This document shows positions 1-64,000 of a stretch of 64,000 nt of DNA, one piece after another. The notes below the pieces were generated by a model. The model made no database searches, was not told the origin of the DNA, and worked only from the letters and a program-made list of their open reading frames with translations. The DNA comes from Bacteroidota bacterium (lineage in GTDB: Bacteria > Bacteroidota > Bacteroidia > Chitinophagales > Saprospiraceae). A program made the translations under genes and the position numbers. The DNA is taken from contig JAIUPL010000022.1 of the NCBI GenBank assembly GCA_020160935.1, positions 1-64,000 of the forward strand, written 5' to 3'. Each line of letters starts with the position of its first letter. Within the stretch, counting starts at the first letter, position 1.

Positions 1-120
1 CGATAATGCGACATCTGTTCGCGTATGATTGGTTCTAAAATCATTGCTTAACAACTTTAGATGGTTTCAGTCTGTCAAAGAACTATAACTTTTTTCAAAT
101 CCCCCTGACTTATGGGTTAA

Positions 121-154
121 CCTCACCCGTTGGAGAGGGGGCCGGGGGGTGAGG
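121..154. repeat. Short GC-rich inverted repeat
   Basis: CCTCACCC at 121-128 is mirrored by GGGTGAGG ending at 154, with a G-rich loop. It lies about 40 bases past the stop codon of the minus-strand gene that ends at 196, so it could help end that transcript, but no clear T-tract follows. Bases 1-120 show no recognisable feature. Confidence 0.4.
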
Positions 155-195
155 CCCACAAGAAGCAAGTAGACAAACAAACTGCCAAAAGGTTG

Positions 196-756
196 CTAAC
201 CTACCGACCCATAAATAATGAGCCCTACCAGCAGGATAAAGAAAATCCAGGCCCAGATGCTCAGGCTGTTTTCGCGCCAGATGTTGTACATTTTTTCCAT
301 GGCATTGCGCCAGTCGAGGTTGCGCAGGGCGGGTTCGTGTACGAGGCAGAAAAACACGCGTTGTCCTTTGCGTTTCTGGTCGCCGTGTTTGGTGAGGATG
401 AGAAAATCGTTGTTGAGAAAACGCAGGTCGAAGAGTTCGCTGCGGCCGCTCATTTCTATGATGAGGGTGTTGTATCGCCCGAGTTGGCGCCAGGCACCTT
501 TCACGATATTGCCATCGAGTGAAAGCAGGTATTCGCCGCCGGGGTTGAAAATATGGAGAATGGCTTCGTGAAAACCTTCGTCGTCGCGCACTTCTTTCCA
601 GCGTTTTCCGAGCCAGAAACGCTCTTCTGCCAGGTCTTCGCCATAGGCCACCACTTTGGGCAGAATAAACTGCAGGTGCTGATCGAGATTGCCCAGTTCC
701 TGGGGCAATTCCGGACTGAAGGCACGGGAAATATCATTGGCAATACTGGAGAACAT
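196..756 (-). CDS. Hypothetical protein with C-terminal membrane anchor
   Basis: Encodes about 186 residues. I do not recognise the family. The body is soluble and rich in charged and aromatic residues, and the last 20 or so residues form one hydrophobic helix (IWAWIFFILLVGLIIYG), so it looks like a tail-anchored protein facing the cytoplasm. The reading frame stays open up to 852, but the first residues of that longer form are Cys-rich and unlike the rest. I prefer the internal Met at 756, which also leaves room for promoters shared with the divergent gene at 864. No enzymatic motif is visible. Confidence 0.6.
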   Translation of the reverse strand: MFSSIANDISRAFSPELPQELGNLDQHLQFILPKVVAYGEDLAEERFWLGKRWKEVRDDEGFHEAILHIFNPGGEYLLSLDGNIVKGAWRQLGRYNTLIIEMSGRSELFDLRFLNNDFLILTKHGDQKRKGQRVFFCLVHEPALRNLDWRNAMEKMYNIWRENSLSIWAWIFFILLVGLIIYGSVG

Positions 757-863
757 AGGCTGCTGCTGTTTGAAAGCGCCGGCAAAAATCGCAAAACGCC
801 CGAACATCCTTGCACATTGGCACAGGTTTTTGCAGTTTTGCAACATCCGCAAAATATCCCACT

Positions 864-1580
864 ATGTCGATGTCGTTTTTTAAAATCTATACCGATCGCT
901 GGACCAAGAAAGTATCGCGCAAGGCCTTTTCGATCAAGATGTTGTATGCGTTCATATATCCGTTCAGTTCGGGTATCGTCATTTATGCGGGATTGATGAC
1001 TTTTTCCGTGGTGGTGACGAACGTAACGGGCTTGTTGCCGCAGATTGCCCGCGACCTCTACGAAGGGCAATTGAACACGGCGGCTTCCATTTTTTCCTGG
1101 CTATTCGCTTTTTTTCTAGGCGGCTTTCTCGCTGGCTGGTGTGTGGAATGGGAAAAAGTGCGCAAATGGCGCTACCTGCACCTGTTTCCATTGCTGGTCG
1201 TGATGACGATTTTCATCATGGTAGCCTTGTCGTCCGATACCAAAGGATTTCATCTCGTATCCTTCCCGGCGCTGATTCTTTTTTCCATTGGTATTCAGAA
1301 TGCCATGGTGAGTCTCACTACTTCGTCGCTGATCAAAGCCAGCCAGATGACCGGCGTGGTCAATGAACTGGGCGTGGATATTGCCGAAATTTTTCATTCG
1401 GAAGGGGAGAAGCGCCGCCTGATTCAGCGGGAGGCTTTGTTGCGCGTCATCGTCATGTGCAGTTTTTTAACGGGCGCTATGTTCAGCGTCGCCGTCTTTC
1501 CTGCCTTGCAGACCAAGATATTTTTTGTACCCGCCGGGATTATTGCGGGCGTGATTGTGCATGATGTATTCCGTTTTTAG
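864..1580 (+). CDS. YoaK/DUF1275-family membrane protein
   Basis: A polytopic inner-membrane protein of about 238 residues with roughly six hydrophobic segments. The stretch GIQNAMVSLTTSSLIKASQM followed by TGVVNELG matches the hallmark of the DUF1275 (YoaK) family, whose members carry a Q-N-A...TG-V-T-D-LG signature; their function is unknown. The start is taken at the ATG at 864; a second ATG lies at 870, and an upstream TTG at 810 would add an unlikely leader. The gene is divergent from the tail-anchored protein. Its stop (TAG) touches the first unit of the GTGAGAG palindrome downstream. Confidence 0.75.
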   Translation: MSMSFFKIYTDRWTKKVSRKAFSIKMLYAFIYPFSSGIVIYAGLMTFSVVVTNVTGLLPQIARDLYEGQLNTAASIFSWLFAFFLGGFLAGWCVEWEKVRKWRYLHLFPLLVVMTIFIMVALSSDTKGFHLVSFPALILFSIGIQNAMVSLTTSSLIKASQMTGVVNELGVDIAEIFHSEGEKRRLIQREALLRVIVMCSFLTGAMFSVAVFPALQTKIFFVPAGIIAGVIVHDVFRF

Positions 1581-1813
1581 AGGTGAGAGATGTGAGAGCG
1601 TGAGAGATGTGAGAGAGTAAGAGGTGAGAGAGTGAGAGAGTGAGAGAGTGAGAGATGTGAGAGTCCGTAGAGTATGCCGCTCCGCTCAAAAAACGCTATG
1701 AGACAAGCGGTACACTCTACGGACTCTCACATCTCTCACTCTCTCACTCTCTCACTCTCTTACTCTCTCACATCTCTCACATCTCTCACTCTCTCACTCT
1801 CTCACATCTCTAA
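1577..1813. repeat. Composite palindrome, GTGAGAG arms, CGTAGAGT core
   Basis: Degenerate GTGAGAGA/GATGTGAGAG units from about 1582 to 1660 are mirrored by CTCTCAC units from 1725 to 1813. The core at 1663-1724 is itself a hairpin, with ends GTCCGTAGAGT and ACTCTACGGAC. Both outer edges read TTTAGAG when entered from outside. It lies between convergent genes: it abuts the stop of the DUF1275 gene and overlaps the last codons and stop of the dioxygenase gene on the other strand. No separate terminator is seen here, so it may act as one. Confidence 0.9.
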
Positions 1814-2317
1814 ATACCGTCCACACTTCTTACACGTCCGCGCTTCCGTATTTTCCTTGAAGGCGGCAATCGCATCCCGGATTTGGGTGCCAATATCCTT
1901 CAGTGGAAAACCTGCTTCGTGCAGCGGCGCATGGCAATTGTCGCAGAACCACAGCAATTTATCAATTTCACCGGGGCGGCGATGCCGTTCGAGCACGAGC
2001 CCGACCGTACCGGCAGGCCGCTGGGGCGAGTGTGGCACGCGCGGCGGCAGCAAAAACATTTCGCCTTCGCGGATGTCGATGGTTTGCGGCTGTCCTTCTT
2101 CGTTGATAATTTTTACCTGGATGTCGCCTTCCAGTTGATAGAACAATTCTTCTCCTTCTTCCCAGTGGTAGTCTTTACGGCCGTTGGGGCCACCTACCAC
2201 CATGACGATGAAGTCGGCATTTTCTACATAGATTTGTTTGTTGCCGACGGGCGGCTGAAGCAGATGGCGGTTGTCGTCGATCCACTTTGTAAGATTGAAT
2301 GGTTGGGCGATGGGCAT
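1802..2317 (-). CDS. nbaC: 3-hydroxyanthranilate 3,4-dioxygenase
   Basis: A 171-residue cupin dioxygenase that opens the ring of 3-hydroxyanthranilate to give the precursor of quinolinate in the kynurenine route from tryptophan to NAD. Visible features are the Fe(II) ligands His51, Glu57 and His96 (DYHWEEGEEL and VPHSP), and a C-terminal rubredoxin-like site formed by FCDNC and TCKKC, as in bacterial enzymes of this length. Kynureninase, the preceding enzyme, is encoded 25 kb away at 27347. The last codons and the TGA stop lie inside the GTGAGAG palindrome downstream, so the C-terminal Glu-Met is repeat-encoded. A second palindrome sits just upstream of the start. Confidence 0.95.
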   Translation of the reverse strand: MPIAQPFNLTKWIDDNRHLLQPPVGNKQIYVENADFIVMVVGGPNGRKDYHWEEGEELFYQLEGDIQVKIINEEGQPQTIDIREGEMFLLPPRVPHSPQRPAGTVGLVLERHRRPGEIDKLLWFCDNCHAPLHEAGFPLKDIGTQIRDAIAAFKENTEARTCKKCGRYLEM

Positions 2318-2321
2318 GATA

Positions 2322-2527
2322 GAGGGTGAGAGATGTGAGAGATGTGAGAGATGTGAGAGGGTGAGAGATGTGAGAGCGTGAGAGATGTGAGAGGGTGAGA
2401 GATGTGAGAGTGCGTAGAGTATACCGCTTGTCTCATAGCGTTTTTTGAGCGGAGCGGCATACTCTACGGACTCTCACATCTCTCACGCTCTCACGCTCTC
2501 ACATCTCTCACCCTCTCACATCTCAAT
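2322..2527. repeat. Composite palindrome, GTGAGAG arms, core inverted relative to the copy at 1577
   Basis: Arms of GTGAGAGATG units at about 2326-2408 are mirrored at 2472-2525. The core at 2410-2471 is close to the reverse complement of the core at 1663-1724 (GTAGAGTATACCGCTTG ... CATACTCTACGG). It lies between two minus-strand genes, so it occupies the 5' leader of the dioxygenase gene and the 3' end of the nuclease gene. The nuclease stop codon TGA is the first part of the repeat. Confidence 0.9.
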
Positions 2528-3491
2528 TCTTTAATACGATCCCTTCCAATTCAAACCCCAGCGACGGTCTTCCGGGCAGGCGTTCGGTACTTTCCAGTTC
2601 TACTTCCTTGAGCACGATTTTGGAAGGTCGGGTATCGGTATAAGGATCAAGTGCGGGTGCAAATTTAAGTCCACTGAGGTGTTCCACCATATCTACATTT
2701 ACCTGATAGGTGGCAGCATCTTCAAAATTCATGAAAAAACGGGGCTGCGGCAGCAAGCCTTCCAGCCCTTCAGTGGGTTTGGGCCGGGCGATTTCGCGTT
2801 CGAGCAGCAGTTTTTTCTGTCCCATGAGGAAAGCCACCCGGCTGAGGGTTTTGCCATCGTTGGTGAAATAGACCACTTTCCAGAACAGGCCGGGAATCTG
2901 AACGTCCTGGCCTTTGATCTGGTTGACAAACACCGGGTCGTCGGCTGCCAGTACAGGGCCGGTTAATACGTTGACTTTCAACTTATTGGTGGCCGATTCC
3001 TTTTTCAGAATATAATCTTCCAGGTTGCGCCACACCCGCTGATTGAGGTCGGCTACCTGTGGCACACAATTGGCATAGAAAAAAGTGGCACGTGCGGCTT
3101 CAATGGCGGTTTCCTTATTCGGGCCCCATTGCGGATCTTCTCGCTTGACGAGGTGGCCGCGGTCGAAATCGCTTTTGGGTACGGAATACAGGTCGTCGCC
3201 CCACTGGAAAGGCTGCACACGCGGGTCTACTTCCCATTTGTCGGAACCGCCATTGAACAATGATTTGCGTGTAAGCGGCTGAAAATTGGCGCCGTCGATG
3301 TTCACCGCCGTAAATAGCGGAAACTTGCGCGTTTTGCTCAATACCACACTGTGGTGCGGGTATTTCAGGATGTAGGAGCGGCTGCCATCGAGGCGCGCCA
3401 GGTCGTTTTTGAATAAAGGGCCGGGCTGCGGCAGGGCTACTTTGAGTTGTTTTCCCAGGAAAACAGGCTGGTAACCAGAGGGATTGCTCAT
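2523..3491 (-). CDS. DNA/RNA non-specific endonuclease (NUC1 family)
   Basis: About 322 residues with a NUC1/beta-beta-alpha-Me nuclease core in the first two thirds. The signature DRGHLVKRED carries the catalytic His, preceded by Arg, in the family's DRGH motif. Members cut single- and double-stranded DNA and RNA with a Mg ion. The C-terminal 70 residues are not typical of the minimal domain and may be a lineage-specific tail. No signal peptide is visible, so export is uncertain. The start is taken at ATG 3491 (MSNPSGYQ); in-frame ATG 3509 and GTG 3530 are alternatives. The stop is formed by the border of the adjacent palindrome. Confidence 0.85.
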   Translation of the reverse strand: MSNPSGYQPVFLGKQLKVALPQPGPLFKNDLARLDGSRSYILKYPHHSVVLSKTRKFPLFTAVNIDGANFQPLTRKSLFNGGSDKWEVDPRVQPFQWGDDLYSVPKSDFDRGHLVKREDPQWGPNKETAIEAARATFFYANCVPQVADLNQRVWRNLEDYILKKESATNKLKVNVLTGPVLAADDPVFVNQIKGQDVQIPGLFWKVVYFTNDGKTLSRVAFLMGQKKLLLEREIARPKPTEGLEGLLPQPRFFMNFEDAATYQVNVDMVEHLSGLKFAPALDPYTDTRPSKIVLKEVELESTERLPGRPSLGFELEGIVLKN

Positions 3492-3772
3492 ATCGGTTCG
3501 GTTTTGCATTTGGAAACGCAAATTTCGCACCGAATATTAAGTTTTTGTGAAGTTAAACCCAAAATTCATACGCGGTCAGGATGTCTGTTGTGGATACCTT
3601 CGCTGACGAACCCTTGTTTTACCTCGACGTATCCGCTTATAGCAGTGGTATTTATATGCTCCAAACCACGTCTGCTTCGGGTGCGCGATCTGCGAAAAAA
3701 TAATGGTACTTTGAACCTTCTTACTCCAACAGGCTTCTTTGCATGCAAAGAAGCCTGCTTTATCCTTTATGT

Positions 3773-5299
3773 ATGAAAAAACTTATATTAGTACTGATAG
3801 CCTTGTTAGGATATATTGACCTTTTTTCACAAAGTAAAGAAGATAATATCTGGGTACTCGGGTATCCACCTAACGATTCTGCCAACAGTTATGGTGGTAC
3901 GATTTTAGAATTTGGTGGCCCAGACCCTATAGTCCGTTTTTTTAATGCAGAGGCTTTTCTTGAAAATAGCGCAGAAATAAGTTCATTTGAAGGGAATTTA
4001 CTTTTTTACAGCAACGGATGCAGGGTTATCAACTCCAATCATCAACAGATGGTCGAGGGCGATCAGATTAATCCAGGCACTGTACACGATAATCAATGTA
4101 ATGAAGGCGATGTTTATCGTACACATCAAGGTTTGATTGCCCTTCCCTGGCCGGGCCGTGACGGCGAATACGCCATGTTCCACCTTGGCTGGTATCGAAC
4201 GACCGGCTGGCCGCCACGCCAGTACATCCGGGATATTTACGTCACGCATATTGATATGAATGCCAATAACGGCCTGGGGAAGGTTTTGGAAAAAAATACC
4301 GTACTATGGCAGGACAGTACTTTGGTAGACAATATGACGGCTGTTCGGCATGGCAACGGGCGAGACTGGTGGATAGTGGAGCCGCGCGGACTCACGGATT
4401 CTTTTTACCTGTTTTTGCTCAGTCCCTATGGCATCAAAGGGCCTTTTATCGAAAAAACAGGGCTGCGTTCTACGGTGAGCGGGCTTACCGCCGGTCAGGT
4501 GGTCTTCTCGCCCGATGGCACGAAATACATCCGTGGTAACGGACGCGATGGCATCGATATTTTCGATTTCGACCGCTGCCGGGGCAAGTTTGTGCGGGGG
4601 CAAAGATTGCCTTTCCCCAGTGTCGCAAGCGATGGCGTTTGTGGGGCGGCTATTTCGCCTTCATCGCGGTATTTGTATATTTCAGCACTCACCAAAATGT
4701 TCCAGTACGATTTATGGGCGGAAGACATAGAACACAGCAAAGTGCTACTGGGACAATACGACGGTTTTGTCGATCCGTTTCCTACCACCTTTTACCAGCA
4801 AATGCTGGCGCCGAACGGAAAAATATACATGACATCAACAAACGGCACCCGGTATCTGCATGTGATCCATTATCCGGATTCCGCCGGACTGTCCTGTGCG
4901 TTTGAACAGCGCGGCCTCCGCTTGGCCACCTATCACGGCTTTTGCGTGCCCAATTTTCCTCATTTCCGGCTCTACGACTTGCCTGCCAGTCCCTGCGACT
5001 CATTAGGCATCGATGCACCGGAGGAGTACCGGGTACTATGGTCGCCGTCCGACGGCATCCGACTGCTGCCCAACCCGGTCGGCTCGGGCACGGTAACGGT
5101 CACTATTCCTCCAGGCGACGGCGGGGTGTTGCGGGTATTCGATGCGGCGGGCAGGTTTCTGGCGGAATACAAAGTGGCGCACGAACGGCTCTACACACTG
5201 GATTGCTCCGACTTCCCAAACGGCGTGTACGTGGTGACATTTTCAACAGCCGAAAGCCGAAGGCCGATGGTGGCGAGGCTGGTGGTCGTTCAGAAGTGA
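3773..5299 (+). CDS. Secreted beta-propeller-like protein with T9SS sorting domain
   Basis: About 508 residues. A signal peptide (MKKLILVLIALLGYIDLFSQ) is followed by repeated aromatic/Gly beta-strand segments that read like a beta-propeller (VVFSPDGTKYIRG, AAISPSSRYLYIS, APNGKIYMTS). A linker and an approximately 75-residue type A C-terminal T9SS domain follow (LLPNPV...VFDAAGR...FPNGVYVV). T9SS cargo is exported across the outer membrane, and the C-terminal domain is removed or anchored there. The start at 3773 is chosen over ATG 3743 because the signal peptide begins there. The 5' half is visibly AT-richer than the 3' half. The TGA stop falls in the first unit of the downstream palindrome. 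The function beyond surface display is unknown. Confidence 0.8.
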   Translation: MKKLILVLIALLGYIDLFSQSKEDNIWVLGYPPNDSANSYGGTILEFGGPDPIVRFFNAEAFLENSAEISSFEGNLLFYSNGCRVINSNHQQMVEGDQINPGTVHDNQCNEGDVYRTHQGLIALPWPGRDGEYAMFHLGWYRTTGWPPRQYIRDIYVTHIDMNANNGLGKVLEKNTVLWQDSTLVDNMTAVRHGNGRDWWIVEPRGLTDSFYLFLLSPYGIKGPFIEKTGLRSTVSGLTAGQVVFSPDGTKYIRGNGRDGIDIFDFDRCRGKFVRGQRLPFPSVASDGVCGAAISPSSRYLYISALTKMFQYDLWAEDIEHSKVLLGQYDGFVDPFPTTFYQQMLAPNGKIYMTSTNGTRYLHVIHYPDSAGLSCAFEQRGLRLATYHGFCVPNFPHFRLYDLPASPCDSLGIDAPEEYRVLWSPSDGIRLLPNPVGSGTVTVTIPPGDGGVLRVFDAAGRFLAEYKVAHERLYTLDCSDFPNGVYVVTFSTAESRRPMVARLVVVQK

Positions 5300-5503
5300 G
5301 AGATGTGAGAGGGTGAGAGAGTGAGAGTGTGAGAGGGTGAGAGTGGTGAGAGAGTGAGAGAGTGAGAGGGTGAGAGTGCGTAGAGTGTACCGCTCCACTC
5401 AAAAAAAAACTTTATAAGTCCAAGAGCGAAGCGGTCTACTCTACGAACTCTCACGCTCTCACTCTCTCACGCTCTCACGCTCTCACGCTCTCACGCTCTC
5501 ATT
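5294..5503. repeat. Composite palindrome, GTGAGAG arms, CGTAGAGT core
   Basis: GTGAGAG units at about 5298-5376 are mirrored by CTCTCACG units at 5450-5500. The core runs from about 5377 to 5449, begins GTGCGTAGAGTGTACCGCT, ends in CTACTCTACGAAC, and has a run of nine A in the loop. It sits between convergent genes and supplies the TGA stop of both the T9SS cargo gene and the cupin gene. Confidence 0.9.
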
Positions 5504-5840
5504 TCTTATACGCTACTTCTCCTTTCCGAAAATCCTCTCTTACCGGATTGAACACATCCAGTATCCGGCAGGCCGTAATGGCGCGCCCCGAATGCGGCAT
5601 ATTGGACGGGATGGCATAACTCTGTCCTGGTACGAGGCGTACAGGCGTACCATCCACCACCAGTTCAAATTCGCCTTCCAGCAAATTGACCACCTGCTCG
5701 TGCACATGCGCATGCTGGGCCAGGTCGGCGCCCGCTTCGATGTCGACAAAAGCCAGCGTCATCGATTCGGTGTGGATAAAACGCGCCGTAAAGCCGCGCG
5801 AGATTTCGAATGGCGGAATGTCGGAAAGTTGATATTTCAT
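5499..5840 (-). CDS. Small single-domain cupin protein
   Basis: A 113-residue conserved beta-barrel of the cupin_2 type. Motif 1 (H-x-H in QHAHVHEQVVNLLEGEFE) and motif 2 (PSNMPHSGRA) supply the usual metal ligands. Such stand-alone cupins bind a metal and often act on sugars or small organic acids; no substrate can be assigned. The start is ATG 5840 (MKYQLSDIPPF); the frame continues upstream only through palindrome sequence. The stop TGA is formed at the junction with the downstream palindrome. Confidence 0.8.
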   Translation of the reverse strand: MKYQLSDIPPFEISRGFTARFIHTESMTLAFVDIEAGADLAQHAHVHEQVVNLLEGEFELVVDGTPVRLVPGQSYAIPSNMPHSGRAITACRILDVFNPVREDFRKGEVAYKK

Positions 5841-5846
5841 GATATA

Positions 5847-5984
5847 AAGTCCTGAGTCGTAAGTCCTGAGTCCTGAGTTCGTAGAGTACACCGATTTGCT
5901 CATAGCACCTGTATAAGCAAATGCCGGAAGCATCCAGGTCTACTCTACGGACTCAGGACTCAGGACTTACGACTCAGGACTCTT
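5847..5984. repeat. Composite palindrome, CCTGAGTCGTAAGT arms, CGTAGAGT core
   Basis: The arms use a different unit from neighbouring copies (AGTCCTGAGTCGTAAGTCC, mirrored to about 5984). The core at about 5879-5950 still has the shared ends TCGTAGAGTACACCG and CTACTCTACGGA. The same core type thus occurs with unrelated arms. It lies between the cupin start and the porX stop. Confidence 0.9.
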
Positions 5985-5987
5985 AAT

Positions 5988-7550
5988 TTATTTACTCCGC
6001 ATTCTCACCACCGGGCAGATCATCTCTTCCAGACTAATCCCTCCGTGTTGGAAAGTATTGCGGTAATAGTTATTGAAATGATTGTAGTTGTTGGGGTAAA
6101 GGAAGAAGTAATCCTCTTTGGCAAAGATAAACGTACTGCTGATATTTGGGCGAGGCAGACCTGCCTGTTTGGGGTCTTTGATTGCCAGCACGTCGCGGGC
6201 TTCGTATTGCAGGTTGCGGCCTACTTTGTAACGCAGGTTGGTGGTGGTTTCGCGGTCGCCCACTACTTTGGAAGGCGATTGCACGCGGATGGTGCCGTGG
6301 TCGGTGGTGACGAACAACTGCACGTCGCGGCCTTCGAGTTTTTGCAGGGCAGTCCACAGAGGGCTGTGCAGGAACCAGGAGCGGGTGAGCGAGCGGTATG
6401 CGCGTTCGTCGCCGGCCAGTTCTTTCAGCACTTCCATTTCCGTGCGGGCGTGCGAGAGCATGTCGATGAAGTTGTACACAATCACCGTCAGGTCATTGTT
6501 CAGGTAGTGCAGAATATTGTCGTTCAAGTCTTTGCCGTGGCTCACGTTGGTCACCTTCGTGTAGTCCCATTTGATGCCTTTTCTGAAAATACGATCGACT
6601 TGTTTGCCGAGGAAAAAGTCTTCAAACAGGTTTTTCCCGCCTTCATCTGTGTCGTTTTTCCATTTATCGGGAAATGCCGTTTCGATGTCGATGGGCATCA
6701 TACCGGCAAAAATGGAATTGCGGCTGTACTGTGTTGCAGTGGGCAGGATACTGAAGAAATAGCCCTCGTTTTCGGTGCGGAACTGCTCGTTCAGGATGGG
6801 TTCAATGGTTTTCCACTGGTCGTAGCGCAGGTTATCGAGCAATACAACAATGGTGGGTGTACCGTTGCCGACATGCGGGAAAATATGTTTGCGCATCATG
6901 GAATGCGACATCACCGGGCCTACTTCCTTGTTTTTATCTACCCAGTCGAAGTAGTTTTTGACCACGTATTTGGAAAATTCGGTATTGGCCTGTTCTTTTT
7001 GTTGGGCCAGAATATCCGTCACGCCGCTGGCCTGGTTGGCGTCTACTTTCAGTTCCCAGTTGACAATTTTTCGGTAAGCATCTACCCATTCTACATGGTC
7101 GAGGCCGCCAGTGATCTGCATAAAAATCTGGCGGAACTCCTGCTGGTAGTCCATGGCCGTTTTTTCGCTGACGAGGCGCTTGTTGTCCAGAATTTTTTTG
7201 AGCGTCAGCAAAATCTGGTTGGGGTGCACGGGTTTGATGAGATAATCGGAAATTTGCGAGCCGATGGCTTCTTCCATCACGTGCTCCGCTTCGTTTTTGG
7301 TAATCATCACCACCGGTACGGCCGGATTGAGTTCCTTGATGCGTGGCAAAACTTCCAGTCCGGTCAGGCCGGGCATACTTTCGTCCAGAAAAACCACGTC
7401 GATTTCCGGCGCCTGCTCTTCGTATATTTCAAAGGCATCGTGTCCGTTGGAGGCTGTAACAACCTCATATCCTTTGGTTTGCAAAAACATCAGGTGGGGC
7501 TTCAGCAGATCGATTTCATCGTCGGCCCAGAGTATTTTAATTTTATCCAT
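5988..7550 (-). CDS. porX: PorX response regulator with PglZ domain (T9SS regulator)
   Basis: A 520-residue protein with a receiver domain at residues 1-120 (acidic pair Asp10/Asp11, phospho-acceptor Asp56 in VVFLDESMPG, Lys in LIKPVHP), then a helical linker, then a PglZ/alkaline-phosphatase-fold domain from about residue 210 (TIVVLLDNLRYDQWK, VTTDHGTI). Length and architecture match PorX, which with the histidine kinase PorY and the sigma factor SigP controls T9SS genes in Porphyromonas and also affects assembly. The phosphatase-fold metal residues look intact (D-N-x-R, D-H). T9SS cargo and a PorG-like protein elsewhere in the window agree with this role. Confidence 0.93.
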   Translation of the reverse strand: MDKIKILWADDEIDLLKPHLMFLQTKGYEVVTASNGHDAFEIYEEQAPEIDVVFLDESMPGLTGLEVLPRIKELNPAVPVVMITKNEAEHVMEEAIGSQISDYLIKPVHPNQILLTLKKILDNKRLVSEKTAMDYQQEFRQIFMQITGGLDHVEWVDAYRKIVNWELKVDANQASGVTDILAQQKEQANTEFSKYVVKNYFDWVDKNKEVGPVMSHSMMRKHIFPHVGNGTPTIVVLLDNLRYDQWKTIEPILNEQFRTENEGYFFSILPTATQYSRNSIFAGMMPIDIETAFPDKWKNDTDEGGKNLFEDFFLGKQVDRIFRKGIKWDYTKVTNVSHGKDLNDNILHYLNNDLTVIVYNFIDMLSHARTEMEVLKELAGDERAYRSLTRSWFLHSPLWTALQKLEGRDVQLFVTTDHGTIRVQSPSKVVGDRETTTNLRYKVGRNLQYEARDVLAIKDPKQAGLPRPNISSTFIFAKEDYFFLYPNNYNHFNNYYRNTFQHGGISLEEMICPVVRMRSK

Positions 7551-7610
7551 GAAATTTATTTGGCGGCGGGATAGGCCCTGTTTGAATGAGAGGTACGAAG
7601 GTAAGGGTTT

Positions 7611-7756
7611 GGGAGTTATGAGAGATGAGTTATGAGTTATGAGTTATGAGTGTTACTCACATTACTTTTGGCTTCTTCATTAGAGTGGCCAAAAGCAATG
7701 TGAGTAACACTCATAACTCATAACTCATAACTCATCTCTCATAACTCATAACTCCC
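7611..7756. repeat. Composite palindrome, GTTATGA arms, TTAGAGTGGCCAAAAG core
   Basis: GGGAGTTATGAGAGATGAG and further GTTATGA units at 7611-7650 are mirrored nearly perfectly up to 7756. The core is TGTTACTCACATT ... AATGTGAGTAACA, with TTAGAGTGGCCAAAAGC in one side. It lies in the 370-base gap between the divergent porX and amidohydrolase genes, so here it is near 5' ends and not 3' ends. The rest of the gap holds the promoters; TACCTTCG at 7596-7603 on the minus strand is a possible porX -7 box. Confidence 0.92.
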
Positions 7757-7921
7757 AACGCTTATTTTTCATTTCTGCCAAAAAGAAATGTTATGATGCA
7801 CAAATGCTGAGTGAAGTGCCATCTAGACGTAGATGATACGTTAAAAGTAAACTTCATCCCCAACGCCCAGCGCGAAGCACCCCTAAAACACCAAAACACC
7901 AAAACACAAAAACACACCATC

Positions 7922-9625
7922 ATGTCCAAACCATTCCTCCTGCTGGCCGCTTTCGTTTTTTTGCTGGCCTGCACCCGAACCAACACCACCAAACCCGAAA
8001 CCAAAGCCACGCTCATACTCCTGAACGGCGTCTTTTTTACTGCCGACAGCCTGCACCCTGCCGCCACAGCAGTAGCCATTGCCGGCGATCGGATACTGGC
8101 GGTGGGCACCGACGCAGAGGTGCGCGCCTTGGCCGATGCCAATACCCAAATCATTGATTTACAAGGCGCATTTGCCATGCCCGGCTTTATCGAAGGCCAC
8201 GGACACTTTGCTGCGCTCGGCTCCAGCCTGGTACACCTCAACCTGATGCAGACGGCTACCTGGCAGGAAATAGTGAATATGGTGGCCGAAAAAGCCAAGG
8301 CCACGCCGCCGGGCGACTGGATTGAAGGCCGCGGCTGGCACCAGGAAAAATGGCGCACATCGCCCGGCCCCACCATCAACGGCTACCCCTACAACGAACT
8401 GCTCAACGCAGCAGCCCCCAACCACCCCGTGGTGCTGTACCATGCCAGCGGCCACGGCCTCATAGCCAATGCGCGTGCCATGGAACTGGCAGGCGTGTCG
8501 CGCGAGACGCCCGACCCCGTAGGCGGCCGCATCGTGCGCGATGCACGCGGAAATCCCATCGGCGTATTTGAGGAAAATGCCATGTCGCTGATCGACAATG
8601 CATTGGCTGTCTGGGAAAACAAAAAAACCGAAGCAGAAAAACAGGCCTTTTTTGAAAAAACAATCGATCTGGCTTCGCAGGAGTGCCTCCGCAAAGGCAT
8701 TACCTCGTTTCAGGATGCGGGCAGCAGTTTCTGGCAATTGGCGCAATACCGCCGACTGGCCGAAGCAGGGCGGCTGCCACTTCGCCTGTGGGCCATGATG
8801 TCGCAACCAGTCGCTCAGGATTTTCCCAAAATGGCCGATTATCCGCAAATTGGACTGGGCAACCAGCACTTCACCTGCCGGGCCGTCAAATGCTACCTGG
8901 ATGGCGCACTGGGTTCCTACGGCGCCTGGCTGCTGGCGCCCTACAACGACAAACCCGGTTTTACAGGGCAAAATACCATGCCAATCGACACCGTGAGGGC
9001 CGTAGCGGCTGCTTGCAAACAGTACGGGCTTCAATGTTGCGTGCATGCCATCGGCGACCGGGGTAACCGCGAGGTGCTGAATATTTTTGAACAAACCGGC
9101 GGCCCCGACCTTCGCTGGCGCATCGAACATTCCCAGCATGTCGATCCGGCCGACCAACCGCGCTTCCGCCAACTGGGCGTCATCGCCTCCATGCAGGCTA
9201 TTCACTGCACCAGCGATGCGCCTTTCGTCGTAAAACGCCTCGGAACCGAGCGCGCCCGAACCGGCGCCTATGCCTGGCGCAGCCTGCTCGATCAGGGCGC
9301 GCATCTGGCAAATGGCACGGATACCCCCGTGGAAGACGTAGATCCGCTGCCTTGCCTGTACGCCGCCGTGACGCGCCGCCGGGCCGATACGGGCCTCGAA
9401 TTTTTTACCGAACAGAAAATGACACGCGAAGAAGCGCTGCGTTCGTACACCGTGTGGAATGCCTATGCTGCTTTTGAAGAAAATGAAAAAGGCACACTGC
9501 AGGCCGGCAAACTGGCCGATATCGTGGTGCTTTCCAACAATCTGCTCACTTGCCCGCCGGAAGAAATTTTGCAAACGCAGGTGTTGCGCACGATCGTAGG
9601 AGGCAAGGAGCAATACAAACGATAG
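7922..9625 (+). CDS. Exported lipoprotein amidohydrolase (YtcJ-like amidohydrolase family 3)
   Basis: About 567 residues. A lipoprotein signal (MSKPFLLLAAFVFLLAC) puts it in the envelope. An N-terminal beta-sandwich strand with the family motif MPGFIEGHGHF (metal-binding H-x-H) precedes a TIM barrel containing DGALGSYGAW, CVHAIGDRGNREVL, WRIEHSQHV and LANGTDTPVED, all typical of amidohydrolase family 3 (YtcJ, N-substituted formamide deformylase group). These enzymes hydrolyse C-N bonds with a binuclear metal site; the substrate is not predictable. The start at 7922 is set by the signal peptide. Upstream sequence as far as 7811 is open but rich in CCAAAACAC repeats and is probably leader. Confidence 0.9.
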   Translation: MSKPFLLLAAFVFLLACTRTNTTKPETKATLILLNGVFFTADSLHPAATAVAIAGDRILAVGTDAEVRALADANTQIIDLQGAFAMPGFIEGHGHFAALGSSLVHLNLMQTATWQEIVNMVAEKAKATPPGDWIEGRGWHQEKWRTSPGPTINGYPYNELLNAAAPNHPVVLYHASGHGLIANARAMELAGVSRETPDPVGGRIVRDARGNPIGVFEENAMSLIDNALAVWENKKTEAEKQAFFEKTIDLASQECLRKGITSFQDAGSSFWQLAQYRRLAEAGRLPLRLWAMMSQPVAQDFPKMADYPQIGLGNQHFTCRAVKCYLDGALGSYGAWLLAPYNDKPGFTGQNTMPIDTVRAVAAACKQYGLQCCVHAIGDRGNREVLNIFEQTGGPDLRWRIEHSQHVDPADQPRFRQLGVIASMQAIHCTSDAPFVVKRLGTERARTGAYAWRSLLDQGAHLANGTDTPVEDVDPLPCLYAAVTRRRADTGLEFFTEQKMTREEALRSYTVWNAYAAFEENEKGTLQAGKLADIVVLSNNLLTCPPEEILQTQVLRTIVGGKEQYKR

Positions 9626-9712
9626 AAGCGTTGTCGGCAACCCTCAAAACGGCCATTTTTTTGCGTTTTGATAATTTATACCAAAACGTAGTGGATGTTT
9701 CGTTCTAAAATA

Positions 9713-9720
9713 TACCTTTG
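9713..9720 (+). promoter_or_regulatory. Bacteroidota -7 box (TACCTTTG)
   Basis: TACCTTTG fits the TAnnTTTG consensus of the Bacteroidota primary sigma factor and lies 43 bases before the next gene. No good -33 TTTG is seen at the expected spacing. Confidence 0.5.
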
Positions 9721-9762
9721 CTTCAAATCTTTTACACATTCTTTCATAAAACAAACTGACAG

Positions 9763-10395
9763 GTGGAATTCGGGAATTTTAAACGGAGAGACAGCAACTA
9801 TCGTGATCGTGACCGCGACCGTGGCGGCGATTATCGCGACAGAGGAGGCGACCGGGGCGGTTTTCGCGACCGTAACGAGGGTTTCCGGGATCGTGGCGGC
9901 TTTCGCGGCGGCAATGATCGCGGTGGCTTCCGTGGTGGATTTCGCGACAGAAATGACGACTCGCGTGACCGCGAGCAGGAAGAAAGCGTATTTTCCAAAC
10001 GCGTAAGAGCCGGAAAACGCCGCACCTACTTCCTCGATGTCAAAAAAACCAAAGGTGACGACTTCTTTATCACCATCACTGAAAGCACACGTCGGGAAGA
10101 CGGCTATGGCTACAAACGCCATAAAATTTTCCTGTACAAAGAGGATTTCAACAGATTTGTAGCATCGCTCAATGAAGTGGTGAACCACGTGAAAACTGAA
10201 CTGATGCCCGACTTCGACTATGAAGAATTTGACCGCCGCCAGGCCGAATGGGAAGCCCAAAACAAGGATTTTGACGAAGAGCATTCCATGGAAGCCGAAC
10301 AGGATGAAATCGAAGATATGCACGATGACGAAGGCGATGTAGAAGACAAAAAAAGCAGCAAAAGAAAAGATGACGACGATGATGTAACGTGGTAA
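9763..10395 (+). CDS. PUR-alpha-like nucleic-acid-binding protein (DUF3276) with RGG-rich N-terminus
   Basis: 210 residues, GTG start. Residues 10-70 are a low-complexity Arg/Gly/Asp tract (DRGG, RGGFR repeats). Residues about 75-150 form the conserved DUF3276 PUR-like domain (SVFSKRVRAGKRRTYFLDV, FITITES, HKIFLYKEDFNRFVASL). The tail is strongly acidic, ending in an Asp run and VTW. PUR repeats bind single-stranded DNA and RNA, and RGG tracts are common RNA-binding modules, so an RNA- or ssDNA-binding role is likely. The combination of basic RGG head and acidic tail resembles phase-separating RNA-binding proteins; this is inference. A promoter lies upstream and a strong terminator downstream. 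Confidence 0.85.
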   Translation: MEFGNFKRRDSNYRDRDRDRGGDYRDRGGDRGGFRDRNEGFRDRGGFRGGNDRGGFRGGFRDRNDDSRDREQEESVFSKRVRAGKRRTYFLDVKKTKGDDFFITITESTRREDGYGYKRHKIFLYKEDFNRFVASLNEVVNHVKTELMPDFDYEEFDRRQAEWEAQNKDFDEEHSMEAEQDEIEDMHDDEGDVEDKKSSKRKDDDDDVTW

Positions 10396-10421
10396 GCCAC
10401 TTTGCATCTCGCCCATACCAG

Positions 10422-10463
10422 CATCCCGGATTTTCCTCTGTGAAAAGTCCGGGATGTTTTTTT
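10422..10463 (+). terminator. Rho-independent terminator
   Basis: A stem of CATCCCGGATTTTC against GAAAAGTCCGGGATG with a short loop, followed by seven T. It ends the DUF3276 gene. The stem sequence is shared with two other terminators in the window (42551 and 52376). Confidence 0.9.
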
Positions 10464-10574
10464 ATGCCCGTTTCTCCCCTGCATTTGAAACAATTACCCC
10501 GCTGATGGATACTGGTTACAGATTTACTTTGCCATCCATAAATTTGTACCTCCATCGTTCAAACAATACCCTCT

Positions 10575-13025
10575 ATGAAAAAAATCTTCCCGACCGGTTT
10601 ACCATTTTTACTTTTTATCGTCTCTACCTCCATGATAACCGCTCAGGCGCCCTCTATTACCGCCGCTACGCCTACTACCACAAATGTGGAACAATGGGGC
10701 AAATTTGAAGTCGAACTCGATGTAAATGCCACCTGGACCAATCCATACGACTACGATGAAATCCGTGTCGCAGCCACGTTTGTCGGCCCCGACGGACAAG
10801 CGAAAAACGTGGACGGCTTTTTTATGCAGGATTATTCCATCGTCAATGAACAAGGCGGGCTCATTCCTTCGGGCAACGGCCGCTTCCGGGTGCGCTTTTC
10901 GCCCGATCAGCAGGGCATCTGGACATACAGCCTTTCCATTACCAACGCAGCAGGTACGGGCACTTTTGCTGCTCAAACCTTTGAAGCCACGGCCCCTGAA
11001 GGCGAACACAATGGAGGCTTTGTTCGTGCCGATCAGACCAATTATCTGCATTTCGACGACGGCAGGCAATACATTCCTGTGGGAGAAAACATCGCTTGGC
11101 AGTCCACCAACGCGTATGTCGACTACAAGAACTGGCTGACCAAAGTGTCTGACAATAACGGCAATTACTTCCGCCTCTGGCAGTGCGCCTGGGGGCTGGG
11201 GCTGGAGTGGAAAAACGGCGCGTCGGGCTATCAGGGCCTGCGCAAATACCAGCAAAGCAACGCCTACTACACCGATTGGCTGCTCGATTTCTGCGCTGAA
11301 CGCGGCATATACATCATGTACTGCCTGCAATACCACGGGCAGGTGTCCACCAATGTAAATCCCAACTGGAACGAAAACCCCTACAATGCGGCCAATGGTG
11401 GCCCTTGCGCCAATACCTGGGATTTTTTCACCAACACCGCCGCTAAAAACCACACAAAAAACCGCTACCGGTATGTGCTGGCCCGCTGGGGGTATTCGCG
11501 CAATATCCTGGCATGGGAACTGTTCAATGAGGTGGGCTGGACCGATCAGTTTGAGCAACACAAAGACGATATTGCCGACTGGCATTCGGAAATGGCAGCC
11601 TACCTGAAAGCCGGCGACGCCAATACGCACCTCGTCACCACCAGTTACATCAACGAATACAACGACCCGAATGCCTGGAACCTGCCCGATATCGACTTCA
11701 CACAAACGCATTTTTACGTAGAAACACCTTTTCTGGAACGCACCCTGGTAGGCGGCATCCGCAGTTACCTCAACGATTACGGCAAACCTACCATCAACGG
11801 CGAATTCGGCCTTTCCGGCAGTGGCTCAGGGCTTGGAGCGCTCGACCCCAACGGCATCCATATCCACAACAGTATGTGGGGTTCGCTCTTCGGCGGCGGC
11901 ATGGGTACCGGCATGAGTTGGTGGTGGGACAACTATATCGACCCGAAAAACCTGTACTACCATTTTCTGGCCATTGGCGAGGTAAGCCGACAGGTGCCGT
12001 TTCATGCAACGAACATGGCGCCCGCCGCAGCCACCGTCACAGGTGTGCCGGCCGATTTGTTGCTGACGCCCTCGCAAGGGTGGGGCGCATTGTCGGACAC
12101 GTCTCTCACCATCAACAGCGATGGTTCGGTCACGTCTGCAGGTGTGGGCCTGGGACAGTTTTTGTACGGTTCGCAGTGGAACACACAGTTTCGCCGCCCG
12201 CCGGTTTTTTATGTTCATTATCCTTCCAGCGGACAATTCAAGGTGCGCACGGGCGGCGACACCGGCCAGTCGCCCAAAATCGTCATCTGGGTCGATGGCA
12301 CAAAAGTGCTGGAACAAAACGCCGCAGTCAACCAGACCTATACCGTAAATATCAGCGCCGGCTCGCACACCATCAAGGTCGACAACAGCGGAACCGACTG
12401 GATTACCATTTCCTCTTACACCTTCAGTGGCCTGGGCTCCGGCATAGATGCCTATGTGTTGAAATCGGAAAATCAGACCCGCGCAGCAGGTTGGGTATTC
12501 AACAACCGCTACAACCATCAGTCTGTACAAGCTGGCGGCATCCCTCCGCTTGCCTCCGGCGGTGTTCTGGCAGTGCCAGATATGGCCAATGGTTCCTATG
12601 CCATCAAATATTTCGACTGCATTACCGGAGCGCAGGTGGGAAGCGCGCCGCTCGATGTTGTAAATGGCCTTTTAAGTGTTAATCTGCCGGATGTGCAGTG
12701 GGATCTGGCATTCATAGTAGAAGACCAGCAGGTGGATGTGGTGGAAGCGCCCACTGCTTTGCGTTTTCAGGTATCGCCCAACCCGGCCACACCTGGCTCC
12801 ACCGTACTGCTGGATGTGTGGAGTGCCGAGAAAATGCCCATGACCGTTTCCTTGCTCGACGTGGCTGGCCGGGAACTGAATGCACTGTATGCCGGCGACA
12901 GCACGGGCACCGCACAACAAATACCGATCGTGCTGCCGGCCGACCTGCCGGGCGGATTATACTGGCTGAAAATGGCTGGAGAAAAAGGGGCCGCTGGAGC
13001 GAAAGCGATTGTGGTGAGCAGGTAA
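10575..13025 (+). CDS. Secreted glycoside hydrolase: DUF5060, GH5-like barrel, T9SS sorting domain
   Basis: 816 residues: signal peptide 1-24; DUF5060 beta-sandwich at about 35-125 (typical N-terminal partner of glycoside hydrolases); a (beta/alpha)8 catalytic domain at about 135-480 with candidate acid/base Glu in WELFNEVGW and nucleophile Glu in INGEFGLSG; a beta-rich module at 540-620 (KVRTGGDTGQSPKI, GSHTIKVDNSG) that resembles a carbohydrate-binding domain; and a type A T9SS C-terminal domain at about 745-816. It is probably an endo-acting enzyme on plant or algal polysaccharide, exported to the cell surface. The exact GH family cannot be fixed by eye. A possible -7 box, TAAATTTG, lies at 10539-10546. 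Confidence 0.85.
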   Translation: MKKIFPTGLPFLLFIVSTSMITAQAPSITAATPTTTNVEQWGKFEVELDVNATWTNPYDYDEIRVAATFVGPDGQAKNVDGFFMQDYSIVNEQGGLIPSGNGRFRVRFSPDQQGIWTYSLSITNAAGTGTFAAQTFEATAPEGEHNGGFVRADQTNYLHFDDGRQYIPVGENIAWQSTNAYVDYKNWLTKVSDNNGNYFRLWQCAWGLGLEWKNGASGYQGLRKYQQSNAYYTDWLLDFCAERGIYIMYCLQYHGQVSTNVNPNWNENPYNAANGGPCANTWDFFTNTAAKNHTKNRYRYVLARWGYSRNILAWELFNEVGWTDQFEQHKDDIADWHSEMAAYLKAGDANTHLVTTSYINEYNDPNAWNLPDIDFTQTHFYVETPFLERTLVGGIRSYLNDYGKPTINGEFGLSGSGSGLGALDPNGIHIHNSMWGSLFGGGMGTGMSWWWDNYIDPKNLYYHFLAIGEVSRQVPFHATNMAPAAATVTGVPADLLLTPSQGWGALSDTSLTINSDGSVTSAGVGLGQFLYGSQWNTQFRRPPVFYVHYPSSGQFKVRTGGDTGQSPKIVIWVDGTKVLEQNAAVNQTYTVNISAGSHTIKVDNSGTDWITISSYTFSGLGSGIDAYVLKSENQTRAAGWVFNNRYNHQSVQAGGIPPLASGGVLAVPDMANGSYAIKYFDCITGAQVGSAPLDVVNGLLSVNLPDVQWDLAFIVEDQQVDVVEAPTALRFQVSPNPATPGSTVLLDVWSAEKMPMTVSLLDVAGRELNALYAGDSTGTAQQIPIVLPADLPGGLYWLKMAGEKGAAGAKAIVVSR

Positions 13026-13059
13026 GATTTTCCCTCCTCCCAACCATACTTTGATATTC

Positions 13060-13104
13060 GGTGTTCGAAATTCGATTTTTTTAATTTCGAATTCCAAACA
13101 CACG
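13060..13104. repeat. Inverted repeat downstream of the glycoside hydrolase gene
   Basis: GTGTTCGAAATTCGA is mirrored by TTTCGAATTCCAAACAC around a run of seven T. It could act as a terminator. Bases 13105-13225 otherwise show nothing recognisable. Confidence 0.55.
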
Positions 13105-13225
13105 CCCCCTTCTCTGGGAAAAACGGGAAAAAGTGTAGTTGTCTCCATACCCCACAAGATGAACATTTGCAGTATCCATTGCGATTCGACCGGCAATGAC
13201 ATACTTCATTCAAACAATTCATCTT

Positions 13226-14269
13226 ATGGCCAACAAAATCATGCTTCCTTTTTTAAAGAGATTGTCGTTAGCGACCCTTTTTCTGTTTGTGTTTCTCTCG
13301 GGATGCCAGAAAGAAAAAATCAACCCTGCTGCCACCAGTCTCGAAGAACGACTTCAGGCATATGCACAACCCAATGGTGCCAAACTGGTGATGCACCAGC
13401 CGGAAGAAGCCGCCGTTCCTGGCGCCCTGGACGAGCGCGACAACAACTGGGGGATGCAAAAACTGCCGAAATACCCCTATTACGATGGTAATTGTCGCCT
13501 CATCATGCGCCTGTTCAAATTTGATCCCAACGTCATTCACGGCGGCGGCGGCGCACCCTGTAGCGGTGATGTCATCATCAGAGGGTATTCGCAGCCCAAT
13601 GGCCAGGGAACGCTTCTTTTTACGCAGTCGAAACCTGTGATCAATGGCTGGATTGTGTTTACCATACCTCAAAGTGCATATATCCAGTTCCAGATCGTGC
13701 AGGTGATGCATCAGGAGCCACCTTCAGGATTGGAAGGCCCTTGTACCTTTAAAGTTGTATTTGGTGAATTTGGCTGGAACCGCCCGGTTCTGGAATGGTG
13801 GAATGTGCCATACGACTATTGGCTGCCAGTTGTTATGGGCCGTTTCGCACCAAAAGACCCCACTACATATTCTGAATTTTACGAGGAATACCTCTGCGCA
13901 CCCTGGTGTACCTGGACGGCACCTATGTCTTTCACTACTACAGATCCATGGCCGACGCCCTGGACAACCACCCGCCTGACCTTTTTCCATGGCCCTGCTC
14001 TGCCATACATATATCAGTGGGACCCTCGCGTGATCAAAGACCACTTTGTATACGAAAAAATAGACCAGAGTGTGTATGTGTATCCGATAGAGCCACTCGG
14101 AGCCAGCCTGTATAGTTCCAAAGCCACTAATCTGGGCAACGACCTGGATATTATTTCCTACTGGGTGTATGGTGAAGACGGAACGGGGCCCGGCCCCTTC
14201 AGTTGGGGTGTTGCCGGAGATTTCCAGGTGCGGCCGGGATGCAATGCTCGGCTCACTAATCATGAATAA
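13226..14269 (+). CDS. Hypothetical lipoprotein
   Basis: About 347 residues. The N-terminus is a lipoprotein signal (LATLFLFVFLSGCQKEK, lipobox LSGC), so the mature protein is membrane-anchored. The rest is rich in Trp, Tyr and Pro, with beta-type segments and no motif I recognise. Starts at 13196, 13226 and 13241 are all in frame; 13226 or 13241 gives a normal signal peptide length. It stands alone, flanked by inverted repeats on both sides. Confidence 0.65.
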   Translation: MANKIMLPFLKRLSLATLFLFVFLSGCQKEKINPAATSLEERLQAYAQPNGAKLVMHQPEEAAVPGALDERDNNWGMQKLPKYPYYDGNCRLIMRLFKFDPNVIHGGGGAPCSGDVIIRGYSQPNGQGTLLFTQSKPVINGWIVFTIPQSAYIQFQIVQVMHQEPPSGLEGPCTFKVVFGEFGWNRPVLEWWNVPYDYWLPVVMGRFAPKDPTTYSEFYEEYLCAPWCTWTAPMSFTTTDPWPTPWTTTRLTFFHGPALPYIYQWDPRVIKDHFVYEKIDQSVYVYPIEPLGASLYSSKATNLGNDLDIISYWVYGEDGTGPGPFSWGVAGDFQVRPGCNARLTNHE

Positions 14270-14298
14270 TCGCCCGCAAAGTTGAATCCTTTCTGGTT

Positions 14299-14369
14299 AC
14301 CCACGTAAAAGCCCTTAAGGGGTGGCGTTGTTTTTACAAAAACAACCACCCCGACGGCTTTTCGTGGGT
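14299..14369. repeat. 71-bp perfect-ended hairpin
   Basis: ACCCACG(T)AAAAGCC is mirrored by GGCTTTTCGTGGGT, and inside it GGGGTGG...TTGTTTTT is mirrored by AAAAACAACCACCCC. It is a near full-length hairpin between the lipoprotein and the SGNH hydrolase. It could serve as a terminator or be a small REP-like element. Confidence 0.75.
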
Positions 14370-14478
14370 AATTGCTTTTTTATGGAACAGGATACAACCA
14401 ACCAAAGGATTCAGAAAAAAGGATTTTGTATGTTAGTGCCTCCGATTATTAAAAAAGCGCCAGCACCTCCTTTTTTGC

Positions 14479-15144
14479 ATGAAATACCTGCTTATCTCCA
14501 TTGTTTTTTTCCTTTTTCTGTTCCCGGCACACGCCCAGCAACGTTTCGAACCCGAAATCCGGAAGTTTGAAATCCTCGACTCCATCAGCCGTCCCGATAC
14601 AGGTCAGATTTTATTGTATGGCAGTTCTACCATGCGTTTGTGGAAAACATTCAGCCAGGACCTCGATGGCTACAAAGTCGTCAACCGCGGTTTCGGCGGC
14701 TCCGAAATGTCGGATGCTATTTACTTTTTCGATCGGGTGGTTTTGCCCCTCAAACCCTCGCTGATCTTGCTGTACGAAGGCGACAACGACCTCAATAACA
14801 GCAAAAAAACGCCCGAACAGGTGATTCGCGATTTTCATGCCTTCATGTCGCTGGTATCAGAAAAACTACCCCAAACCCGGGTGGCCGTGTACGCGCTTCG
14901 CCCGAGCCTGGCCCGGGAAAAACTGATGCCAGAGCAGCGCATCGTCAATGCAGGGTATAAAAAATATTGCGATGAGCACCCTCAAAAGGCATTCTATATC
15001 GATTTGTATAATACATTGCTCACTGAAAACGGCGTACCCAACGGAGCATACCTTGCAACTGATCTGTTGCACCTGAACGAAAAAGGTTATGCCGTCTGGG
15101 CCAAAGCCACCCGCGATTTTCTACAATCCTTGAGCAAACTTTGA
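14479..15144 (+). CDS. Secreted SGNH/GDSL-type hydrolase
   Basis: 221 residues with signal peptide (MKYLLISIVFFLFLFPAHAQ). SGNH blocks are visible: block I as YGSSTMRLW (nucleophile Ser), block II as NRGFGGSEMSD, block III as YEGDNDLNN, and block V as DLLHLNEKGY with the catalytic Asp-x-x-His. It is therefore an esterase or lipase-like enzyme, often a deacetylase of carbohydrates. The stop is followed after one base by the start of the next gene, so the two are surely co-transcribed and probably act on the same glycan. Confidence 0.88.
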   Translation: MKYLLISIVFFLFLFPAHAQQRFEPEIRKFEILDSISRPDTGQILLYGSSTMRLWKTFSQDLDGYKVVNRGFGGSEMSDAIYFFDRVVLPLKPSLILLYEGDNDLNNSKKTPEQVIRDFHAFMSLVSEKLPQTRVAVYALRPSLAREKLMPEQRIVNAGYKKYCDEHPQKAFYIDLYNTLLTENGVPNGAYLATDLLHLNEKGYAVWAKATRDFLQSLSKL

Positions 15145-15145
15145 T

Positions 15146-16597
15146 ATGAAACAATTGATTGTCTGTTGCCTCCTTTGCTTGTCAGGATGGTCTGCCCGCA
15201 CACAGACACTGCGCTTGTTGCCTCAAAATCTTCATTATTTTCAATACTTGGGCAAACCCATGGTCATCGTCGGCTCGGGTGAGCACTATGGCGCAGTGAT
15301 GAACCTCGACTTCAACTACGACCAATACCTCGAAACCTTGCAAAAAGACGGGCTCAATGTTACCCGTTTGTTCATGGGCGCCTATTACGAACGTCCCGGC
15401 GCTTTTGGTATCCAGTTCAATACGTTGGCGCCCGCAGAAGACAAACTGCTGCTTCCCTGGCAGAAAAAAGACGGAAAATACGACCTCGATGCATGGAATG
15501 CAGCGTATTTCAGCCGCCTGCACGATTTTATGCAAAAAGCCGCGCAGCATGGAGTTATCGTGGAAATCACACTTTTTTCAGCGTACTACGGCGCCGGTTG
15601 GGCCTACCATCCGTTCAATGGCGCCAACAACATCAACGGCACCCCTGCCGATTTGCCCGCACATCAGGTGAATACACTGGAGAACGGTTCGATTCTGAAA
15701 TTTCAGGAAGCCTACACCAAAAAACTGGTGCGCGAACTCAACGGATTCGACAATTTTTACTTCGAAATACAAAACGAACCCTGGGCTGAAGGCAAAGACA
15801 CAGTGCTGGTATGGAACGACTACTTGGGCCCCGACGACCTCAAACAGGCCTGGCTGCAATGGAAAAATACACTGGAGGTGGCTTCCGAAAAATCGCGCGC
15901 CTGGCACAAAACGGTTTCCTCATGGATTGGCGAAACGGAGAAAAACCTGCCCAAAAAACACCTGATTTCCCACAATATCGCCAATTTTCAGTTGCCAGTG
16001 ACGGTTTCCGATCCTTCTGTTTCTATCTATACTTTTCACTACGCCTCGCCGCAGGCCGTTCACCTCAATTACGGGCTCGACAAAGTGATTGGGTTTAATG
16101 AAACAGGTTTTGCCGGTAAAAACGACGATACCTATCGCCGCCAGGCCTGGCGTTTTATGATGAGCGGCGGTGGGCTGTTCGGTCACCTCGATTATTCCTT
16201 TACCACCGGATTTGAAAATGGTACCAATACCGAAAACAACGCGCCCGGTGGCGGCAGCCCCGCGTTTCGTACAAACCTAAAGGTGCTGAAAAACTACCTG
16301 GAAAGCCTGCAACTGGCCACCTTGCATCCCGATGAATCCTGGATAAAACACACGGAAGGCGCTTTTTCCTATCCCATGCGCGATGCCTTGCAATACGTCG
16401 TTTATCTGGAACCCCTGTTGTCGTCGCCGGCAACGCTGCACCTGAAACTGCCCAAAGGAAATTACACCGCCACCTGGACGGACGTGCAAACCGGCAACAC
16501 CCTTTCCACAGAAAAAATTGCTGTCACGGGAAATACGTATTTGTTGAAAAGCCCGCCGAAGGCAAATGACAAGGTGCTTAAAATAAAAAGGAGATAA
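15146..16597 (+). CDS. Secreted glycoside-hydrolase-like TIM-barrel protein
   Basis: 483 residues with signal peptide. The barrel resembles GH5/GH-A clan proteins: candidate acid/base Glu in FYFEIQNEPWAEG and candidate nucleophile Glu in IGFNETGFAG, spaced about 120 residues apart. A small beta domain at the C-terminus (YTATWTDVQTGNTL) is typical of collagen-binding or putative glucosidase tails. It has no T9SS domain, unlike the enzyme at 10575. It is translationally coupled to the SGNH hydrolase upstream. The substrate is unknown. Confidence 0.8.
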   Translation: MKQLIVCCLLCLSGWSARTQTLRLLPQNLHYFQYLGKPMVIVGSGEHYGAVMNLDFNYDQYLETLQKDGLNVTRLFMGAYYERPGAFGIQFNTLAPAEDKLLLPWQKKDGKYDLDAWNAAYFSRLHDFMQKAAQHGVIVEITLFSAYYGAGWAYHPFNGANNINGTPADLPAHQVNTLENGSILKFQEAYTKKLVRELNGFDNFYFEIQNEPWAEGKDTVLVWNDYLGPDDLKQAWLQWKNTLEVASEKSRAWHKTVSSWIGETEKNLPKKHLISHNIANFQLPVTVSDPSVSIYTFHYASPQAVHLNYGLDKVIGFNETGFAGKNDDTYRRQAWRFMMSGGGLFGHLDYSFTTGFENGTNTENNAPGGGSPAFRTNLKVLKNYLESLQLATLHPDESWIKHTEGAFSYPMRDALQYVVYLEPLLSSPATLHLKLPKGNYTATWTDVQTGNTLSTEKIAVTGNTYLLKSPPKANDKVLKIKRR

Positions 16598-16600
16598 GCA

Positions 16601-18472
16601 TCAGGCCATCATGCCGCCATAACCCGGCAAATGCAAATAACCTTCTTCCCGAATGGTGGCATTCAGGCCAAAATCTTTTGCAATCGCCGCCACGTCCTTC
16701 GCTTCGAGGCTGCCTTTTTCGGCCAGTTGTTGCGACAGGGCAAGTAAAAAATCGCGGTGCCGGGAAAGCAGCGTACGGGTTTCCAAGACAAGATTGGCGA
16801 TCATTTGCTCTACATCCTTGTCTGTTTGAAACTTGTCCATCGCAAACCCGTATTCCAGGCTGTAATTGGCCTGATAACGCGCATCGAACCCGTAGCGGCG
16901 CAGGTAATCCATGGCGAGCATGGTCACTTGCTCACGGTCGTTGAGGCGACCTACGGTGGCGTTGTTTTCTCCAAAAACGAGTTCTTCGGCAATACCGCCG
17001 GCCAGGAAAACATTGATTTTCTTCAGGATATTTTCCCGTGTTTCGTATATCTCATGCGGGAACGTGAACCCGGAAGCGTAACTGCTGGCCACTTTCGATT
17101 TCAACTGCAAAGGCGCCAGTCCAAACAGCACGACATATGCCACGGCGTGCCCCGCCTCGTGTACGCTCACATTGGCCACCACATCGGCGATATTGCCCTG
17201 GCGGATTTTGTCGATGCGGCCGACAAACGGGATTTCCACTGATCGTTCGCCCACCCTGGCCACTATTTTTTGCCGCTGACTATCGTAGTCGATCCTCAAA
17301 TGGCTGCTTCCATCACTGAGGGCTTCAAAAAGAAATTTGCTGAGATTGGTTTCCAGAATATCGGTCACGCTGCTGAACACCGGCCGTACACCTTGTACCG
17401 GAAACACACCATTGCGATAAATGAGTTGGAAAATAGAATCGGTGATGTCGATTTTTACCCCGAAACTCGCCTCTGCCCGGGCTACGATGCGGGCTACTTC
17501 CTTGCGAATGAGCGCTTCGAAGTCGTTTTTTCGCAGACTGGGGTAAATCAGGTGAATATTTCCAAAACGGGCCACTTGTTCGGGGCGGAAGCGGCGCGTA
17601 AGGGCATTTTTGATGTCGACCGCGGTAATTTTTTTGGTAAATGCATGGTAAATATCCGCATCCACCTCGCTGTCGGAGGTGTGGGTAGCCATCTGAAACG
17701 CTTCGTCGAGATTGCCACTGATGAGGATTAGCGTTTGGGAATAGTCGACCGGCTCGAACACGCGTTTGCGGCTTTTGGCCTGCAAAATGAGGTCGAGCAT
17801 CTGTTTTTTGCTCATTTCGGCGATGTCGACCACATCGTCCTCGAGTTCAAGCATTTTTTTCAGGTTGCGCGCTTCCCATATCCCTACCGTGTCGAGCATG
17901 GGGTCTTCATTGTCCATTTCAGCCGGTCGGCGGTTGCGTTGCCGCTGATTGAACATGAAATCGGAAATGTAGTAGTCGAAATCGTCTTTTTCGCGCTTGG
18001 CCAGTCGCCCGTCGCTGAGCAGTTCCCAGAAGTCGTTGAATTTGGTGGCGGGAACGGGCGAGCCATCTGTTTCGATGGTGTAGAAGCGCTGTATCTCGTC
18101 GAACAGCACAATGGACGGACTGCTGTCGGTGATGCTGTTGGCTTTCAGGATTGCGCTCACGCTGTTGAAAAAAGTGGTATTGTCGGAATTGCCGAGTTCT
18201 ACTTCTGCAAATTTCTCCTGAAAATCAAGGTATTGCACCATTTTCCTGACCAGGTCGGTTTTGCCGACGCCGGTCATACCCCAGAGGCAAACGATGATAG
18301 GGCGGGTCAGGATTTCCGGCATAAGGTACCACACCTGTATGTAGTCCAGCAGGTTGTCGATAATGTCGTCTATGCCAACAAAATCTTCTTTGAGCCGCAC
18401 CCGTAACAATTCAAGGGTGGCCCGCCTTTGCCGCAGTCTTTCGTGGTCGATTTGGAAGTTTACTTTATCCAT
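16601..18472 (-). CDS. AAA+ ATPase fused to an FtsH-type (M41) zinc peptidase
   Basis: 623 residues. A AAA+ module occupies residues about 1-390: Walker A GMTGVGKT (65-72), Walker B IVLFDEI (121-127), arginine-rich LTRRFRPEQV near 291-300, and a sensor-2-like GVRPV near 361. These look like the Clp/HslU branch and not FtsH. An M41 peptidase module follows: HEAGH at 438-442, AGGIAEELVFG at 491-501, and LND with the third zinc ligand Asp512. There are no membrane helices, so it is cytosolic, unlike FtsH. A low-complexity insertion lies at about 155-240. It is probably an ATP-dependent protease with its own adaptor logic. The stop lies 3 bases from the stop of the convergent gene. Confidence 0.85.
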   Translation of the reverse strand: MDKVNFQIDHERLRQRRATLELLRVRLKEDFVGIDDIIDNLLDYIQVWYLMPEILTRPIIVCLWGMTGVGKTDLVRKMVQYLDFQEKFAEVELGNSDNTTFFNSVSAILKANSITDSSPSIVLFDEIQRFYTIETDGSPVPATKFNDFWELLSDGRLAKREKDDFDYYISDFMFNQRQRNRRPAEMDNEDPMLDTVGIWEARNLKKMLELEDDVVDIAEMSKKQMLDLILQAKSRKRVFEPVDYSQTLILISGNLDEAFQMATHTSDSEVDADIYHAFTKKITAVDIKNALTRRFRPEQVARFGNIHLIYPSLRKNDFEALIRKEVARIVARAEASFGVKIDITDSIFQLIYRNGVFPVQGVRPVFSSVTDILETNLSKFLFEALSDGSSHLRIDYDSQRQKIVARVGERSVEIPFVGRIDKIRQGNIADVVANVSVHEAGHAVAYVVLFGLAPLQLKSKVASSYASGFTFPHEIYETRENILKKINVFLAGGIAEELVFGENNATVGRLNDREQVTMLAMDYLRRYGFDARYQANYSLEYGFAMDKFQTDKDVEQMIANLVLETRTLLSRHRDFLLALSQQLAEKGSLEAKDVAAIAKDFGLNATIREEGYLHLPGYGGMMA

Positions 18473-18479
18473 GGCGGGG

Positions 18480-18487
18480 CAAATGTA
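18480..18487 (-). promoter_or_regulatory. -7 box TACATTTG close to the AAA+/M41 start
   Basis: TACATTTG on the minus strand ends only 7 bases before the ATG at 18472. If used, the transcript would be nearly leaderless. An alternative is a downstream start codon. Confidence 0.4.
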
Positions 18488-18496
18488 CCCTTTATT

Positions 18497-18717
18497 TGGT
18501 TATCGGTTATTAGTTATTGGTTATTAGGGCAGGGGAAGGGGGGATAGGTTGAGTAGTTGAGTAGTTGAGATTCAACCACTCAGCGGAGGAAAGAGGTTTT
18601 ACATTACACGATTGGTTGAATCTCAACCCCTCAACCCCTCAACCCCTCAACTACTCAACTACTCAACCTATCCCCCCTTCCCCTGCCCTAATAACCAATA
18701 ACTGATAACCAATAACC
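18497..18717. repeat. Nested composite palindrome: GTTATTGG outer arms, GTTGAGTA inner arms
   Basis: From outside in: GGTTATTGG-type units, a unique spacer GGGCAGGGGAAGGGGGGATAGG, GTTGAGTAGTTGAG units, then a core TTCAACCACTC ... ATTGGTTGAA; everything is mirrored on the other side to 18717. The SPFH gene stop (TAG) touches the outer arm. It lies between two minus-strand genes. The core and inner arms match those at 39003-39383. Confidence 0.92.
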
Positions 18718-19617
18718 CTATTGCCCCAGCAATACCGGCGCGCTTTTGCCATTCATAAAGATGACTTTGGCGTTGTTGGAGGTGGCGATTTCGCGCTGGG
18801 CCTTGATTTGTTCGTACTGAATGAGTTTATCCGTCAATGTGGAGGTCAGGATACGCTGATAATCGGAAATACCCTGGGCTTCCACGCGCTTACGGTCGGC
18901 TTCCTGTTTTTCCTTTTCCAGTACGAATTTCATTTTTTGCGCCTCTTGTTCGGCATTGATTTTCGACTCGATGGTTTGTTTCACCGATTCGGGCAATTGA
19001 ATATTGCGGATCAACAGATTTTCGAGCACGATGCCGCGATCGGCAAAATCTTTTTCAATGCTTTGGAAAATTTTCTGCTGAAATTCGTCGCGCTTGCTGG
19101 AATACAAAGCAACAGCGTCGTAAAACACCGCATTGTCGCGAATTTTAGTACGTGAAACAGGGCGTACGATGACGTCTTTGATGTCTTTCCCAATGGTGCG
19201 CAGGATGTCGGGCGCTTTTTCCGGTACAATGTGATACAGGACAGAAAGATCGATCACGACTTCCAGGCCGTCGGCTGTGAGTACCCGGATAGCGTCGTCG
19301 CCTTCCTGGTCGCCTTCATCGTGTATGGCCGACATGGTATAATTTTGTGTACGCACGTCGAAGTCGACAATATCCACCAAGGGGTTGACAACGTTCAGGC
19401 CCTCCCGCAACACATCCGGCTGTACCTTACCGAAAAGTGTTTTTACGCCCACCTGGCCTGGGTCGATTTGTACGAAACAGGCGCTGAGCAGTCCGAGCAG
19501 AACAAGTCCGAATCCGGCGTACCGGCTGAGTTTTCCAGCGTTAGCAAAATTGGGGTTGATTTTGGAGAAGAAATTACCCAGCACAAAGGCTAAAATGCCG
19601 AGAATAATAAAGAACAT
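18718..19617 (-). CDS. SPFH/band 7 (prohibitin-like) membrane protein
   Basis: 299 residues. Two hydrophobic segments at the N-terminus (IILGILAFVLGNFF and YAGFGLVLLGLLSACFV) precede the SPFH domain (VGVKTLFGKVQPDVLREGLN, DGLEVVIDLSVLYHI), then a long helical region typical of prohibitin oligomerisation (AEQEAQKMKFVLEKEKQEAD). Such proteins form rings at the inner membrane and often regulate FtsH-type proteases; the M41-containing protease gene lies immediately downstream on the same strand, separated by a palindrome. Start ATG 19617 is chosen because upstream codons encode a Cys-rich, unrelated stretch. Confidence 0.9.
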   Translation of the reverse strand: MFFIILGILAFVLGNFFSKINPNFANAGKLSRYAGFGLVLLGLLSACFVQIDPGQVGVKTLFGKVQPDVLREGLNVVNPLVDIVDFDVRTQNYTMSAIHDEGDQEGDDAIRVLTADGLEVVIDLSVLYHIVPEKAPDILRTIGKDIKDVIVRPVSRTKIRDNAVFYDAVALYSSKRDEFQQKIFQSIEKDFADRGIVLENLLIRNIQLPESVKQTIESKINAEQEAQKMKFVLEKEKQEADRKRVEAQGISDYQRILTSTLTDKLIQYEQIKAQREIATSNNAKVIFMNGKSAPVLLGQ

Positions 19618-19821
19618 GATATTTGAAGTTGAAGGATGGAGAAAGTTGGTTGTTTGAACGGGCCAAATGTGTGCCCTGCATCGACAGCAATATTCGGAAT
19701 TTTCGAGCAGCGTCCGGCAGAAGTCGTCGAAAAACAATTAATAAACGATATGGATCATCGGGAATTTCTCGGGCCATGGTTCTTTCTGTTCATTCTGGGT
19801 GGATACTTCAATTTTGGGACA

Positions 19822-20053
19822 TTTCCCGTAGCGTATTTCCCGCTGAGTACGCAGAACGTAGAGTAGTTTCCCGCAGATCACGCAGATTTACCCGCAGAAC
19901 TCGCAGAACGTAGAGTGCGCCTATTTTTTCAAAGCGATCAAAATGTGTACTCTAAGTGTACTCTACATTCTGCGAGATCTGCGTGTAAATCTGCAAGATC
20001 TGCGGGAAACTACCCTACGTTCTGCACAATCTGCGGGAAATACGCTACGAAAA
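19822..20053. repeat. Composite palindrome, CGCAGATTTACC arms, GTAGAGTG core
   Basis: Arms are built from CGCAGAT/CGCAGAAC units alternating with CGTAGAGT. The mirrored copies run to about 20053, and the middle reads CGTAGAGTGCGCC ... GTGTACTCTAC. This is the largest feature of the 522-base gap between the SPFH gene and pheS. The remainder (19618-19821) shows no gene or clear motif. Confidence 0.88.
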
Positions 20054-20079
20054 TATTCATCTGCACACACCCGATAAAA

Positions 20080-20119
20080 AACAAAATCCCGAACCCTGGC
20101 CTTGACCAAAATTCGGGAT
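20080..20119 (-). terminator. Terminator of pheS
   Basis: On the minus strand, ATCCCGAA (20119-20112) pairs with TTCGGGAT (20093-20086), followed by TTTGTTTTTTAT. Confidence 0.8.
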
Positions 20120-20139
20120 AATTCAAGTTTGAATAAAGC

Positions 20140-21171
20140 CTACATGGCGGAAGAAAACTGCCGCAGGAAGCGCACGTCGTTTTCAAACAAGAGCCGGATA
20201 TCGCCGATTTCGTACAAACGCAGCGCCTGTCTTTCTATGCCCATGCCGAAAGCGAAGCCGCTGTATTTACGCGAGTCGATACCGCAGTTTTCCAGTACTT
20301 GCGGGTCGACCATGCCGCAGCCCAGAATTTCAAGCCAGCCGGTGCCCTTGGTGAGGCGGTAGTTTTTTTCCGTATCCGTTCCCAGCCAAATGTCCATTTC
20401 GGCAGATGGTTCGGTGAACGGGAAAAACGAAGGGCGCAGGCGGATTTTGGTGGCACCAAACATCTCCTGTGCAAAGTACAGCAGCGTTTGTTTCAGGTCG
20501 GCAAATGATACACCTTCATCGATGTACAGGCCTTCTACCTGGTGAAACTGGCAGTGCGAACGGGTGGAAATGGTTTCATTGCGATACACCCGGCCAGGTG
20601 CAATGATGCGAATCGGCGGTTTGCGCTGCTCCATCACGCGGGCCTGCACAGGCGAAGTGTGCGTGCGCAGCAACATACCCGGCGCATCCACCACATAAAA
20701 AGTGTCCTGCATATCGCGGGCAGGGTGGTCTTCCGGCGTGTTCATGGCCGTGAAGTTGTGCCAGTCGTCCTCAATTTCCGGGCCATCGGCCACACTGAAA
20801 CCCATTCGGGTAAAAATATCAACAATTCGGTTGAGCGTCACAGCCACGGGGTGGCGCGAACCCAGGGGCAGCGGCTCGCCGGGCGCCGTGAGGTCGAACG
20901 CCTGACCGGCAGCACTTTCTGCCTGCGCCTCAAAATCGGCTTTGAGCGACTGGTATTTTTCCTCTGCCTGTTGCTTGAGGGTATTCATCAACTGCCCATA
21001 AGCGCGTTTCTGTTCATTGGGCACCTGCCGCATTTCTTCCATCAGGCTCTTTACCAGGCCTTTGGTGCCCAGATAGCGTATACGGAATGCCTCCAACGCT
21101 TCTGCATTGGCGGGTGTTTCGGCCGCGATGGCCGCAATTGTCTGTTCTGCTTTTTCAAAAATATCCGACAT
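20140..21171 (-). CDS. pheS: Phenylalanine--tRNA ligase alpha subunit
   Basis: 343 residues, the normal length for PheS. An N-terminal coiled coil (residues 1-90) binds tRNA-Phe. The class II catalytic core follows with motif 2 around TISTRSHCQFHQVEG and motif 3 around GFAFGMGIERQALRLYEIGDIR. It charges tRNA-Phe as part of the alpha2-beta2 enzyme; pheT is not in the window. It has its own terminator, and the upstream gap is occupied by a palindrome. Confidence 0.97.
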   Translation of the reverse strand: MSDIFEKAEQTIAAIAAETPANAEALEAFRIRYLGTKGLVKSLMEEMRQVPNEQKRAYGQLMNTLKQQAEEKYQSLKADFEAQAESAAGQAFDLTAPGEPLPLGSRHPVAVTLNRIVDIFTRMGFSVADGPEIEDDWHNFTAMNTPEDHPARDMQDTFYVVDAPGMLLRTHTSPVQARVMEQRKPPIRIIAPGRVYRNETISTRSHCQFHQVEGLYIDEGVSFADLKQTLLYFAQEMFGATKIRLRPSFFPFTEPSAEMDIWLGTDTEKNYRLTKGTGWLEILGCGMVDPQVLENCGIDSRKYSGFAFGMGIERQALRLYEIGDIRLLFENDVRFLRQFSSAM

Positions 21172-21195
21172 GGTGGCGGTGGGTGGGGGGTGAAG

Positions 21196-21346
21196 TTGGT
21201 AATGGGTTGATGAGGGTTGATAAATGTTGATGAGGGTTGATAAGTGTTGATGAAAAACGGCTCAGGGTAAGGGTTGGATTTTCCATCATTGAGTGGCTTA
21301 ATATCAACCCTCATCAACCCTCATCAACACTTATCAACCCCTCAAT
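21196..21346. repeat. Composite palindrome, GTTGATGAGG arms
   Basis: GTTGATGAGGGTTGATAAGTG-type units (10-11 bp) at about 21206-21252 are mirrored at 21303-21342. The core at 21253-21302 contains AACGGCTCAGGG and a mirrored GAGTGGCTTAAT half, weakly related to the GAGTGGCTGAA cores at 18497 and 39003. The TGA stop of the deaminase gene lies in the last repeat unit. Confidence 0.88.
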
Positions 21347-21815
21347 ACAACGTCTTATCGCTTTTTTCCTGCCATTCCCTGAACACCACCAGCGCCTCTT
21401 CGCGCAAGAGGGGGATCATGGGAATTTGTCTTTGTTCGAGCGGCGTACCAATTTCTTCATAAATAAAATCGTCGTCGAACTGAATATCAGCAGCATCGGT
21501 ACGGGTGCAGCCAAAATAAACGCGTTTCGGGCGCGCCCAGTAAATAGCGCCGAGGCACATCGGGCAAGGCTCGCAAGAGGTATAAATTTCGCAGTCGTCG
21601 AGTTGAAAACTGCCGAGGTTTTGGCAGGCATCCCGAATGGCTACTACTTCCGCATGTGCGGTCGGGTCGTTGGTGGCCAGCACACGGTTGTTGCCACGCC
21701 CTACAATCTGGCCGTTTTTCACCACGATGGCGCCGAATGGCCCGCCTTCTCCTTTGTCCATACCCGCTTTCGACTGGCGGATGGCCTCCCGCATGAGTTG
21801 TTCGTTTTGATCCAT
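21342..21815 (-). CDS. Nucleoside/guanine deaminase (cytidine deaminase fold)
   Basis: 157 residues. Zinc-site motifs are TAHAEVVAIRDA (H-A-E) and SCEPCPMCLGAIYWA (P-C-x-x-C). The length and the C-terminal DDDFIYEEIG stretch fit the GuaD-like nucleoside deaminase group and not TadA, which normally lacks this tail. It probably deaminates guanine or a related base in purine salvage. The C-terminus runs to the palindrome border, which supplies the stop. Confidence 0.85.
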   Translation of the reverse strand: MDQNEQLMREAIRQSKAGMDKGEGGPFGAIVVKNGQIVGRGNNRVLATNDPTAHAEVVAIRDACQNLGSFQLDDCEIYTSCEPCPMCLGAIYWARPKRVYFGCTRTDAADIQFDDDFIYEEIGTPLEQRQIPMIPLLREEALVVFREWQEKSDKTLY

Positions 21816-21870
21816 ATGTTTGATTAAAATGCTACTATTACCTTTTTACTGCCGACCGTTGACTGACAAC

Positions 21871-24372
21871 TTATTTCCTCTTGTTCAACTCCGAAAAGAA
21901 CCGCAAAAGTTCGTCCATAGAATAAAACAGCACTTCCCGTGGTTTGGAGCCTTCGGCAGGCCCTACAATGCCCAGTCCCTCGAGTTGGTCCATGATGCGG
22001 CCGGCGCGGTTGTAGCCGAGTTTCATACGGCGCTGGATCATGCTCGTCGATCCATGCTGGGTTTCCACCACCAGTTTGGCGGCTTCTTCGAGCATGTCGT
22101 CCATATCGGCCAGTCGGAATTCCTTGTTGCCGCCGCCGCCCGGTTCGCCGTCCGGATGGAATTCGGGCAAAAAGAACGGCTCGGCAAAACCTTGTTGGTT
22201 GGCAATAAATTCGATCACTCTTTCTACCTCCGGTGTGTCGACGAACGCGCTTTGCAGGCGAATCACATCGCCCCCCACGCTGAGCAGCATGTCGCCGCGG
22301 CCGGTCAGTTGCTCGGCGCCGCCGGTGTCGAGGATGGTGCGGGAGTCGACTTTCGAAGCCACTTTGAAGGCAATACGCGCCGGGAAGTTGGCTTTGATAA
22401 CACCCGTGATAATATTCACCGAAGGGCGCTGGGTAGCGATAATCAGGTGAATACCCACGGCACGCGCCAACTGGGCAAGACGGCCGATCGGGAGTTCGAC
22501 CTCTTTACCGGCGGTCATAATCAGGTCGGCAAATTCGTCGATGATCAGCACGATATACGGCAGGAAGCGGTGCCCTTTGTTGGGGTTGAGGCGCCTTGCC
22601 ACAAATTTTTCATTGTATTCGGAAATGTTGCGCACTTCGGCCTTTTTGAGCAGGTCGTAGCGCGTTTCCATTTCAATAATCAGCGAATTGAGGGTATGCA
22701 CCACTTTGGTGGTGTCGGTCACGATGGGTTCCGTCTGGTCGGGCAGGAAACCGAGGAAGTGGTTTTCCAGGTGTGCGTATGGGAACAACTCTACCTTTTT
22801 CGGGTCGATGAGGATGAGTTTTACCTGCGACGGGTGTTTTTTGTAGAGCAGCGACATGAGCACCACGTTGATACCCACCGATTTACCCTGACCCGTGGCG
22901 CCTGCTACCAGCAAGTGTGGCATTTTGGTAAGGTCGGCCACAAACACTTCATTCTGAATGGTTTTGCCGAGTGCAATCGGCAGTTCCATTTTGGCGCGTT
23001 TGAATTTTTCGTCCTTCAGCACCTCGCGGATACCGACGGTCTGGCGCTTTTTATTGGGCACCTCGATACCGATGGTGCCTTTTCCGGGAATGGGCGCAAT
23101 GATACGAATGCCCAGCGCCGAGAGGTTCAGGGCAATGTCGTCTTCCAGGTTTTTGATTTTCGAAATACGAATGCCTTTGGCCGGGATAATTTCATACAGG
23201 GTCACGGTTGGACCGATGGTCGCCTTGATTTTTTCAATTTCAATTTTGAAATACATCAAGGTTTGAAGAATCTGGTTTTTGTTGGTTTCCAGTTCTTCGC
23301 GGTCAATTTCCAGCACGGAATTGTCGTGTTCTACCAGCAATTGCAGGTGCGGGTATTCGTAGCCCGACAGTTCGAGGGTGGGGTCGTAGGGCTCGGTCAG
23401 GTTGGCCGACTCTTCCTGTACGGCCACAACCGGTGGTTTGTAGGCATCGGCTTCATCGGGTGTGACCACTGGCGCTACGGGCACTACAATTTCCATATCA
23501 CTGTCGTCGCCGGGGCGCAGTGGTTCCGGGCGCGGCGGGAGTTCCTGTTGAATGGGTTCATCGGCGAACAGGGCAGAGCGCTGACTCAAATCGAGTGACA
23601 GTTGGGCTGTTGGAGGTGGCACAGCCACTGTAGATGTAGCCGGCGGGGCCGATTCGAGTCCGGTGAGTGGATCACTGCCGAGTTCATTGGCTGCGGGCTC
23701 CGGGCGCTGGCGGGCTGTAGCGCGGGCGGCAGCCGCGGCTTTTTGCCGTTTGCCGAAATTGCCAGTGAGCAGGTCGCGCCAGGCGAGTTTGGTTTCATCC
23801 CAGAGTTTCAGCCAGGTAAATTCTTCCAGGTCGGGATTGTTGGACCATACAAAGGTGGCTACCAATGCAAAAATCATCAGGGCGATGGTGCCAATGACAC
23901 CCAGGAAATTCTGGATATATTCGCTGATCGCTTGTCCGAAAACGCCCCCCCAGGGGAATTCGAATTTTTGCAGGAAGAAGGAACTGACAACGGAGGAAAT
24001 CACCATCAGAATCACCGTACGCTGGAAGGTGATGGTCAGGTAGCCAATTCCGGAACGGCGCACAAGCGCCAGGCCGTACTTGTATAACAGGTACACAAAT
24101 CCGTACGATGCCACCCCGAATCCCCAATAAATAATGGTATCCGAAACAAATGCGCCCAGCCGACCCAGCCAGTTGTCTACCGGCAGGTCGTCCCAGAAAA
24201 CATCCCAGGAAAACCGAAACACGATATCGTGGTCGTTTTTCCAGGTAAAGAAATAAGAGGTGAACGCTATGAACAGGTAGAACGACAGAAACAGCGAAAA
24301 AATCCCGACCAGTTTCGAGACCCTTTCACCGTCGAAGTTCATACTGAGTTGTCCGCGCTTTTTTGCTGCCAT
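21871..24372 (-). CDS. ftsK: DNA translocase FtsK
   Basis: About 833 residues. Four to five N-terminal membrane helices (residues 20-200) anchor it at the division septum. A Pro/Ala-rich linker (about 240-370) follows, then the beta domain and the RecA-like motor (Walker A GATGQGKSVG, Walker B YIVLIIDEFADL, IHLIIATQRPSVNI), and a C-terminal winged-helix gamma domain (RMKLGYNRAGRIMDQLEGLG) that reads KOPS-like sequences. It pumps DNA during chromosome segregation and activates XerCD. The start at 24372 (MAAKKRGQ) is chosen because codons further upstream are repeat-encoded (Tyr-Ser-Tyr-Val repeats). Confidence 0.96.
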   Translation of the reverse strand: MAAKKRGQLSMNFDGERVSKLVGIFSLFLSFYLFIAFTSYFFTWKNDHDIVFRFSWDVFWDDLPVDNWLGRLGAFVSDTIIYWGFGVASYGFVYLLYKYGLALVRRSGIGYLTITFQRTVILMVISSVVSSFFLQKFEFPWGGVFGQAISEYIQNFLGVIGTIALMIFALVATFVWSNNPDLEEFTWLKLWDETKLAWRDLLTGNFGKRQKAAAAARATARQRPEPAANELGSDPLTGLESAPPATSTVAVPPPTAQLSLDLSQRSALFADEPIQQELPPRPEPLRPGDDSDMEIVVPVAPVVTPDEADAYKPPVVAVQEESANLTEPYDPTLELSGYEYPHLQLLVEHDNSVLEIDREELETNKNQILQTLMYFKIEIEKIKATIGPTVTLYEIIPAKGIRISKIKNLEDDIALNLSALGIRIIAPIPGKGTIGIEVPNKKRQTVGIREVLKDEKFKRAKMELPIALGKTIQNEVFVADLTKMPHLLVAGATGQGKSVGINVVLMSLLYKKHPSQVKLILIDPKKVELFPYAHLENHFLGFLPDQTEPIVTDTTKVVHTLNSLIIEMETRYDLLKKAEVRNISEYNEKFVARRLNPNKGHRFLPYIVLIIDEFADLIMTAGKEVELPIGRLAQLARAVGIHLIIATQRPSVNIITGVIKANFPARIAFKVASKVDSRTILDTGGAEQLTGRGDMLLSVGGDVIRLQSAFVDTPEVERVIEFIANQQGFAEPFFLPEFHPDGEPGGGGNKEFRLADMDDMLEEAAKLVVETQHGSTSMIQRRMKLGYNRAGRIMDQLEGLGIVGPAEGSKPREVLFYSMDELLRFFSELNKRK

Positions 24373-24401
24373 GCCAATCGGAGTATTCGGGTTGTGGGTG
24401 G

Positions 24402-24409
24402 CAAAAGTA
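24402..24409 (-). promoter_or_regulatory. -7 box (TACTTTTG) for ftsK
   Basis: TAnnTTTG match on the minus strand, 29 bases before the ftsK start. Confidence 0.5.
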
Positions 24410-24519
24410 AGGCTTTGTTTGTATTTTCGGTATGATAGGATGGGGAGAGTATAGCAGATGCTGAAATAATGTCGGCAGGGGGATGGGGGCGGATACATGA
24501 ATGAACAACGTATGAATAT

Positions 24520-24579
24520 ACATACGAATAACATATTCGAATACACATACGAATACACATACGAATACACATACGAATA
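24520..24579. repeat. 12-bp tandem repeat (ACATACGAATAC)
   Basis: About five copies of ACATACGAATAC, the first degenerate (24515-24579), immediately left of the REP palindrome. No mirrored copy follows on the right, so it is a one-sided arm. It fills part of the 420-base ftsK-RAYT gap. Confidence 0.85.
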
Positions 24580-24680
24580 CACAGGGCGTTGCCCTGTGCT
24601 ATTGGATACGCCCTTTCAGGGCTATGCGTTACACAAAGCCCTGAAAGGGCGTATCCAATAGCATAGGGCAACGCCCTATG
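24580..24680. repeat. Paired 44-bp REP units (BIME-like) next to a RAYT gene
   Basis: Two 44-bp units face each other across a 13-base spacer: 24580-24623 and 24637-24680. Each unit contains two small hairpins, GCCCTGAAAGGGC and a second of the form ATAGGGCAACGCCCTAT, joined by a 10-base linker. Further single units occur at 35787, 45843 and 45907. This is the organisation of REP/BIME repeats mobilised by RAYT enzymes, and a RAYT gene starts 113 bases to the right. Confidence 0.92.
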
Positions 24681-24792
24681 AAACGATGAAACGTAACGAT
24701 GTAACGATAATATCAACAAATCCATCCGATTACACCGATTAATCCCCTACATTTGCAAAATAATCCTTATTCGTTAACAAACACGTTTCATT

Positions 24793-25245
24793 ATGCCACA
24801 ATCCCTCACACAGGTGTATGTGCACCTGATTTTTAGTACCAAACATCGGCAACCGTTCATCGATGACGCCATCAAACCCGCTTTGTTTGCTTGTCTGGGT
24901 AGTATTTGCCAAGCCCTGGAATGCCATCCCATCGAAGTAGGCGGCCATGACGACCATGTGCACATTCTGTGTCTGCTTTCACCGAAAATAAGCCTGATGA
25001 AACTGCTGGAAGAAGTGAAAAAGCGCTCATCCATCTGGATGAAAAAACAGCATAACTGCTATGGGGATTTTTATTGGCAAGATGGTTATGGCGCTTTCTC
25101 CGTCCATTCCTCCCAAGTAGAAATTGTAGCCCGATATATTCGAAATCAGTCGGAACACCATCGCAACAGGGATTTCAAGACCGAGTACCGGATGTTTCTG
25201 AAAAAATACAAGGTTGACTATGACGAACGCTATGTGTGGGGCTGA
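24793..25245 (+). CDS. REP-associated tyrosine transposase (RAYT, Y1/HUH family)
   Basis: 150 residues of the IS200-like Y1 transposase family. The HUH motif is H55-V56-H57 in GGHDDHVHILC, and the catalytic Tyr is probably Y115 in ARYIRNQSEHH. No second accessory gene (tnpB) is present, and the gene is flanked on its 5' side by paired REP units and not by IS ends. This points to a domesticated RAYT that processes single-stranded REP hairpins and not to an autonomous IS200 element. TACATTTG at 24748-24755 is a plausible -7 box. Its reading frame and key residues are intact. Confidence 0.9.
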   Translation: MPQSLTQVYVHLIFSTKHRQPFIDDAIKPALFACLGSICQALECHPIEVGGHDDHVHILCLLSPKISLMKLLEEVKKRSSIWMKKQHNCYGDFYWQDGYGAFSVHSSQVEIVARYIRNQSEHHRNRDFKTEYRMFLKKYKVDYDERYVWG

Positions 25246-25376
25246 ATAAGCAGATATTGGTCGTCTCGATAACGCTTACCGGCTACATTTTTTGTTGCAA
25301 TCAATTTCCCATTGGCTCGTTTTTTGTCTCAGAAATAATCCAACCAGGTCATCATACAATCTTCAAAACAGCACAG

Positions 25377-25943
25377 GTGGTGGGAATCCAGCACACACAC
25401 AAAGACTCAGCAAGTATCAAGCCGCATCGCTCGGCCTGGACGATGTACTACGTCAACTACGCCACCAACCTCAGCCTGAGCAAAATGGCCGACCACAAAG
25501 CGCATATCCTGATTGGCCTCAATTTGTTTCTCTTGTCTTTTTTTGTCACCAAAAAACACCTCGGAGTCCTCGCAAGGGTAGATGGGTACATCATCCCCAA
25601 TATACTGCTCATCACCTCCTGCCTGGCAAGTATTGTGCTGTGTCTGCTGGTGGCACGCCCGATTTTATCAAGTCGAAAGATGGCGCAGGAGCAAACCAAC
25701 TGGTTCTTTTTCGACAGTTTCAAACATCATACGGTAGAGGAGTTTCACCAGGCTATTTTTGATTTGCAACATGACCAGCATGCCGTACACGAGGCCATGA
25801 GCCGCGATTTGTACTGGATGGGCCTGTCGCTGTCGCGTAAATACAGGCTCCTGACCATGGCCTATCGCGTCTTCATCTATTGCCAACTCACGACAGCGCT
25901 GGTGTATTTTGCTTTTTTTGCCTGGAACCATCTACAGAGGTGA
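25377..25943 (+). CDS. Orphan PycTM/DUF5706-type membrane effector
   Basis: About 188 residues if it starts at GTG 25377, or 166 from ATG 25443; the frame is open back to 25236. Two close membrane helices (HILIGLNLFLLSFFV; IIPNILLITSCLASIVLCLLVA), a cytosolic helical stretch (FDSFKHHTVEEFHQAIFDL, SRDLYWMGLSLSRKYRLL) and a final helix (QLTTALVYFAFFAW) match the PycTM/DUF5706 domain. That domain is the membrane-disrupting effector of Pycsar anti-phage systems and also the C-terminal half of HD-phosphohydrolase fusions in Bacteroidota. No cyclase or HD domain is present. It may be a 5'-truncated remnant or a stand-alone form. The stop is repeat-derived. Confidence 0.7.
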   Translation: MVGIQHTHKDSASIKPHRSAWTMYYVNYATNLSLSKMADHKAHILIGLNLFLLSFFVTKKHLGVLARVDGYIIPNILLITSCLASIVLCLLVARPILSSRKMAQEQTNWFFFDSFKHHTVEEFHQAIFDLQHDQHAVHEAMSRDLYWMGLSLSRKYRLLTMAYRVFIYCQLTTALVYFAFFAWNHLQR

Positions 25944-25968
25944 GAAGCGAAAGGTGAGAAGTGAGAAT
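25936..25968. repeat. One-sided GTGAGAAGCGAGAGG arm
   Basis: AGAGGTGAGAAGCGAAAGG and one further GTGAGAAGTGAG unit follow the PycTM gene and contain its TGA stop. No mirrored arm follows before the rplU promoter. Confidence 0.7.
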
Positions 25969-26041
25969 GGCATCACCTCAACGAATAAATAAAATGGCAG
26001 TACTGGAACGGGCCATTATCAGCATTTTTTTGCAGCAACCC

Positions 26042-26072
26042 TTGGTTTTTTACACCTGTCGGCGTACCTTTG
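26042..26072 (+). promoter_or_regulatory. Promoter of rplU-rpmA
   Basis: TTGG at 26042 (the -33 element) and TACCTTTG at 26065-26072 (-7) are 19 bases apart, the best consensus promoter in the window. The leader to rplU is about 45 bases. Confidence 0.7.
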
Positions 26073-26122
26073 CGCGCTCTTTTAGACAAAAGGGTTTAAT
26101 TCACTAAATTTTCATTATCAAT

Positions 26123-26434
26123 ATGTTCGCAATTGTTTCCATCGCCGGTCAACAATTCAAAGTTGAGGAAGGTCAGCAGATCTTCGTCCACCGGCTGGCA
26201 GCGAATGAAGGAGATTCGGTTTCCTTCGATGCCGTACACCTCGTAGAGAATGAGGGTAAAGTTTCCCTGGGTACGCCCGTTCTGCGCGGCGCCAGCGTGA
26301 AAGCCAGCGTTTTGGGCCACGTAAAAGGCGATAAAGTGATCGTTTTCCACAAGAAACGCCGTAAAGGCTACCGCAAGAAAAACGGCCACCGCCAAGCGTT
26401 TACCAAAATCAAAATCGAGTCCATCGCGCTGTAA
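26123..26434 (+). CDS. rplU: 50S ribosomal protein L21
   Basis: 103 residues, the canonical length, ending near HRQAFTKIKIESIAL. It contains the typical AGQQFKVEEGQ start and the KVIVFHKKRRKGYRKKNGHR RNA-binding stretch. It binds 23S rRNA in the large subunit. It has no C-terminal extension, although some Bacteroidota L21 proteins carry a Lys/Ala-rich linker and a helix-hairpin-helix tail; in this genome that tail is on L27, the next gene in the operon. Confidence 0.97.
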   Translation: MFAIVSIAGQQFKVEEGQQIFVHRLAANEGDSVSFDAVHLVENEGKVSLGTPVLRGASVKASVLGHVKGDKVIVFHKKRRKGYRKKNGHRQAFTKIKIESIAL

Positions 26435-26498
26435 TACAGCCTGCCGGACCGCTCCAAACGAAACCGTTTTTTCTCAACGACAATTTACTCTTTGAAAA

Positions 26499-27191
26499 AT
26501 GGCACATAAAAAAGGTGTAGGTAGTACCGACAACGGCCGCGACAGTAAAAGTAAGCGCCTCGGTGTAAAACTCTTCGGCGGCCAAACCGCCCTGGCTGGT
26601 AATATCCTCGTTCGCCAACGCGGCACCCGCTTCCATGCAGGTGAAAACGTGTATATCGGACGCGACCATACGCTGCACGCTGCAATTGATGGCGTAGTAG
26701 TTTTTAAACGCGGCAAACACGACCGCAACTTTGTGAGCGTTATCCCTGCCGCTGCAGTGGTAGCCACACAGGTAAAAGAAACCGTAGCGCCTGCTGCTCC
26801 AAAAGCAGAAAAACCTGCTGCTCCTAAAAAGGAAAAAGCCGCTGAAGTGGCTGAAGCACCGGTAGCAGAAGAAGTGGCTGCTCCTAAAGCAGAAAAACCC
26901 GCTGCTGCAAAAAAAGAAAAAGGCCCGAAACTCGACGACCTGAAAATCGTGGAAGGTGTAGGCCCGAAAATTGAAACGCTGCTGAAAGAAGGCGGCATCA
27001 ATACCTGGGCTGAACTGGCCGAGGCTCCGGTAGATCGCCTGAAAGAAATTCTGGACGCTGCCGGCCCCCGCTACCAAATCCACGACCCCAGCACCTGGCC
27101 CGCTCAGGCCAAGTTTGCCGCAGAAGGCAAATTTGACGAACTGAAAGAATACCAGGAAGTGCTGATGGGCGGTCGCGACGTGAAAGAATAA
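26499..27191 (+). CDS. rpmA: 50S ribosomal protein L27 with a helix-hairpin-helix C-terminal extension
   Basis: 230 residues, against about 85 for normal L27. Residues 1-87 are ordinary L27 ([49 protein letters not shown]). Residues about 95-145 form a Lys/Ala/Pro/Glu linker ([11 protein letters not shown] repeats). Residues about 148-230 form a helix-hairpin-helix domain ([20 protein letters not shown]) ending in a conserved tail ([20 protein letters not shown]). The extra domain is related to the DUF4332/HhH tails seen on L21 of other Bacteroidota. The reading frame is continuous and codon use is uniform, so the fusion looks real. Confidence 0.93.
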
Positions 27192-27200
27192 ATGACTTTG

Positions 27201-27234
27201 AAAATGCTGCTTGCGAAAGCGGCATTTTCTTTTT
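27201..27234 (+). terminator. Terminator after rpmA
   Basis: AAAATGCTGCTT ... AAGCGGCATTTT hairpin followed by CTTTTT, 10 bases after the rpmA stop. Confidence 0.8.
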
Positions 27235-27302
27235 ATAATTGCAGCTCAAAACAATTCGACATAAGAAGTTTTTGTTTTCATAGCTTAATTTTTTAGTTGT
27301 TG

Positions 27303-27331
27303 CCCCGGCTGTAATTAGTCGGGGTTTTTTT
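27303..27331 (+). terminator. Second terminator, abutting kynU
   Basis: CCCCGGCT pairs with AGTCGGGG around a 6-base loop and is followed by seven T. The T-run ends at the first possible kynU start (27332). It may be an attenuator or simply the end of the ribosomal operon. Confidence 0.75.
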
Positions 27332-27346
27332 ATGCCACTAACCACC

Positions 27347-28606
27347 ATGCACATTCAAAATACCCTGGAGGCCGCTCGCCTTGCCGACCAGCAAGACCCA
27401 CTCCACGCCTACCGCGACCAATTTATTTTTCCCCAACACAACAGCCAGGATTGCCTGTACTTCTGTGGCAACTCCCTGGGCTTGCAACCCAAAAGCATCC
27501 GCCCGGCGCTCCTGCACGAACTCGACCACTGGGCTGAACACGGTGTAGAAGGTCACTTTCGGGGCGACATGCCCTGGATGCATTACCATCGCTTCCTCAC
27601 CGAAGCCGCCGCCCGCCTCGTAGGCGCCCTGCCCGAAGAAGTGGTAGTAATGAACACCCTCACGGTCAACCTGCACCTGATGATGGTGTCGTTTTACCGC
27701 CCCACTGCGCAGCGCTACAAAATTATCATGGAGGCCGGCGCCTTCCCCAGCGACCAGTACGCCATGGAAAGCCAGGTGCGCTGGCACGGGTTCGCCCCCG
27801 ACGACGCTATTGTCGAAATTGCGCCCCGCCCGGGCGAAGACACCTTGCGCACAGAAGATATTCTGCAAACCATTGAAAAAGAGGCCGATACATTGGCACT
27901 CGTCATGTTTGGCGGCGTGAATTACTATACCGGGCAATTTTACGAACTGGAAAAAATAGCCGCCGCAGCCCGAAAAGCAGGCGCTTTTGTGGGCTTCGAT
28001 CTGGCGCATGCTGCCGGTAATGTGCCGCTGCAATTGCACGATTGGGGCGCCGACTTTGCCGTGTGGTGCAGTTACAAATACCTGAATTCGGGCCCGGGTG
28101 GCCCTTCCGGTGCATTCGTACACCAGCGCCACGCCGACAATCCTGCTATTCCCCGTTTTGCCGGCTGGTGGGGCCACGATGAAAACGAGCGTTTTCAAAT
28201 GAAAAAGGGCTTCAAACCGATGCGCGGCGCCGCGGGCTGGCAACTCAGTAATGCCCAGATTTTTTCCTTTGCAGCCCACAAAGCCAGCCTCGACATCTTC
28301 GACCAGGCGGGAATGGATGCCTTGCGCACCAAAAGCCTGCAACTAACAGCCTATCTGGAGCAAGTACTCACCGCAGCACAGGGCAACCGCGCACTGTACC
28401 GCATTATCACCCCTGCCGACCCCGCGGCACGCGGCTGCCAGTTGTCCTTGCTGACCGACCATCGCGGAAAAGCCCTGTTCGAATATTTGTCTGAAAATGG
28501 CGTCGTAGCCGACTGGCGCGAACCCAATGTGATCCGCTTTGCGCCCGTACCCCTTTATAGCAGTTTTGAAGATGTGTGGCGGCTGGGAAAACTGATTAGA
28601 GGGTGA
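27347..28606 (+). CDS. kynU: Kynureninase
   Basis: About 419 residues, a PLP-dependent fold type I enzyme that cleaves kynurenine or 3-hydroxykynurenine to (3-hydroxy)anthranilate and alanine. Visible family marks are FCGNSLGLQPKS near the N-terminus, GVNYYTGQFYEL, VGFDLAHAAGNVPL, and the PLP Lys in VWCSYKYLNSGPGGPSGAFVH. With the dioxygenase at 1802 it gives two steps of the kynurenine route to quinolinate and NAD. The start is placed at ATG 27347 because ATG 27332 sits against the terminator T-run. The TGA stop is the first unit of the following palindrome. Confidence 0.96.
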   Translation: MHIQNTLEAARLADQQDPLHAYRDQFIFPQHNSQDCLYFCGNSLGLQPKSIRPALLHELDHWAEHGVEGHFRGDMPWMHYHRFLTEAAARLVGALPEEVVVMNTLTVNLHLMMVSFYRPTAQRYKIIMEAGAFPSDQYAMESQVRWHGFAPDDAIVEIAPRPGEDTLRTEDILQTIEKEADTLALVMFGGVNYYTGQFYELEKIAAAARKAGAFVGFDLAHAAGNVPLQLHDWGADFAVWCSYKYLNSGPGGPSGAFVHQRHADNPAIPRFAGWWGHDENERFQMKKGFKPMRGAAGWQLSNAQIFSFAAHKASLDIFDQAGMDALRTKSLQLTAYLEQVLTAAQGNRALYRIITPADPAARGCQLSLLTDHRGKALFEYLSENGVVADWREPNVIRFAPVPLYSSFEDVWRLGKLIRG

Positions 28607-28799
28607 GAGAGTGAGAGCGTGAGAGAGTGAGAGGGTGAGAGATGTGAGAGTCCGTAGAGTGTACCGCTTGTTTCATTGAGTTTTTTTGAGCGGAGCGGCA
28701 CACTCTACGGGCTCTCACATCTCTCACCCTCTCACATCTCTCACCCTCTCACTCTCTCACCCTCTCACGCTCTCACTCTCTCTCACCTCTAATCATCTC
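28597..28799. repeat. Composite palindrome, GTGAGAG arms, CGTAGAGTGTACCGCTTG core
   Basis: GTGAGAG units at 28602-28648 and mirrored units at 28713-28790. The core at about 28650-28712 is CCGTAGAGTGTACCGCTTG ... AGCGGCACACTCTACGG. Both outer edges read ATTAGAGG when entered from outside, so an 8-base border is mirrored as well. It lies between convergent kynU and the nitroreductase gene. Confidence 0.92.
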
Positions 28800-29359
28800 C
28801 ACACCACCTTCTCCTCCACAGCCCCTCTCTTCCCTGGAATTTCCGGCATTTCATGCCAGCCCATATAAAACAGGCCCAGGCAGCGCTCGCCTTCGCCGAG
28901 GCCCAGAAATTCATTGGCTTCCAGGGCGGCTTTCGGGCTGCTCCAGTAGCAACCGAGGTTGATGGCGGTACAACTCAGCCACATGTTTTGCACAGCCATG
29001 GCGACCGACGCAATTTCTTCCCATTCAGGGATGCGGGCCTCCGGGTCGCGGCGCATGATGATCGCAATGACGGCGCCTGCCAGCAAGGGGTTTTCGCCGG
29101 CTTTCTGCATTTTTTCTTCTGTAAACAGTTCAGGCGCCGTGTTTTTGCGAAAAAAATCGGACATGTAAGCACTTAGTTCCTTACGACTGTTTTCAGAATG
29201 AAATACCTGAAAACGCCAGGGTTCGGTAAGGCGGTGCGTAGGCGCCTGGTTGGCATTTTCCAGAATCTGCTCGATCACCGATCGGCCGATGGCTTTGCCT
29301 TGGATGTATGTTTTCGGGAAAATAGCCCGGCGCTTGTGTATGAGGGTAGAAATATCCAT
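28793..29359 (-). CDS. Nitroreductase-family flavoprotein
   Basis: 188 residues. The N-terminal FMN-binding stretch (KRRAIFPKTY), the substrate-pocket segment NQAPTHRLTEPWRFQVF, and the C-terminal WLSCTAINLGCYWSSP and FYMGWHEMPEIPGKR fit the small nitroreductase family (FMN-dependent NAD(P)H oxidoreductases). It is a likely dimeric cytosolic enzyme reducing nitro-aromatics or quinones; the physiological substrate is unknown. It ends at the palindrome border (TGATTAGAGG). Confidence 0.88.
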   Translation of the reverse strand: MDISTLIHKRRAIFPKTYIQGKAIGRSVIEQILENANQAPTHRLTEPWRFQVFHSENSRKELSAYMSDFFRKNTAPELFTEEKMQKAGENPLLAGAVIAIIMRRDPEARIPEWEEIASVAMAVQNMWLSCTAINLGCYWSSPKAALEANEFLGLGEGERCLGLFYMGWHEMPEIPGKRGAVEEKVVWR

Positions 29360-29363
29360 TGTT

Positions 29364-29548
29364 TAGTTATCTGTTATCAGTTATTGGTTATCAGGGTGGT
29401 AATGGAGCATTCGTATATATGTTTGGTTTCCGGGATAGGCGACGAAGAAATAAGTCTTTCAATCGGCGTTTTCATATTAGAGTGGCCAAACACAAGTACA
29501 AAGGTACCCTTACCACCCTGATAACCAATAACCAATAACTGATAACTA
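29364..29548. repeat. Composite palindrome, GTTATCAGTTATTGG arms
   Basis: Arms TTAGTTATCTGTTATCAG and following GTTATTGG units at 29364-29390 are mirrored at about 29518-29548. The long core includes GGGTGGTAA mirrored by TTACCACCC and contains TTAGAGTGGCCAAAC, similar to the GTTATGA-class cores at 7611 and 52596. It lies between the nitroreductase start and the radA stop (TAG). Confidence 0.88.
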
Positions 29549-30931
29549 CACGAAGAGTGCGCTCTTCAGTTCCTCTACCTTGCCCAGCGTCTGAATGCGG
29601 ATTCCGAAGCGTTTGGGGTCGATGCCTTTCATGCCGTATTTGGACACATAAATTTCCTTGAAGCCCAGTCGGTCGGCCTCGGTGATGCGTTGTTCGACGC
29701 GCTGAACGGCCCTGATTTCTCCACTGAGGCCCACCTCACCGGCAAAACACACGTTGGAAGGCACACTCACATCCATCAGACTGGAAATAAGCGACACGAC
29801 AATAGCCAGGTCGATGGCAGGGTCTTCGACACGGATACCGCCTGCGAGGTTCAGGAAAACGTCGTTCATGCTGAAAAAATAGCCACAACGTTTTTCCAGC
29901 ACCGCCAACAACATCGACAGTCGGCGCATATCAAAACCCGTAGCGGAGCGCTGTGGCGTACCAAAAACGGCTTTCGACACCAGTGCCTGCGTTTCAATGA
30001 GCATGGGGCGCATACCTTCCATGGTGGCAGCCACGGCACAGCCACTGAGTTCCTCGTCTTTCTGGCTGAGCAGCAGTTCGGAAGGGTTGCTTACTTCACG
30101 TAGCCCCGCGCTTTGCATTTCGTAAATACCCATTTCGTCGGTGCTGCCGAAGCGGTTTTTCAACGTGCGCAAAATGCGGTAGGTATTGTGCCGGTCGCCT
30201 TCAAATTGCAACACACAATCCACGATGTGCTCCAGCAGTTTCGGACCCGCTATGTCGCCTTCCTTGTTGATATGGCCGATCAGAAAAATGGGAATATTGG
30301 TTTCCTTGGCAAAACGCAGCAGTTCGCCAGCACATTCGCGTACCTGTGCTATACCGCCCGGCGCCGAATCGAGGTGCGGCGTACTCATGGTCTGGATCGA
30401 ATCGACAATCATGAGTTGCGGCTGAAGGTCATGGGCCTGTTGCAGGATTTTGGTGGTGTTGGTTTCGGTCAGGATAAAACACTCGGACTTGAAATCGGCC
30501 ACCCTGTCGGCGCGCATCTTGATCTGTTCTTCACTTTCCTCACCGCTCACATACAGGATACGCGCAGGGGTTTTCATAGCCACCTGGAGCAGCAGCGTAC
30601 TTTTGCCGATACCCGGCTGTCCGCCGATGAGCACCAACGAACCGGGCACGATGCCGCCGCCCAGCACGCGGTTGAGTTCCTGGTCGGGTGTGGCCAGTCG
30701 CACGGTGCGGCCTGTTTGTACCTGCTGCAGCAACACGGCTTTGGGTGCTTCCGATTTGCCGCCCGCACCTGCCGGCGCCCATGATTTGCGTTTTTCTTCC
30801 GCTACGGTCTCTTTTTGTATCAATTCTTCCTGATACGTGTTCCATTCGCCGCAATGCGGGCATTTTCCCAGCCATTTCGGGGAGGAAGCGCCGCAGCTGG
30901 AGCAGAAGAATATGGTGCGTGGTTTGGCCAT
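29546..30931 (-). CDS. radA: DNA repair protein RadA
   Basis: 461 residues, the normal length. An N-terminal C4 zinc finger (FFCSSCGASSPKWLGKCPHC), a RecA-like ATPase (Walker A GGQPGIGKSTLL, Walker B LMIVDSIQTM), the RadA-specific KNRFG motif (LKNRFGSTDEMGIYEM) and a Lon-like C-terminal domain (VEDPAIDLAIVVSLISS, GEVGLSGEIRAVQRVEQR) are all present. It is a branch-migration helicase in recombinational repair. A GTGAGAG palindrome fills the gap to mfd downstream in genome order. Confidence 0.97.
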   Translation of the reverse strand: MAKPRTIFFCSSCGASSPKWLGKCPHCGEWNTYQEELIQKETVAEEKRKSWAPAGAGGKSEAPKAVLLQQVQTGRTVRLATPDQELNRVLGGGIVPGSLVLIGGQPGIGKSTLLLQVAMKTPARILYVSGEESEEQIKMRADRVADFKSECFILTETNTTKILQQAHDLQPQLMIVDSIQTMSTPHLDSAPGGIAQVRECAGELLRFAKETNIPIFLIGHINKEGDIAGPKLLEHIVDCVLQFEGDRHNTYRILRTLKNRFGSTDEMGIYEMQSAGLREVSNPSELLLSQKDEELSGCAVAATMEGMRPMLIETQALVSKAVFGTPQRSATGFDMRRLSMLLAVLEKRCGYFFSMNDVFLNLAGGIRVEDPAIDLAIVVSLISSLMDVSVPSNVCFAGEVGLSGEIRAVQRVEQRITEADRLGFKEIYVSKYGMKGIDPKRFGIRIQTLGKVEELKSALFV

Positions 30932-30933
30932 GA

Positions 30934-31196
30934 TCAGAGGTGAGAAGTGAGAAGTGAGAGAGTGAGAGAAGTGAGAGGGTGAGAGAAGTGAGAGAGTGAG
31001 AGATGTGAGAGCGTGAGAGAAGTGAGAGGGTGAGAGAAGTGAGAGGGTGAGAGATGTGAGAGTCCGTAGAGTGTGCCGCTCCGCTCAAAAAAACTCAATG
31101 AAACAAGCGGTACACTCTACGGACTCTCACGCTCTCACATCTCTCACGCTCTCACACTCTCACATCTCTCACTCTCTCACTTCTCTCACCCTCTCA
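30934..31196. repeat. Composite palindrome, GTGAGAG arms, overlapping the mfd 3' end
   Basis: GTGAGAGA/GAAGTGAGAG units at 30938-31058 and mirrored units at 31121-31196. The core at about 31061-31121 is CCGTAGAGTGTGCCGCTCC ... GCGGTACACTCTACGG. The right arm encodes the last residues of Mfd (ERVREVRE) and its TGA stop. Confidence 0.93.
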
Positions 31197-33604
31197 ATTT
31201 GTTCCAGCAGACTTTTTACGGCTTTCAAACTCCATACTTCGTCTTGTACCAGAATAAGATCCTTATTGGTTTGTTTCAGTGAAATGCCCATGATACGGCC
31301 TTTACTGGCCACAAGTTGGGCAATTTTCTGGAAATGTTCCGTTTCATAAAACGACGACTGCGGGTCGCTGATAAAATAACAGCGCAATTTACCCCCTTTC
31401 AGAATAAGCCGCTCGAAGCCGATTTTTTTGCATACCCATTGCAGGCGCAGGGCCTCGAACAGGGCTTCAACGGGTTTGGGCAATTTTTCTCCAAAACGGT
31501 CTTTCAGGCGCTGGGCAAATGCCGCGATACCTTCCTCGTTTTCTACATTGTTCAGTTCGGTGTACAAATTGAGGCGCTCCTGCGCATTGCTCACATACTC
31601 GTCTGGAATAAGCATTTCCACGTCCGTTTCGATGGTCACGTCGCGCACATACGAGCCGCGCTGGGCAATTTCTTCCTTGAAAATATCCTTGAAATCGGTC
31701 TCTTTCAGTTCCTGAATGGCCTCATCGAGGATTTTCTGGTAGGTTTCAAAACCAATGTCGGCAATAAAGCCTGATTGCTCGCCACCGAGCAGGTTGCCCG
31801 CGCCGCGTATGTCGAGGTCGCGCATGGCCACCTGAAAACCCGAGCCGAGGTCGCTGAATTCCTCGATGGTTTTCAGGCGTTTGCGCGCTTCCTGGGTGAG
31901 TACGCTCATAGGCGGCGCAAAAAGGTAGCAGTAGGCTTTGGCATTGGAACGGCCCACGCGGCCGCGCAACTGGTGCAGGTCGCTGAGGCCGAACATATCG
32001 GCACGGTTGATAATAATGGTGTTGGCATTGGGGATATCAAGCCCGGTTTCGATGATATTGGTACAAGCCAGTACATCGAATTTTCGGTCGATAAAATCGA
32101 CAAGCACTTTTTCCAGATGGTCGGCGTCCAGTTGGCCGTGGGCCATGGCTACATCGATGTCGGGGCAGAGACGCTGGAGCAGTTCAACAATTTTAGGCAG
32201 GTCGTTCACGCGGTTGTGCACAAAATACACCTGCCCGCCACGGTTGATTTCGGCGTAAATCGTTTCCCGAATCAGGTCTTCATCAAACACCCGTATTTCG
32301 GTATGAATAGGTTGCCGGTTGGGCGGCGGCGTGCGGATCACCGAGAGGTCGCGGGCGGCCATGAGCGAAAACTGCAGGGTGCGCGGAATCGGCGTCGCTG
32401 TGAGGGTCAGCGTATCTACGTTGATTTTCAGGGCGCGCAATTTTTCTTTCGACGATACGCCAAATTTCTGTTCCTCGTCCACAATCAGCAGGCCCAGGTC
32501 TTTAAAACCTATCTCTTTGCCGAGCAACGCATGGGTGCCGATGATGATGTCGATCTGGCCGGCCTGGAGTTTTTCCAGGATATGTTTTTTCTCTTTGGCC
32601 GTGCGGAAGCGGTTGATATAGTCGACCGTAACGGGAAATTCCTTGAGGCGTTCGTTGAAAGTTTTCCAGTGCTGGAGCGCCAAAATCGTGGTTGGCACGA
32701 GCACCGCCACCTGTTTGCCATCCGTGCAGGCCTTGAACGCGGCGCGAATGGCTACTTCTGTTTTTCCAAAACCTACGTCGCCGCAAATAAGCCGATCCAT
32801 GGGGTATTCCTTTTCCATGTCGGCCTTGACGTCGTTGGTGGCCTTGAACTGATCAGGCGTGTCTTCGTACAAAAACGAGGCTTCCAGTTCGGTTTGCAGG
32901 TAGCCATCGGGCGGAAAAGCGTGGCCTTTGGCATTGCGGCGGCCGGCGTACAGTTTGATCAGTTCGGCCGCAATATCCTTGATGCGTTTTTTGGTGCGCG
33001 CCTTGAGTTGTTTCCACGAATCGGAGCCGATTTTGGAGAGTTGCGGCGGCGTGCCTTCCTGCCCGATGTACTTGGAAATTTTGTGCAGCGAGTGAATGCT
33101 GACGTACAGGATGTCGTTGTTTTTGTAATTGAGGCGCACGGCTTCCTGCATCTGTCCGCCGATTTCGATTTTTTGCAGTCCTGCGAATTTCCCGATTCCG
33201 TGGTCGATGTGCGTCACGAAGTCGCCCGGCGCCAGTTCGCGCAGGATACGGGTGTTCAGCGCCTGTTCTCTGGTAAAACCCTGCCGAATCTTGTACTGAT
33301 GGTAGCGCTGGAAAATCTGGTGGTCGGTGAGGACGGCAATTTTCAGGTCTTCATCCACAAATCCTTCATGGATAGGCGTATCAACCGGCAGGAAAGCAAT
33401 ATCCGCTTTCAGTTCCTTGAAAATGGAAGCCAGGCGGTCGAACTGTTTGGTATTTTCAGAGCAAATATAAATCTCGTACCCCGCCGTTTTCCACTCGTGA
33501 AGCGTACGGATCAGGAGGTCAAAATTTTTGTTGAAAGAGGGTTGTGGCCGGGAGTGAAAGGTAATGGGACCGGATTTTACTCCCGCCGCGGATACTTGCG
33601 ACAT
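31169..33604 (-). CDS. mfd: Transcription-repair coupling factor Mfd lacking the UvrB-homology module
   Basis: About 811 residues against roughly 1100 for full Mfd. It begins in the equivalent of domain D3 ([26 protein letters not shown]). The RNA-polymerase-interaction domain ([31 protein letters not shown]), the translocase lobes (Walker [17 protein letters not shown] box [18 protein letters not shown]) and C-terminal D7 follow. Domains D1a-D2-D1b, which resemble UvrB and bind UvrA, are absent. A good -7 box (TATCTTTG, 33624-33631) lies just upstream and a divergent gene begins at 33728, so no room exists for the missing part. The last eight codons come from a palindrome arm. Confidence 0.95.
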
Positions 33605-33623
33605 GAAATCTGTTTTGAGAATG

Positions 33624-33631
33624 CAAAGATA
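33624..33631 (-). promoter_or_regulatory. -7 box (TATCTTTG) for the short mfd
   Basis: TAnnTTTG on the minus strand, 19 bases before the ATG at 33604. It supports the short form of mfd being the native gene. Confidence 0.55.
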
Positions 33632-33676
33632 CCCAAGTCGCCGAAACAATTCCTTCTGTTCAATGGCTTGTGGCGT

Positions 33677-33684
33677 TATCTTTG
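33677..33684 (+). promoter_or_regulatory. -7 box (TATCTTTG) for the sugar-nucleotide genes
   Basis: TAnnTTTG match 43 bases before the start at 33728, back to back with the mfd promoter and using the identical octamer. Confidence 0.55.
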
Positions 33685-33727
33685 CGCGGCAATTTTATTG
33701 CCCCTGTTCAAAGTAACATATGATTCA

Positions 33728-34675
33728 ATGACAAAAAAACGAGTGCTCATCGCCGGCGCTGCCGGATTTATCGGTTCGCACCTTTGCGACCGCTTTATGG
33801 CAGAAGGCTATCAGGTAATAGCCATGGACAATTTGCTGACCGGCGACCTGGCCAATATTGAACACCTGTTCAAGGAAAAAGATTTTGAATACTACCACCA
33901 CGACGTCACGAAATTCATCCATGTTCCGGGAAAACTCGACTACATCCTGAATTTTGCGTCGCCTGCCAGCCCCATCGATTACCTGCAAATGCCCATTCAG
34001 ACCCTGAAAGTGGGCGCGCACGGTACGCACAACCTGCTGGGGCTTGCCAAGGAAAAGAAAGCGCGTATTCTGGTGGCCTCTACGTCCGAAGTGTATGGCG
34101 ACCCGCTGGTACACCCGCAAGTGGAAGAATACTGGGGAAATGTGAATCCCGTGGGTCCGCGCGGCGTGTACGACGAAGCCAAACGCTTCCTGGAAGCCAT
34201 CACTATGGCCTACCACAATTACCACCAGGTGGAAACACGCATTATTCGTATTTTCAATACCTACGGCCCGCGTATGCGTGTCAATGACGGCCGCGTTTTG
34301 CCCGCATTTTTCTCACAAGCCATTCGCGGTGAAGGACTTACGGTGTTTGGAGACGGCTCCCAGACGCGCTCGTTCTGCTACGTAGACGACTTGGTGGAGG
34401 GCATTTACCGCCTGTTGTTGAGCGATTACCACCTGCCAGTCAACGTAGGTAACCCATCGGAAATCACCGTGATGCAATTTGCGCACGAAGTGATGGATCT
34501 GGTACAAAACCCGAAAGCGTACATCGACTACCGCCCGCTGCCGGTAGACGACCCGAAACAACGCCAGCCGGACATTACCAAAGCGCGTACGATCCTGGGT
34601 TGGGAACCTAAATTCGACCGCGCCACAGGTATGCGCCTGACATACGAATACTTCAAAAAAGTAGTGACCGTTTAA
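33728..34675 (+). CDS. UDP-glucuronate decarboxylase-like SDR (UXS)
   Basis: About 315 residues. NAD-binding [12 protein letters not shown], the acidic strand end MDNLLTGD, the catalytic Tyr-x-x-x-Lys in [12 protein letters not shown] and the substrate-loop signatures [17 protein letters not shown] and [19 protein letters not shown] all match UDP-xylose synthase-type enzymes. It converts UDP-glucuronate to UDP-xylose for surface glycans. The start is set at ATG 33728; the open frame further upstream only mirrors mfd. It is followed 15 bases later by rfbB and is probably co-transcribed with it. Confidence 0.93.
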
Positions 34676-34690
34676 CCTCGATTTCCTGTC

Positions 34691-35737
34691 ATGAACATAT
34701 TGATTACCGGAGGCGCAGGCTTTATCGGCTCGCATGTCGTTCGCCTGTTCGTTGAAAAATACCCGCATTACCGCATTGTCAACCTCGATGCGCTGACCTA
34801 TGCCGGCAACCTCGAAAACCTGCGCGATGTGGAGCAGGCGCCGAATTATGTATTCGAACACGGCAGTATCCTCGATGCGGAATTGTTGCGTACGCTGTTT
34901 GAAAAATACCAATTCGACGGCGTCATTCATCTGGCTGCCGAAAGCCATGTGGATCGCTCCATTTCCAACCCGGTGGCTTTTGTGGAAACCAATGTGCTGG
35001 GCACGGTGCAACTGTTGAATGCTGCGCGCAACGCCTGGAAAGACAATTTTCACGGCAAACGTTTCTACCACGTTTCCACCGATGAAGTATATGGTTCGCT
35101 GGGCGACGAGGGTTTTTTCACCGAAGAAACCCGCTACGACCCGCGTTCGCCGTATTCAGCCTCCAAGGCATCGAGCGACCATTTCGTGCGCGCCTACTGG
35201 CATACTTACCACCTGCCGGTCGTGCTGTCGAATTGCAGCAACAACTATGGCCCGAACCATTTTCCGGAAAAACTGATCCCGCTGGTAATCAACAACATCC
35301 GCGAAGAAAAACCGCTGCCCATTTACGGCGATGGAAAATACACGCGCGACTGGCTTTGGGTAAAAGACCATGCTTCTGCCATCGATACCATTTTTCATGG
35401 CGGGCGCAATGGTGAAACCTACAATATCGGCGGCAACAACGAATGGAAAAACATCGACCTGGTGGAAAAACTCTGCGATATCGTGGATGAATTGCTCGGG
35501 CGCCCGCCAGGCTCGGCCCGCCAACTCATCACATTTGTGCCCGACCGCCCCGGCCACGATCGGCGATACGCCATCGATGCCTCCAAACTGCGCGACGAAC
35601 TGGGCTGGGAACCTTCCATCCGTTTTGAAGAAGGTTTCAGACAAACCGTGCAATGGTATCTCGACAATGAAGAATGGCTACGCCATGTGATTAGCGGCGC
35701 GTACCAGGCGTACTACGAGGCTCAGTATAAGAGGTGA
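34691..35737 (+). CDS. rfbB: dTDP-glucose 4,6-dehydratase
   Basis: 348 residues, the standard length. GGAGFIGSHVVRLF binds NAD; DALTYAGNLENL and HLAAESHVDRSI are RmlB signatures; the catalytic site is in STDEVYGSLG (Thr-Asp-Glu) and YSASKAS (Tyr-x-x-x-Lys). It makes dTDP-4-keto-6-deoxyglucose, the entry to dTDP-rhamnose and other deoxysugars. The rest of the rml genes are not in the window. The TGA stop falls in the first unit of a one-sided repeat arm. Confidence 0.95.
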   Translation: MNILITGGAGFIGSHVVRLFVEKYPHYRIVNLDALTYAGNLENLRDVEQAPNYVFEHGSILDAELLRTLFEKYQFDGVIHLAAESHVDRSISNPVAFVETNVLGTVQLLNAARNAWKDNFHGKRFYHVSTDEVYGSLGDEGFFTEETRYDPRSPYSASKASSDHFVRAYWHTYHLPVVLSNCSNNYGPNHFPEKLIPLVINNIREEKPLPIYGDGKYTRDWLWVKDHASAIDTIFHGGRNGETYNIGGNNEWKNIDLVEKLCDIVDELLGRPPGSARQLITFVPDRPGHDRRYAIDASKLRDELGWEPSIRFEEGFRQTVQWYLDNEEWLRHVISGAYQAYYEAQYKR

Positions 35738-35777
35738 GAGGTGAGAAGCGAGAGGTGAGAAGCGAGAGGTGAGAACG
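35731..35777. repeat. One-sided GTGAGAAGCGAGAG arm
   Basis: Three to four GAGGTGAGAAGCGA units follow rfbB and include its stop. There is no mirrored arm. This opens the 416-base gap to 36153, which also holds one REP unit and three hairpins. Confidence 0.8.
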
Positions 35778-35786
35778 TAAAATTGA

Positions 35787-35830
35787 AGCCCTGAAAGGGC
35801 GTATCCAATAGCATAGCGCAACGCGCTATG
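35787..35830 (+). repeat. 44-bp REP unit (single)
   Basis: Matches the right-hand unit of the pair at 24637-24680, with two paired changes in the second hairpin (ATAGCGCAACGCGCTAT) that keep the stem intact. Such compensatory changes suggest the hairpin is selected. Confidence 0.88.
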
Positions 35831-35868
35831 AAAAAAATGAAAAAAATCGAGGGGAGACTCCCGCACCC

Positions 35869-35896
35869 GGCGCGACGACTAAACAATCGTCGCGCC
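35869..35896. repeat. Perfect 10-bp hairpin
   Basis: GGCGCGACGA pairs with TCGTCGCGCC around an 8-base loop. No T-run follows on either side; function unknown. Confidence 0.7.
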
Positions 35897-35935
35897 AAGT
35901 GCCATAACCGAGGATGATATACAGGCGGGGGCCGT

Positions 35936-35985
35936 TGATTTTCTAAAAAAAATCCTACTGCCAGAAGGACAGCAGTAGGAAAATC
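35936..35985. repeat. Hairpin in the rfbB-CpxP-like gap
   Basis: GATTTTC ... CCTACTGC pairs with GCAGTAGG and GAAAATC. It could act as a terminator for rfbB. Confidence 0.65.
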
Positions 35986-36093
35986 AAAACATACTATGAG
36001 AAAACTGGGACGAAGATAACTTCACACCCCGCCTATTGACAATATCTTTTTACGAAGCGGCGGGAAATTCAGAGGAAGCGGCGGAAAAAATGA

Positions 36094-36132
36094 AAAAACG
36101 TCTCCGGCATACTCGTTGCCGGAGACGTTTTT
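36094..36132. terminator. Bidirectional terminator
   Basis: AAAAACGTCTCCGGCA pairs with TGCCGGAGACGTTTTT, 16 bp with A- and T-runs on the two sides, so it can stop transcripts from both directions. It lies 21 bases past the stop of the minus-strand operon. Confidence 0.88.
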
Positions 36133-36153
36133 GTTGGTGCGCCCGGCTGCCGG

Positions 36154-36633
36154 TCAATTGCGGCCGTTGGGGCGATTCAATCGGTCGAGGCGTTTTTGCC
36201 GATTTTCCTGGAGTTTTTTCAGTAGCGACTCGCGGAATTCGCGTTCGGCCACCGGGATTTTGGCAATTTTCCGGACAGGCAGCACCTTGCGGAGTTTTTG
36301 GCCCAGATCCTTTTCCAGATCGAGTTCGCGCTGGCGCAGTTCGAAGTATTTTTTGACGTAATCTTCCACTTCGCTGTCGTTCATGCCGTCGAGTTGGGTG
36401 CTGGGCTTGAGTTGTGCCTGCACTTCTTCCTTTTTATCGAGGTATTCATTGAAAATAGGCCAGAACGATTCGGCTTCCGAGGGCGTCAGGTTGAGCACTT
36501 CGGTAAAAACGGCTACGCGATAAGCCTGCACTTTTTTATCGCGCATTTCAGGGTTGCGTTGAGCCGATGCGGTTGTGCAGAGTGTGCAAAAAAAGAGTGC
36601 TACAACCAGGGCTTTACTGATAAGCGTATGCAT
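36154..36633 (-). CDS. CpxP/Spy-like periplasmic protein of an ECF sigma operon
   Basis: 159 residues with a signal peptide (MHTLISKALVVALFFCTLCTTASAQ), then an all-helical, Arg/Glu-rich body with the LTPSEAESFWPIFNEY segment typical of Bacteroidota proteins annotated as sensors of ECF-type sigma factors, which resemble CpxP/Spy (LTxxQ-type) periplasmic chaperones. It is the third gene after the sigma and anti-sigma genes on the same strand and may report periplasmic stress. The tail is very basic. Confidence 0.75.
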   Translation of the reverse strand: MHTLISKALVVALFFCTLCTTASAQRNPEMRDKKVQAYRVAVFTEVLNLTPSEAESFWPIFNEYLDKKEEVQAQLKPSTQLDGMNDSEVEDYVKKYFELRQRELDLEKDLGQKLRKVLPVRKIAKIPVAEREFRESLLKKLQENRQKRLDRLNRPNGRN

Positions 36634-36657
36634 GTGAACTTGTTTTGTATCAATAAC

Positions 36658-37194
36658 TTAAAGCAGTGATTCCAGTTCTTCCTCACTCATTTGCTGGAGC
36701 AGGTTTTCCATTTCAGCAGGCGAGATATCGTCAAGTGTTTTGGAATCGGATTCTTCATGAAGCGTGGTATTCGCCGGTTCGGATATTTCTTGTTCGGGCG
36801 TTATGGCTGCCAGTTGTTCGGAGTCGAATTCGGTGATATTGTCCATCACATATTCCTCGATCTCGTCTTCTGTCAGCGTTTCGGTATAAATTTCTTCAGG
36901 AACCGGCGCCAGCGGTTGCGGGCGGAGCACCCACCACGATGCCACGGCTATCACTGCTACGGCGGCGGCGGCGGCCCACATGCGAGGTTTCCAAAGGGCG
37001 CGCAATACGCCGCCGGGGCGGGCCGACAGAGCAGGGCGGAGGGCGCCTTCCGATTCCAGTTTGCTGAAAATGGCATCTTCCAGTTGATCAAAATAATCCT
37101 CCGGCACATGCATACTTTCAGGCCTTTGTTTTTGCTGCTGCAAAAAAGGCGAAAGGCTTTTCAGTTCTTCTTGTAACGTTTCCTTCTTGCTCAT
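36658..37194 (-). CDS. Anti-sigma-factor-like membrane protein
   Basis: 178 residues with one transmembrane helix near residues 72-90 (MWAAAAAVAVIAVASWWVL). The N-terminal cytosolic part carries the ESMHVPEDYFDQLEDAIFSK motif typical of Bacteroidota anti-sigma-like proteins, and the periplasmic part is acidic, ending in MSEEELESLL. It lies directly behind the ECF sigma gene with a 13-base gap, so it probably holds that factor inactive. No zinc-binding HxxxCxxC motif is seen, so it is not a classic ZAS protein. Confidence 0.75.
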   Translation of the reverse strand: MSKKETLQEELKSLSPFLQQQKQRPESMHVPEDYFDQLEDAIFSKLESEGALRPALSARPGGVLRALWKPRMWAAAAAVAVIAVASWWVLRPQPLAPVPEEIYTETLTEDEIEEYVMDNITEFDSEQLAAITPEQEISEPANTTLHEESDSKTLDDISPAEMENLLQQMSEEELESLL

Positions 37195-37207
37195 ATCATC
37201 CAGATTT

Positions 37208-37783
37208 TTACAATTCGCGGAATACGGCTTCCACTTTTTTTACTGCGTGGTGAAACGAAGCCTTCAAGGCGCCGGTGGAAGTGGCGAGTATGCTCGACAT
37301 TTCTTCGTAAGGCATTTCCTCGTAGTACCGCAAATTGAATACAATGCGTTGTTTTTCAGGCAGTTCTGCAATGGCTTTTTGTAGTTTTAATTGAATCTCG
37401 TCGCCATCGAACCACTCATCTGCCTGCAGGCGATTGCTCAGCATTCCGGCGGAATCGTCGATCGAATCGGAGGCGTGCCTGGCCTTGCTTTGCAGGTGCG
37501 AAATGGCTTCGTTGGTAGCAATGCGGTACAACCAGGTGTACAATTTGGATTTTCCTTCAAACTGCAACACACCTTTATATACCTTGATGAAAGTGTTTTG
37601 CAACACATCATCGGCATCTTCATGCACCAAAACCAGCCGGCGAATATGCCAGTACAGCCGCTCCCGATATTGCGACATCAGTTGCCGGAACCCCCGCTCG
37701 AACGTATGTTCCGAGCGCAGCAATTCCATAATCTGTTCGTCTGATACCGGTTTACTGGTTGCGATCTGTGGCAATGGATTCAA
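37208..37783 (-). CDS. ECF-family RNA polymerase sigma factor
   Basis: 191 residues. Region 2 is visible as YWHIRRLVLVHEDADDVLQNTFIKVYKGVLQFEGKSK-type sequence (positions 48-85) and region 4 as LPEKQRIVFNLRYYEEMPYEEMSSIL (positions about 140-165), with the normal YTWLYRIATNEAI link. The start appears to be TTG (37783); the first in-frame ATG would remove 18 residues. It heads a three-gene operon with its anti-sigma and a CpxP-like protein. The promoter region faces the phyH-like gene across a palindrome. Confidence 0.92.
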   Translation of the reverse strand: MNPLPQIATSKPVSDEQIMELLRSEHTFERGFRQLMSQYRERLYWHIRRLVLVHEDADDVLQNTFIKVYKGVLQFEGKSKLYTWLYRIATNEAISHLQSKARHASDSIDDSAGMLSNRLQADEWFDGDEIQLKLQKAIAELPEKQRIVFNLRYYEEMPYEEMSSILATSTGALKASFHHAVKKVEAVFREL

Positions 37784-37841
37784 TTTGTATGGTTATGACG
37801 GCAGAAACGGGGAAAGGTTTAATGTGGGGGGGAAAATCACG

Positions 37842-37849
37842 TACCTTTG
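37842..37849 (+). promoter_or_regulatory. -7 box (TACCTTTG) upstream of a palindrome
   Basis: TACCTTTG with TTTA 20 bases before it (a three-of-four -33 match). It points toward the phytanoyl-CoA-dioxygenase-like gene at 38033, which would place the whole palindrome at 37857 in the transcript leader. Confidence 0.5.
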
Positions 37850-37856
37850 TTTTTTT

Positions 37857-38029
37857 AGGGTTGATGAGGGTTGATAAAGGTTGATGAGGGTTGATATTCA
37901 TCGGCTCGGGTAGGAGCACTTTTCCTCTTCATCGAGCCGATGAATATCAACCCTCATCAACCTTTATCAACCCTCATCAACCTTTATCAACCCTCATCAA
38001 CCTTTATCAACCCTCATCAACCCAATCCA
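37857..38029. repeat. Composite palindrome, GTTGATGAGG arms
   Basis: GTTGATGAGGGTTGATAAAG units at 37860-37892, core GATATTCATCGGCTCG ... CGAGCCGATGAATATC, and an expanded right arm of CTCATCAACCTTTATCAACC units to about 38025. The right arm has twice as many units as the left. It lies between the divergent sigma and phyH-like genes. Confidence 0.92.
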
Positions 38030-38032
38030 CCC

Positions 38033-39004
38033 ATGTTCTCACGTCTTTTTCAAAAATACACCGGCTTTCTGCGCAATTTGAAAGCCTCCTATGTGATCAA
38101 TAACCTGATGCACGCGGCGCAGTTGCGCAGAAACCAGGCATTTTACAAACAAATGGGCCTGAAAAAAAGCGTGTTCAGCCCCATTGGTGCCAGGGATTTT
38201 GAAGGTCGCCACCATCCGGACATTCCGTGGCTGGATAGGCCCAATGCCTTGCAACGCCTGGAAGAAGATTTGACATTTCAGGCATTCGAGCCGCGTTTGC
38301 AGACAAAGTTCCGGCAATTTGTGACGGACGGCTACCTGGTGCTTGAAAACTTTTTCCCCCGGGAGGAAACAGACCAACTGGTGGCCGAGGTAGAAGGCCT
38401 GCTCAACAGCGGAAAAACGGCCTACAACTACACCGGCCGCAAGATATTCAACCTGCCTGCACAGAGCGACCTCGCCAATCGGTTTTACCGCCACCCGACA
38501 CTGCTGTCGTACCTGTCGTTTTTGTTGGGGAAACCCGCACTGCCGTTTCAGTCCATGAATTTTACCCTGGGAAGCGAACAGCGTGCGCACTCCGATTCCA
38601 TCCACATGATGACCGAACCGCAGGGTTATCTGATTGCCACCTGGATTGCGCTGGAAGACTGCACGGAAGAAAACGGCCCCCTGTTTTACTATCCGGGTAG
38701 CCATCGGCTGCCGTATGTGACGACCCAGGATTACGATTCGGGCAATACCTTTTTCACCATCGGCGAGCACAGCAACCGGCATTATGAGGACAAAATTGCT
38801 GAGGTCATTGCCCAAAACGACCTGAAAAAACAACTTTTCCTGGCCAAACGCGGCGATGTCCTCATCTGGCATGCCAACCTGCTGCACGGAGGCAACCCGA
38901 TCCTGCGCCCCGGCGTCACTCGTAAAAGTATGGTTTGCCACTATTTTGCCGAAGGCGTTTTCTGCTACCATGAGATGTCGCAACGTCCGGCACTGACGAG
39001 GTAG
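38033..39004 (+). CDS. Phytanoyl-CoA dioxygenase (PhyH)-family protein
   Basis: About 323 residues. The Fe(II)/2-oxoglutarate oxygenase facial triad is visible as His-x-Asp in QRAHSDSIHM and a distal His in LIWHANLLHGGNP; the 2-oxoglutarate Arg is probably in ILRPGVTRKS. Family members hydroxylate lipids, ectoine or small metabolites; the substrate here is not predictable. Start ATG 38033; the frame upstream is made of repeat-encoded Asn-Pro-His-Gln units. The stop (TAG) abuts a large nested palindrome. Confidence 0.85.
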   Translation: MFSRLFQKYTGFLRNLKASYVINNLMHAAQLRRNQAFYKQMGLKKSVFSPIGARDFEGRHHPDIPWLDRPNALQRLEEDLTFQAFEPRLQTKFRQFVTDGYLVLENFFPREETDQLVAEVEGLLNSGKTAYNYTGRKIFNLPAQSDLANRFYRHPTLLSYLSFLLGKPALPFQSMNFTLGSEQRAHSDSIHMMTEPQGYLIATWIALEDCTEENGPLFYYPGSHRLPYVTTQDYDSGNTFFTIGEHSNRHYEDKIAEVIAQNDLKKQLFLAKRGDVLIWHANLLHGGNPILRPGVTRKSMVCHYFAEGVFCYHEMSQRPALTR

Positions 39005-39383
39005 TCATTGGTTATTGGTTATTGGGGGGTAAGGGGTGATGGGTTTTTCAGGCTGGGCGGCTCGGAAGCGGTTGAGTAGTTGAGTAGTTGAGGGGTTGAG
39101 TAGTTGAGTAGTTGAGGGGTTGAGTAGTTGAGGAGTTGAGGGGTTGAGATTCAGCCACTCAGCAGCAGGAGAGAGATTTTTCATCACACGAGTGGCTGAA
39201 TCTCAACTACTCAACCCCTCAACTCCTCAACCCCTCAACTCCTCAACCCCTCAACTCCTCAACTCCTCAACCCCTCAACTCCTCAACTCCTCAACCCCTC
39301 AACTCCTCAACCCCTTCCGAGCCGCCCAGCCTGAAAAACCCATCCCCCCTTACCCCCCCCAATAACCAATAACTAATAACCAA
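39003..39383. repeat. 380-bp nested composite palindrome, the largest in the window
   Basis: Layers from outside in: GGTTATTGG units; a unique 45-base spacer from GGTAAGG to GGAAGCGG containing TTTTTCAGGCTGGGCGGCTC; GTTGAGTAGTTGAG(GG) units; core GATTCAGCCACTC ... GAGTGGCTGAATC. All layers are mirrored on the right, ending in AATAACCAATAACTAATAACC. The right inner arm is longer (about a dozen CTCAACCCCTCAACTC units). It fills most of the 512-base gap to 39517; the rest contains a possible promoter. Confidence 0.95.
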
Positions 39384-39487
39384 AATTAAGAATGCTCCCA
39401 ACTATACCATACAACGCATTCGGCACGTTTTTGGCGGCAAACGGTGTGAAACTCGGGGTAAGTGGGTGTTTCCACAAAAAGACTGAC

Positions 39488-39495
39488 TATTTTTG
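39488..39495 (+). promoter_or_regulatory. -7 box (TATTTTTG)
   Basis: TAnnTTTG match 21 bases before the ATG of the PorG-like gene. Confidence 0.45.
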
Positions 39496-39516
39496 CCCCT
39501 TTAATGTTTGATTTCC

Positions 39517-40335
39517 ATGAATTTATTCAAACTCTGCATGTTGGTTGCCGGGCTGGTTTTGTTGCGGCAAAATGATATTTTTGGTCAAATGCGTGGCTGG
39601 GAGGCCGGTGGGCAGGTGGGCGCCTCCAATTATTTCGGCGACCTGAACACCAACTGGCGCCTCAACCGGCTGCACCTGGCAGGCGGCGTGAATGCCCGTT
39701 TTAACCTGAACGATCGTTTAGCACTCAGATTTGGCCTCAATGCGGGCCAGATCAGCGCCTACGATTCCGATTCCAAAAATATTTTTGAACAGCGCCGCAA
39801 CTTGCACTTTCGCAGCCTGATTGCGGATGCCGTGTTGCAGTTCGAATTCAATTTCCTGCCCTACGTGCATGGCCACCGCGAATACTGGTACACACCGTAT
39901 ATGTTTGCCGGACCTTCGTTCTTCTATTTCAACCCCAAAGCCGAACTCGACGGTACCTGGTATGCCCTCAGCGAATACGGTACCGAGGGGCAGTTCCGCG
40001 GCGAGGAATACAACACTACCCAGGGCGCTATCGCCTATGGCGTAGGTTTTAAAATGGACCTGTCCTACCGCTGGAGCGTCAATGTCGAACTGAGTGCACG
40101 CAAAGTATTTACCGACTATCTCGACGATGTGAGCGGCAATTATGCCGATATCCGCGACATCCGTGCCCAGCGCGGCGAAATCGGCGCAGCCCTAGCCGAC
40201 CGTTCTATCGAACCCCAGATCGGCCAGGCAGGTCGTCAGCGCGGCAATGGCAAAAACAATGATTCCTATGTGATACTCGGCGTTGGCGTACAGTATTACT
40301 TTGGGTATATTCGTTGCCCGGCGTTTACGAGATAG
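39517..40335 (+). CDS. DUF6089/PorG-like outer-membrane beta-barrel protein
   Basis: About 272 residues with a signal peptide ending near DIFGQ. The mature part begins WEAGGQVGASNYFGDLN, the usual opening of DUF6089 proteins, and continues as an 8- to 10-strand barrel (aromatic-ended beta strands such as YTPYMFAGPSFFYF, AIAYGVGFKMDL, YVILGVGVQYYFGYI). PorG, a T9SS outer-membrane component, belongs to this family. The assignment to PorG itself is uncertain because Bacteroidota carry several paralogues. PorX in the same window is suggestive only. Confidence 0.75.
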   Translation: MNLFKLCMLVAGLVLLRQNDIFGQMRGWEAGGQVGASNYFGDLNTNWRLNRLHLAGGVNARFNLNDRLALRFGLNAGQISAYDSDSKNIFEQRRNLHFRSLIADAVLQFEFNFLPYVHGHREYWYTPYMFAGPSFFYFNPKAELDGTWYALSEYGTEGQFRGEEYNTTQGAIAYGVGFKMDLSYRWSVNVELSARKVFTDYLDDVSGNYADIRDIRAQRGEIGAALADRSIEPQIGQAGRQRGNGKNNDSYVILGVGVQYYFGYIRCPAFTR

Positions 40336-40342
40336 GACTTTT

Positions 40343-40432
40343 AGTTATGAGTTATGAGTTATATACACGTTGCTTTCGGCTTTTCTATTCGTGTAGCCGA
40401 AAGCAACGTGTATATAACTCATAACTCATAAC
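40343..40432. repeat. Composite palindrome, GTTATGA arms (shortest copy)
   Basis: A perfect 39-base arm from AGTTATGAGTTATGAG to GTTGCTTTCGGCT, a 12-base loop, and the exact mirror. The core is related to those at 7611 and 52596 (TTGCTTTTGGC / GCCAAAAGCAA). It lies between the PorG-like gene and xseA, very close to the xseA start. Confidence 0.95.
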
Positions 40433-40449
40433 TCCAAAACTCATCACTC

Positions 40450-41679
40450 TTGTCCACCCATTCCCTTTTCGATCTCCAAGAGTACATCCGCCGGGTGCTG
40501 GCGCTGAATTTTCAGCAAGCCATATGGATCACTGCGGAAATAGGGCAGGCTGGCCAGTCGAAGGGCCATTATTACCTCGAACTCATTCAAAAAGGTGAAG
40601 GCGACGAATTGCTGGCCCAGGCCTCTGCGGTGTTGTGGGCCAAGGAATACCGGCGATTGCGACTGCAACTGGGCGCCGACCTCGATGCCGTATTACAGAC
40701 AGGCTTGCAGGTGCGCATGCAGGTGCGCGTCGATTTTCATGAACGTTACGGGCTGAAACTACTCATCACCGACCTCGATCCTGCCTTTACTTTTGGAGAA
40801 GTAGATCGCTTGCGGCGACAGACCATTGCGCTGCTGCGCGAACAAGGTGTGTTGGAGCAAAACAGTCGGCTGCCCTTGCCCGTCGTGTTGCAGCGCATAG
40901 CCGTGGTAAGTTCGGAAGGCGCTGCCGGCTTGCAGGACTTTCTGGAACAACTTCGCAGTAACAAATTTGGGTATTCGTTTGATTGTCAATTATTTGAATC
41001 GTCGGTGCAAGGCAAAAGCGCTGCGGCTGAAATGCAACTGGCGCTGCAACGCGTGGCGCAGGAAGCCGCATTTTTCGACTGCGTGGTGATCGTGCGGGGT
41101 GGTGGCGCCCGGCTCGACCTGGCGGCTTTCGACCAGATAGATTTGTGTCGTACAGTGGCCCGAATGCCTTTGCCGGTGCTCAGCGGTATTGGCCATGATG
41201 TGGATGAAACGGTACTCGATCTGGTAGCGCACACCTCGCTTAAAACCCCCACGGCGGTGGCCGAATTCCTTATACAACACAACCTGTTTTTTGAAAATGA
41301 TCTGCTGCAAATGGCGGCGCAGATACGTTTGCAGGCCGATCATCAAATGCGCTGGCAAGCACTTGACCTCGCCAATCGTGAAATGGAAATGGCCTGGGCC
41401 GTTCGGCGACGCCTCGATCAGTCAGCCCGCCAAGTGGATACCTGGGAAGAATCCTTGCCGTTATTGACTGCCAATATTCTGAAAAATCATGCCGGCCTGC
41501 TGGCGCATGCTGAAGCCTTGTGCGCAGCCTTTTCACCTGAACGGGTGTTGCAACGTGGCTATAGCCTTACCATGCACAAAGGAAAAGTGGTATCAAGTGT
41601 GCGGGATGTCCAGCCGGGCGATATGATTGAAACCAGGCTGGCAGATGGGGTAGTAGCGTCTAAAATTTACGATGGATGA
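40450..41679 (+). CDS. xseA: Exodeoxyribonuclease VII large subunit
   Basis: 409 residues. The N-terminal OB-fold (QQAIWITAEIGQAGQSKGHYYLELI) binds single-stranded DNA, and the catalytic core has IAVVSSEGAAGLQDFLEQL, VVIVRGGGARLDLAAFD and LSGIGHDVDETVLDLVAHTSLKTP-type sequence in which the last covers two adjacent motifs. The C-terminal LQRGYSLTMHKGKVVSSV repeat is also typical. The only sensible start is a TTG at 40450, eighteen bases past a palindrome; xseB does not follow. The last codons and the TGA stop lie inside the arm of the next palindrome. Confidence 0.95.
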   Translation: MSTHSLFDLQEYIRRVLALNFQQAIWITAEIGQAGQSKGHYYLELIQKGEGDELLAQASAVLWAKEYRRLRLQLGADLDAVLQTGLQVRMQVRVDFHERYGLKLLITDLDPAFTFGEVDRLRRQTIALLREQGVLEQNSRLPLPVVLQRIAVVSSEGAAGLQDFLEQLRSNKFGYSFDCQLFESSVQGKSAAAEMQLALQRVAQEAAFFDCVVIVRGGGARLDLAAFDQIDLCRTVARMPLPVLSGIGHDVDETVLDLVAHTSLKTPTAVAEFLIQHNLFFENDLLQMAAQIRLQADHQMRWQALDLANREMEMAWAVRRRLDQSARQVDTWEESLPLLTANILKNHAGLLAHAEALCAAFSPERVLQRGYSLTMHKGKVVSSVRDVQPGDMIETRLADGVVASKIYDG

Positions 41680-41811
41680 TTACATGATTTCCGATTTATG
41701 ATTGGAATTTAGAATGAAAGATTTTCGATTTTGGGCATCTCAACCAATCATAAATCGCCATTCTTACATTCCAATCATAAATCGGAAATCATGTAATCGT
41801 CCATCGTAAAT
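41664..41811. repeat. Palindrome whose arm includes the xseA 3' end
   Basis: ATTTACGATGG and the following TGATTACATGATTTCC (from 41664) are mirrored on the right up to CCATCGTAAAT (41811), about 43 bases per arm with few mismatches. The arm units are ATTTCCGATTTATGATTGG-like. The left arm starts inside xseA codons, and the right arm ends 4 bases from the stop of the convergent gene. Confidence 0.92.
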
Positions 41812-41814
41812 CAC

Positions 41815-42243
41815 TTACTCCTTCCGCGTCAGCGTCTTCTTGTCTTCTGTCCAGATAAAACTGTCGGGCACAAAAATCTTGGCTTCAGGAATTTCTGTCA
41901 CTTCACCCGCCGGGGTTTTTAACTTGTTTTTATTGCGATCGGGCATTTTGGTGTACAGCCGGATTTCTTCCTGAGAGGTGGAGTCCAGGGCGACATCGTA
42001 GCGGCCGTTTTTGATCAGAAAATCCAGAATTTCTTTCGAACCATTACCGAGTTTGATGGTGGTTTCGATCAGCACACTGTTGCCCGCCCAGGTATAAATT
42101 TCGTAGATATCGGATATTTCGAGGTGGATGGTTTTGACGGAATCAGCCTGGAACATCTGATAGAGCGTTCGTACCATTTGCGCCTGGCTGTTGCTGTAAA
42201 AAATGCCGCACAGAATCACGAGCAGAAGAAATCGACGAGTCAT
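41815..42243 (-). CDS. Small exported protein, paralogue of the gene at 42624
   Basis: 142 residues with signal peptide (MTRRFLLLVILCGIFYSNSQ). The mature part has VKTIHLEISDIYEIYTWAG, an NG...NGRYDV stretch and EAKIFVPDSF. It shares this order (Trp, V-x-V/I-E, L-x-NG, GRY, then P-E-x-x-x-F/VP) with the protein at 42624, so the two are paralogues. The fold looks like short beta strands, similar to DUF4097/auto-adhesin-like domains; the function is unknown. The open frame extends upstream to 42369, but the signal peptide fixes the start at 42243. Confidence 0.65.
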   Translation of the reverse strand: MTRRFLLLVILCGIFYSNSQAQMVRTLYQMFQADSVKTIHLEISDIYEIYTWAGNSVLIETTIKLGNGSKEILDFLIKNGRYDVALDSTSQEEIRLYTKMPDRNKNKLKTPAGEVTEIPEAKIFVPDSFIWTEDKKTLTRKE

Positions 42244-42383
42244 ATTGTAGAGAGAGTGTGGCTCCGGGATTGTTGAATGTGAAATGCAAGATGCTGGCCC
42301 ATGTGCGTAGCGCACAAAACGCCGGCAAAAATAACGGTATTGATACGTTAGAATTGCACATGGTTGCACTGGAAGAGGCCCTT

Positions 42384-42546
42384 AGAGCATGTTTGGGATT
42401 TTTTGCCTGGTTCTGAAAAGATGGATTTTTTGTACGTTTTTCGCGTTTTTTCATGCGCATAGTGGTGACTATGTAAGTGAAAAAAGGTGAAAAACGCGCA
42501 AAAAAGCCGCTTTTCAGGCCTGGTAAAAAAATCCCAAACATGCTCT
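42384..42546. mobile_element. MITE-like full-length hairpin element
   Basis: A 163-bp element whose ends are GAGCATGTTTGGGATTTTTT and its mirror; the inverted repeats extend about 70 bases inward with mismatches, and the loop contains CATAGTGGTGACTATG. TTA flanks both sides (TTA-GAGCATG ... CATGCTC-TTA), consistent with a 3-bp target duplication. It encodes no protein. Ends beginning with GAG and a 3-bp duplication recall some IS5-group elements, but no parent transposase is in the window. It sits between the two small exported paralogues in a 380-base gap. Confidence 0.8.
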
Positions 42547-42550
42547 TAAA

Positions 42551-42591
42551 ATAAAAAATCCCGAATTTTTCAGCGAGTGAAAAATCCGGGA
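42551..42591 (-). terminator. Terminator for the gene at 42624
   Basis: On the minus strand, TCCCGGATTTTTCA pairs with TGAAAAATTCGGGA and is followed by a T-run. It belongs to the CCCGGATTTTTC terminator family also seen at 10422 and 52376. Confidence 0.85.
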
Positions 42592-42623
42592 GATTGGAAA
42601 TGTATAATTCTAAACAGGAAACC

Positions 42624-43046
42624 TTATTTGACGTCGGCCAACGTAGCAACGTTGGGCACAACGATTTTCAGGTCTTTGGGGGCAAAAACGGTGTACGTCA
42701 GGTTTTCACGCAGTACTTCTCCTTTTACCTTGATTTGTTTTTGAATGTTGGGCATCAGGATGTGTAGCACATCACCTTCGACAAGAGAAGAGATGTTGTA
42801 GCGACCTACATTCGCCAGTTCGTTGACCATCGAGTTGTTGCCATTGGCAAGGCTGATTCCGATTTCGACACGAACAGTCGGATTGTTCCAAATCTTTAGG
42901 TCGACATTTCCTGGCAGATCCAGTTTGATCGTGCCTTTGTCTTCAGTGTTAAAAGTTTTTGAAAAAGTTTTGCCCACCGAAGACTGGGCGAGAGATAACA
43001 TGGGGATCGCGAGGAGGATAACAATTGCATTTATTTTGGTTCTCAT
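42624..43046 (-). CDS. Small exported protein, paralogue of the gene at 41815
   Basis: 140 residues with signal peptide (MRTKINAIVILLAIPMLSLAQ). The mature part reads IKLDLPGNVDLKIWNNPTVR, then LANGNNSMVNELANVGRYNI, LHILMPN and LTYTVFAPKDL, with a short C-terminus. The pattern of beta strands and the GRY motif match its neighbour at 41815. It is probably a periplasmic or surface beta-strand protein. It has a proper terminator, unlike its paralogue, which ends at a palindrome. Confidence 0.65.
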   Translation of the reverse strand: MRTKINAIVILLAIPMLSLAQSSVGKTFSKTFNTEDKGTIKLDLPGNVDLKIWNNPTVRVEIGISLANGNNSMVNELANVGRYNISSLVEGDVLHILMPNIQKQIKVKGEVLRENLTYTVFAPKDLKIVVPNVATLADVK

Positions 43047-43234
43047 AACAAACCTCCTTTTTTTATTGTGACAAAGTAAGATTTTAATTTTGGTAAAAGC
43101 AAGTGGTAAAGCAAATTTTATTCTATTCTTAACAACGAAGACAATAGCCTGGAGGTTGGGTCGAGAATTGATTTTTTCGTAAAGTAGCGGTTGAATCCTT
43201 TGGCGTACCTTCGCCCCATCAAACGATTCGATCC

Positions 43235-44614
43235 ATGAAGCAATTCAGATTATTTTTCTTTGTATTCGTTATCCTTTCGGTTACTGCCTGTTCGCCCAGA
43301 ATGGCGGTGAATACTGTGCCGGTTGGGCCTAAAGGCAATGCGGCGCTTCAAAGTGGCCCTATGCTCGGCTACGCCGATATGTTCGAAGTACTCATTTGGA
43401 TTCAAACAAACAGCGCCGCCCAGGTGTATGTAGCGTATTGGGATGTGGAAAAACCGGATATGAAATACACCACCACGCCTGTGACTACGGTCGCGGAGCA
43501 TGGGTTCACGGCAAAATGTATTGCCAACCGCCTGCAACCCGGCAAAAACTACCAATACACCGTTTATCTTAACGGTGGGGCCGTGCAACTGCCATACCCC
43601 ACCACCTTCAAAACACAGGTGCTGTGGCAGTGGCGCACCGATCCGCCCACCTTTACTGTGGCGATGGGCAGTTGCGCATACGTTAATGAACCCGAATACG
43701 ATCGCCCTGGAAAACCTTATGGCTCCGAATACCAGATTTTTGGCAGTATTGCGGCCCAAAAACCGGATGTGATGTTGTGGCTGGGCGACAACTTCTACTA
43801 CCGCGAACCCGACTATTTTACCCGAACAGGTATGTTGCATCGCGCTACGCACACACGCTCCCTGCCGGAAATGCAACCCTTGCTGGCCGCTACGAACAAC
43901 TACGCTATCTGGGACGACCACGACTTTGGCCCCAACGACGCCGACGGCACCTTCATTCACAAGGAAATGGCCTGGGAGGTGTTCCGCGACTTTTGGGGCA
44001 ACCCGACTTTTGGTCTGCCAGGGCAAAAAGGTTGCACTACTGCGTTCAGTTACAATGATGTCGACGTTTTCATGCTCGACAACCGCTATTACCGTACGCC
44101 AGATTACTGCAAAACCTGTCCGGAAAAAACAGCGCTCGGCAAAGAACAACTCGAATGGTTCCTCGAGGCACTGACGACCAGCCGGGCGCCGTTTAAACTG
44201 GTGGCTATTGGCGGGCAACTGCTGACCACCGACGACCACGACGAAACCTATCAACACCTGTACAAAGCCGAACGCGACACCATCCTGGCTCGCATCGAAC
44301 GCGAAGGGATAAAAGGGGTGGTTTTCCTGACGGGTGACCGACATTTTACAGAACTCAGCGCCTTGAAAAACAAGGCGGGCAACTGGGTGTACGACCTGAC
44401 CGTATCGGCGCTTACCTCCGGAGCCTTTGTGGATGCTGGCAAAAAAATAAAAAATGACTTTCGGGTGGATGGCACCGTGGTCGATTACCACAGTTATTCT
44501 GTTTTGCGATTCAGCGGCCCGCGCAAGGAACGCCAGATGCAAATCAATGTGTACGATTCCAATGGCAAGGAACTCTGGACCAAAACCATAGGCCCCGACG
44601 GAAACCTGAAATAA
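43235..44614 (+). CDS. PhoD-like alkaline phosphatase family lipoprotein
   Basis: 459 residues. A lipobox (LSVTAC) follows the signal. An N-terminal fibronectin-like domain (residues about 40-130) and a metallophosphatase domain with MGSCAYVNEPE, MLWLGDNFYYREPD, AIWDDHDFGPNDADG and FLTGDRHFTELS are visible; these are the metal-binding motifs of the PhoD superfamily (D-N, D-D-H-D, G-D-R-H). It probably releases phosphate from esters or cell-wall polymers outside the inner membrane. A possible promoter lies near 43205 (TACCTTCG). Confidence 0.9.
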   Translation: MKQFRLFFFVFVILSVTACSPRMAVNTVPVGPKGNAALQSGPMLGYADMFEVLIWIQTNSAAQVYVAYWDVEKPDMKYTTTPVTTVAEHGFTAKCIANRLQPGKNYQYTVYLNGGAVQLPYPTTFKTQVLWQWRTDPPTFTVAMGSCAYVNEPEYDRPGKPYGSEYQIFGSIAAQKPDVMLWLGDNFYYREPDYFTRTGMLHRATHTRSLPEMQPLLAATNNYAIWDDHDFGPNDADGTFIHKEMAWEVFRDFWGNPTFGLPGQKGCTTAFSYNDVDVFMLDNRYYRTPDYCKTCPEKTALGKEQLEWFLEALTTSRAPFKLVAIGGQLLTTDDHDETYQHLYKAERDTILARIEREGIKGVVFLTGDRHFTELSALKNKAGNWVYDLTVSALTSGAFVDAGKKIKNDFRVDGTVVDYHSYSVLRFSGPRKERQMQINVYDSNGKELWTKTIGPDGNLK

Positions 44615-44692
44615 TCGTGGTATTTTGGCCGCCTGGAATATTCGCCCAAAGAGGAATCCGGCAAACGACCAATTTGCCCAAAATTAACAAGA

Positions 44693-45742
44693 ATGGCATC
44701 TCCTAACCAACCAGTAGGCGTACTGGGCTCGGGCAGTTTCGGAACTGCGGTAGCCAACCTGCTGGCATATAACTCGGACGTATTTCTCTTCAGCCGAAAA
44801 CCTGAAGTAGTCGATGCGATCAATGAAACCCGACACCACCTCGGCGTAGAAATATCCGAACGGGTACGGGCTACCAGCGATCTGGCAGAACTGGCTGCCC
44901 GTTGTACCCTGATTTTTCCAATTGTGCCGTCGAACAGTTTTCGTAGCATGATGCAGGCGTTGGCGCCTCACTTGCGCCCCCACCACATCATCATACACGG
45001 CACAAAGGGCTTCGACCTGAAAGACATCGAAGAAAACGACCTGGAAAAACCGGGGCTTGTGCTCACGCGCGCCAACGTGCGCACCATGAGCGAAGTAGTG
45101 CGCGAGGAAAGCAGCGTCGTGCGGGTTGGGTGCCTGTCGGGCCCCAACCTCGCTGCCGAAATCATGGCAGGGCAACCAGCCGCCACCCTTGTAGGCAGCC
45201 GATTCCGGGAAGTGATTCAGGCAGGTCAAACAGCCCTCAACAGTTCGAAATTTCATGTATTTGGCTCGTACGACATCCTCGGCGCCGAACTGGCCGGTGC
45301 GCTCAAAAACATCATTGCGCTGGGATCCGGCGTAATAGGTGGCCTGGGGCTGGGCCGCAATATTCAGGGCCTGCTCATCGCGCGCGGCCTCGCTGAAATG
45401 GTTTATTTCGGTAAATCACTCGGCGCTACCAGCCACGCTTTTGTAGGGGTGGCCGGCATTGGCGACCTCGTCGCCACCGCCACGAGTACCAACAGCCGCA
45501 ACTACTCCTTCGGAATGCGGCTGGCCAAAGGCGAATCCACCGAACACATCCGCGAACACATGCCCGAACTGGCCGAGGGCGTGCGCACCCTGCGCATCGC
45601 CCACCAACTGGCCCGCCAGCACAAACTCCACGTACCCATCACCTCCATGCTCTATGCTGTGGTGTTTGAAAAATACCCCATCGAAAAAGCCCTGGAGTTT
45701 TTGATGACCTACCCTTATGCGATAGACGTAGACTTTCTTTAG
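44693..45742 (+). CDS. gpsA: Glycerol-3-phosphate dehydrogenase [NAD(P)+]
   Basis: 349 residues. The N-terminal Rossmann motif GVLGSGSFGTAVANLL is followed by the GpsA catalytic Lys region (VGCLSGPNLAAEIMAG; LAGALKNIIALGSGVIGGLG) and the C-terminal helical domain (AEGVRTLRIAHQLARQ). It reduces dihydroxyacetone phosphate to sn-glycerol 3-phosphate for phospholipid synthesis. The stop TAG abuts the TTTAGAGG border of a one-sided repeat arm. Confidence 0.96.
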   Translation: MASPNQPVGVLGSGSFGTAVANLLAYNSDVFLFSRKPEVVDAINETRHHLGVEISERVRATSDLAELAARCTLIFPIVPSNSFRSMMQALAPHLRPHHIIIHGTKGFDLKDIEENDLEKPGLVLTRANVRTMSEVVREESSVVRVGCLSGPNLAAEIMAGQPAATLVGSRFREVIQAGQTALNSSKFHVFGSYDILGAELAGALKNIIALGSGVIGGLGLGRNIQGLLIARGLAEMVYFGKSLGATSHAFVGVAGIGDLVATATSTNSRNYSFGMRLAKGESTEHIREHMPELAEGVRTLRIAHQLARQHKLHVPITSMLYAVVFEKYPIEKALEFLMTYPYAIDVDFL

Positions 45743-45826
45743 AGGTGAGAGGTGAGAGAGTGAGAGAGTGAGAGAGTGAGAGATGTGAGAGTGTGAGACG
45801 GTGAGAAATGTGAGAGATATGAGAAG
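45736..45826. repeat. One-sided GTGAGAG arm after gpsA
   Basis: TTTAGAGGTGAGAGG and about ten degenerate GTGAGAGA units without a mirrored partner. In place of the second arm, two REP units follow, as if the right half of a palindrome had been replaced. It opens the 410-base gap to 46152. Confidence 0.88.
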
Positions 45827-45842
45827 GGAGCCATCACGGTAT

Positions 45843-45886
45843 AGCCCTGAAAGGGCGTCTGCAGTAGCACAGGGCAACGCCCTGTG
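45843..45886 (+). repeat. 44-bp REP unit, tandem copy 1
   Basis: AGCCCTGAAAGGGCG, a 10-base linker TCTGCAGTAG, then CACAGGGCAACGCCCTGTG. Confidence 0.9.
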
Positions 45887-45906
45887 AATAAAAAACACAT
45901 AAGTAT

Positions 45907-45950
45907 AGCCCTGAAAGGGCGTCTGCAATAGTACAGGGCAACGCCCTGTG
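45907..45950 (+). repeat. 44-bp REP unit, tandem copy 2
   Basis: A direct repeat of the unit at 45843, differing at few bases. A decayed third copy (GGCAACGCCCTGTGGCG) is visible near 45983-46000. Confidence 0.9.
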
Positions 45951-46054
45951 AATAAAAAATGTGAATAAAACACCACGCGCGTCGGCAACGCCCTGTGGCG
46001 AAGGCATTCGCCCACCATACCATCCCCACATTTTTTTGTATTCCCACATTGCAA

Positions 46055-46062
46055 TACATTTG
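46055..46062 (+). promoter_or_regulatory. -7 box (TACATTTG)
   Basis: TAnnTTTG match with TTTG 16 bases upstream (46035-46038), which is short spacing. It lies 90 bases before the start of the large gene at 46153. Confidence 0.45.
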
Positions 46063-46152
46063 TAAGTCAATGAGTTGTATTCGTATATGCCGGATGCAGG
46101 CAAAGCGTCTGTTTCTCAGCATATACCCATCATGTTCTTACGCCACAGTTAC

Positions 46153-49100
46153 ATGCGTTATCTCGTACTATCCATCTTTGTACTAACCACTCTGGCGCTT
46201 TCCGCGCAACGCTCCGATACAGAGCGCAGGCATTACCGCCCGAGCCGCAGTTTTCTGGAAAATTCTGATGAAAACTGCTACGAAGCCACGCGGAAAGAAG
46301 CCGACCGTGCTTTCGCGCAGCGTTGTTGGGAGGATGCAAGCCTCTTGTACCGCGCTGCCAAAAACTGCGCAGATGCCGACCAAAAACGCCGACAGGAAAT
46401 GAGCGACCGCCTTGAAGCCTGCCGTGCGGCTGCAGAACAGGAAATCATCAATCGGGAACGCCATGCCATCGCTGCCAACCGGGCCGACGACTCGCGCGAA
46501 CTGCTACGACATGCCGACCGCTCGCTGGCTTATCGAATGGCGGATTTTGCCAATTCATACATAGCGCCGCCGGGAGAAGACAACCCCGACTGCCAGCAGG
46601 CTATGTTCGACGCCTGGTATGCGTCGCCGGGCGCCATTGGTGCGCCACAGGCCCCAGGTATCCAGGCGCCATTTTGTTACCAACTGGGCGACAACCTGGG
46701 CGGCCAACTCATTGTACATTTTGCAGGACAGGGGAAACAGAAAAAAATTTACGCGTTTTCTGCCCAGGAGCACAAGTTGTACCACTGGGACGCCAATACC
46801 CTCGAACAGGGTGCTACCGCTCCGATTGACCCCTCTATCACCGGTTTTGAAGTGGCGCCTGATGGCAACACTTTTTTACTGTATTCGGATAAATTGCTGA
46901 TTTTCTGGCGGAAAGGGCGTGAAGCCTACCGATTGAACGTAGCGCGCCTGCACAACTTCTGTTTCAGCGAACGGGGTGATGAATTTTTCCTGCTGGACAC
47001 CATTGAAAAGAAAATAGACGTGCTCACTCTCAAGGAAGTGTACCAGAGTGTGAACAACGCTAAAATGCAAAAACAACGGAAACTGGAAGAAACCCTTCAG
47101 CCGCCCACATTTAGGCCCTGGGTGACGGGAGTAGGGCCTGGAGTACTAAATTTGGCTGTGTACAAAGGCAATATGTGGCTGGGTTATGCCGACAGCCTCG
47201 TGGTATTGCAAAAAATACCAGGTGGGCAGGGCTGGAAATTGGCGAGAAACATACCGCTCCCGTTTAAGGATCAAAATATTTCAGCAAGCGGCAATGTCAT
47301 GCAATTGTATCCTGAGGATGAAATGATGTTGGCATGCGAAGGCAAAACATCTTATGTTTTGCACCTGCCGGAAGACAGCAATGAACAGCCCAAACCGATA
47401 GCGCTCAACGGTTACTTACTGGCTTCACAACCCGGTAAACAAGTGGCTACCTTGCAATCGGAATACAATGGGGAAAGTGGTAACATCCTTGTGTACAATG
47501 CATTGGGCGAAGTGCTTGCTCTGACATCTGTTCCCGATCTTGAATATTACAACCTCCTGTCCGGCGCCTTCGACCCTGACGGTCAGTGGCTGGTACTGCC
47601 TTCCATCAGTGGTGTGTTGCATTGCTGGCGACTGCAAGACCATGGGCAGAATATTTTTTACAAATTTTCTTCAGATGCAGAACTCGTTACCGACATCAGC
47701 CCCGACGGGCACTGCTATGCCTCCTATGCGGCGCATCAAATCAGCATTTGTGATGGCCGCCAGCCGGGCACTGCAACGAATAAATTGCGCGTAAACGACT
47801 CGTTTTCTACCTTCGATTTCTTTTCCGACCGGCTGGCCAACCACTGGATAGCAACACCGTGGCGTGGCGATTCGATGTTGGTATGGAACTGGGAGAAAAA
47901 CAAAAAATGGTGGCTGCCGCTGCCCTTGCTTCCTCAATTCCCCGTCGCGTTTACATCCGACGAACGATACCTCGCAGCGGCATATTCCGATGGACAAATC
48001 CGTGTGTACGACCTGTCGAACGGGCAGGTAGCATCTACCCGATCGTATTCGGGTGAAATAGTGGAAATGAAATTTTTGCCGGTTTCCAATGAATTGATCC
48101 TCTTGCAGCAAAGCAAGTCCAACTACGACTACACTACCAAAACCCTGCTGCGCATCATCCATCCCTTCAAAAATGAGTACAAGCAGCGCACTATGCGCCT
48201 GCATGAATACAATATTTACCTGCTGGATGTGTCTTCGCAAGGCGATCTGCTGGCGGTATCGGATGGGCAGGACATCCGTATTTTTCATACCGATGACCTG
48301 ACCGATGAAGTGGTGCAAATTGTTCCAACTGGGGAAGGTTCTGTGCAAGGCACGAGCGCCTCGGTGCTGGCCATCCGTTTTTCTCCCGACGGGCGTTCGC
48401 TGATGACTACTTACAGCGACCACAGCACGGTGTCGTGGAGTACCGAAACGGGCCTGCCCAATTTCAAACTGCAACTACCGGCCCAAGCCAATGAAATGTC
48501 TTTTTCGCGGATTCGGATGTTGCCTGAAGATAATCTCTTGTGCCTGATGTCGCCTGGTGAGGCCATTTTGATTCGCTCGCTTGACCCCGCAGCCATTCGG
48601 GCGGCCGTGCAGCCCCCCAACTACAGCCTGATTGCTTTCACCCCCGATCAGATACGGAAATACAGCCTCGATCAGGCGCTCAACTATGAAGGGAATTTTG
48701 AACGATTGGCTAATTCGAAGGATATTCCGCTCATCAAATCCTTTTTCAGTTATTACTACCAGCAAGCCCGATTGAGCAGCAATATCGATCAGGTGAGTGA
48801 ATACTGCGACCGCGCATTTGTGCTGTATTCACAGCTCGAACCGGATACCCGCAGTGAACTAAGGCCAACCATGCTGGCTATGTATAGCAATTTTATCTGG
48901 AAATGGCTGCTGCGCGATCACCCCGAAAAGGCCGAACAGGTACTGCAATTTGTAAACAAACAATTCGGAAAACCTTTCGAAGTAACCCTGTCAGAAGCGC
49001 ATGTCGCATTGGTAAAAGGTGGGCCTGACGACCTGCGCCGCGCTGTCAGGTTGTATGCCGACTGGATTATCAGAATGACCACCGAACTGGTACCGGAAGT

Positions 49101-50631
49101 ATATGTAGATCCTTCTCTGAATAACATTTTTGAAGATTTCGTTCAACTGGCAGAGTTTGAACTCATTGGCGAGACCCAGATCAATTGCCTGTGCGGTATG
49201 TTCGATGCCTGGGATAATTTTGTACTGTGCTCCCAACAAGCCAGGGACGTACAAGCGGCGCCATTCGACCAGGAAACGCGCCTTCGCTGGAATATTTACA
49301 AAAAAATACACCTGAGCAACCAGAACAAACCGTTTGCCGTGATGCTCAAACTACAGGAAGATGCCCGGGCGGATGCGCTACAACTGGCCAAAATGAAACC
49401 GACAATCGGAAGGGGACAACTCGAAATATTATCTAATATGATCGCTGAAACGTACCTCAGTTGGGCGCGTTTCGAGCAAAGCAGCGACAAAGGAATAGAA
49501 TTGTGCCGAAAGGGAATCAGGGTGCTCGAAGAAATAGGGCCATTTACCCAGCGAAAAGAACAAACCAGACTCGAAACCCTCGCACGGCTGTATTCCGACC
49601 TGGCATCCAACCTTTTTGAACGCGAACAATACGAGGCGAGTCTCGAAAACTGCAAAAAAGCGTATGAGGTCAGCGAGAAAATGTGGGCGGCCGTCACCGA
49701 TACCATTTACTTAGGCTCCTATTCTTACCTTATTCTCACCCCTCAGTTGATTACGCTTGGCAATGCCTCTCTCATGCTGGGCGATTTCGTTACGGCTCGC
49801 AATGCATTTGAAGAAGCGGCCAGTATTGGCAGCAATAGTTACAATTCCTATTTGCTCGCGCATGTTGATCTGATGGAAGGCAAGGAAATCGATGCATTTC
49901 TGAACTATGGCGGTATTCAAAATACGGAAGAACTGGGCAATGCACTGTTTGATTTGCAGCGTTTATCCGAGCATTTTCCGGCACGCAAAGACTCCATTCT
50001 TGCCTTTATGCCTCGCCTAAAAAATGCCTGGCTTGCCAACCACACCCGTTCAAGTGCGCTGGAAGTAGATTACCGTTTTGCCACCCTTCTGGCACATCAT
50101 TCCTTTTCTACAGAGCACTATGCACAAGCATTGGAGTGGAATATGCGCGCTATGGAATCCGTGGAACAATTGATCCGAAACAAAAATACTACCTTCCCCT
50201 GGGGCCAGTCCTGGGTAGAAACGGCTCAGAATCAGTCTTTTTACTTGTTATTCAACTCCTTAAAAGATACTTCTCTGCTCACCAAAGCCATAGAAATGGC
50301 CCAGAAAACGGAAGAGAAATCCCGGCAGCCTTCCGATGGCTACGACTATCCGCTTTCCGAATACGTCCAGACCAACCTGGCACATGCCTACCTGCTCCGC
50401 AATCGGCCTGGCGACCGGGAAAAAGCAATAGAAACCTATCGCAAATTTGTGGAATCCGAGAATGCCCCGCTGAATGGATACTGGGAAACACTGGAAAAAG
50501 ATTTCAGGGACCTGCACAACGCAGGTATTCAATGGCCCGATCTGAAAAACGTGATCAAAACCATTCTGCCGTCTTATGTACCGCTGTCGGATGTGGATTG
50601 GCGGGGAATAGGGGTAATGGATGCCGACTAG
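46153..50631 (+). CDS. Very large exported beta-propeller/TPR protein
   Basis: About 1492 residues; ATG 46132 would add seven. Signal peptide MRYLVLSIFVLTTLALSAQ. Residues about 30-120 are a helical, Cys-containing region (ARAEQE-type helices). From about 200 to 850 there are repeated WD40/propeller-like blades (FEVAPDGNTFLLYSDKLLIF, AFDPDGQWLVLPSISGVLHC, AIRFSPDGRSLMTTYSDHST). From about 860 to 1480 the sequence is helical with TPR-like pairs (ASLENCKKAYEVSEKMW, NLAHAYLLRNRPGDREKAIE). No T9SS domain or membrane segment was found. It is probably a periplasmic or surface scaffold; no function can be named. Confidence 0.75.
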   Translation: MRYLVLSIFVLTTLALSAQRSDTERRHYRPSRSFLENSDENCYEATRKEADRAFAQRCWEDASLLYRAAKNCADADQKRRQEMSDRLEACRAAAEQEIINRERHAIAANRADDSRELLRHADRSLAYRMADFANSYIAPPGEDNPDCQQAMFDAWYASPGAIGAPQAPGIQAPFCYQLGDNLGGQLIVHFAGQGKQKKIYAFSAQEHKLYHWDANTLEQGATAPIDPSITGFEVAPDGNTFLLYSDKLLIFWRKGREAYRLNVARLHNFCFSERGDEFFLLDTIEKKIDVLTLKEVYQSVNNAKMQKQRKLEETLQPPTFRPWVTGVGPGVLNLAVYKGNMWLGYADSLVVLQKIPGGQGWKLARNIPLPFKDQNISASGNVMQLYPEDEMMLACEGKTSYVLHLPEDSNEQPKPIALNGYLLASQPGKQVATLQSEYNGESGNILVYNALGEVLALTSVPDLEYYNLLSGAFDPDGQWLVLPSISGVLHCWRLQDHGQNIFYKFSSDAELVTDISPDGHCYASYAAHQISICDGRQPGTATNKLRVNDSFSTFDFFSDRLANHWIATPWRGDSMLVWNWEKNKKWWLPLPLLPQFPVAFTSDERYLAAAYSDGQIRVYDLSNGQVASTRSYSGEIVEMKFLPVSNELILLQQSKSNYDYTTKTLLRIIHPFKNEYKQRTMRLHEYNIYLLDVSSQGDLLAVSDGQDIRIFHTDDLTDEVVQIVPTGEGSVQGTSASVLAIRFSPDGRSLMTTYSDHSTVSWSTETGLPNFKLQLPAQANEMSFSRIRMLPEDNLLCLMSPGEAILIRSLDPAAIRAAVQPPNYSLIAFTPDQIRKYSLDQALNYEGNFERLANSKDIPLIKSFFSYYYQQARLSSNIDQVSEYCDRAFVLYSQLEPDTRSELRPTMLAMYSNFIWKWLLRDHPEKAEQVLQFVNKQFGKPFEVTLSEAHVALVKGGPDDLRRAVRLYADWIIRMTTELVPEVYVDPSLNNIFEDFVQLAEFELIGETQINCLCGMFDAWDNFVLCSQQARDVQAAPFDQETRLRWNIYKKIHLSNQNKPFAVMLKLQEDARADALQLAKMKPTIGRGQLEILSNMIAETYLSWARFEQSSDKGIELCRKGIRVLEEIGPFTQRKEQTRLETLARLYSDLASNLFEREQYEASLENCKKAYEVSEKMWAAVTDTIYLGSYSYLILTPQLITLGNASLMLGDFVTARNAFEEAASIGSNSYNSYLLAHVDLMEGKEIDAFLNYGGIQNTEELGNALFDLQRLSEHFPARKDSILAFMPRLKNAWLANHTRSSALEVDYRFATLLAHHSFSTEHYAQALEWNMRAMESVEQLIRNKNTTFPWGQSWVETAQNQSFYLLFNSLKDTSLLTKAIEMAQKTEEKSRQPSDGYDYPLSEYVQTNLAHAYLLRNRPGDREKAIETYRKFVESENAPLNGYWETLEKDFRDLHNAGIQWPDLKNVIKTILPSYVPLSDVDWRGIGVMDAD

Positions 50632-50854
50632 GAAACACGGATTGCGCGGATTGAAATACGGATTTTCACAGATTGGGAAACACGGATTGCACGGATTTAA
50701 GACGGATATTCACAGATGGCGTTCCCAATAACGAGAGAGGCGATGACCATCATGTCATCGCCTCTCTCATTATTACAGTCTGTCACTATCAACAAACCAA
50801 ATCTGTGAAAATCCGTCTTACATCCGCGCAATCCGTGTTTCAATCCGTGTTTTT
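50631..50854. repeat. Composite palindrome, ACACGGATTGC arms
   Basis: GAAACACGGATTGCGCGGATT and similar 10- to 20-base units at 50632-50712 are mirrored at about 50795-50850. The core is a perfect 16-bp hairpin, GAGAGAGGCGATGAC ... GTCATCGCCTCTCTC, at about 50732-50770. It lies between convergent genes and abuts both stop codons. Confidence 0.92.
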
Positions 50855-52067
50855 ATGCTGTCGCGTGCGTTTTCCCTCTCATATAAAACCACAACAATCC
50901 GAACGCCACGATCAGAATGAGCGGGAAGGTGAGCAGGTGCTGCAGCGTTTCCTGTCCGGCTACCAGATCGGCAGCATCGCCGGTAAGGCCTTGCGCCTGT
51001 GCTGTCATACGCGATTTGTCGAGCCAGCCACCTACAATAGGCTGCGCAATGGCCGTAGCAAACATACCTGCGCCACCCATCAGCGACATGCCCAGGGCGC
51101 CTGATTTGGGAATGTATTCACCGGTAAAGCCCAACATCGTAGGCCAGAAATAACAAACGCCGATGGCAAACAAAATAGCCGAAACATACACCATACTGCC
51201 TGTCGCGGTGCTCATCAGGTAGATACCGATGGCGGCAATGATGGAGCCGCCCCACAGTACACCCGTCGGGTTGAGGCGGTGGATGATCGGGCCGGCAAAA
51301 TAGCGGCCTACGGCCATCAGGCCCGTTACCATGGCCAGAATCAGCATCGGCTGCGCACCGCCCGCTTTAGCCAGCAGGCGCTCTACCCATTGCTGGGTGC
51401 TGAGTTCAGTATTGGCGGTGAGTACCATGCAGAAAATCATAAACAGGTACAAAGGTGAAAAAATACCCGCCAGGTTCTGACTCAAAGGCGCCTGTCCGGA
51501 AGATTCGCGGTCGGGGAAACTTTGCCCCCAGAACAAATAGGCATAAATAGCCGTCGGAATCAGCATAATAGCAATCTGTGCCTGCCAACCCATGCCTGCA
51601 TTCGACATAAACTGCGAAATCAGTGAGCCCAGGAAAATACCGCCCGGAAACCATACGTGAAATTTGTTCAGCATGGTGGTCCGGTTTTCCTTGAACATGT
51701 TGGAAATCATCGGATTGCAGGCGGCTTCCACCGTTCCGTTGCCGAAGCCCACAAAGAAATTGGACAACAACAGCAGTCCGAAGCCATTGGCGCCCAGGGT
51801 CATTACAATACCCAGCACGTGCGATGCCAGGGCAATGTACATCATGCGTTTGGGGCCGAATTCATTGTAGAGCCAGCCGCCCACCATGGTGGCAATCGGG
51901 AAGCCCAGAATGGCCATTTGGTTGATATAACCCAACTGGGTGTCGCTGAGGCCGAATTTCCGGGACAATTCTCCCAAAATGCCCGCCCGAATGGCGAAAG
52001 CAAAGGCAGTGGTAATCAGGGCAAAACAACTGGCCGTAAACAGCCTGGAAGTGTTGATGTTGCTCAT
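50853..52067 (-). CDS. Major facilitator superfamily permease
   Basis: 404 residues with about twelve membrane helices. The loop-2/3 signature appears as GGWLYNEFGPKRMMYIALASH. The family resembles the fucose/nucleoside-type MFS symporters of Bacteroidota (ACNPMISNMFKENRTTMLNKF, VWFPGGIFLGSLI), in which an N-P pair follows helix 4; the substrate is not predictable, but a sugar or related solute is likely. A -7 box lies at 52109. It ends (TAA) at a palindrome border. Confidence 0.85.
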   Translation of the reverse strand: MSNINTSRLFTASCFALITTAFAFAIRAGILGELSRKFGLSDTQLGYINQMAILGFPIATMVGGWLYNEFGPKRMMYIALASHVLGIVMTLGANGFGLLLLSNFFVGFGNGTVEAACNPMISNMFKENRTTMLNKFHVWFPGGIFLGSLISQFMSNAGMGWQAQIAIMLIPTAIYAYLFWGQSFPDRESSGQAPLSQNLAGIFSPLYLFMIFCMVLTANTELSTQQWVERLLAKAGGAQPMLILAMVTGLMAVGRYFAGPIIHRLNPTGVLWGGSIIAAIGIYLMSTATGSMVYVSAILFAIGVCYFWPTMLGFTGEYIPKSGALGMSLMGGAGMFATAIAQPIVGGWLDKSRMTAQAQGLTGDAADLVAGQETLQHLLTFPLILIVAFGLLWFYMRGKTHATA

Positions 52068-52108
52068 GCAAGTATCAGGTGTGTTTCGTGATTGAAATTT
52101 AGAACGGC

Positions 52109-52116
52109 CAAATGTA
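52109..52116 (-). promoter_or_regulatory. -7 box (TACATTTG) for the permease
   Basis: TAnnTTTG on the minus strand, 41 bases before the start at 52067. Confidence 0.45.
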
Positions 52117-52213
52117 GAAATGTCAGAATTGTTTTCTGCAAAATCTTTTAAAGGCTTTTTATTTTTTTGTAAAAAACTGCAAATCCGGAGTGGGTAACGC
52201 GATCAATAACAAA

Positions 52214-52326
52214 GGCGAACTCTACGCTTTGTGTCCCTTGTGAAACCTTGGTGTCCCTCGTGGTAAAAAATTTTAACCACCAAGTTCGCAAAGGTTTCAC
52301 AAGGGACACAAAGCGTAGAGTTCGCC
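52214..52326. repeat. Palindrome with perfect 36-bp arms
   Basis: GGCGAACTCTACGC...AAACCTT (52214-52249) is exactly mirrored at 52291-52326. The inner part holds a smaller mirror (GGTGT...GTGGT / AACCACCAAG). The arms carry GTGTCCCTTGTG and GCGTAGAGTTCGCC, so the GTAGAGT motif of the other cores appears here at the outer edge. It is the main content of the 361-base gap between the permease and the tRNA. Confidence 0.93.
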
Positions 52327-52375
52327 ATTTTTTCAAAGAGATAAATTGGAAAGGGACTGAAACCTTCGTTTCGGA

Positions 52376-52415
52376 CAAAAAAAAGCCCGAATTTTTCACA
52401 AGGAAAAATCCGGGC
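52376..52415 (-). terminator. Terminator after tRNA-Leu
   Basis: On the minus strand, GCCCGGATTTTTC pairs with GAAAAATTCGGGC and is followed by nine T. Same stem family as 10422 and 42551. Confidence 0.9.
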
Positions 52416-52428
52416 AAAAGTGTTTCTG

Positions 52429-52512
52429 TGACCACGACTGGAGTCGAACCAGCACATCCGTAAGGACACCACCCCCTCAAAGTGGCGCGTCTACCAATTC
52501 CGCCACGTGGCC
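52429..52512 (-). tRNA. tRNA-Leu (anticodon GAG)
   Basis: 84 bases on the minus strand. The acceptor stem is GGCCACG paired with CGTGGTC, with discriminator A and no encoded CCA. The anticodon loop TTGAGGG gives GAG between CCACT and GGTGG. A long variable arm (TGTCCTTACGGATG) and T arm CTGGTTCGACTCCAG identify a class II tRNA-Leu reading CUC/CUU. Confidence 0.95.
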
Positions 52513-52595
52513 ATGCGCTTTTCAAAAGCGGCGGCAAAGATAAGAGGCTTTGGGGAAAAAAGAAGAAGAGGGAGAAAAAAAGGTTGAATACGTGA

Positions 52596-52760
52596 GGGAG
52601 GAGTTATGAGTTATGAGTTATGAGTTATGAGTTATGAGTTATGAGTTATGAGTTATGAGTTATGAGTTATGATGCTGTACTCATGGCTTTTTTATTAGAG
52701 TAGCCAAAAGCAACGTGAAAACAACTCATAACTCATAACTCATAACTCATAACTCCTCCC
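52596..52760. repeat. Composite palindrome, GTTATGA arms, expanded
   Basis: GGGAGGAGTTATGAG followed by about ten GTTATGA units in the left arm, but only about five in the right arm (ending CTCCTCCC at 52760). The core TGTACTCATGGC...TTTTTTATTAGAGTAGCCAAAAGC resembles those at 7611 and 40343. It lies downstream of dnaJ. The unequal arms show that unit number changes. Confidence 0.93.
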
Positions 52761-52761
52761 T

Positions 52762-53925
52762 TTACCCAAAAATATCCCTTACCCGCTCAAAAAAACTCTT
52801 GTCTTCCTTGCCGGGGTTGGGCTGGAAATTGGGCATGTCGCGCAATTTTTCCAGGAGTCGTTTTTCTTCGTCGTTGAATTTTTTCGGAACCCATACGTTC
52901 ACGTGGATCAGTTCGTCGCCCCGCTGGTACGATTGCAGACCGGGTAATCCCTTGTCTTTGAGCCTGAAAATTTTACCCGATTGGGTGCCTGGCGGTATCG
53001 TGATGCGAGCGCGGCCATCGAGCGTGGGCACTTCCGTTTTGGTGCCCAGCGCGGCATCGGCCACGTTGATAAACAGTTCGTACATGATATTGCTGCCGTC
53101 GCGGGTAAACTCCTCGTGCGGCACTTCTTCCACGGTAATGAGCAGGTCGCCCGGGGCGCCGCCTTTGGCGCCAGCGTTGCCCTTGCCGGCCATAGAAAGT
53201 TGAATGCCTTCGTGTACGCCGGCCGGGATGTCCATTTCGATGGTTTCCTCGCCAAACACGCGGCCGTCGCCTTTACATACATTGCACGGCGATTTGATGG
53301 TTTGTCCGGCGCCATTGCAGGTGGGGCAGGGCACAGCCGTTTGCATCATCCCGAACGGGGTTTGGGTGACGCGGTTCACCATACCCGAGCCACGGCAGGT
53401 GCCGCAGGTTTCTACGGAATTGGGGTCGCGCGCGCCCGAGCCATTGCAGGTATTGCAAGTGACCTGTTTGCGCACCTTGATTTTTTTATTGACGCCCGTC
53501 GCAATTTCCTCCAGGGTCATTTTTACGCGGATACGGAGGTTAGAGCCCCGCTCGCCGCGTGGCCTGCCGCCCCCACCGCCGCCTCTGCGACGGCCGCCGC
53601 CGAAAAATTCGCCGAAAATATCATCGCTGTCGAAACCGAAACGGCGCAGGATATCGTCCATATCCATGCCCTGGAAGCCACCCGCGCCACCCGCATTTCC
53701 ATCCACACCGGCATGGCCGAGGCGGTCGTAGCGGGCGCGTTTGTCAGAGTCACTCAGCACATCGTATGCTTCGGCGGCTTCCTTGAATTTTTCCTCTGCT
53801 GCTTTATCGCCCGGATTCCGGTCGGGGTGGAATTCGAGCGCTTTTTTGCGGTAGGACTTTTTTATGTCGTCAGCACTGGCATTTTTGGCTACACCCAGCA
53901 CTTCGTAATAATCGCGTTTTGCCAT
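52762..53925 (-). CDS. dnaJ: Chaperone DnaJ
   Basis: 387 residues. J domain with HPD in [17 protein letters not shown]; Gly/Phe-rich region ([26 protein letters not shown]); four CxxCxGxG zinc motifs ([36 protein letters not shown]); and the C-terminal substrate domains. It delivers unfolded clients to DnaK. It starts two bases after the grpE stop, so the two are co-transcribed; dnaK is not nearby. Confidence 0.97.
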
Positions 53926-53927
53926 GT

Positions 53928-54470
53928 TTATTTACCAACTACAACTTTCGCGTAACGGATGATGCGTTCGCCGAGGGAATATCCGGGTTCGAGGATGTCG
54001 ACAATTTTGCCTTTGAGTTCGTCGGAAGCCGCCGGAATTTCCGCTACGGCTTCGTGGATATCCGCATTGAAATCGTCGCCGACCTTGGTTTCAATACCTA
54101 CCAGGCCTTTCAGACGCGCCATTTGCACGAGTTTCTGGTGGATCAGTGCGGCGCCTTCGCTGAGTGAATCATTTTTGGCGGCCCTGTCAAAATCGTCCAA
54201 AATCGGCAGCAAAGATGCCAGGATGTCACGTCCGGCTGTCTGGATGAGTTCCATCCGTTCCTTGGCGCTGTGGCGTTTGAAGTTCTCGAAATCGGAGAAC
54301 AGGTACAGGTATTTATTGCGGCTTTCCTCGAGTTGTTTTTCGAGTTCGGCGATGCGTTCGTCATTTCCGCCTTGTTCGGGCGTATTTTCGAGTACTTCTT
54401 CCATTTCCTGCTCGCTCGTATTCGTTTCTTTTTCCGTCATATCAAATATTTTTTTGAAAGGGTTTTTCAT
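53928..54470 (-). CDS. grpE: Nucleotide exchange factor GrpE
   Basis: 180 residues: an acidic N-terminal tail (about 1-45), a long coiled coil ([20 protein letters not shown]), the four-helix part with [20 protein letters not shown] and a C-terminal beta-wing ([36 protein letters not shown]). It ejects ADP from DnaK. It is the first gene of grpE-dnaJ; the upstream gap carries a palindrome. Confidence 0.96.
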
Positions 54471-54565
54471 ACGAAATGGTTGAAATCAGGGCAATTGAGT
54501 CGTGATTTCGAGTGCTTTCCGCAATTTCCATGCCTCGCGCGCGTGAATGTCAAAATGACAGGAGA

Positions 54566-54785
54566 AATAGAGAGTGAGAGATGTGAGAGAGTGAGAGATG
54601 TGAGAGAGTGAGAGATGTGAGAGGGTGAGAGAGTGAGAAATGTGAGAGTCCGTAGAGTGTACCGCTTGTTTCACAGACTTTTTTGATCGGAGCGGCACAC
54701 TCTACGGACTCTCACCCTCTCACATCTCTCACATCTCTCACCCTCTCACATCTCTCACTCTCTCACTCTCTCACTCTCTCTAAAA
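54566..54785. repeat. Composite palindrome, GTGAGAG arms, overlapping the TlpA-like 3' end
   Basis: AGAGAGTGAGAGATGTGAGAG units at 54568-54648 and mirrored units at 54710-54780. The core at about 54650-54708 is CCGTAGAGTGTACCGCTTG ... GCGGCACACTCTACGG. The right arm encodes the last residues (ERVRE) and stop of the TlpA-like protein. Both edges read TAGAGAG from outside. Confidence 0.93.
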
Positions 54786-55269
54786 TTTTCTCCAACTCTC
54801 CCGGCATCGGGTCCACCTCCAATATTTTGCCTTCGGGGTTGAGCAGAAAAAGGGTTGGGATCGACTTGATGTTGTAATGGCTGGAAATGGGCCCGCCGAA
54901 GTCGCCCGATTCCATCGTGTGGTATTTCCAAATCATGCCGTCTTCGGCGATGGCGCGCACCCAGTTGCGTGGATTTTGCTCGATGGCGACGCTGAAAATT
55001 TCAAAACCGCTGCTGTGGTATTTGTTGTAGAGGGCCACCAGTTGCGGGTTTTCGGCACGGCAGGGGCCACACCAACTACCCCAAAATTGGAGCAGGGTGT
55101 ATTTGCCGCGCGTGTCGCTGAGGCGTGCAGTGCTGCCGTCGGGCAGTGTCACCTGAAAATCGGGCGCCGTTTCGCCGGCAATAAAACGCGGTTGGCGGTA
55201 TTTGTACCAGATAAACAAACCGATCACCAGGGCGGCGCCCATGATCAGGTACGAGGTTCTTTGTTTCAT
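54763..55269 (-). CDS. TlpA-family membrane-anchored thioredoxin
   Basis: 168 residues. One N-terminal membrane helix (SYLIMGAALVIGLFIWYKY), then a thioredoxin-fold domain with the active site WGSWCGPCRAENPQL (WCGPC) and the cis-Pro region KSIPTLFLLNPEGK. It acts in the periplasm as a thiol-disulfide reductase, as in cytochrome c maturation or general redox repair. The final residues ERVRE are encoded by the GTGAGAG repeat, exactly as at the end of Mfd, so two unrelated proteins share a repeat-derived tail. Confidence 0.92.
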   Translation of the reverse strand: MKQRTSYLIMGAALVIGLFIWYKYRQPRFIAGETAPDFQVTLPDGSTARLSDTRGKYTLLQFWGSWCGPCRAENPQLVALYNKYHSSGFEIFSVAIEQNPRNWVRAIAEDGMIWKYHTMESGDFGGPISSHYNIKSIPTLFLLNPEGKILEVDPMPGELEKILERVRE

Positions 55270-55323
55270 GTAAATTCGTATTGGAAGGATAAATTTTGTG
55301 AAGATTCATGGAGATTTGCGGGG

Positions 55324-55530
55324 CGGTTTGTTTCCTGCAGATTGGCTATCCGTAGAGTAATGTCCCGCAGATGACGCAGAATACACGCAGATTTCCGCAG
55401 ATCGTAGCGTACACCTATTTTTTTAAATCATTGTAATAACGTGTACTCTACGATCTGCGGAAATCTGCGTGTATTCTGCGCCATCTGCGGGAAATAAATC
55501 TGTGGGAAACCATTCTACGGAAAACAAACC
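55324..55530. repeat. Composite palindrome, CGCAGATTTCCGCAGAT arms
   Basis: Arms of CGCAGAT units (55365-55405) and mirrored GAAATCTGCGTG units, with core CGTAGCGTACACCTA ... GTGTACTCTACG at about 55402-55453; outer CCGTAGAG and CTACGG (55350, 55520) and GGTTTGTTT are mirrored as well. It is the same class as 19822. It lies between the divergent TlpA-like gene and mnmE and fills most of that 316-base gap. Confidence 0.9.
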
Positions 55531-55561
55531 TGCACGCAAATCTGCACGAAATTCCGCAAAT

Positions 55562-55569
55562 TAATTTTG
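55562..55569 (+). promoter_or_regulatory. -7 box (TAATTTTG) for mnmE
   Basis: TAnnTTTG match ending 16 bases before the mnmE ATG; the leader would be very short. Confidence 0.5.
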
Positions 55570-55585
55570 CCCAGTCCGAACTCCC

Positions 55586-57055
55586 ATGCGTATTCCAGAT
55601 ATTTCCGATACGATTGTCGCCCTCGCTACACCACCGGGCATTGGCGCCATCGGAATCATCCGTTTAAGCGGTCCCGAAGCCATCCCGCTGGCCGACCGAA
55701 TTTTTAAAGGCAAGGTGCTGGCCGAGCAGCCTACGCACACCGCACATTTCGGTCGCATCGAAGCGGCAGACGGCCGCGCGCTGGACGAGGTGCTAGCCAC
55801 CGTATTCCACGACCGCCGCTCGTACACCGGACAGCCCACCGTGGAATTCGGCTGCCACGGATCGCCGTATATCCAGCAGGAAATCATACAGTTGTGCCTG
55901 CACGAAGGCGCGCGCATGGCCGAGCCGGGGGAGTTTACGCTGCGCGCTTTTCTCAATGGCCGCATGGACCTTAGCCAGGCAGAGGCCGTGGCCGACCTCA
56001 TTGCCAGCCAAAGCGAAGCGGGCCATACCGTGGCGCTGCGCCAGTTGCGCGGCGGCTTTCGCAGCGAAATCCAGCAATTGCGCAGCGAATTGATCGATTT
56101 TGCCAGCCTCGTCGAACTCGAACTCGACTTCGGCGAAGAAGACGTGGAATTTGCCGACCGCGACGACCTGAAAAAGTTGGTACAGAAAATACGCGCCCAC
56201 CTTCGTCCGCTCATCCAGTCCTTCGCCCTCGGCAATGCCATCAAAACAGGCGTCAGCACTGTCATCGCCGGCCGCCCCAATGCCGGGAAAAGCACCTTGC
56301 TCAATGCCCTGCTCAACGAAGAACGCGCCATTGTGAGCGATATTCCCGGCACCACCCGCGACACGATCGAAGAAGTGCTGAATATAAAAGGTGTGCAGTT
56401 TCGCCTGATCGACACGGCCGGTATCCGCGAAGCACAGGACGCCATCGAAGCCATCGGCGTGGCCAAAACGATGGAAAAAATCGAGCAGGCGGCCATTCTT
56501 GTCTATGTGTGGGACGTCGCTGGCGGCATGACACTCGCCGAGGTGCGCGCCGACCTCCAACAACTCGCCCCCACAGGCGACCACTTGCTCGTGGTGTGCA
56601 ATAAAATGGATCGCAACCCGCTGTTCCAAACCGACTGGCTCGTCGATCCCACTCTGCCCGGCATCCACCCCTACCTGCTCCCTGAAGATTCTCAGGACTC
56701 ACTACTCACTACTCACTACTCACCATTCACCATTCATCATTCATCATTAATTGCCGTTTCCGCAAAGAATGCAATGAACATCGAGTACCTCAAAGAAAAA
56801 CTCTACGACCTGGCCGTGGGCAGCGAACTGGCTACCGACCACACCATCGTGACCAATGCCCGACACCACGACGCCCTGCGCCGGGCCGATACCGCCCTGG
56901 CCGAGGTGCTGCACGGACTGGAAACGGGCGTCACGGGCGATTTTGTGGCGCAGGATATCCGGCACGCACTGGCGTATCTGGGGGAGATTACGGGGGAAAT
57001 TGGGGTGGAGGATTTATTGGGGAATATTTTTGGGAAGTTTTGTATTGGAAAGTAA
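55586..57055 (+). CDS. mnmE: tRNA uridine-5-carboxymethylaminomethyl GTPase MnmE
   Basis: 489 residues. The N-terminal tetrahydrofolate-binding domain has TIVALATPPGIGAIGIIRLS. The inserted G domain has G1 GRPNAGKST, G2 GTTRDTIEE, G3 DTAGIR, G4 NKMD and G5 SAK. The helical C-terminus ends in FCIGK with the family's C-terminal Cys-x-Gly-Lys. With MnmG it makes cmnm5U34 in tRNA. Between G4 and G5 there is a repeat-encoded insertion (about residues 369-388, SLLTTHYSPFTIHHSSL), in frame, in a surface loop. Confidence 0.96.
   Translation: MRIPDISDTIVALATPPGIGAIGIIRLSGPEAIPLADRIFKGKVLAEQPTHTAHFGRIEAADGRALDEVLATVFHDRRSYTGQPTVEFGCHGSPYIQQEIIQLCLHEGARMAEPGEFTLRAFLNGRMDLSQAEAVADLIASQSEAGHTVALRQLRGGFRSEIQQLRSELIDFASLVELELDFGEEDVEFADRDDLKKLVQKIRAHLRPLIQSFALGNAIKTGVSTVIAGRPNAGKSTLLNALLNEERAIVSDIPGTTRDTIEEVLNIKGVQFRLIDTAGIREAQDAIEAIGVAKTMEKIEQAAILVYVWDVAGGMTLAEVRADLQQLAPTGDHLLVVCNKMDRNPLFQTDWLVDPTLPGIHPYLLPEDSQDSLLTTHYSPFTIHHSSLIAVSAKNAMNIEYLKEKLYDLAVGSELATDHTIVTNARHHDALRRADTALAEVLHGLETGVTGDFVAQDIRHALAYLGEITGEIGVEDLLGNIFGKFCIGK
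56690..56748. repeat. In-frame repeat arm inside mnmE
   Basis: TCTCAGGACTCACTACTCAC and then ACTCACT, CCATTCA and TCATTCATCATT units lie within the coding sequence. The reverse strand reads as GTGAGTAGTGAGTA and ATGATGAATGATG, the same style as the palindrome arms. No mirrored copy is present. Confidence 0.85.
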
Positions 57056-57059
57056 GTTG

Positions 57060-57067
57060 TATTTTTG
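57060..57067 (+). promoter_or_regulatory. -7 box (TATTTTTG)
   Basis: TAnnTTTG match 18 bases before the small gene at 57086. Confidence 0.45.
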
Positions 57068-57085
57068 TTGAAAATCTTTCCACTT

Positions 57086-57286
57086 ATGTACCGTTTGGAT
57101 CGCCAGGCTTTTACTGTTCAAAATTTTGAATCTGCTGCACATCAGCGGGCGTATTGGTTGAGTAAGTCACCAACCGAACGATTGTCAGCAGCCTGGTATC
57201 TTGTTTGTGCGGCCTGGAATCTGGATCCAAAGGTTCCACAAAGACTGGATCGTGGACAGTTTTCCATTCGTCAACACCTCGCCTGA
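57086..57286 (+). CDS. Small conserved protein of unknown function
   Basis: 66 residues: MYRLDRQAFTVQNFESAA followed by a helical stretch with AYWLSKSPTERLSAAWYL and a tail LDRGQFSIRQH. From memory, short proteins of this form (a repeated L-D-R/K-x-x-F motif at both ends and a WLSKTPxERLxAAWYL centre) are common in Bacteroidota, often beside nucleotidyltransferase or toxin-type genes; no function is known to me. Start ATG 57086 (TTG 57065 is possible). It is the first gene of the accessory segment. Confidence 0.7.
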   Translation: MYRLDRQAFTVQNFESAAHQRAYWLSKSPTERLSAAWYLVCAAWNLDPKVPQRLDRGQFSIRQHLA

Positions 57287-57639
57287 TCCTATCTTTTCGT
57301 TCACCTCATCTCTCGGATTTGCTGGAAGCAAGGCGCTCGGCAGGGCGTCTGAAGGATCTGAATGATCTGTAAAACTTGAATGGGTGACAATGTCGGAAAG
57401 TAACTCTTGCAAAAACTGCAACTATTCGGAAATTCCGAAAGGTTGATCTTCCAGGCTTATTGTTGACAATTGTTGCAAAAAATGCAACGACTTGGTGTAA
57501 AATACAATTCTCAACTGTCAAGAAATCCTTGACGGTTCACCCTTTTGTTGGGTCATGAGGTTTTCAAGCGACAAGTATTTCGACCTTTTTGAGCCAATTT
57601 TACGTGTTTGGAAGCCCTGAACCCGTTTTTTGGACTGTT
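57287..57639. other. Gene-free stretch without recognised features
   Basis: 353 bases with stop codons in all frames and no hairpin with a T-run. It contains two short TTGTTGCAAAAA/ATGCAACGAC-like segments but nothing convincing. It could be decayed coding sequence. Confidence 0.5.
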
Positions 57640-57962
57640 TAATAGGTATTGTGTAGTGTCTAATACGTTCTTTTGATAGTCTAATACGTCCGTTTGATAG
57701 TCTAATACGTCCGCGATGTATCTGAATACGTGCATCATGTATTCTAATACGTACGTGACGTATCTGAATACGTACATTATGTATTAGAATACATCGCGGA
57801 CGTATTAGACTATCAAAAGAACGTATTAGCCGGTCAAAAGGACGTATTAGGGCGTATAAATCACACGTCTGACGGTATGATGTACCTATTGAAGAGTATA
57901 GGGCACGGGTTGGACGGTGCAGATTACGTATTAGGGAGTGTGGGAGACGCATTAGTTTTTCA
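57640..57962. repeat. 21-bp-periodic palindromic array
   Basis: A strict 21-base period begins at 57661 and recurs at 57682, 57703, 57724, 57745, 57766 and 57787, each unit carrying TAATACGT or GAATACGT. The same phase continues to about 57955 with the motif on the opposite strand (ACGTATTA). The centre is mirrored: TCTTTTGATAGTCTAATACG on the left and CGTATTAGACTATCAAAAGA on the right. Both strands stay open in some frames because of the period (heptad-like VLDYQKN peptides), but no start or codon signal supports a gene. Bases 57963-58122 hold two small GC-rich hairpins and no gene. Confidence 0.9.
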
Positions 57963-58122
57963 AGTGATATGCATCTGGGGATAGATTTGCCGGCACAGCC
58001 GGCGCGAATGGAAAGCATGCGGCACAGCCGCTGCGCTAGCGCATCTGTTTATGTATTGGGGTTTAGTGGATGTGGGTAGCCTGTTAGCCAGCAGGTTAGA
58101 AGGTGCAGATGATTGGAACTCC

Positions 58123-59403
58123 TTATTTTAGGGTTGTATTCGAAGGAAGTATTGAAGGCTGCTTTTGATTAATTTGGTGAAAAACGCTATCTAACCTGGA
58201 TATTTCCTCATCAATTAACGATTGATTAGTTTCTTTTCTAATGCCAAGCAAAGTGCTTTTGGAATTTAAGTACATACTAGCACTATTTGCTGGAGTCATT
58301 CCCTTGGTCGAAAGTAATGTGATAGATGTAAGTGAAAAGTGTTTGATAGCGATTTCTGAGTTTGGGCATGTTTTAAGATAGTCTTTCAGCATGGAATATA
58401 TCATACCTTCGGTCTGAATAAGGATTTGGAATGGGATCTTGGATGATTGATTTTTGACAGCCTTATCAACTTCTGTAGAAATGGGCCCGTAAGCGCAAAG
58501 TAAAAAATCCGTCATCATGTTCTCATTGCATTTGTTGTAGCGTTTGAGGTACTTTCGAAAAATGCCGGATGCTTTGAGCATATTCGCGATTGGGCCGTCA
58601 TTTATCATCAGCGCTTTGGTTATAAGAAAAGTGTAAATGACTCTGTCCACATCTTCCTGAAGCGCACCGTTACCAAGATCATAGATACGCTCGATCTTTT
58701 GGATTTTAGTATCGCCAAAATCTTTAGTGAAGCAAATTTTATTGATTTTGTTAACCACGGAGTATTTAATTGCCAGTTCGTATCCATCTTTATCACAATC
58801 CTCATTGTAATCTCCCCAAATGACCAGATCGACACCTTTGTCTAATCCCAATAAATGAGCCTCTTCCTCGGATTGTACACATTGGCCACTGAATGTTTCA
58901 ATATTCAGATTAAGACTATCTTCTTTAATTAAAGTTTTGTACCGATTGATGATCTGCTGTTCATAACTGGTTTCCTCTATCGTGCAATTTTTGATAGGAT
59001 TAAAAGGTAGTATCAATACTTTAACCGCTTCGGGTGGGAGTGTAGAATAATGATAAATGCCTGCAAGCAGGAGAACGATCGCCAAGGCTAAAGCACCTAA
59101 GAACAACCACCTGTGGCGCAACTCGCGTTTTTCGGATACACTGGCGGAAGGATAGACTTCATCTGCCAGATCTTTTATCAAAATAGTCAACTGGTGTTTT
59201 TCCCGCAGATGCTCATCCGGCGAAATTGTCAATCGGGATATTCGCATTTGCAAACTTTCTACACTTTGAAAATACAAGGCGACTTGTCTTTTTTGGCGCT
59301 TGGTAAGTTTGCCACCCTTGAGCACTTGAAGAGCGCTGACGAGGTCGCCATCTTTGATAAACTCAAAAATCAGGGCCTTGCTATCTTTTTCCATGTTATG
59401 CAT
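58123..59403 (-). CDS. Membrane protein with N-terminal effector-associated-type domain
   Basis: 426 residues. Residues 1-85 are a small helical domain (ALIFEFIKDGDLVSALQVL, VESLQMRISRLTISPDEHLR, LTILIKDLADEVYP) resembling the effector-associated domains (EAD11-like) that recruit partners in bacterial conflict systems. One membrane helix follows (WLFLGALALAIVLLLAGIY, about 103-121). The outer part begins VKVLILPFNPIKNC and contains GVDLVIWGDY, a beta/alpha pattern seen in TolB-N-like domains, then a helical tail without clear motifs. AT-rich compared with its neighbours, consistent with transfer. It lies next to a type I RM locus. The partner protein is not in the window. Start 59403 or 59394. 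Confidence 0.7.
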   Translation of the reverse strand: MHNMEKDSKALIFEFIKDGDLVSALQVLKGGKLTKRQKRQVALYFQSVESLQMRISRLTISPDEHLREKHQLTILIKDLADEVYPSASVSEKRELRHRWLFLGALALAIVLLLAGIYHYSTLPPEAVKVLILPFNPIKNCTIEETSYEQQIINRYKTLIKEDSLNLNIETFSGQCVQSEEEAHLLGLDKGVDLVIWGDYNEDCDKDGYELAIKYSVVNKINKICFTKDFGDTKIQKIERIYDLGNGALQEDVDRVIYTFLITKALMINDGPIANMLKASGIFRKYLKRYNKCNENMMTDFLLCAYGPISTEVDKAVKNQSSKIPFQILIQTEGMIYSMLKDYLKTCPNSEIAIKHFSLTSITLLSTKGMTPANSASMYLNSKSTLLGIRKETNQSLIDEEISRLDSVFHQINQKQPSILPSNTTLK

Positions 59404-59716
59404 AGGTTGAATATTTCCATTTGATGGTCATCGCGCTCACTGGAGGCTGAAATCCGGTGCCAAAGAAATTGAAAAAATGATGCTCTGCAAGCACGGTCAC
59501 TGCATTTCTGCAATACCCATGCGGCATGATGTTTGAAGCGATTGTGCAAACTTTTCTTCATCCTGTGGTATTAAATCATTGTGGATGTGTATGTTATTCA
59601 GTCTCTAATACCTATGACAAATTGGAATTTATCCTTTCCTTCGCAATGAAAAATAACATAGGAGCCACGCTGGAAATAGCAAAGCAAGAACCGTTGATAA
59701 ACCTAGTAGTAATAGT
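59404..59716. other. Divergent promoter region between the EAD-type gene and hsdR
   Basis: 313 bases without a gene. No TAnnTTTG box of good quality is visible on either strand; TATCCTTT near 59632 is the closest match. No inverted repeat is present, unlike most gaps in the window. Confidence 0.4.
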
Positions 59717-62700
59717 ATGGCCTTTAATGAAAACTCCAGAGTAAAAATCCCAACAATCCTGCACCTCTGTAGTTTGGGGTACAAGTATTTGCCCTTACAG
59801 AAAGTTAAGTGGAATACCTCCACCAATATTTTTCCTGAAATTTTCGAACAGAGTATAAGCCGGCTTAATCCTGATATCGACTCCGCTGAGGTCACGGCAA
59901 TGCTGGACAAAATAAACCTGGTACTGGACAACGAAGACCTCGGAAAGGCATTTTATGAAATGATCACCTCCAGTGGCGGACCTATTCTGATTGACTACGA
60001 AAATTTCTCCAATAACTCGCTTAACGTTGTCACCGAACTTCCATACATAAACGGCGAGGAAGAATTTCGGCCCGATATTACCCTGCTCATCAATGGAATG
60101 CCTCTGGTTTTTATTGAAGTGAAGAAACCCAACAACCTGGATGGCATTCAAGCGGAATACAAACGAATTTTGTCCCGATTCAAGAACAAGAAATTCCGCA
60201 AGTTTATCAATGTCACACAACTCATGGTGTTCTCCAACAACATGGAATATGCCGATGATGGTTCGCAACCATTGCAAGGGGCCTTTTATGCTACGACCGC
60301 CTACGGAGATCTGAAATTCAACTTTTTCAGGGAGGAGGAAAAGATAGACTTGTCAACAGTGCTAAAACCCGTTCCGGATCAAACGGAAACGGAAATCCTC
60401 CAACTCAACAACCTGATAAGCATTAAATAATCTCAGGAGTTCCTCACCAATAAAAACCCTGATTCGCCTACTAATAGAATTTGTACGTCCTTGCTCCAGC
60501 CGGAACGCCTCTCCTTTATGTTGCAGTATGCTTTCGCCTATGTGAAAACCGAAACCGGACTGGAAAAACATGTGATGCGGTATCCGCAGATATTTGCCAC
60601 AAAAGCCATCGAACAAAAGTTAAATGAAGGCGTACGAAAAGGTATCATCTGGCATACCCAGGGCAGCGGTAAAACTGCCCTCACGTATTATAATGTCAAA
60701 TTTCTTACTCACTATTTCAGAGAAAGGAACATTGTACCAAAATTCTACTTCATCGTAGATCGCCTGGATTTGTTGATCCAGGCCGGCCGCGAGTTTAAAA
60801 GCCGTGGACTGATTGTTCACAAGATCAACTCCCGGGATGAATTTGTAAGAGATATAAAAACCACCACTGCACTGCACAATGCATCGGGAAAACCGGAAAT
60901 AACGGTGGTCAATATCCAGAAATTCAAGGAGGATGCGGAAGTTGTACAGCGAAATGACTACCAACTCAACATTCAACGAGTGTACTTCCTCGATGAAGTG
61001 CACCGCAGTTACAATCCCAAGGGTAGTTTCCTCGCCAATCTCAACGAATCGGATACCAAAGCCATAAAAATCGGCCTGACTGGAACGCCTTTGCTGGGTA
61101 CCGATTACAACTCCAAGGCGCTTTTTGGCGATTACATTCATAAGTACTACTACAACGCCTCCATCGCCGACGGCTACACCCTCCGATTGATTCGCGAAGA
61201 AATCGAAACCAGTTATCACCTGAAACTCAAACAGGCACTGGAGGAAATCGATATTCTTCAGGGACAAGCGGACCGAAAATTGGTGTATGCCCATCCAAAG
61301 TTTGTGGAGCCGCTGCTGGATTATATCGTTAACGATTTTCAGAAGGGGCGTACCGTCATGAATGACAACACGATTGGCGGTATGGTCATTTGCGATTCTT
61401 CGGAGCAAGCCGAAAAACTAAAAGAGATATTTGACGAAAAATATGCCGTTCCGCAAATGCCCGAATTGGCTATGGCTGCCGAACCCGAACTTACCTACCA
61501 TATACGCCAAAAAGAAACAGGAAAGGTGCAGTCCGCAGCCTTGATACTACACGACGCCGGAACAAAAGACGACCGTGAAATCCTGATCGAAGATTTTAAA
61601 GCGGGCAAGATCGACCTCCTTTTTGTGTACAATATGCTGCTCACCGGCTTCGATGCCCCGCGCCTGAAAAAACTGTATGTAACCAGGGTCATCCGGGCGC
61701 ACAACCTGCTTCAAGCGCTCACCAGGGTAAACAGAACCTACAAAAATTTCAAGTACGGATATGTCGTCGATTTCGCCGACATCCAGCGGGAGTTCGACCA
61801 AACCAACCGCGACTATTTCCGCGAACTACAAGGCGAACTCGGTAGTGAAATGCAACACTACTCCAAGCTCTTCAAACCCAAGGACGAAATAGATCAGGAT
61901 ATCCGCCAGATCAAAGACACGCTGTTCCACTACAACACCACCAATGCCGAGGTTTTTTCGCAGCAGATTTCACAGATCAACGACAAAAAAATCATGCTCG
62001 AACTGACCAAGGCACTGAATACCGCGCGCGACCTGTACAACCTAATCCGCCTGTGGGGCCATTACGATATGCTGGAAAAACTGGACTTCCGGAAAATTAC
62101 AATCCTTGCCAGAGAAGCCAATAACCGCCTTGCCCTGATCAATACCAAAGAAGCACTGGAGCGAAATGTGGATACCACAAACTTGCTCAATGTAGCGCTG
62201 GAAGACGTGATCTTCGCTTTCACCAAGGTGAAAGAAGAGGAAATGATCATTGCCGACCAACTGAAAAGTACCCTGCAAAAAACCAGGGAAATGCTGGGCG
62301 GCAATTTCGATCAGCACGACCCCGTTTTCATTTCCCTGCGGGAAGAACTGGAACGATTGTTCCGAAAGAAAAATCTGAGCGAGGTGAGCCGGGAAGACAT
62401 GGAAGCCAACATCAGAGAACTGGAAAAAATATACGACAAAGCCCGGGAACTCGAACGCAAAAACCAGTTGCTCAAAGCCAAATACGACAACGACGCCAAA
62501 TACGCCCGCCTGCACAAACGACTGATGGAGAAAGACCCGCTGACCGATAGTGAAAGCAAATTGTTCGAAGCCCTTCAGGGTTTGAAAAAGGAAATAGACG
62601 ACCATATCCTGCAAAACGCCAACATTCTGGAGAATGAAAGTTTTGTGGAAAAAATGATTCTGCGACTAGTCATCAACCAACTGAAAAACAGATTTAATTT

Positions 62701-62785
62701 GCCGCTGGATGCGGAACGCTCGCAAGCCATCAACCACCTCATTGTAAAAGAATACCTGAACGAGTACTACGGCCGTGTAGCCTGA
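59717..62785 (+). pseudogene. hsdR: Type I restriction endonuclease subunit HsdR, interrupted by an in-frame stop
   Basis: Two open segments in one frame, 59717-60430 and 60431-62785, are separated only by TAA at 60428-60430; together they give about 1022 codons, the normal HsdR size. The first has the PD-(D/E)xK nuclease (RPDITLLINGMPLVFIEVKK). The second has the helicase motor: Walker A WHTQGSGKTALTYY, the DExH-like YFLDEVHRSYNP, GLTGTPLLG, and ALTRVNRTYKN. Across the stop the sequence stays family-like (LISIK, then SQEFLTN and PTNRICTSLL). So a nonsense change, recoding, or sequencing error removes or splits the restriction subunit. hsdM follows 8 bases later and is intact. Confidence 0.88.
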
Positions 62786-62793
62786 ATGAATGT

Positions 62794-64000
62794 ATGAGCA
62801 CGACACTCGATTTTACCAAAAACACAAAAGCACTCATTGACGACCTCAAAAGCGTGTGCGCCAACTATGGCCTGGGCAATGACGGAAACGAATTCAAGAT
62901 CATCACACAGGTGTTCCTGTACAAATTCCTGAATGACAAGTTTGCCTATGAAGTGAAACAGTTGGCCCCCCAACTGGCCCAAGCCAAACACTGGGAAGAC
63001 GCCATAAAAAAATATTCGAAGCAGGACTACGACCTGCTGCTCATGCAACTGAGCGAAAGCACCGCTCGCCTCAAACCGGAGCATTTTGTGTCCTACCTGT
63101 TTGAGCAGCAAAACCAACCCAAATTCGCCGATCTGTTCGACACCACCCTCACCGATATTGCCAAAGACAACAGCGACATCTTTTCGGTGAAAACGGACGG
63201 CGGTGAAAAAATACTGCTGTTTGAAAACCTCAGCCGCTACGTGATCGACAAGCGGGACGAGTTTTGTCGGGCTATTGTGAACAAACTGGTGCATTTTTCT
63301 TTCGAGCACGTTTTTCACGAGAAATTCGACTTCTACGCCACCATTTTCGAGTACCTCATCAAGGACTACAACACCAACAGCGGCGGTAAATATGCCGAGT
63401 ACTTTACCCCACATGCCGTGGCCAAAATCATGGCCGCCTGCCTGGTAACGGAACAGGTGAAAAACGTGACCTGCTACGACCCCTCCGCCGGCTCGGGCAC
63501 CCTGCTCATGAGCCTTGCCCACGCTATTGGCGAAGACAAGTGTACCATCTACTCCCAGGATATATCGCAAAAGTCGTCGAACCTGTTGCGCCTCAACCTG
63601 ATCCTGAACAACCTGGTGCACTCCATTCCCAATATCGTAAAAGGAAATACGCTGCAAGACCCCTACCACCGCGAGAAAGACGGCCGCTTGAAAAAGTTCG
63701 ATTTCATCGTTTCCAACCCGCCTTTCAAACTCGACTTCAGCGATTTTGTGGAAGACCTGAAATCGAAGGAAAACCACGAGCGCTTTTTTGCCGGAATGCC
63801 CAATGTGCCCAAAACCAAGCCGGAAGGCATGGCCATTTATCCGGTATTTATCCAGCACATCATGTACTCGCTGAGCGATAAGGGCAAGGCTGCCATTGTG
63901 GTGCCCACCGGATTTATCACGGCCCAGAGCGGTATTGAAAAGAAAATACGCGAACGCCTGGTAGAACGGAAAATGCTGCGCGGCGTGATCAGTATGCCCA
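62794..64000 (+). CDS. hsdM: Type I restriction-modification DNA methyltransferase HsdM (partial)
   Basis: Runs off the window after about 402 codons. The N-terminal helical domain (residues about 1-150, FKIITQVFLYKFLNDKFAYEV) precedes the N6-adenine methyltransferase core: AdoMet motif I CYDPSAGSGTLLMSL, motif IV FIVSNPPFKLDF, and downstream VVPTGFITAQSGIEKKIRE. It methylates adenines at the site chosen by HsdS, which should lie beyond the edge. It starts 8 bases after hsdR, so the two share a transcript. The reading frame is intact, so methylation may continue even if restriction is lost. Confidence 0.95.
   Translation, partial: MSTTLDFTKNTKALIDDLKSVCANYGLGNDGNEFKIITQVFLYKFLNDKFAYEVKQLAPQLAQAKHWEDAIKKYSKQDYDLLLMQLSESTARLKPEHFVSYLFEQQNQPKFADLFDTTLTDIAKDNSDIFSVKTDGGEKILLFENLSRYVIDKRDEFCRAIVNKLVHFSFEHVFHEKFDFYATIFEYLIKDYNTNSGGKYAEYFTPHAVAKIMAACLVTEQVKNVTCYDPSAGSGTLLMSLAHAIGEDKCTIYSQDISQKSSNLLRLNLILNNLVHSIPNIVKGNTLQDPYHREKDGRLKKFDFIVSNPPFKLDFSDFVEDLKSKENHERFFAGMPNVPKTKPEGMAIYPVFIQHIMYSLSDKGKAAIVVPTGFITAQSGIEKKIRERLVERKMLRGVISMP

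Follow-up and report, generated by a model that had tools for sequence, protein, structure and literature searches.

In bacteria, long palindromes are usually regarded as unstable. Among repeats of related form, the foldback elements of eukaryotes (FB of Drosophila) carry long inverted arms of layered tandem repeats, and the tandem heptamer repeats of cyanobacteria are short tandem units lying between genes. In E. coli, the removal of long palindromes is ascribed to SbcCD, and REPs are described as 20–40 bp long, tagged with GTAG or CGTC and often associated with RAYTs (PMC3733652); insertion sequences are reported to target REPs (PMC1525189). The mitochondrial and plastid palindromes of Volvox carteri are described as dispersed, intergenic, often inserted into one another and present in both orientations, with an average length of 50 nt and loops of 3–5 nt (PMC2670323). 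Template switching between inverted repeats has been reported to homogenise their arms and to invert spacers (PMC8604942); hairpins are reported to be both generated and preserved by the same process (PMC8794818).

The element at 39003–39383 lies in a window of 64,000 nt (the whole stretch of DNA that was analysed) belonging to a genome of 5.84 Mb in 51 contigs, and is intergenic, with a PhyH-like gene on one side and a PorG-like gene on the other. It spans 381 nt and is a real palindrome, with a DNA fold of −156.2 kcal/mol (z = −24.8) against −48.9 ± 4.3 kcal/mol for 100 shuffles, 0/100 of which folded as well. Its arms pair at 39004–39029/39355–39380 (26 nt, 92% identity) and at 39024–39148/39234–39358 (125 nt, 90% identity). 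Read inwards, heptamers come first, then a second layer about 45 nt long, then an octamer array and last a tip. These features and two related copies in the window are as follows:

39011–39024, + strand, outer shell, left: two GTTATTG heptamers, by sequence reading
39025–39070, + strand, second layer, left: GGG..TTTTTCAGGCTGGGCGGCTCGGAAGC, recurring in other copies in the same genome
39071–39148, + strand, left-hand inner array of the octamer GTTGAGNN, with about 9.8 copies
39149–39201, no strand, core hairpin tip ATTCAGCCACTC..GAGTGGCTGAAT with an asymmetric loop
39202–39315, − strand, right-hand inner octamer array of about 14.2 copies, exceeding the left one in length
39316–39359, − strand, second layer, right, with 2 differences from the left in 44 aligned positions
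39360–39380, − strand, outer shell, right: three heptamers CAATAAC CAATAAC TAATAAC
18498–18717, no strand, second nested copy with a shortened second layer and the same layer order as 39003–39383
29364–29548, no strand, shell-only relative with GTTAT heptamer arms and a different interior

The layer order given in the preliminary description (outer array, spacer layer, GTTGAG array, core, all mirrored) was confirmed. The outer unit, given there as GTTATTGG, is actually the 7-mer GTTAT[TC]N, and the 45-base layer, called unique, proved to be the usual second layer of a compound element that recurs across the genome, being found in 18 of 23 records scanned from the same genome, which is not a frequency as most of these records were fetched for their resemblance to the element. 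The claim that the arms were copied as a whole also fails: the octamer array covers 78 nt in the left arm and 114 nt in the right, and its unit variants follow different orders in the two. For the copy at 18498–18717 the equal layer order holds, but its supposedly different spacer is, by eye, a shortened form of the layer at 39003 and lacks the CAGGCTGG half in each of its arms.

The likeness to REPs and BIMEs is that of many-copy intergenic bacterial palindromes; the present elements differ in reaching hundreds of bp, in their tandem arms, and in having no linked transposase and apparently no consistent GTAG tag. Against the 20–40 bp of REPs, the element at 39003 measures 335 nt as an ungapped palindrome and 381 nt when folded, and GTA directly precedes the first heptamer (giving GTAG with the unit) at 9 of 53 array ends. 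The Volvox carteri palindromes are likewise dispersed, intergenic, often nested and found in both orientations, but they are short and organellar, and tandem-array arms are unmentioned in the available portion of that account, whereas those described here are bacterial and long and have tandem arms. Template-switch homogenisation predicts like arms and spacer inversion, although the cited accounts concern yeast genes and RNA genes and not nested dispersed repeats. The long inverted arms of tandem repeats that define foldback elements in general usage are present at 39003–39383, and short intergenic tandem units are shared with the cyanobacterial heptamers as these are commonly described. The elements look like a new variant, sharing a general theme with REPs and the Volvox palindromes and differing in size, tandem arms and host; no element of this kind was found named for Saprospiraceae in listings of the open-licence literature.

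An ungapped scan picked out 23 palindromes in the window that do not overlap and score 18 or more, with 0 in three block-shuffled windows. At a score of 25 the window contains 22 (3.4 per 10 kb) and five other stretches of the same genome, 100 kb together, contain 14 (1.4 per 10 kb), so that the window is richer than these five. Other sampled relatives have 0 to 4 per 10 kb, with none in 11 of 26 other genomes (7–20 kb each). The motif GGGTTTTTCAGGCTGG, allowing up to two mismatches, gave 57 matches in the genome against 9 for a reversed control. An exact-pattern scan for the second layer gave no match in a genome contig collection from which records of this genome may be absent, and plasmid and phage searches gave none. 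At Rfam 15 gathering scores, the sole match in the whole window was a tRNA at 52429–52512. In an order-level draw of 298 genomes, 44 had a match, mostly to arrays only among the matches listed, and a palindrome scoring at least 20 was present in 4 of 21 of those loci (L185, L191, L192 and L193), nine longer loci being listed for their central part only. In other genera, GTTGAG-armed palindromes lie in contigs of 8.4 Mb and 5.1 Mb, at three of the four loci taken there.

These data bear on the reading of the palindromes as errors of assembly. The relatives found by name through protein comparison are Saprospiraceae or Bacteroidota metagenome assemblies, which would favour such errors; against this, the arms at 39003–39383 differ by about 10% and the palindromes recur in the two large contigs mentioned, which makes an artefact extremely improbable. 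The duplication of one half in assembly, given in the preliminary description as what would refute it, is also unlikely, as the arms differ and palindromes occupy the 39003 site in three separate assemblies.

Palindromes of the window were assigned to layer classes by eye. In classes A, B, C, D and E the 5′ arms appear by eye almost free of C and the 3′ arms almost free of G, on both strands. The mechanical reading frames 27332–28606 and 3743–5299 stop within a palindrome arm (at 28598–28606 and 5296–5299), so the arms seem to supply stop codons. The palindrome at 57650–57860 consists of 21-nt repeats with AATACGT motifs and is unlike the other classes.

The two arms of one copy tend to change together. 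In the 15 copies for which both second-layer arms were captured (the one-arm records L030, L036 and L133 were excluded), the arms are 96.1% identical within a copy and 83.8% between copies (permutation P ~1e-5). Differences between arms total 26 positions, against a mean of 104 and a minimum of 60 when right arms were re-dealt, which indicates that changes tend to hit both arms of a copy together. The nearest right arm was the copy's own in 14 of 15 copies with ties allowed and in 12 without ties. Inverted copying seems to work here as a correction process keeping the arms alike.

To follow the sites between relatives, window stretches 1–20,000, 26,400–46,000 and 45,000–64,000 were mapped onto G043 and G016, whose PhyH neighbour proteins are the most similar (91%) and next most similar (82%) among 42 genomes of the genus. 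Co-occupancy was scored at a palindrome threshold of at least 20 with the ungapped finder, which misses arms with indels, so that some absences are likely false. Across 26 syntenic gaps in G043 widened by 250 nt, 14 held a palindrome in both genomes, three in the window only, one in the relative only and eight in neither (P = 0.0008), so that G043 has a palindrome at 14 of 17 gaps with one in the window and at 1 of 9 gaps without. With 150-nt widening the counts were 13, three, two and eight (P = 0.004). The 24 gaps of G016 gave 12, four, two and six at 250 nt (P = 0.032) and 11, four, three and six at 150 nt (P = 0.092). The initial test with 60-nt margins gave P = 0.053 for G043 and 0.41 for G016; these values are weaker because gene calls cut into palindromes, and the gaps were widened afterwards. 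Long palindromes are common here, and many sites stay palindromic between relatives as their sequence turns over.

Shells and interiors were then compared with G043 at 17 of 25 sites, picked after inspection of the relatives' loci; 5290, 21200, 41660, 45735 and 57650 had no syntenic pair, and 19820, 24514 and 56690 were left out as G043 holds no long palindrome there (at 19820 it has a short terminator-like hairpin). Over the 17 sites, shells and interiors both matched their orthologs above chance (interiors, P = 0.00005), so that some of the sites are a matter of plain inheritance. Where the interior score was at background, at nine sites, the shells still matched their orthologs above chance (P = 0.0005, 0.001 and 0.004 for three window sizes); within this group the shells at 39003 and 55300 beat every non-orthologous comparison, and 37855 and 54565 had no real shell signal. 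The shell is unconserved in G043 at 37855, 42380 and 54565, with a weak interior score at 42380. In G016 no signal emerged over its 13 sites taken together (P = 0.21 for the outer and 0.17 for the inner part), although 39003 itself scored 23 there, against at most 20 at any non-orthologous site.

The preliminary description had proposed a search for versions with only the outer layer, and these were found at 39003 in both relatives. G043 has the heptamer shell around a AAGGAGACC interior with an extra right arm (by eye), and G016 combines the shell with a TTCCAGGCTGG stem closing in a short hairpin, the GTTGAG layer being missing from both. In G006, a palindrome with GTGTTTGG arms lies just downstream of the orthologous gene. 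At the 18498 ortholog, G016 has a heptamer shell without GTTGAG and G043 a palindrome of another class.

The element is probably made up of dispersed palindromic repeats that are non-coding, and built by insertion or replacement at the centre followed by correction of one arm to the other. A second palindrome family, with arms of GTTGAG octamers, would have taken over the tip of a heptamer-armed shell with its second-layer stem, the outside layers being presumably the older and the inside ones the younger. The arms would then have been kept alike by the copying of one onto the other, most simply through polymerase template switching between them during replication; the co-variation is observed and the enzymatic step is proposed. 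Together, tip insertion or replacement and the later correction of arms explain why shells persist, why interiors change and why the two arms are alike. The repeats are judged to be mainly selfish or neutral.

The step-wise growth by inverted copying that the preliminary description had offered beside insertion into the centre would place inverted copies of the flank about a hairpin that was already there. Inverted copies are reported as a product of template switching (PMC8794818) and the arms do co-vary, but outward growth predicts that new layers surround a core which is old and conserved, and of this the 17 sites gave no clear case (42380 and 52590 are ambiguous); the outer layers belong to dispersed families and not to a local gene flank, and in G043 shells tend to outlast changed interiors. 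Outward growth is accordingly very unlikely, and this order of conservation favours insertion or replacement at the centre.

The route by which a new interior would arrive may be transposition into the loop or exchange between copies sharing a shell, with insertion very slightly preferred. Ectopic exchange, by gene conversion or long-range template switching among such copies, overlaps with central replacement and is a plausible account, if a little short of probable. Class A sites have GTGAGAG arms. Five of them were compared with G043, where four, namely 1579, 28595, 30945 and 54565, hold one identical other interior (TTGAATCAGGATTTT...), the exceptions in the class being 2321, without that interior, and 5290, without a syntenic pair. 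An exact 15-mer of this interior gave seven matches, all at those four sites, in the seven G043 loci searched, and at three of the four the GTGAGAG arms persist outside the new interior. The pattern points to a shell-guided process, either exchange or targeting. Junctions are mostly seamless in appearance, and the duplicated right arm at 39003 in G043 (by eye) also fits exchange; exchange alone, however, does not explain how the compound element could gain a layer beneath a stem that it kept. Plain insertion predicts loop remnants, which the mostly seamless junctions speak against; clear unmirrored remnants were noticed by eye at one G016 site, and no obvious target duplication was seen by eye in the flanks. 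The loops of GTTGAG cores occur in both orientations, which does not separate inversion from insertion in either direction. G006 carries a palindrome nested in three or more layers, the inner class of which is similar, by eye, to a stand-alone palindrome of that genome. The G016 locus orthologous to 28595 (L076) has a palindrome of about 436 nt in which several layers and, between two of them, unmirrored stretches can be made out by eye.

A more tentative possibility is that hairpin elements target existing hairpin loops and stack at fixed intergenic sites, each new layer being mirrored by replication-coupled correction. If so, the order of layers would preserve a site's past much as tree rings do. 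The layered copies offer natural replicates for the origin of hairpins, the upkeep of arms and the enzymes that tolerate them, and a relative that keeps the shell and exchanges the inside, as is often seen, gives a way to follow the formation and persistence of hairpins.

A 150-aa Y1 (IS200-like) transposase gene adjoins a GCCCTGAAAGGGC palindrome at 24583–25245. G043 and G016 have Y1 genes too, in what look like syntenic positions; a similar palindrome stands beside the one in G016, and none is listed near the one in G043. Mobilisation of REP/BIME-like repeats by this RAYT-like protein (24793–25245), which matches IS200-like models, was considered. Among 27 sampled genomes, palindromes and Y1 tend to be found together: 14 have both, five Y1 only, two palindromes only and six neither (P = 0.033, uncorrected for phylogeny or sample size), and the palindromes of the two genomes without a Y1 match speak against such a mover. 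Around 14 chosen Y1 genes (about 900 nt each, with the first 150 nt of each palindrome viewed), the palindromes are mostly G+C-rich and of other classes, one gene has no palindrome listed, and neither the layers of the 39003 element nor its repeat flanking a RAYT gene was seen by eye. Mobilisation by Y1 is for these reasons rather unlikely.

A link with SbcD was considered and rejected. G000 gave no SbcD match, yet 38 of 42 genomes of the genus did, only five above the curated cut-off, and the palindrome-rich G043, G016 and G006 have weak matches, so there is no clean relation. It should also be noted that G022 carries a 596-bp inverted repeat (L149, 11497–12092) with an open stretch between its arms that looks like a putative remnant of an ORF6N-type protein.
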